A stretch of DNA of 23,162 bases. Origin: a virus. How positions within the stretch are numbered: the stretch's first letter is position 1; every line of letters starts with the position of its first letter. Location: positions 3,796 through 26,957 of IMG/VR virus record IMGVR_UViG_3300030419_003518; one strand, written 5' to 3'. The translations under genes and the position numbers were made by a program. Below the pieces are notes generated by a model, which saw nothing but the letters and a program-made list of their open reading frames with translations, was not told where the DNA came from and did not search any database. This document shows positions 1-23,162 of the stretch, piece by piece.

Positions 1-2847
1 GAACGTCCGTGGGTATTTCCATTTACTTGTCATGGCTGCGGGTCGTATGTGTGGGATCCTGATGATGGGTGGAACGAGGCTTGCAGTAGCCAGTGTCAAT
101 GTGCTTGCTTTTATACTAGTCCAGAATCGTTCCTCTCTCAGACCGTTTCCGCTGGCACTCCGTGGTGGTTTTCAGACTTTCTCGTCAGTCCTGTTCTTCA
201 AGACCGAATGGATATGTATCAAAGCAACTGGAATTGGACTGATTACTGGAATCGTGATTCATATGCTATGCTAAGTAGTCTTTCAGAATATCTTTCATCT
301 AGGGGTGTGGGATATAGATCCAATTACCGTACTGGAATTTTTAAGAACACTCCATGTATGGCGTGTCGTGAGTCAGAAACCTACTGCGGTTTGTATGTGA
401 ACGGATATTATACGTTAAGAGATTGGAAAAATTTAAATATACAAACTGTATGTGAACCAGATCCTCCTCAGTGTATGGATTTACCTTTTGAAAAATATTC
501 ATATACAAGTTATTTTCAATCTCAACATATAAATAGAAAGTGGGTTGATTCTAATTGGCCTGGTACTTGGGGACAACCTTGTAGTGGACCAAGTGTAAAA
601 GATATGGTAAGTTCTATTATAGATGAAATTACTAGGAGATTTGGACCACCAGTTTTTCCAACAGGTAATATTAATCCATATCCAAAAAATATATTTTTTA
701 TTAATGCTTCGGAACCCAGTTGGATGATGGGCGAAGGTTACGGTATGAACATTTCAACTTTGGCTAGGGGGTTAAATTCGTCGCCTAAGTGGATCAACTC
801 GCCATGGGATAGCAGTGGTTGGCAAGGTATGGGCGAACATATTATTGAAATTGTTGGAGAATTTGTAAGACAATATGATGAAAGGTATGGTAAAGAAGTT
901 ACAAATAGGTTATTTAATCCATGTCAACAATATATAGCACCAGATATCACAGAACCAGAACCTTCTGATTTTTATCTACCTCAGTTTAATTATTTCGCCT
1001 ATACAAATTCGGAGGAACCAGAAGAGCCTGGGGACGATTTTTGTTGGAGTTGGAATGACGAGGCTGAGGCGTCCACAGGCGATCCGAACTGGGATTCGGT
1101 CGGCAATTTTGAGTGGGATTGCTTTGGCTACCAGTCCATCAGGCCCTATCATGGCGAAGGCGCACAGGGCCCTTGCACCTCAATTGAAAGACTTTTTATG
1201 GAATGGGGTGGTCGTTCGAATGTGGGATGGGATTATTATCAATCATTTTATTGGACTGGTCCATATGACTATGGTGGTGGGCGGAGTCTTAATGTTGCTC
1301 CATATTCAATATTCGAATCTTATTTAGGTGATGACGCACATCCTATTAGAGGACCTTTTTCTTTTGGCTCATATGCTCCATATGGTGGGTTTTTCTGGGA
1401 TCTCGACCCGAGGTGGGATGATCGGAGGTTGGGATATATTAATTGGGATTGGAGTAAATTAGACATTCCTTTAGGATTAAGCACTTTCAATGAAGCAATT
1501 CCACCACCTACACTTAATGTTGTTGGGGTTAATTGTGATAATAGGGAACTCCAAAATTATGATTATATAGAGAATCCATATATATCTCCTTTAGATTATA
1601 AACCAAAGGCGGAGGAGTTACACTCAAAATGTAATGAATATCCACAAGTTATTTCGAAAGATAATCAGGTTACTGCGTGGGGGAAGAACGAGGGAATGTG
1701 TTTTCAGAATTTATCGTGGTACGAATATTCGTCAGTAACGAACGGCTACTACCCTCGGCGTCCGTTCAGAAATCTTTCTATCGGTAATCCAGAAGATTGT
1801 GAACCATATGAAAGGTGGAATTATGAAACCGCGCAAGACGAAATATTTTATCCATGTGTAGATTATTGGCAACCAGGTTTCGCTTATGACCCTAATTACG
1901 ATGAAGATGACGGAGGATATTGGGGATGGTGGTACGCTATTGCGCCAAACGCTAGGTGGCAGCCAGGAGAAGAAAATAATTTAGGAGACTGTTGGTGGGA
2001 TTTCCCGCCAGAAAGTGGAGGATCTAATATTGGAGTGCCAACTGAAATTGCAACAGCAATATACAATAGTCCTTGTCCCTACAATACTCCCGAAGAGTGC
2101 GAAGCCGCACAGCAATGTTGTATTGATGGTGGTCCTGGTTTAGGATGTAACCCCGATAGTTTAGATTGTCAAAAATGGTTGGAAAGAGATTGCGGTCAGT
2201 GTTTGGGATATGACCGTTGGGATTGGTTCGATACCCCTTCGGCTGGCACAGTTAGTTTTTATAATCATGGTAATATTAAAAACATATTGAATACTAATGT
2301 TCTTTCCTATGGTCACGAAGATTATATGATAGCATTAACTACTGTTTTGAATACAATTCATCGTCAAGAACATTGTGATTGTGAAAAAGAAATATTATTT
2401 GGAAGAACTTGTACAGGAGTGTTTTTACCAGAAAATGGATTTTGGTCTAGTGATGATATATTGAGACAACCTTTTTTCTGGAAGGTTAAAGATCGGATGC
2501 ATGTCGGGCCATACTGGACAGATGATAACAGTTATTTATCAGGAAGTATACATGACAGACCATACTGTGATTCATACGCAACAAACCAAGGACCGTGGGA
2601 AGATGGTATTCCAACACATTATGGTTTTCTTGAAGGATTGTTACAAAGATACTATTATGACTACGGATATGGTGCATCAGAGTGGGTAACTCCTCCGAGT
2701 GGGGAAGACACGATGAACACACAAAACCATTTTTGTACCTTTGATATGTTACCATCTACTTTAGTAGATTACGCAGATGAACCTGTAGATCTTCAAAGTT
2801 TGGGAAAATGTGCAGAAATATATGAGTGGGATTTATGTCCATATTAA
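1..2847 (+). CDS. Large Cys/Trp/Tyr-rich virion protein, 5' end outside window
   Basis: The reading frame is open from base 1, so the true start lies upstream; the GTG at 49 is only an internal codon. 948 residues are visible, ending at TAA 2845-2847. No family is recognised. The protein is rich in Trp, Tyr, Asp, Pro and Cys, with Cys clusters near the visible N-terminus (CQCAC around residue 33) and around residues 700-750 (EECEAAQQCC, then CGQC). Trp- and Tyr-dense stretches such as GYWGWWYA recur. No membrane segment or catalytic motif is evident. It lies 32 bases upstream of a hub-like gene and on the same strand as the whole baseplate operon, so a structural role in the tail (baseplate or adhesin) is inferred from position only. 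G+C is patchy: about 53% at 1021-1200 but about 20% at 481-540. Its Cys-rich style recalls the giant protein at the other end of the window, but I cannot show homology by eye. Confidence 0.8.
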   Translation, partial: ERPWVFPFTCHGCGSYVWDPDDGWNEACSSQCQCACFYTSPESFLSQTVSAGTPWWFSDFLVSPVLQDRMDMYQSNWNWTDYWNRDSYAMLSSLSEYLSSRGVGYRSNYRTGIFKNTPCMACRESETYCGLYVNGYYTLRDWKNLNIQTVCEPDPPQCMDLPFEKYSYTSYFQSQHINRKWVDSNWPGTWGQPCSGPSVKDMVSSIIDEITRRFGPPVFPTGNINPYPKNIFFINASEPSWMMGEGYGMNISTLARGLNSSPKWINSPWDSSGWQGMGEHIIEIVGEFVRQYDERYGKEVTNRLFNPCQQYIAPDITEPEPSDFYLPQFNYFAYTNSEEPEEPGDDFCWSWNDEAEASTGDPNWDSVGNFEWDCFGYQSIRPYHGEGAQGPCTSIERLFMEWGGRSNVGWDYYQSFYWTGPYDYGGGRSLNVAPYSIFESYLGDDAHPIRGPFSFGSYAPYGGFFWDLDPRWDDRRLGYINWDWSKLDIPLGLSTFNEAIPPPTLNVVGVNCDNRELQNYDYIENPYISPLDYKPKAEELHSKCNEYPQVISKDNQVTAWGKNEGMCFQNLSWYEYSSVTNGYYPRRPFRNLSIGNPEDCEPYERWNYETAQDEIFYPCVDYWQPGFAYDPNYDEDDGGYWGWWYAIAPNARWQPGEENNLGDCWWDFPPESGGSNIGVPTEIATAIYNSPCPYNTPEECEAAQQCCIDGGPGLGCNPDSLDCQKWLERDCGQCLGYDRWDWFDTPSAGTVSFYNHGNIKNILNTNVLSYGHEDYMIALTTVLNTIHRQEHCDCEKEILFGRTCTGVFLPENGFWSSDDILRQPFFWKVKDRMHVGPYWTDDNSYLSGSIHDRPYCDSYATNQGPWEDGIPTHYGFLEGLLQRYYYDYGYGASEWVTPPSGEDTMNTQNHFCTFDMLPSTLVDYADEPVDLQSLGKCAEIYEWDLCPY

Positions 2848-2854
2848 AGTAACA

Positions 2855-2862
2855 CATAAATA
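2855..2862 (+). promoter_or_regulatory. Possible T4-type late promoter, CATAAATA
   Basis: CATAAATA differs by one base from the T4 late promoter element TATAAATA and lies in the 32-base gap before the hub-like gene at 2880. The caveat is spacing. Late transcripts usually start about 6-7 bases after the element, which would put the start near or inside the Shine-Dalgarno-like AGGGA (2866-2870), leaving an almost leaderless message. It could instead be chance in A+T-rich DNA. Confidence 0.4.
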
Positions 2863-2879
2863 CTTAGGGAATAATATAA

Positions 2880-4310
2880 ATGGCGTATAACGAAGAAAAC
2901 ACAACACCAATATTTGAAGAGAATCAAAATTGGAGTGATATAGAATATTCCAGACCTTATGAAACAGTAAGGCCTGAATGTCATTTCGATTTAAAACAAT
3001 TAGATTATTTTGTTCCTGCAAAACAATCATCTTCAAATAATGAAATCGAAAGTAAATTTACATTGGTTGGTGTAACATACGATTACTTTGAAGATTATGA
3101 AAATTGGAACCATGTTGAAAAATATTCACCATATCCTCTTGAGTTAGGTCCTGGAAATGCAGTTCCTGCACCATCTGTTTTTACAGATGTAAATAAATCT
3201 TATGGTTTCAATTATTCAACAAAAGTTGGTGTTGGAAATTCAAGATATACTTGGTATAGTCACACAGATTTAGATTTAGAGGTATTTAAAAAAATAAAAA
3301 ATGAAATCAGAAAACCAATTATAGAAAAAATAAAAGAAGCAAAAAGAATACAAGATATTCATAATCATTGCAAGATTGTAAAATTTTTAACAGATCGTGC
3401 AGAGGAGGCTGGAGAAGAACCACCAACATTTCCACCAATCTATGAATATAATGAAGAAGGAAACGAAGTCGAAGTCGATTGTGAAACCTATCCATGTTCT
3501 AGACTACAAGAAGCAATTAATGATATTCCATTAGAGTGTCAGAAAATAACCGAGGTATTGGGAGAAACATATACAGGATCTGATCTAAGTAATTATTGGT
3601 GGGAAGGATGGCTACCTGAAGGCTATTTAAGTTCTACTCATTATGTTGATATTGATCCTATGATACATGGTGGTGGTACAACATATAATGCGCCATCTGT
3701 TCAAGCAAAAAACAAAGATATAAGACCACCATATCAAAGTATTATTGGTTCCTATCAATGTCCAACTATAGTGGAAGGGGAAAATGAAAATAACTTAATA
3801 GTTGCTCCTGTGGGTTCCGCACCTTTTTATGGAGCGTTGGGTGGATTTACAGCAGATCCTTGTGGGTGTGTAAATGATTCAGAGGAAAGTTTCAATTTAC
3901 CTTCATATATTTCTGAGTGCAATTTCCCAGAGATGGGTGAATCATACCCAGAATATCTTGAATATGTTGCAAGTAAAGATGCAAGATATTGGAATACTCC
4001 ATTCAAATCGATATTATTAAGAAAAGCACAGATGAAATTATTATTTTCTTCTGAGATTGAGATTGATGTGCCTGGAGATTTTGCTGTAGGTGTTGGTAAA
4101 ATTATAGAAATACGATTGCCCGCTCCTATGTCTTCTACTTTAGAGGGTGGACAAGAAACAACAAAAACAAATCCTTTAAATGGAAAATGGTTGGTTGTTC
4201 AGATAAAACATATAATTGAATCTGGTGGTCATGCAATGAGACTTAAATGCGTTAGAGATAGTAATCATGTTGATCATGTAAGAGAAGGTACTAATATACC
4301 AAGTCAATAA
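2880..4310 (+). CDS. Baseplate hub-like protein (gp27-type C-terminal domain)
   Basis: A 476-residue protein starting at ATG 2880, preceded by AGGGA at 2866-2870. The C-terminal ~100 residues carry the best clue. A run reading IEIDVPGDFAVGVGKIIEIR is followed by a loop, then NGKWLVVQIKHII and MRLKCVRD. In T4-like phages this pattern (protein of low-profile beta strands, 'GD..i.vG..i.i', then 'l.GkWlV..i.H', then a closing strand ending in a charged D/S) is typical of the hub/gp27-type beta-barrel proteins that join tail tube to baseplate. The N-terminal 370 residues are acidic and Tyr/Pro-rich with scattered Cys, and I recognise nothing there. T4 gp27 is 391 residues, so this is longer. Its position directly upstream of gp25 and gp6 fits a baseplate role. 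The family name is inference from motifs; another tail-spike or hub component is possible. Confidence 0.5.
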   Translation: MAYNEENTTPIFEENQNWSDIEYSRPYETVRPECHFDLKQLDYFVPAKQSSSNNEIESKFTLVGVTYDYFEDYENWNHVEKYSPYPLELGPGNAVPAPSVFTDVNKSYGFNYSTKVGVGNSRYTWYSHTDLDLEVFKKIKNEIRKPIIEKIKEAKRIQDIHNHCKIVKFLTDRAEEAGEEPPTFPPIYEYNEEGNEVEVDCETYPCSRLQEAINDIPLECQKITEVLGETYTGSDLSNYWWEGWLPEGYLSSTHYVDIDPMIHGGGTTYNAPSVQAKNKDIRPPYQSIIGSYQCPTIVEGENENNLIVAPVGSAPFYGALGGFTADPCGCVNDSEESFNLPSYISECNFPEMGESYPEYLEYVASKDARYWNTPFKSILLRKAQMKLLFSSEIEIDVPGDFAVGVGKIIEIRLPAPMSSTLEGGQETTKTNPLNGKWLVVQIKHIIESGGHAMRLKCVRDSNHVDHVREGTNIPSQ

Positions 4311-4330
4311 CAATAATAGTTTTTATTTTG

Positions 4331-4338
4331 TCTAAATA
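4331..4338 (+). promoter_or_regulatory. Possible T4-type late promoter, TCTAAATA
   Basis: TCTAAATA is one mismatch from TATAAATA. It sits in the 47-base gap between the hub-like gene and gene 25, the longest gap in the window, and would drive the wedge genes 25-6-7-8. AAAGG at 4345-4349 serves as the likely ribosome site for the ATG at 4358, so the leader would be very short. The surrounding A+T richness makes chance occurrence possible. Confidence 0.45.
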
Positions 4339-4357
4339 ATATAAAAAGGTTATTCTA

Positions 4358-4831
4358 ATGGCAGTACGAGGAGCAGGATATACGGGGAGCGAGGTTGCAA
4401 CTAAACCAGCAGAGCCTGGTTACATATATTCTGATCTTAATTTTTATTTTTCACCCTCACCATTTTTTGTTGGACAAGGAATATCAGGAGATGTTACTAG
4501 AGTGTTAGATGCAAACTCTATAAGACAATCTCTGAGAACTATAGTACTGACATCTAATTATGAAAGACCATATAACCCATTTTTTGGTTGCAATATTAGA
4601 AGTTTTTTGTTTGAACCTATGGATGCTTGGGAAAGGTATGAATTAAATGAAATCTTAAGAGAACAGATAAGAAGATATGAACCCAGAGTTGAAATAACAG
4701 ATGTTAGAATAACACAAGATGTAAAAAAACAAGAAGTACAAGTAGAACTTGATTATATAATTAAAGGTATTGAAGGATCTTCAAATACGGACACCACAAA
4801 AATACAAATCAACACAGAGAGGGTACGATAA
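4358..4831 (+). CDS. 25: Baseplate wedge protein gp25 (GPW/gp25 family)
   Basis: A 157-residue protein of the GPW/gp25 family, a small lysozyme-fold-like baseplate component that connects wedges to the tail sheath and tube and is shared by T4-like phages and other contractile injection systems. Hallmarks are visible. After an N-terminal strand (LNFYFSPSPFF) comes the helix 'DANSIRQSLRTIVLTSNYERP', the family signature 'ERPYNPFFGCNIRSFLFEP' at about residues 68-86, and an EILREQIRRYEPRVEI segment followed by paired beta strands to the C-terminus. T4 gp25 is 132 residues, so this has a short N-terminal extension. ATG 4358 has AAAGG 8 bases upstream. The stop codon TAA directly abuts the ATG of gene 6, indicating translational coupling. 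The identification is strong. Confidence 0.93.
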   Translation: MAVRGAGYTGSEVATKPAEPGYIYSDLNFYFSPSPFFVGQGISGDVTRVLDANSIRQSLRTIVLTSNYERPYNPFFGCNIRSFLFEPMDAWERYELNEILREQIRRYEPRVEITDVRITQDVKKQEVQVELDYIIKGIEGSSNTDTTKIQINTERVR

Positions 4832-6556
4832 ATGGCTGTTATTATAGCACAAGGATTAACTGGTTCAGAACAACCAAATTTACAGTTGGGAGAACTAGAT
4901 TTTCATCAGATTAGAAGAAATTTAAAACAATACCTTTCTGGTTCTGGTGTATTTACCGATTATGATTTTGAAGGCTCTGCGATGGCGAGTCTTTTGGATT
5001 TGTTATCGTATAATGCATCTTTGTATGGCTATTATGCAAATATGATTGCAAATGAATCGTTTTTAGATACTGCACAAAAAGAAGAGTCAATAAAATCTTT
5101 AATTAAACCTTTAGCATATCTTCCTGTTTCATCAAGATCTGCAAGAGCAGAAATTACTGTAAACGGAACAGATAAAACCATAACCCCAGATGATTTGTTT
5201 TTAGGACAAGGACTTAAATGGGCTCCATCTCAAGAATATTATGTAAATGGAAATACAACTATTGAGTTGCTTCAAGGAAATAGAAAAGAACAGGATAGTC
5301 CTAACCAATATGATATTAATAATCCTCATATGAAGTTTGAAGTTCCTTCTGATTTTCTTGATAGTACTAGTTTAAAGGTTTATGTAGATGAAGGTTCTGG
5401 ATATAATGAATGGAAAAATGTAGATAATGTCGTGGGTAATATTACTGGAATTACTGGTGGAGCAAAAGCATATTTCTTAACCACATCAAGTAATGGAAGG
5501 TACGCTGTTTATTTTGGTGATAATTTTATTGGGAAAAAACCACAAAACTTATCCAACATTAGAATGAGTTTTATGGAAACAGCAGGCGAAGATGGTAATG
5601 GAGTTGTTGTATTTACCAGCGGAACGAATGGGATATCAGTTGTAAAAACAGAAGTTGCTGGTGTTGGTGGTGCTTTTCAGGAAGATATTGAAAGTGTTCG
5701 TAAATTTGCACCTCTTAATTTTCAAACACAAGGAAGATATGTTACATCATCTGATTTTATGGTTGGTTTACGACAAGAACAATTAGGCGTTGTTTCAAAT
5801 GTTTGGGGAGGTGAAGAAAATGATCCCCCCAATTATGGTAGAGTATATGTAAGTGCTATTGGTGAAGATTCTTCTTTACTTACAGAAACTATGAAAAATA
5901 GAATTGTCAACTTGATGAAAGCAAAAGGAGTTGTTAGTATTTTACCAGAATTTGTTGATCCCATTCCTATTAATATTTTAATTTCGGGTAACATATACTT
6001 TGATGCAATCCGATCACCAAATGATGTAGAAGTTGTACGGTCAAGAATTGTAAATTATATTAACACATATCAAAGATCTGCCTTCGATGAGAATTTTAAT
6101 TATTCTTTATTCACGGTAAATTTATTGAATATTGATGAAGGTATTGTTGGTGAAACTTTAGATGTTTATCTAGAAAAAGAATATATTCTAGATCAAGATG
6201 ATCCATTAGCATCAATCACTTTACCATTTAATAATGCATTAGCAGATCCAGGCGGTATTCCTGGCACTGTAATAGAAACTCCTCAACCCATTCGAGTTAA
6301 TTATGAAGGTACACCAATTTTTGTTTACTTAATTGATGATGGTTATGGTGGAATAAGAATGTATAAATTAGATGATTCTTCATTCTTACAAGAAGTTGGT
6401 TCTGTTAATTATTCTACTGGTAGAGTTCAAATAGATGATCTAAACGCAATAGAAAGTTTTACAATAAGAGCAAGACCAAGATCAAATTCAATCATATCTA
6501 AAGGACCTCTTGTATTAACAACAAAAAATGGAGGAGTGGAGGTAATCTCTACCTGA
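4832..6556 (+). CDS. 6: Baseplate wedge protein gp6
   Basis: A 574-residue homologue of T4 gp6 (660 residues), the dimeric wedge protein that forms the inner ring of the baseplate and is related to the baseplate J family. The N-terminal signature is clear at about residues 24-110. A 'DFHQIRRNLKQYL' helix is followed by 'FTDYDFEGSAMASLLDLLSY', NASLYGYYANMIANESFLDTA and 'KPLAYLPVSSRSARAEI'. These match the gp6 N-terminal helical block and the start of its beta domain. A middle region (about 300-400) carries the 'RYVTSSDFMVGLRQEQ' and 'YGRVYVSAIG' elements common to J-type proteins. The C-terminus ends in a Tyr/Gly-rich beta segment. Its ATG follows the gene 25 stop without a gap; the purine-rich GAGAGGG at 4817-4823 is its likely ribosome site. 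Assignment is confident. Confidence 0.93.
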   Translation: MAVIIAQGLTGSEQPNLQLGELDFHQIRRNLKQYLSGSGVFTDYDFEGSAMASLLDLLSYNASLYGYYANMIANESFLDTAQKEESIKSLIKPLAYLPVSSRSARAEITVNGTDKTITPDDLFLGQGLKWAPSQEYYVNGNTTIELLQGNRKEQDSPNQYDINNPHMKFEVPSDFLDSTSLKVYVDEGSGYNEWKNVDNVVGNITGITGGAKAYFLTTSSNGRYAVYFGDNFIGKKPQNLSNIRMSFMETAGEDGNGVVVFTSGTNGISVVKTEVAGVGGAFQEDIESVRKFAPLNFQTQGRYVTSSDFMVGLRQEQLGVVSNVWGGEENDPPNYGRVYVSAIGEDSSLLTETMKNRIVNLMKAKGVVSILPEFVDPIPINILISGNIYFDAIRSPNDVEVVRSRIVNYINTYQRSAFDENFNYSLFTVNLLNIDEGIVGETLDVYLEKEYILDQDDPLASITLPFNNALADPGGIPGTVIETPQPIRVNYEGTPIFVYLIDDGYGGIRMYKLDDSSFLQEVGSVNYSTGRVQIDDLNAIESFTIRARPRSNSIISKGPLVLTTKNGGVEVIST

Positions 6557-6557
6557 T

Positions 6558-8090
6558 ATGACTATCTCTGCTTTACATGGTGGTTTTGCTTCTGATAATC
6601 CAGGCGATATCTGGAATGATGCTGCATTGAGAATTGCTGGCGATGCTTTTGGTATTCAAAATATAGGCGAAGATGAATGTCCGAATGATTTTAATTTTTA
6701 TGCTAAAGATAGATTACCAAATCATGTTTTAGAGTTATATGATAAATTTACAAGATTCATTGGACTCTTTTATAAATTTTTGGAGTGTGAGCAGAGTTTA
6801 GGATATCTGGGTATATTAAAAGATATTGATGAAACTCCAGACATTTTGGTTAAACTATTCAAAGACGTATATGCTGCTGGATTTCCAGATAGAGTTTTTG
6901 TAGAAGAAACAGAAGAAGATAACGGAAATCGTAACGATAACGATAAATTTGCAAACGTAGATTTTTTATATCCATCACAATCTAAATTAAATGTTAGAAA
7001 CTTTTTACGATATGTTAGAGATTTTTATCAATTAAAAAGTGTAGAGGGAGCATATGATTTCTTCTTTCGAGCATTTTTCAACGAAGAAGTTTCCATATCA
7101 TATCCAAAAATATATTTACATAAATGTTCTGAAGGCGCATATCTTGGAGCATCTGCTGGTTACACCGCAGATCCCCATTATTACTGGGGAGATAGATTTG
7201 CACAAGTACCATCGAAATATGAAAATTATCCAGATTGTAGAGATGAAACATTAGAAAATCCTCTTGGGAATTGTATTCCTATACCATTCCCAGAATATGG
7301 TCCTACTGGACCTTGTTATTTTAATTCCGATGGAAATTTGTGTTGGGGAGCAGGCGGTTCTTATGATGTAGAAGGAAATTTATTATTCCCACCTTGCGAT
7401 CCAGGCTGTGCGCCAGGAAATCCTCATGGAGTTCAGTATAAGAATGATTTTGGTCTTCTGAGCGGATTTAGTAGAATTCATGATAATAAAACATGGCAAA
7501 ATTATTCATACTTACTTGATTCTGCAATATCATGGAATTCATATAAAGATTATGTTCGTAGTTTACTCCATCCAGCAGGATTATATTTAGCAGGAAATTA
7601 TAATGTATATGATGAATTTCCACAACCAGGCACCACAGGAGAAGCAATTCCTATGGAACAGCCTGTGATTGGAAACTATACTCCATATAGATTTAATACT
7701 TCTGTAAATTTAAGAGATAATGAAAATGAAGTTGATTTATATCCATGTGGTTGGAATCCATATATTCGTGCCCACGGAGTATCTTATGAGTCGGGACATT
7801 TACAAGATACAAAAGGATTATGGTATAAAGATGAGGCTGGTGCAACAGCACATCAACCAAAATTAACACCATTAGGAATTTGCGGTGGTACGGGTGGACT
7901 CGATGCAGCACTACAAGGTTTAAGTTTCTTCAGAATATTTCATCACCCAAATACATGGACAACAACTGTACCAGAAGATTTATCATTTAAAGATCTAGAA
8001 CTTGGTATGTTCTTCTATCTAGAGGCTATAAATAAAAATACAGGATCACCAAACAATGCAGCAGAGAGTTCTTCTGGTTGCGGATTCTAA
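6558..8090 (+). CDS. Baseplate wedge gp7-like / tail protein
   Basis: A 510-residue protein between genes 6 and 8, the place of gp7 in T4. Residues about 53-111 give a helical region (LELYDKFTRFIGLFYKFLE) followed by 'LGILKDIDETPDILVKLF'. Residues about 138-193 read 'LRYVRDFYQLKSVEGAYDFF', then FRAFFNEEVSISYPK. Residues about 310-346 contain WQNYSYLLDS and then 'YKDYVRSLLHPAGLYLAGNY'. These three blocks recur in proteins of T4-like marine phages found beside gp6 and gp8, usually annotated as gp7-like or simply tail proteins. T4 gp7 is 1032 residues, so this would be a much shortened relative. A Pro/Gly/Cys-rich insert lies between the second and third blocks. The C-terminal ~110 residues resemble nothing I recognise. 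It starts 1 base after gene 6, with GGAGG at 6538-6542 about 15 bases upstream. The family assignment is moderate. Confidence 0.6.
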   Translation: MTISALHGGFASDNPGDIWNDAALRIAGDAFGIQNIGEDECPNDFNFYAKDRLPNHVLELYDKFTRFIGLFYKFLECEQSLGYLGILKDIDETPDILVKLFKDVYAAGFPDRVFVEETEEDNGNRNDNDKFANVDFLYPSQSKLNVRNFLRYVRDFYQLKSVEGAYDFFFRAFFNEEVSISYPKIYLHKCSEGAYLGASAGYTADPHYYWGDRFAQVPSKYENYPDCRDETLENPLGNCIPIPFPEYGPTGPCYFNSDGNLCWGAGGSYDVEGNLLFPPCDPGCAPGNPHGVQYKNDFGLLSGFSRIHDNKTWQNYSYLLDSAISWNSYKDYVRSLLHPAGLYLAGNYNVYDEFPQPGTTGEAIPMEQPVIGNYTPYRFNTSVNLRDNENEVDLYPCGWNPYIRAHGVSYESGHLQDTKGLWYKDEAGATAHQPKLTPLGICGGTGGLDAALQGLSFFRIFHHPNTWTTTVPEDLSFKDLELGMFFYLEAINKNTGSPNNAAESSSGCGF

Positions 8091-8099
8091 GGAGTAGAT

Positions 8100-9749
8100 A
8101 TGGCAGAAAAAACAGGAATAGTTTCATTTTTTAATGATATAATACAACAGAATCTTGTTAGTCATTTCGACCAACCAGATCAATCATTAACCTTTGTTGC
8201 AGGAAGAGTCAAACAAGATACTCCTAATATATCAGGATTTAGTGATTTACAAAAACAAACTCTTGCTGGTGCTGTTGTTGGTAGAGTTGTTGATTTGAAA
8301 GAATCATATTATCAAGTAGTAAGAAGAAATAATTGGACTTCTGGTGCAATTTATAATGCATATGATCCAACCAAACTTAATCAAAATCATTATGTTTTAG
8401 TAACAGAACCAAACGGTAGTAAAACAGTTTATCTTTGTATGGAAAATGGTGATTCATATGATACTGGTAGACTTTCTGTAAATAGACCAGATGGAGCAAT
8501 AGGAACCATAACTTCAAGTGAAGATGGTTATAAGTGGATGGCTCTTTATAATATTACTGGAAATATGGTTAGATTTTTAACTGCAAAACATATGCCAGTT
8601 CCTACTCTTTCTCAAATAGATGATGCTCCAAGTAGCAGTTCATTAAAATTAAGCACCGCTGCTTTAAATTATTGGTATGGTAATAGAGGAAGTCTTTATA
8701 GATTTGACATTGCAGATTGGATTCGAGATTTACGGTGGGACGAAAAACCAAGTCTTTCTTTACGAGAAAGAACAAATGACGAGGCTCAAATAGAACTTAT
8801 AACAGAATTTGATAGTGATAATGTAATTGCAGAGAGAAGAGGATGGAGCATTAAAGACATTATTATCAAAAAAGGAGGTAGTGGTTATACTACTATATTT
8901 GATTCTTTATTCTTAAGTGCAGAACCAAAAGACAATATCTACAATGCTACACTAGATCATATAGTTGGAAATGAATATAACTCTATTCTTGATGTTTATG
9001 GTCCTGGAATCCGTCCATTATTTACTTTAGGTACATTAGATTTTCCAACACTCTTGGGTTCAGATAAAGCAATGCTTGTTCTTACTATGGATTCAAGTTC
9101 AATTGAACAGTTAACAGGTAACAAAAATTATAATACTTTTTCTTTGGTTAGAAATTTAAAAACAGAAAAAGACGGTCAACTTGTTGATATAAAGAATGCA
9201 GTAAAGCCAGGAGAAAGTTTTAGAATGACGACCATACTTCAAATAAGAAATTCAGTCCCTTCCTCTGATTTTGTTGCAGTTGCTGCGATTGGTGGAGATA
9301 TACACTCATTTGGAAGTGGAACAACTTCTACTAACAATACAGTGGTTGCTACCAATGTTGCTGCAAGAACTATGGAGTTGGCATCTGCAAGTGCAATCAA
9401 TGGAGAGAATTTTATTGGAAATGGTGTTCAAGTATATAATAAAGGTGCAAATAATCCATCGACTATTGCTACTGCAATTGCTGCATCTTCAAAGGCGGAT
9501 AAAAATAGTTCAAATGCCACGACAGCAGCAATTGCAAACTTTATTGGATCTTCAACAGCAAGTATACAAACATCATCAACAAACGCAATAACTTTACCAA
9601 TACACAGAGTATCGGCAACGCCAGATAGATATGGAACAAATGTTGTTTATACGCAAAAGTTTGATACAAATATTGTTTTAGATCAAAATGGACAAAATAC
9701 TTTACAACTTAGTTTATTAGTGGGTGGTTCAGAAATAACGGCCGTTTAA
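8100..9749 (+). CDS. 8: Baseplate wedge protein gp8
   Basis: A 549-residue homologue of T4 gp8 (334 residues), a dimeric wedge subunit that binds gp7 and gp10. The recognisable core is at residues about 65-170. It has a 'YYQVVRRNNWTSGAIYNAYD' segment, YVLV and 'VYLCMENG' strands, and then DGYKWMALYNI followed by FLTAKHMPVP. This 'W..g.vY..YD ... YvC/L.N ... DGY.WK..Y.i ... MPV' series is the gp8 signature. The C-terminal third is long and different: low-complexity, rich in Ala, Ser, Thr and Asn (about residues 400-520), resembling a beta-rich surface extension. GGAG at 8091-8094 directly follows the gene 7-like stop and precedes ATG 8100. Genes 25 to 8 are thus one coupled set. A long overlapping frame inside it (9271-9591) is a shadow of the repetitive Ala/Ser codons. 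Confidence 0.88.
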   Translation: MAEKTGIVSFFNDIIQQNLVSHFDQPDQSLTFVAGRVKQDTPNISGFSDLQKQTLAGAVVGRVVDLKESYYQVVRRNNWTSGAIYNAYDPTKLNQNHYVLVTEPNGSKTVYLCMENGDSYDTGRLSVNRPDGAIGTITSSEDGYKWMALYNITGNMVRFLTAKHMPVPTLSQIDDAPSSSSLKLSTAALNYWYGNRGSLYRFDIADWIRDLRWDEKPSLSLRERTNDEAQIELITEFDSDNVIAERRGWSIKDIIIKKGGSGYTTIFDSLFLSAEPKDNIYNATLDHIVGNEYNSILDVYGPGIRPLFTLGTLDFPTLLGSDKAMLVLTMDSSSIEQLTGNKNYNTFSLVRNLKTEKDGQLVDIKNAVKPGESFRMTTILQIRNSVPSSDFVAVAAIGGDIHSFGSGTTSTNNTVVATNVAARTMELASASAINGENFIGNGVQVYNKGANNPSTIATAIAASSKADKNSSNATTAAIANFIGSSTASIQTSSTNAITLPIHRVSATPDRYGTNVVYTQKFDTNIVLDQNGQNTLQLSLLVGGSEITAV

Positions 9750-9753
9750 ATTG

Positions 9754-9761
9754 TATAAATA
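9754..9761 (+). promoter_or_regulatory. T4-type late promoter, exact TATAAATA
   Basis: An exact match to the T4 late promoter octamer, 24 bases before the ATG of the next gene and right after the stop of gene 8. With a start about 7 bases downstream, the leader would still include the Shine-Dalgarno region AGAGGAA around 9774-9780, so here the geometry works, unlike the two one-mismatch candidates upstream. It would control the connector and fiber genes 9786 to the window end. No -35 element is expected for this promoter class. Confidence 0.72.
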
Positions 9762-9785
9762 AGGTAAGCACAAAGAGGAAATCAT

Positions 9786-10430
9786 ATGTCAGTTTTTTAT
9801 AGATATCAAGATTCTGGTTTAGACGACTGGAACAGAGACAATAATTATCTTCAAATGGGTTTTAGGCCTGGTTTTGCAATTCAAGCCAGAGAACTAACTC
9901 AGATGCAGACAATGATGCAAGCACAGATAACAGCAATGGCTGATAAATTTGTTGGAAATGGTGGTTTGGTAGATGTTGTGCATTCTCTTCAAGGTCCTGG
10001 TGGACCTGGTCAATATAATTTAAGTTTCACACCAGGCTATTTTTATATTAAACCAAGAGAGAAAGATCTTGGTTATATGGTTTATAGTCCAAACACATTG
10101 ACTGTGAATAATATTCCAAACTTTGAAGGAGAGCAGGCAAGAGTTTATTTAATTTACGAAGAAGTTCAAGTAAATTCAGAAGGTCAAGAAACAGATTCTA
10201 TGGGCGGTTTTGCTAGGATTTCTATTGACCCATCTCTAAATGATAATGCTCAAGGATTTACAAATTATTCTGCACCAGGCGCATCTCGTTATCAAATAAA
10301 TATATTAAATATTGGTTATTATATTCAGGGAGAAGGCGCTCTTCCCCCGAATGGAGTGGAAGTAATATATTTCCAGAATAATACTCCATACTTTTCTGCA
10401 AACAATACTTTAGTTCCAATTAATACTTAG
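9786..10430 (+). CDS. DUF4815-like fiber/baseplate connector, short
   Basis: A 214-residue protein whose N-terminus carries the block 'FRPGFAIQARELTQMQTMMQ' (about residues 26-45), followed by 'MADKFVGNGGLVDVVHSLQG' and a beta-rich region with FTPGYFYIKP. In marine T4-like phages this 'F.PGfaiQARELTQmQt..q.Qi...g..iF..Gg.v' block marks DUF4815 proteins, virion components near the baseplate that I believe help carry fibers, possibly as counterparts of gp9/gp10. Those relatives are usually several hundred residues longer, so this copy seems to keep only the N-terminal domain; the rest may have been lost or transferred to the fiber gene that starts 13 bases later. ATG 9786 is preceded by AGAGGAA. 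The domain match is visible, its role is inferred. Confidence 0.65.
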   Translation: MSVFYRYQDSGLDDWNRDNNYLQMGFRPGFAIQARELTQMQTMMQAQITAMADKFVGNGGLVDVVHSLQGPGGPGQYNLSFTPGYFYIKPREKDLGYMVYSPNTLTVNNIPNFEGEQARVYLIYEEVQVNSEGQETDSMGGFARISIDPSLNDNAQGFTNYSAPGASRYQINILNIGYYIQGEGALPPNGVEVIYFQNNTPYFSANNTLVPINT

Positions 10431-10443
10431 GAGAATGAATTAG

Positions 10444-13400
10444 ATGTCAGGATATTTTGCAGGTTGCACGGGATACACATATGCTTATGGGTCTGGATTG
10501 GGCGGACTCACTCATGCTGCATGGACAGAACCTGGCGGAACTGGGAGTATCTATCCTAGTGAATATGGTGTTCATAACTATGATCAATATAGTGGCACTA
10601 GAGGATTTACATCTTCTGTATATTCTAGAGATTATGCGATTCCTGATGTTAGTTTAAACGACACGTTTGAGTCTTGGAGAACTTTAACAAACGATCAAAT
10701 AATTGAAAAATTAAATCTTCTTAAAGTTTATGGAGCAACTCATGGTGATGGTATCATGGTTGCAAACTCAACTGGTGGTACTTTAGCAGTAGCATTTTCT
10801 GGTAATGTCTTAAGAACACATACAACATTTTGTAATAACGTAAGTATTGGAAAAACTCTTAAGGTTGGTGATACATTAATACCAGCACCAGCAGCAGGTG
10901 AGGACGGAGGACCTCCTGAAGGAAGTGTTACTACTGGTTATAACTTTGCAGAAAAACTTTTAATATTAAACACAGAAGATAATAAAATAGGTTGTGATTT
11001 TTCTGGTATTATAGTTGGTGGTGGTGTTACAGGACCAAACCCAACATCAATAGACAATAGTGATGGTGGAGATGTACATAATGCTTTCGCTTTCGATAGA
11101 CCCTATCTTCTTCATCAAAATTCTCTATGGAGAACTAAAGAAGGAATGTGGTTTGAGGGTGAATTAAACCATAGTTGTGTATTTGGTGGTAGAACTTTCT
11201 GTGGTGGAACTGGGGAAGACTATCCGTATGGTCCTTATGGTTATACTGGTTGTGGTTTAACATATTCTAACAGTCCAGCAACGGGTGGTGTTGTTAGATG
11301 GTATTTTGGACCAACACTTGGAACTTATAATTATCTTGACATTGATGGTAGAAATGGTGTTGCTGGTAAGACTGGTTATGCATGGCACAATCCCTTTGAA
11401 CCTGCCGAAATTGGTGGAGCGACTGGTGCGTTGGTTCTTTCCAATGCAGGAGGCCCACTGCTAGAATTTGATGGTAGTGTAGATGGTGATTTCGGATTTA
11501 CAAACATCTATAGAGGAGCAAACCGAAAGAGAATTATAAAAAACAATCACGGATTTGTTATAGGAAATGTTCTTCGTTATAGTGGAGTTACTCAAGGTTA
11601 TACTTATGCTTCCGCTGCTGGTAAATATGAATTACATGGTGATGGAACAAGAGCAGCAGAAGTTATTGGTGTTGTATCCAAGGTTGTTGATTATAGAACC
11701 TTTGACATTACATTCATGGGTGAAGTGATTGGAACTAAAAATGAGTGGAACGCTTCTCTCGTTGAAAATCACGCAGAAGGTTTAATACCTGGCTGTGTTT
11801 ACTACTTATCACAATACGGTAAAGCAAACAGAGGTAAATTGCAACATGCAATACCAGCAAATGTTGGTTATGTTTCAAGACCTGTTCTAGTTGCTACAGG
11901 AAAAACTTCTGGTATAGTAATGCCATTTACTGGACAGTATTTGTCCCCAACTGGTTGTTCTGGTGGTAATGGTAATGGATCAATTAGTGGAAATAGTGGA
12001 AATGATGCAACATTCTTTGAAGTTGGTTATGATAAAAATTCAACAGCATTCTCACAAGGCGATGTTGTTTGTGTAAATGCTGAGAAAGCAGGTGGAATTG
12101 ATTTTGCTGATATATCAAAGGGTGGAGATTTCATACAACCATTCGGTGTAGTTTATGATGTAAACGCTGACGGAGATGTTGCAACTATTGCAACAAGCGG
12201 AACTATAACTTTCCCAGGACCGTTTAAATTACCTTCGATTGGAACTTGGTATCTATCAGAAGAAGGTAAATTAATAAAAACACCATCCTCGATTGCACTC
12301 AAAGTGTTAGATGCAATTTCTCCATCTACAGTTATTCTTAATATTCAAGATGCAGGATTTATTGATGGTGGAGAAAAACGATATGGAAGCAATCAGAAGA
12401 GAGGATCCCAAGAAGGTAAACCAGGCATCCAAGGACCTATATTAGGACCAACTGGTGCTACTGGACATACCTATGATAATTCTCTTCAAGTAAATGAAAA
12501 CCTATTAAGAAATCCTGACTTTGGATTGTGGCAAAGAGGAATTGGTGTTACTTCTCCATACACAGGAATTAACAATACCTACTTTGCAGACAGATGGGTT
12601 CGTTTAACGCAAACTGGAACAGGTGGGTGGTATGGAAACAATCCCTACACTGGAAAATCTGCGGGAACTCATAGAACCATTGACACAAGATTACAGAGAG
12701 GTGTCTTTAATAAGAAACAAACTAAGGTAGAAGGACACCCAGATTTCTATGCAGTTGTAAAGGGAGCAATCACATATCATGGTGGTACTCAGTCTTATGA
12801 GTATTCGAAAGTAGAGCAAAGAATTCAAGACTGTACTTCTTTCGCAGGAAATATAATGACTGCATCTTTCTATTGTAGAGCATCTGGTGGAACAGGAAAT
12901 TGTCATCTTGCATGGATTCAAAATCTAACAGGAAAAACTGGTCCTGTGCCTGGTTCAACATTAGGTGGAGTATGGAGTCTTACTGCAAATAATGCTGGAA
13001 CATCTGCTGCTTATGGAGTTACTGCAAGTGAAATTATTACACCAATCACTGACTTCACTGTAGGAAAACATTGGTCTAGATATGCATTCTCCTTTATTGC
13101 ACCAGAAGTATCAGATGCCGCTGGAGCATCAGGTGCAAATTATACTCCAGCGAGAGGATTCAGTGCAGATCACTTTGCTTCATTGTCATTCTTTACACAA
13201 TTAACTAGTTTGCCCGATGGAACTCATAAGAATATTAATTTCCCCCATGAGTTACATCTGTCACAGGTAAAACTAGAAAAAGGAAATGTTTCGACTACAT
13301 TTAATACTGTTGATCCATATACAGAATTTGCTGAATGTAGTAGATATTATCAAACCAGTTATGTGGATGGAACTCCAGTTGGTACATATACAATGAGACA

Positions 13401-13773
13401 TAAATCTCAACCAGACACATCAGGTGTAAACTTTATTGTTTCTGGTAATTATCTTCATATCTACGAATTACCAATAAGAATGAGAAAAACTCCAGTTTGT
13501 GGTCTTTGGTCACCAACGGGTATTGCAGAGGAAGGATTTAATAGAGATGCTAGTGACGATATGAGATTTGTTGCTGGTACTAGAGGTCATATCAATAACG
13601 AACTGAGAACTTCAGCAATAAATTCTCCAAACATATCGTGTTTCACAGATTCTCCAAATGGAATAGAAATTCGTGTTCACAGAGGAGCATCAAAGTTAGA
13701 CACAATTACCGTTCATTACACAGCAGACGCGGAATTAAATGATGGATTCCCAGAACATCCAACAACTACATAA
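10444..13773 (+). CDS. Large tail fiber / adhesin with carbohydrate-binding-like region
   Basis: A 1109-residue fiber-like protein. Residues about 70-140 hold 'LNDTFESWRTLTNDQIIEKL' and GDGIMVANSTGGTLAV, a motif of marine phage fibers. A middle region (about 355-500) has the module 'NHGFVIGNVLRYSG ... AAEVIGVVSKV ... YYLSQYG ... RPVLVAT', shared with the next gene, and a weaker second copy at about 520-640. A short collagen-like Gly-X-Y run follows (12415-12465, GKPGIQGPILGPTGATG), and then 'NLLRNPDFGLWQRGIG' with 'ADRWVRL' (about 685-722), which matches the beta-sandwich carbohydrate-binding modules common in fibers ('N..F..WQRG ... ADRW'). The C-terminal half is beta-rich. An upstream in-frame ATG (10435) is closed by TAG just before the start, so ATG 10444 with GGAG at 10430-10433 is preferred. 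It probably contacts the host surface. The name is inferred. Confidence 0.75.
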   Translation: MSGYFAGCTGYTYAYGSGLGGLTHAAWTEPGGTGSIYPSEYGVHNYDQYSGTRGFTSSVYSRDYAIPDVSLNDTFESWRTLTNDQIIEKLNLLKVYGATHGDGIMVANSTGGTLAVAFSGNVLRTHTTFCNNVSIGKTLKVGDTLIPAPAAGEDGGPPEGSVTTGYNFAEKLLILNTEDNKIGCDFSGIIVGGGVTGPNPTSIDNSDGGDVHNAFAFDRPYLLHQNSLWRTKEGMWFEGELNHSCVFGGRTFCGGTGEDYPYGPYGYTGCGLTYSNSPATGGVVRWYFGPTLGTYNYLDIDGRNGVAGKTGYAWHNPFEPAEIGGATGALVLSNAGGPLLEFDGSVDGDFGFTNIYRGANRKRIIKNNHGFVIGNVLRYSGVTQGYTYASAAGKYELHGDGTRAAEVIGVVSKVVDYRTFDITFMGEVIGTKNEWNASLVENHAEGLIPGCVYYLSQYGKANRGKLQHAIPANVGYVSRPVLVATGKTSGIVMPFTGQYLSPTGCSGGNGNGSISGNSGNDATFFEVGYDKNSTAFSQGDVVCVNAEKAGGIDFADISKGGDFIQPFGVVYDVNADGDVATIATSGTITFPGPFKLPSIGTWYLSEEGKLIKTPSSIALKVLDAISPSTVILNIQDAGFIDGGEKRYGSNQKRGSQEGKPGIQGPILGPTGATGHTYDNSLQVNENLLRNPDFGLWQRGIGVTSPYTGINNTYFADRWVRLTQTGTGGWYGNNPYTGKSAGTHRTIDTRLQRGVFNKKQTKVEGHPDFYAVVKGAITYHGGTQSYEYSKVEQRIQDCTSFAGNIMTASFYCRASGGTGNCHLAWIQNLTGKTGPVPGSTLGGVWSLTANNAGTSAAYGVTASEIITPITDFTVGKHWSRYAFSFIAPEVSDAAGASGANYTPARGFSADHFASLSFFTQLTSLPDGTHKNINFPHELHLSQVKLEKGNVSTTFNTVDPYTEFAECSRYYQTSYVDGTPVGTYTMRHKSQPDTSGVNFIVSGNYLHIYELPIRMRKTPVCGLWSPTGIAEEGFNRDASDDMRFVAGTRGHINNELRTSAINSPNISCFTDSPNGIEIRVHRGASKLDTITVHYTADAELNDGFPEHPTTT

Positions 13774-13783
13774 GGAAATATAA

Positions 13784-15268
13784 ATGGCAGTATCAAATTC
13801 AAATTGCGGTTCATCACTTCTCAATCCATCTGTTTGTATTCAGGGTGCAGGAACTGTTGGATCAAAACTTGCTTTAACTGTTACTCAATCTGCTCATGGA
13901 TTTAGTGCTGGTAGTGTTGTTCGATGGAACAGTGGAATTGATGGAAATGCAGCACAATATGTAGAGGCGAGAGCAGATAATGCTTATAATGCAGAGGTTA
14001 TTGGAGTAGTTTCTGAAGTTCTTAGTGGAGATTCATTTGAGTTGACCCTTTCTGGTGTTGTAAAAATGAATAATTTCTTTAGTAACACAACTGGTGCAAT
14101 ACCAGCGGGATCTACACAAGATGATGTTTTCTTTTTGAGTGGTTATACTGCTGGATGGATGGATGTTAAACGACCAAGAACGCCTGGGTGGGTAGCAAAA
14201 CCTATTATTACAAGATTAGCAGAAGATCCTTCGGGTAACATTTTTGGAATGGTAACAAATTATGTTGGTAGTCTTCTTGGAGGAAATGTTGTAACGTCAT
14301 TGGGTCAAATTGTTCCTGTAGGAACAATTAATTCTTGGTTAGGAGGTCAAGATAAAGTTCCAGCAGGTTGGGCTTTATGTGATGGAGAAGGACCAAAGGA
14401 TGGTAATGGTATACCAGGCATAAAGGTAGAAAATCATAGTGAGTATCATTCGGTTGTTGGAAAAGATTATGGTTGGGTTGAATGTTTGAAGACCGATGAT
14501 GCTTCTGTTGCTGTTGGAGAAAAAATACAACAAATATCTGTTGATGAAGTAACTGGTATAGAAAAGAATATTGTTGGTATTGTGGTTGGTGCATCTGGTG
14601 GTATAGAAGAAGATGGTAGAAGGTACGTCTTTATAAGACAAAGTATAAATGATCTAAATACAGATGAGCCAAATGCTACACTTATAAATGGAAACTTTGC
14701 AATAGTTACACCAGATGAAAGATTACAAGGTGAATCTGACCTTCAAACAAGAGCAGATTTTCATAAGACTCTTAATGGAGAGTTAGCAGAATTTTCACAT
14801 TCATCTGTTGGTGTTGTAGCAAATAAATTTACATCTAACGGAGAATCTATTGGAACTATGCTTCTCTTTGATGATGGTTCTGGTAAAGTTGGAGTATTTT
14901 CACTTTTACCTCCAGATTTAAGAAACAAATTTGTACTTGGTGCGAAGGATGAAGAGTCAGATAGACGAGGTAGAGTTGGTGGAAACGAAACAATTTCTCG
15001 AAGATTAGTTAACGGCGATGAATTAGAATCATTGCAATCAGACAGAGATGGTGGAGATTTTGGTTACTGGAGAAATGAAAGTAATATGCCACCTTATGTG
15101 ACTACGAATTGGATTGTTCGTATTGATCCAAATGCAAGTGCAGCAATTATTGATACTTTGGAAATTGATAATATAAGACTTAAAAATTTACCAACAAGTG
15201 GCTCTGGTCAAGAACAATACACTGTCTATAGACATACGGACGACACGCTTAAGATTACAACGTCATAG
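13784..15268 (+). CDS. Tail-collar domain fiber protein
   Basis: A 494-residue protein with a Phage_Tail_Collar domain, as in short tail fibers such as T4 gp12. The signature 'PVGTINSWLGGQDKVPAGWA' followed by LCDGEG begins near residue 176, and the complementary 'LPPDLRNKFVLGA' is near residue 376. About 170 residues separate the two, far more than in a standard collar domain. Residues about 22-165 are a copy of the 'HGF..G.V.RW ... AEVIGVVSEV ... FFLSGY ... AKPIIT' module of the preceding fiber. The C-terminus (YTVYRHTDDTLKI) is a short conserved ending seen in such fibers. It begins 10 bases after the stop of the preceding gene, with AGGA overlapping that stop. Likely a short tail fiber or accessory fiber. 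Confidence 0.78.
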   Translation: MAVSNSNCGSSLLNPSVCIQGAGTVGSKLALTVTQSAHGFSAGSVVRWNSGIDGNAAQYVEARADNAYNAEVIGVVSEVLSGDSFELTLSGVVKMNNFFSNTTGAIPAGSTQDDVFFLSGYTAGWMDVKRPRTPGWVAKPIITRLAEDPSGNIFGMVTNYVGSLLGGNVVTSLGQIVPVGTINSWLGGQDKVPAGWALCDGEGPKDGNGIPGIKVENHSEYHSVVGKDYGWVECLKTDDASVAVGEKIQQISVDEVTGIEKNIVGIVVGASGGIEEDGRRYVFIRQSINDLNTDEPNATLINGNFAIVTPDERLQGESDLQTRADFHKTLNGELAEFSHSSVGVVANKFTSNGESIGTMLLFDDGSGKVGVFSLLPPDLRNKFVLGAKDEESDRRGRVGGNETISRRLVNGDELESLQSDRDGGDFGYWRNESNMPPYVTTNWIVRIDPNASAAIIDTLEIDNIRLKNLPTSGSGQEQYTVYRHTDDTLKITTS

Positions 15269-15281
15269 GAGTAACTAGATA

Positions 15282-16424
15282 ATGTCAAACACTCCTGTTA
15301 CTTCTTATAGTCATAGTGCCCATCAATTAAATGTAGGACCTATTGGTGCAACTGGTATAGATGGTTCTGCAACCGTTGTAAAAGGAAAAACTGGTTCACC
15401 AGGACCTCATGGAAATACTGGACCATCTGGTCCTACTGGTCCTATTGGTAATTATCCTATTGGAATAACTTATGCAAGTACAGGTGGGGATCCTCTTGGC
15501 GGTAAAGCACATCGTCTAATTGTTAGATATTCAAATGGTGTTACTACTGATGGAGGTTATTATAGAGGACCAACTGGTCAAACTATTCATTATCTTGCTG
15601 GAGAAAATCTAGGACAAGCAACTGGTGGAGCAGCGTTTCAGAAAACAGTTCGTGGAGAAATGTTCTTAAAGAGTATAACAGGTGGTGGTGGTGTTAGAGT
15701 TACTGATGATGGTTCTACTATTAAAGTATCATATACAACTCTTGATGCTGTTCAGGCACATGGAACTCAAGGTGAATTAGTATTCTTCAATAAGAATTCT
15801 GCTGGAAAGACTGGATTATCTGGTGCTACATTTACACATTATTATGCAGGGCCAACATTCTCATTAGATTGTACGACATATGCTCAACAAGAAGTTGTTG
15901 GAAGAATAAGACCATATCAATATGATTGTATTACACATACTTTGATTTATAAATTAAATCCAAATGAATTACTTCACATAAAAGCATCAAGAAATAACAC
16001 TTCTCTTGGAAATAATATTTACATTGATGTTGAAAAAGACTATAAAGACTTGTTTAGTTTGGTTGATATTCCTCTAGGATCAAAACCTTTTTATAGAATT
16101 ATAGATGGTTCCCAACCATCTGATGATGATTTTTCAACTTTGTTTGGAAACAATACAGGATGTGCATTTACTTTAACAATTAAGGGAAGTAATAGAGGAA
16201 TTAGAACAACAAGAGAGGACTGTTCTGAAAACCCCTTATCAGAAATAACAATGAATAAAAGAGTTTTTCCAAGAAATTGGAAATTTCCCAATAATGCAAA
16301 TCCATTACAACATGATGGCATAGATATTATACAGTTCATTACTATAGGAAGTAAGGACGTAGCAACGGATATGACAGAATGGTATGGAATGTATGTGTCT
16401 TCAAGAGAAAATCCTTTCACTTAA
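15282..16424 (+). CDS. Collagen-like fiber protein
   Basis: A 380-residue protein. After 'MSNTPVTSYSHSAHQLNVGP' comes a Gly-X-Y run at about residues 19-56 (for example GNTGPSGPTGPIG), typical of trimeric collagen-like phage fibers. The rest is beta-rich: a segment 'FLKSITGGGGVRVTDDGSTI', then GTQGELVFFN, then a region to the C-terminus with 'FPRNWKFPNN' and 'HDGIDIIQFITIGSKD' ending in a Trp/Tyr motif. The same three elements recur in order in the first ~420 residues of the next protein, so the two are paralogues (see findings). GGAG at 15268-15271 lies 10 bases before the ATG and overlaps the upstream stop. No enzymatic motif seen. Likely a fiber or fiber-tip component. Confidence 0.75.
   Translation: MSNTPVTSYSHSAHQLNVGPIGATGIDGSATVVKGKTGSPGPHGNTGPSGPTGPIGNYPIGITYASTGGDPLGGKAHRLIVRYSNGVTTDGGYYRGPTGQTIHYLAGENLGQATGGAAFQKTVRGEMFLKSITGGGGVRVTDDGSTIKVSYTTLDAVQAHGTQGELVFFNKNSAGKTGLSGATFTHYYAGPTFSLDCTTYAQQEVVGRIRPYQYDCITHTLIYKLNPNELLHIKASRNNTSLGNNIYIDVEKDYKDLFSLVDIPLGSKPFYRIIDGSQPSDDDFSTLFGNNTGCAFTLTIKGSNRGIRTTREDCSENPLSEITMNKRVFPRNWKFPNNANPLQHDGIDIIQFITIGSKDVATDMTEWYGMYVSSRENPFT
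15336..15449 (+). repeat. Collagen-like Gly-X-Y coding repeat
   Basis: Within the 15282 gene, codons for Gly recur mostly every third position over about 38 residues (GPIGATG, GKTGSPGPHG, GNTGPSGPTGPIG), with one interruption. Thr and Pro are the favoured X/Y residues, as in phage and bacterial collagen-like proteins. Such a run implies a trimer. Confidence 0.85.
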
Positions 16425-16426
16425 AT

Positions 16427-16430
16427 GGAG
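16427..16430 (+). promoter_or_regulatory. Ribosome binding site that decides a GTG start
   Basis: GGAG ends 11 bases before GTG 16442, nearly the same geometry as GGAG-N10-ATG at 10444 and 15282. TAA at 16439-16441 is in frame directly before the GTG. The first in-frame ATG (16463) has no comparable purine run. The resulting N-terminus, MSNSAH..., also parallels MSN...SAH in the preceding paralogue. Confidence 0.75.
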
Positions 16431-16441
16431 TTTTATAATAA

Positions 16442-19400
16442 GTGAGTAACAGTGCCCATATTATGGTTTTTGGCCCTACAGGTGCAACTGGACCAACAGG
16501 AAGTGCTGCGGGCATTGGTGTTGACGGAATCTGCATGTCAACTGGAACTGGAGACACTGGTCCTGCTGGACCATCTGGGCCAACTGGTGCGACTGGGCCA
16601 CAAGGACCTATGGGTGTTGGTTTTGGTTATTGTGGACCTACTGCTCCATTAGTTTTCCAACATCTTGATGATAATGGTAATGAAGTTTTTGGAAGTGCTA
16701 CTTATGATTATAAGCATTATCGTTATGCAGGAATATGTGGAAGTCCTCAACACTCCCTTACCTTCTTACTAGGAACGGGTTCAACAGGAGGAGGACATAC
16801 ATTTACAGTTCCTGGCACAGTTCTTCGAGGAGTGCATAATGGTGTTCCCGCAGATATACGAGGTGTAACAGGCACAACTGGTGCAACTGGTGGTGTGATA
16901 ATTCATACCGTTGGTGATGGTATCTCTATAGTAAGTAAGATTGAAGGAGCAACTGCTTGGTTTAAGAGTATTGCACAAGGCGGTGACGTAGAAATTTCTG
17001 TTTTTAATGACACCATCTACCTTGCAGGTACAGTAGCAAACGCACCAGATGGTATTGACATGGGAGTAACTGGAGAAATTCTTTACATGTCCACTGCATC
17101 ATATGCTGATGGTGCATCTGGTACATATTTTAATTCAAGCACATTATTACATAAACCTGTTGTTGGTGCATCTGCATATCATGAAGCATTGACTGTGAAG
17201 ATGGGCAACCAAAGAGAAATTATAAAACGACATGGAAATTTAAAAGGATTTACTGCATATCCTGTTGGTTGGTCGGAAGATTCAAGAACAGATGTATTAA
17301 TAGATCCAAAGTTTGGTAATATTCATAAAGTATATTGTGGTCCTACTACTGGTTATATTAACTTACCATCTTTTAAAAATAGTTCTGGAGCAACACACGA
17401 CACAATTGAAAATCTAACAGTAATACTTCATGGTGCTGATAAACATGGATTAATAACTGGTCATATTGGAAATGTAGATAAAGAAATTGATATCTTTGAT
17501 AACAGGGATTCTCAGAAATATAGATGGCCAGAAAAATATGGAGTTGGAGATACTTCTGTTTCACAATCATGGGATAATTATTCTTTCTCGGATGGTGTTG
17601 ATATTATCTCCTTCCAAAGAGTTAATCATGATGAAAGATGGTATTGGCAACCTCTCAATCCAAGTTCTGGTTATACTGGTGATTCTAGATTTTCCTTTGA
17701 TGAATATACAATAGGTGCATGTTGTTATGATGCACATCCAAGTGGCTGTGACGATTATCTATTGAAGTCTGAATGTGATTTGGTGCAACAACAATATCCA
17801 GATGATCCTGCGTATAACACAACTTTCTACCCATTTGTTTTATGTGAAGACTCCCCATGTTATGGTTCGGAGGGTGCATGTTGTACAATGGGAACTTGTA
17901 TTCAAACAAGCAGTGACTTGTGTTCTCAGTTCGGTGGTTATTTTATTCCTGATGGTTTATGTGGTCTATATGGATTAGACTGTAATGACTATCCTTGTGA
18001 ACCTCCAATATTACCAACAGGTGCATGTTGTATTGAATCCATAGATGCCGAAGGTACTGTTTGTTATGATTGCATGGATGCCTCAAACGAACAGTGTACA
18101 CTTATTGGTGGTGTATTTAATGGATATGAAAGTTCTTGTGCAGCAAATCCATGTGATTTGCCACATTGTCCAAGAGGTGCTTGTTGTTATCCAGACCCAG
18201 TATTTGCAACAAATACCATTTGTACCGAAGTAGGAGACAATACTTGTGTAAATATTTTAGGTGGGGCTCATTATGGTGAAGGTTCATCTTGTTGTGATAA
18301 TAATAATCCTGTAAGTGAAATATGGAACGGTGTATATTGTTATGAGGGAGAACTTGTTAGTATTTGGGCAGATAGTTACCAAGCAATAGAAGATCAACTA
18401 CCAGAAGGTTACAATTCAAATTGTACAAATATAGTTCGTTGGAATACTAATGATGAATATCCACAGGCATGGTTGCCAGCATTTTCAACAACTCCAGATG
18501 GAGAATATAATCCATCAAATTCTGAATCAATTTGTACAAATCCAGATTGTGATTGTGATTGTGTTGCAATAGCAGAAAATAAACCATTAGGTGATTGTTG
18601 TCTTCCATATGAAGTAACTCTAGAGGATTCGTTTGGGGGAGAAATTTCTTGTGACTTCTTGCCATTTTATGACGAAGAATCTTGTGTAAATTCTCATGTA
18701 CAAGGAACATGGACAGAGGGAGGATTAGATCCTAGACCAAATTGTTTAGATGGTGAAAGATGTGGTGAGGGTGCAGACAATCCATTTGGTGATTGTGTTT
18801 CTTGTGGGGTAAAGGGAGCCTGTTGTGTAGGTGGTGTTTGCGTTTTTGCGAATGAAGATGAGTGTCTAAATCTTGGTGGAATATTCCAAGGAGAAGATAC
18901 TACATGTCAAGGATCTGGTGCGGTAGATTGTTGTTCTACACTACTAGGACCTTGTTGCCTAAGTGATGGTAATTGTCAAGAAAATGTTCATCCAGCAGAT
19001 TGTCTTTCTTCTAATGGAATATTCCAAGGAGTCGGTAAGAGTTGTTCTGATACAGATATAGATTGTTGTACAGATGATACTAGCGGAATATTAGGTGCAT
19101 GTTGTTGTGATGCTTCTTCGCAATGTCAACCAACATGTATTAATAATATGACACAAGATGAATGTAATGCAAGAAATTTCCAGTTCTGCGATAACTGTAG
19201 TTTCCATGCAGACAAGAGTTGTGCAGATATTAGTTGTGTTGATAATGAATGCCCAGATTGTGATCATCGGGCCAACGAGGCCTGGCATATTTTTGTTCTT
19301 GCAGGGAGTGTAGGAGAACAAATTATAAATGATGGTCCTTACACTTGGGGTTCAAATAGATTAAAAGCAGAATTACAGGAAACAGAAGGAACAGACTTCA

Positions 19401-22400
19401 AAGATTATATCTATGCACACACCACTGCTAACGATGGTTATTGGAATACTTTTGGTTGGTATTGGTCTTGGGGAATGGGAGAAAGTGCAGAAGGTGATAC
19501 AACAACATGTGAGTGGGGAGAATATCCTGTAGGTTCTGTTGTACCAAGACGAAGCGGCCCTTATAATAATCCAGGCATATTTGTATGTGATGGTACGGAG
19601 TCTAGTGAATGTTTCGACGGAGAAAATACAAAATTATTAAGAGATGCTACCATAGGATGGTGGGACAACACCATTGATGGGGGAATAGGAAATGGTTATC
19701 TCGCAAATGGTGGTTTATTTGCAACTCAACTTGCAATGGCAGATATATGGGAAAATACTCTATGGTCTGATGTAGGTCAATATAATACAGTCTTCAGAAA
19801 AATTAGAGATATAAATGTTACTTACTCTCCTAAGTATAGTATTTGGAATCCTCCAATGATTCAGAATTCATCTCTACCACCCATTGGTGCTGGAAATGAA
19901 TTATACTTGCCATCAAAAGAAGAGTTACATTTCTTCCTTAAACAAAGAATGGAACATTCTTTATTAAATACCGAAACATCATTTATTGGAAACAAAAATC
20001 TTTGGACTTCAACCACTACTGAAAGAGCATTTCACAACTCAGATGATATTTTCTATCAAAATGCAGAAAGTGGAATTGTTGGAACTATTGGTCAATATGG
20101 TGGTCTTGCTTCACATACACAGAATTATCCTGACGGAAATCAACAATTAGAATTAGATGCATCTGCTATACTTTTTGCAAGAATCATGGGTAGTAATGGA
20201 CAACAATATATTCCAAGCAATATAAGTCCAGGCGATACAATAAATCTTGGAGTTAATTCTGTTCCTATGGTATATGTTGGTGAATTTAGACCAGGCTGCT
20301 CGACTGGATTTGGAACAGAGAAATTAGACACATGTGCAGATTACCCGAATTGCTCAACCATTGAAGAACAAGAACCATCTTTTGTTTGTTCACAACTTTT
20401 GGCACAGGGTGCTTGTTTTTCCTGTAACGATTTCGGCGGCGGGGGACTTTCTGGTAACATGTATAACTGTTTACATCCTTCGGATGTTTGGCCTTGGTCT
20501 TCTCAATCTCAAATAGAATCAGGTACTCCCGTTCGTCGATGGGTAGGTAATCATTTTCATGGAACCACGACCAATCTCGAAGAATGTATTGCGGGCGACT
20601 GGGAAGGATGTGGTTCTTATTTTCACACTGTTAGCGGTGGAGGTCAATATGCAACCATTCCTACTAACGATTTTGATATAACTGAACATTTTGATGGTGA
20701 ATCGGAAATTTATGGTGAATATAGTCGTATCTACGAAATGGTATCATACGCCACAGTGAATACTCCATCAGAATTAGATCCTATGTTCTTTGCATTAAAT
20801 GCAGAGTACGAATATAATGTTGGTGCTAGAGATTTCATCACTCATTGTGTTGAAGACGGAACGTGTTGTGATTACGAACATGAAACTTGTACCGTAACCA
20901 AGAAGTGTCTCTGTGACGGTAGTTTCCAAGAATGGCATAATACTGTTGATTTTGATAATAACAATCCTCTTATGTGTGAGTTATGTGATTTTGACGCTAG
21001 TTATGGTGCCTGTTGCACTGATGGTGATTGTGAAATGTCATACCAAAGTGAATGTGACGGAGATTTCCAAGGATCGGGTTCTCTTTGTAGTCCCAATCCA
21101 TGTAGTGGTAATACTACTAGTGGTTCTTGCTGTTATATTGATGGCGGCCTGACTCGCTGTGCAAATGTTGCAAATGAAACCGAATGTGATTCATATAACA
21201 ATAGTACTTTTTATCCTGGCGTTCCATGCAATCTCAACTCGGCTTGTGAGGTCGGTTTCGGTGAGGGGAATTTAAACTGTTGTGATGATAATGATGATGA
21301 TATTAATGATTATTTTTGTTTAGATTGTAAGAGTTATAATCTAGAAGAATGTCCTCCTGGCGATGACGACTGTTTTCATGATCCTTATAATGAAGACATA
21401 AAAATATCACAAAGGGCTCCTGGCTGTGGTTGTGATTCTGCAACTAGAGAATACGATAGCGATGCTACAGATATTAAAGTATCAAGTTGTGCGCAAGGGG
21501 AACCATTTAATGCTGGTTATGGTGCAGCATTTGTAAATAATAAAGATATTCTTCTAACATTAACTCATGGTCTAGTAACAAATCAACCAAACAGTTCTAC
21601 TCCAGCAAAACAACCAGAACTATTTGATTGGGGAAACGATAATCTAGGATGTCCTTGTGAACATGGATCTTTCTTTGATTGTGCGTCTGATACAATTGAT
21701 TGTTCACCTGAATGCTGTGAATGGGGAGGATCCGCAGCGTTCGATGGTGGTGATTTGGGTATACAATATTTAAAATATGATGACACCCAAGTAATTAACT
21801 ACAAGCCAGGGCAAGCACCCATTCTATATCCAACAAGTAATCTGATTCCAATTAATCCAATATCAGGAAGACCATATTTTTCAATCGCATCTTCCCCAAA
21901 CAATTATTTTGATACAAGCCAAAATAATGACTTCACCACAACACCACTTGGTATGTGGAATGTTTCCGATCCAAACATGCAAGACGATGATGTAGGTTTA
22001 GATGGAAGGGCTTATAACAATAACTGGTCGCCTGGTTTCTATTGGCAAGCCACAGATTATGTTACAGGTGGTTGGATTCCAAAATCTGCTTTTGAAAATG
22101 AACAAAATAACTTAAAACAAACCGACCTTTCATATATTAATGCAACCAGTTCTAATATGTTTAGTTATCGTTGCACTCCATATAATGGATTATTGAATGG
22201 TGATTGGTGGAAGGAAGAAGACGGAATTCGTTATTGGGAAATGGATCCTGAGTTAAATGAGGGCCAGTATTTAGAAGATTCTGTTGCAATGAATCCTTCG
22301 TATGCAAGAAGATTTAAGGTTAGTTATCAAACATATGTGATACGAGATCATTTTCATGTAGTTCAATTCCCATGGCCTAAAGGTGCAAGGGATGAAGTTG

Positions 22401-23162
22401 AAGCATATAATAGAATTAATGAATATCTAACTCTGCTATTTAAAATTCTATGCATCAATCCACAATTTGGAAAGGTTAGTTATGGTAGTGATATTGTTCG
22501 TCGGCCATATTATGGATGGGCAAGTGGAGGGTCAGCCAATTCTGGTCCAGGAACTCCTAGCAACCAGTTGTTGATGTGGGGGCCAAAAAATCATCCATTG
22601 GCGGATCACCCAGATACTCAGACAGAAATTTCTGATCTGGATCTTGACACGCACTGGCCCCCCAGCCCAATGTCCGATACGTCGGTTTGGAATCATGATG
22701 CTAATATTTATGATTATAGTATGCAAGAAGAAGACTGTGAACTACAAGGTCATGTTGGAACAGCATTCCATTTATGGGGCGACATGGACGAAGGCGTTCC
22801 TAATTGGCATTATTTAGATGGAATCGTAGTAAGTAATGGTTCTCTTGTTCTTGATGATGGTGTTTATGCACATGGAACACACATGAGAGATCAGATTTGT
22901 TGTGAAACTCAAATTCCACCATGCGAGTATGGTTTTCATGAGTTTTCTTCGTGTGGACTGCCAGGAAATAATGTTTCATACACAATTAGTCCGAGGTTAT
23001 TAAGTGCTAATTTTGCGGAGAGATTCTTAGGATATAAAGCAGAACCACATTGGGTAATATTTGACAGTCATTGTGTTGGAACTAAGGCTGCTGAGTATCC
23101 AGGCGAAAGCGACATGGGTGTGTATTTTGGTGATGGTCTTGAACCATACACTGATCGTCCGC
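16442..23162 (+). CDS. Giant Cys-rich collagen-like adhesin, 3' end outside window
   Basis: I translated this frame codon by codon and found no stop over 2240 codons, so it continues past the window. It starts at GTG 16442 (see the ribosome site at 16427). Domains in order: Gly-X-Y collagen-like runs at residues about 11-62 and 141-151; a beta domain to about residue 420 that is paralogous to the 15282 protein; Cys-rich modules from 425 to about 940; a Cys-poor segment of about 300 residues followed by a sparsely Cys-containing one (to about 1470), including '[15 protein letters not shown]' and then [12 protein letters not shown]; more Cys-rich modules from 1473 to about 1760; and a mostly Cys-poor, Trp/Tyr/Asp-rich C-terminal region. 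About 125 Cys were counted by hand. No signal peptide or catalytic motif is seen. Its place in the fiber cluster suggests a host-recognition adhesin. That function is inferred. Confidence 0.88.
16472..16894 (+). repeat. Collagen-like Gly-X-Y coding segments (interrupted)
   Basis: Three short Gly-X-Y runs encoded by the start of the giant gene: [10 protein letters not shown] at 16472-16501, [20 protein letters not shown] at 16550-16609 and [11 protein letters not shown] at 16862-16894. A non-collagen beta segment separates the second from the third. Repeated ggt/gca/act and gga/cca codons make the DNA itself quasi-repetitive. Confidence 0.8.
17714..19261 (+). repeat. Cys-module cluster 1 (about eight GACC-type repeats)
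   Basis: Within the giant gene, a module recurs beginning Gly-Ala-Cys-Cys, then a short loop with Gly/Asp before a third Cys, an acidic stretch and a fourth Cys, then Gly-Gly-x-Phe/Tyr, then Cys again. The modules begin at 17714, 17873, 18020, 18176, 18590 (GDCC), 18815, 18947 (GPCC) and 19094, corresponding to residues 425, 478, 527, 579, 717, 792, 836 and 885. Spacing varies from about 44 to 138 residues. The region also contains gattgt in three tandem copies at 18545-18562, coding Asp-Cys-Asp-Cys-Asp-Cys. Confidence 0.85.
20846..21720 (+). repeat. Cys-module cluster 2
   Basis: A second group of the same modules in the giant gene begins at 20858 (GTCC), 21005 (GACC) and 21122 (GSCC), residues 1473, 1522 and 1561, and decays into irregular Cys pairs up to 21720 (ECCE). 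The best preserved copy reads [10 protein letters not shown], then [10 protein letters not shown], then LC. An Asp-rich run from repeated gat codons lies at 21283-21310. Confidence 0.8.

Follow-up and report, generated by a model that had tools for sequence, protein, structure and literature searches.

The window analysed here, a 23,162-nucleotide stretch of viral DNA, is the end part (G000:C1:3796-26957) of a 26,957-base virus record. The gene order at the locus is gp53-like, a 545-aa tail protein, a Cys-rich ORF, a 476-aa tail protein, gp25, gp6, two wedge proteins, a 214-aa protein, a 1109-aa fibre, a 494-aa collar-like protein, a 380-aa collagen-like protein and a giant open reading frame (Table 1). 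Homologues of the baseplate wedge proteins (gp53, gp25, gp6 and others) were found in syntenic order (PHROG 232, 261, 219, 438 and others), and the PHROG matches together with the gene order uphold the T4-type baseplate and fibre block recognised in the initial annotation. The giant occupies the usual site of fibre genes in T4-type phages, after the baseplate wedge genes and before those of the neck. In pelagimyophages the same genomic place is that of the host recognition cluster (PMC7029224). The 380-aa ORF scored 20.2 bits against Pfam Collagen (PF01391), under the cut-off of 27.2. The window contig ends before the neck-to-capsid genes, whose order is known from the relative G003: there, the fibre block is followed by a series of Cys/Trp-rich ORFs, head-tail connector proteins, terminase, sheath and tube (both identified by position and size) and the major capsid protein, which matches that of Methylophilales phage Melnitz at 53%.

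Table 1. Features of the window, with positions counted from its first base.
Feature	Position	Strand	Evidence or remark
Second Cys/Trp-rich protein, C-terminal part	1..2847	+	Separated from its start by a 10-N scaffold gap beyond the window edge
Baseplate wedge genes	4358..9749	+	Pfam and PHROG
gp25-like	4358-4831	+	
gp6-like	4832-6556	+	
Wedge genes (two)	6558-8090; 8100-9749	+	
1109-aa tail fibre ORF	10444..13773	+	PHROG 4492; clade marker, 49-57% identity
494-aa short-tail-fibre/collar-like ORF	13784..15268	+	PHROG 5795, 1800, 4591
380-aa collagen-like fibre ORF, directly upstream of the giant	15282..16424	+	Pfam, PHROG; giant-like start
Giant ORF P0001	16442..23161	+	GTG start, 2240 codons, truncated by contig end
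Collagen-like Gly-X-Y runs (residues 11-22, 37-57)	16472..16612	+	Weak PHROG tail-fibre matches, residues 10-60
N-terminal conserved region (residues 58-413)	16613..17680	+	NT HMM
Six-Cys module group 1 (residues 415-622, 4 modules)	17684..18307	+	HMM
Six-Cys module group 2 (residues 779-932, 3 modules)	18776..19237	+	HMM; AF2
Lcl C-terminal/DUF1566-like region (residues 937-1290)	19250..20311, core 19892-20200	+	Pfam, Foldseek
Six-Cys module group 3 (residues 1461-1602, 3 modules)	20822..21247	+	HMM
18-letter motif	21275..21328	+	Identical or near-identical in relatives (alignment)
C-terminal conserved region (residues 1736-2006)	21647..22459	+	HMM; YRCTPYxGL, NPSYARxFK, PWPKGA

At the other end of the window, the second Cys/Trp-rich ORF continues as L005:2811-3857, with the 10-N gap at L005:3786-3795. 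Its equivalents in the relatives contain 7-18% Cys, and the Cys-rich ORFs of the clade reach a maximum of 18.4% (L021:1493-2818). The N-terminal part of phrog_350 was matched by L005:1158-2795 and its C-terminal part by window positions 2880-4310, with the Cys-rich ORF between them, an arrangement that would fit the splitting of an ancestral gene. Further genes were observed in the relatives: a 1121-aa ORF with leucine-rich repeats upstream of the neck genes of G003 (L008:7647-11012), a Destabilase (PF05497, lysozyme family) in G007 (L028:2510-2890) and, again in G003, a thioredoxin-like domain fused to glutamine synthetase (L009:14594-16033; 23.4 bits against a Pfam cut-off of 23.5).

The giant ORF runs without a stop and without an N over its 2240 codons and encodes 126 Cys in total. 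The chance of an open run of this size, computed from the base composition, was about 10^-71, and the other two forward frames are interrupted by 103 and 266 stops across the same region. GGAG lies about 12 bases upstream of the GTG, and the start '(S)xSxHIxxxGPTG' is common to the giant and its relatives. That this is the longest frame in the window, with neither stop nor end inside it, was confirmed; the ORF reaches base 26956 and lacks a stop because the record stops one base later, so the open end belongs to the contig and is not a property of the gene.

A search of IMG/VR yielded three relatives of the giant. The complete one, with its stop, has 3771 residues (L002:9896-21211) and is 38-47% identical to the giant, varying with the alignment. 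L001 is a near-identical copy of it with the 3' end missing, and L003 is a partial giant gene on an 85-kb contig. The L001 and L002 giants were 99.6% identical; 12 of their codon differences are synonymous and 9 non-synonymous, too few for selection to be measurable. More contigs with the same gene order were found by scanning with the neighbouring fibres, and the relatives from uncultured phage contigs retain the giant gene, its start and its neighbours. There was no sign of a frameshift or an assembly error, the homologous giants in other contigs being free of internal stops. Neither the giant nor the module-bearing proteins described below gave a tblastn match in 50,697 phage records, and literature searches found no description of the giant protein or its Cys module. 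RVT_1, the reverse transcriptase of diversity-generating retroelements (DGR), was present in none of 10 records, all of them fragments.

The giant had been described in the initial annotation as a protein of unusual size that joins Gly-X-Y runs, a beta domain, two groups of Cys repeats and a Trp/Tyr/Asp-rich tail in an architecture of no named family. Its size and the lack of a named family were borne out by Pfam, PHROG, tblastn and NCBIfam searches, in which it matched no known common protein and, outside the collagen-like stretch, no Pfam, NCBIfam or PHROG family. The Gly-X-Y runs are present but short, just 4 plus 7 triplets (residues 11-57), and Pfam Collagen made no call on the giant; judged from its sequence, this stretch is a probable trimeric stem. 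Residues 58-413, the putative beta domain of that annotation, are conserved in the giants of six further contigs (NT HMM, E 1e-61 to 1e-227) and are weakly related to the adjoining 380-aa ORF. The tail holds a region, residues 1736-2006, that is conserved in three relatives and matched no Pfam or PHROG family.

One domain had been missed in that description. Residues 937-1290 contain the DUF1566/Lcl_C motif pattern YxPSxxE...YWTSS...RxVR. Against Pfam Lcl_C (PF07603) the window scored 12.6 bits (E 0.17), not reaching the cut-off of 34.9 bits, and the best of six relatives (E 0.0033) was also below it. When 350,542 PDB chains were searched with Foldseek, the first rank was taken by 8q4e, the Lcl C-terminal domain (E 0.63; low-confidence query model, pLDDT 41.5), and the Lcl_C core alone gave no match in a PDB profile search. 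These lines agree, none being decisive alone, and we describe the region as Lcl_C-like and as a possible C-type-lectin-like domain.

The Cys repeats were likewise found, but in three groups with 10 modules by HMM instead of two groups, and neither the identity of the module nor its link to Planctomycetota had been noticed. The consensus of the module is GxCC-x(4-5)-C-x(7-8)-C-x(12-13)-C-x(4)-C, and neither Pfam nor NCBIfam has a family for it. AF2 modelled a two-module stretch (residues 792-876) with a pLDDT of 90.1. The proteins of the clade contain 106 modules at E<1e-3, and the phage-module HMM found 162 modules in 60 phage ORFs. A fold search against viral predicted structures gave no convincing match. 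In a separate pattern scan of IMG/VR we obtained 32 loci (L149-L180), a few of them from contigs already known here. Most had at least one module by HMM, the ORFs concerned frequently being 1000-2300 aa long, and T4-like markers were present in some loci; the module is therefore more widespread than the clade of the giant.

Bacteria were scanned with a DNA pattern for GACC[LF]PDGxC. At least 118 bacterial stretches matched, and 101 of 118 among the matches listed carry Planctomycetota names (titles counted). According to an HMM built solely from phage modules, these bacterial loci contain 599 modules, spread over 126 ORFs. The modules stand head to tail with linkers of 3-5 aa and many carrier ORFs have signal-like N-termini. 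One HMM recognises the six-Cys module, with the same Cys spacing, in phages and Planctomycetota, and a module common to phage giants and secreted Planctomycetota proteins suggests the likely host group. At 1e-6, modules were counted in 9 of 61 Phycisphaerae genomes (up to 46 copies) and in 0 of 94 genomes of Gammaproteobacteria, the latter search lacking its own positive control. A few contigs of Zixibacteria, Eisenbacteria and Bacteroidia likewise contained modules, which speaks against the host assignment proposed below.

Within the window the host evidence consists of the Cys modules; the remainder comes from relatives. G005 has two secreted-looking genes with Phycisphaerae-like C-termini downstream of its major capsid gene (L026:13783-14835 and 14876-15508), one with a dockerin-like and one with a PEP-CTERM-like tail, the latter resembling tails in the module-bearing bacterial loci. 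An HMM of seven bacterial dockerin-like tails matched a single ORF, that of G005, among 2774 phage ORFs (E 1.9e-11). The tails of P0003 and P0004 were not recognised by NCBIfam, and P0003 gave one match in 198 Phycisphaerae genomes, in the tail only (E 8.9e-7). A DNA pattern for the dockerin tail was too strict, with 0 matches in 14 genomes that included expected-positive ones. Furthermore, the fcl-gmd pair of G003 (L009:18611-19899) matched a pair on a Phycisphaerae chromosome with 68% DNA identity over 1039 bp (E 2.5e-103), against a best value of 7.7e-20, over merely 97 bp at the best score, in the Gammaproteobacteria control; the Fcl protein was 62.5% identical to that of Phycisphaerae and 47.1% to the best phage record. 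The window DNA had no match, spacer-like or other, in 397 Phycisphaerae genomes, and the host assignment therefore has no CRISPR-spacer support. Literature searches found no T4-like phage of Planctomycetota. Collectively, three hints from sequence, namely the module, the G005 tails and the G003 fcl-gmd pair, point to a Planctomycetota (Phycisphaerae-like) bacterium as the fairly likely host of the clade.

When the module profile was searched against the PDB, the only matches were iRhom1/2, with E 0.14 for the phage modules and 0.0012 for the phage-plus-bacterial alignment. One module aligns fully with the iRhom homology domain, its six Cys in register, and Foldseek on the module placed animal iRhom in the top two ranks, iRhom1 first (E 0.69, probability 0.75, 29 columns at 1.4 A). 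Eight disulfides are present in the iRhom homology domain; its published description reports no similar structures and calls the fold unprecedented (PMC11248996). In iRhom1/2 a single full module copy sits in a membrane pseudoprotease, whereas the giant has no rhomboid part. The similarity is weak and may reflect convergence, and we treat the link as a lead.

We propose that the giant is likely to be an adhesin associated with the tail of phages in an uncultured T4-like clade, acting as a fibre that binds a receptor or extends the reach, its location on the virion being deduced from gene position; its N-terminus has no apparent secretion signal and its start resembles those of other fibre ORFs. 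Less probably, the giant is a whisker, spacer or stabiliser, with a structural or decorating role in the tail and no part of its own in host recognition. Many Cys-rich paralogues lie near the giant, the 3771 residues of the complete relative exceed the need of a simple receptor-binding tip, and receptor binding is something that we infer for the giant; against this stand the position in the fibre block and the presence of an Lcl_C-like domain and a collagen-like stem in one protein, as in the Lcl adhesin, and we consider a purely structural role unlikely. It is more improbable still that the infected cell secretes the giant or exposes it on its surface, for aggregation or superinfection exclusion through host-type secreted modules: with no apparent signal peptide, a place among fibre ORFs and a fibre-like start, the giant does not look like such a protein, even though the module is characteristic of proteins secreted by Planctomycetota and G005 encodes two proteins with C-terminal tails of that kind.

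Marine T4-like phages normally have collagen-like and carbohydrate-binding fibres (PMC7029224), and the giant might belong to an ordinary fibre family that the searches overlooked. The lack of tblastn matches in 50,697 phage records for the giant and the module proteins, and of any Pfam, NCBIfam or PHROG family past the collagen-like stretch, makes this very improbable. An artefact, whether a mis-assembly or a chance open frame, is scarcely credible and, for the open frame, refuted; the gene is cut by the contig end, and the window is immediately preceded by a 10-N join, but several independent contigs show the same gene order and homologous giants without internal stops, and the chance expectation is about 1e-71.

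As a tail-associated adhesin, the giant would be attached to the tail and trimerised by its N-terminal part and collagen stem. The protein would be made in the cytoplasm, and after lysis its Cys modules would oxidise into rigid beads stapled by putative disulfides, giving reach, stability or adhesion. The Lcl_C-like domain may bind a surface glycan or protein, with the C-terminal region as an alternative receptor binder. If the six-Cys modules are common to the phage and a Planctomycetota host, adhesion may target, or mimic, module-bearing surface proteins of that host. A more far-reaching combination, in which the clade infects Planctomycetota, the giants derive from the secreted module of the host (mimicry or homotypic attachment) and the module is a bacterial relative of the iRhom homology domain, is conceivable and we hold it to be rather doubtful as a whole.

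The host recognition cluster of pelagimyophages and cyanomyophages is similar in having variable fibre genes in the structural region, and collagen repeats and carbohydrate-binding domains have been reported for that of pelagimyophages (PMC7029224); however, we found no account of such a cluster containing Cys-module giants of 2200-3800 aa, and phage records gave no sequence match. Legionella Lcl (PF07603, PDB 8q4e) likewise combines a collagen-like part with a C-type-lectin-like domain, and its C-terminal domain is trimeric, C-type-lectin-like and glycosaminoglycan-binding, next to the collagen-like region (PMC11162425). In contrast, the phage giant is far larger and has Cys modules between stem and domain, and its match is below the curated cut-off. 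The six-Cys (GACC) repeats of Planctomycetota have the same consensus, stand head to tail and are unnamed in the libraries searched; their bacterial carriers tend to be secreted, whereas the phage protein that carries them also has other domains and shows no evident signal peptide. Fibres in the host-recognition block of T4-like phages are a known kind of protein, and giants built from the six-Cys module are a new form within it. The proposed phage adhesin type would be assembled from a small Cys module that phages had not been known to use and that is named in no searched library, and it provides a sequence-based host hypothesis, Planctomycetota, for a T4-like clade and a possible bacterial or phage lead to the origin of the iRhom homology domain.
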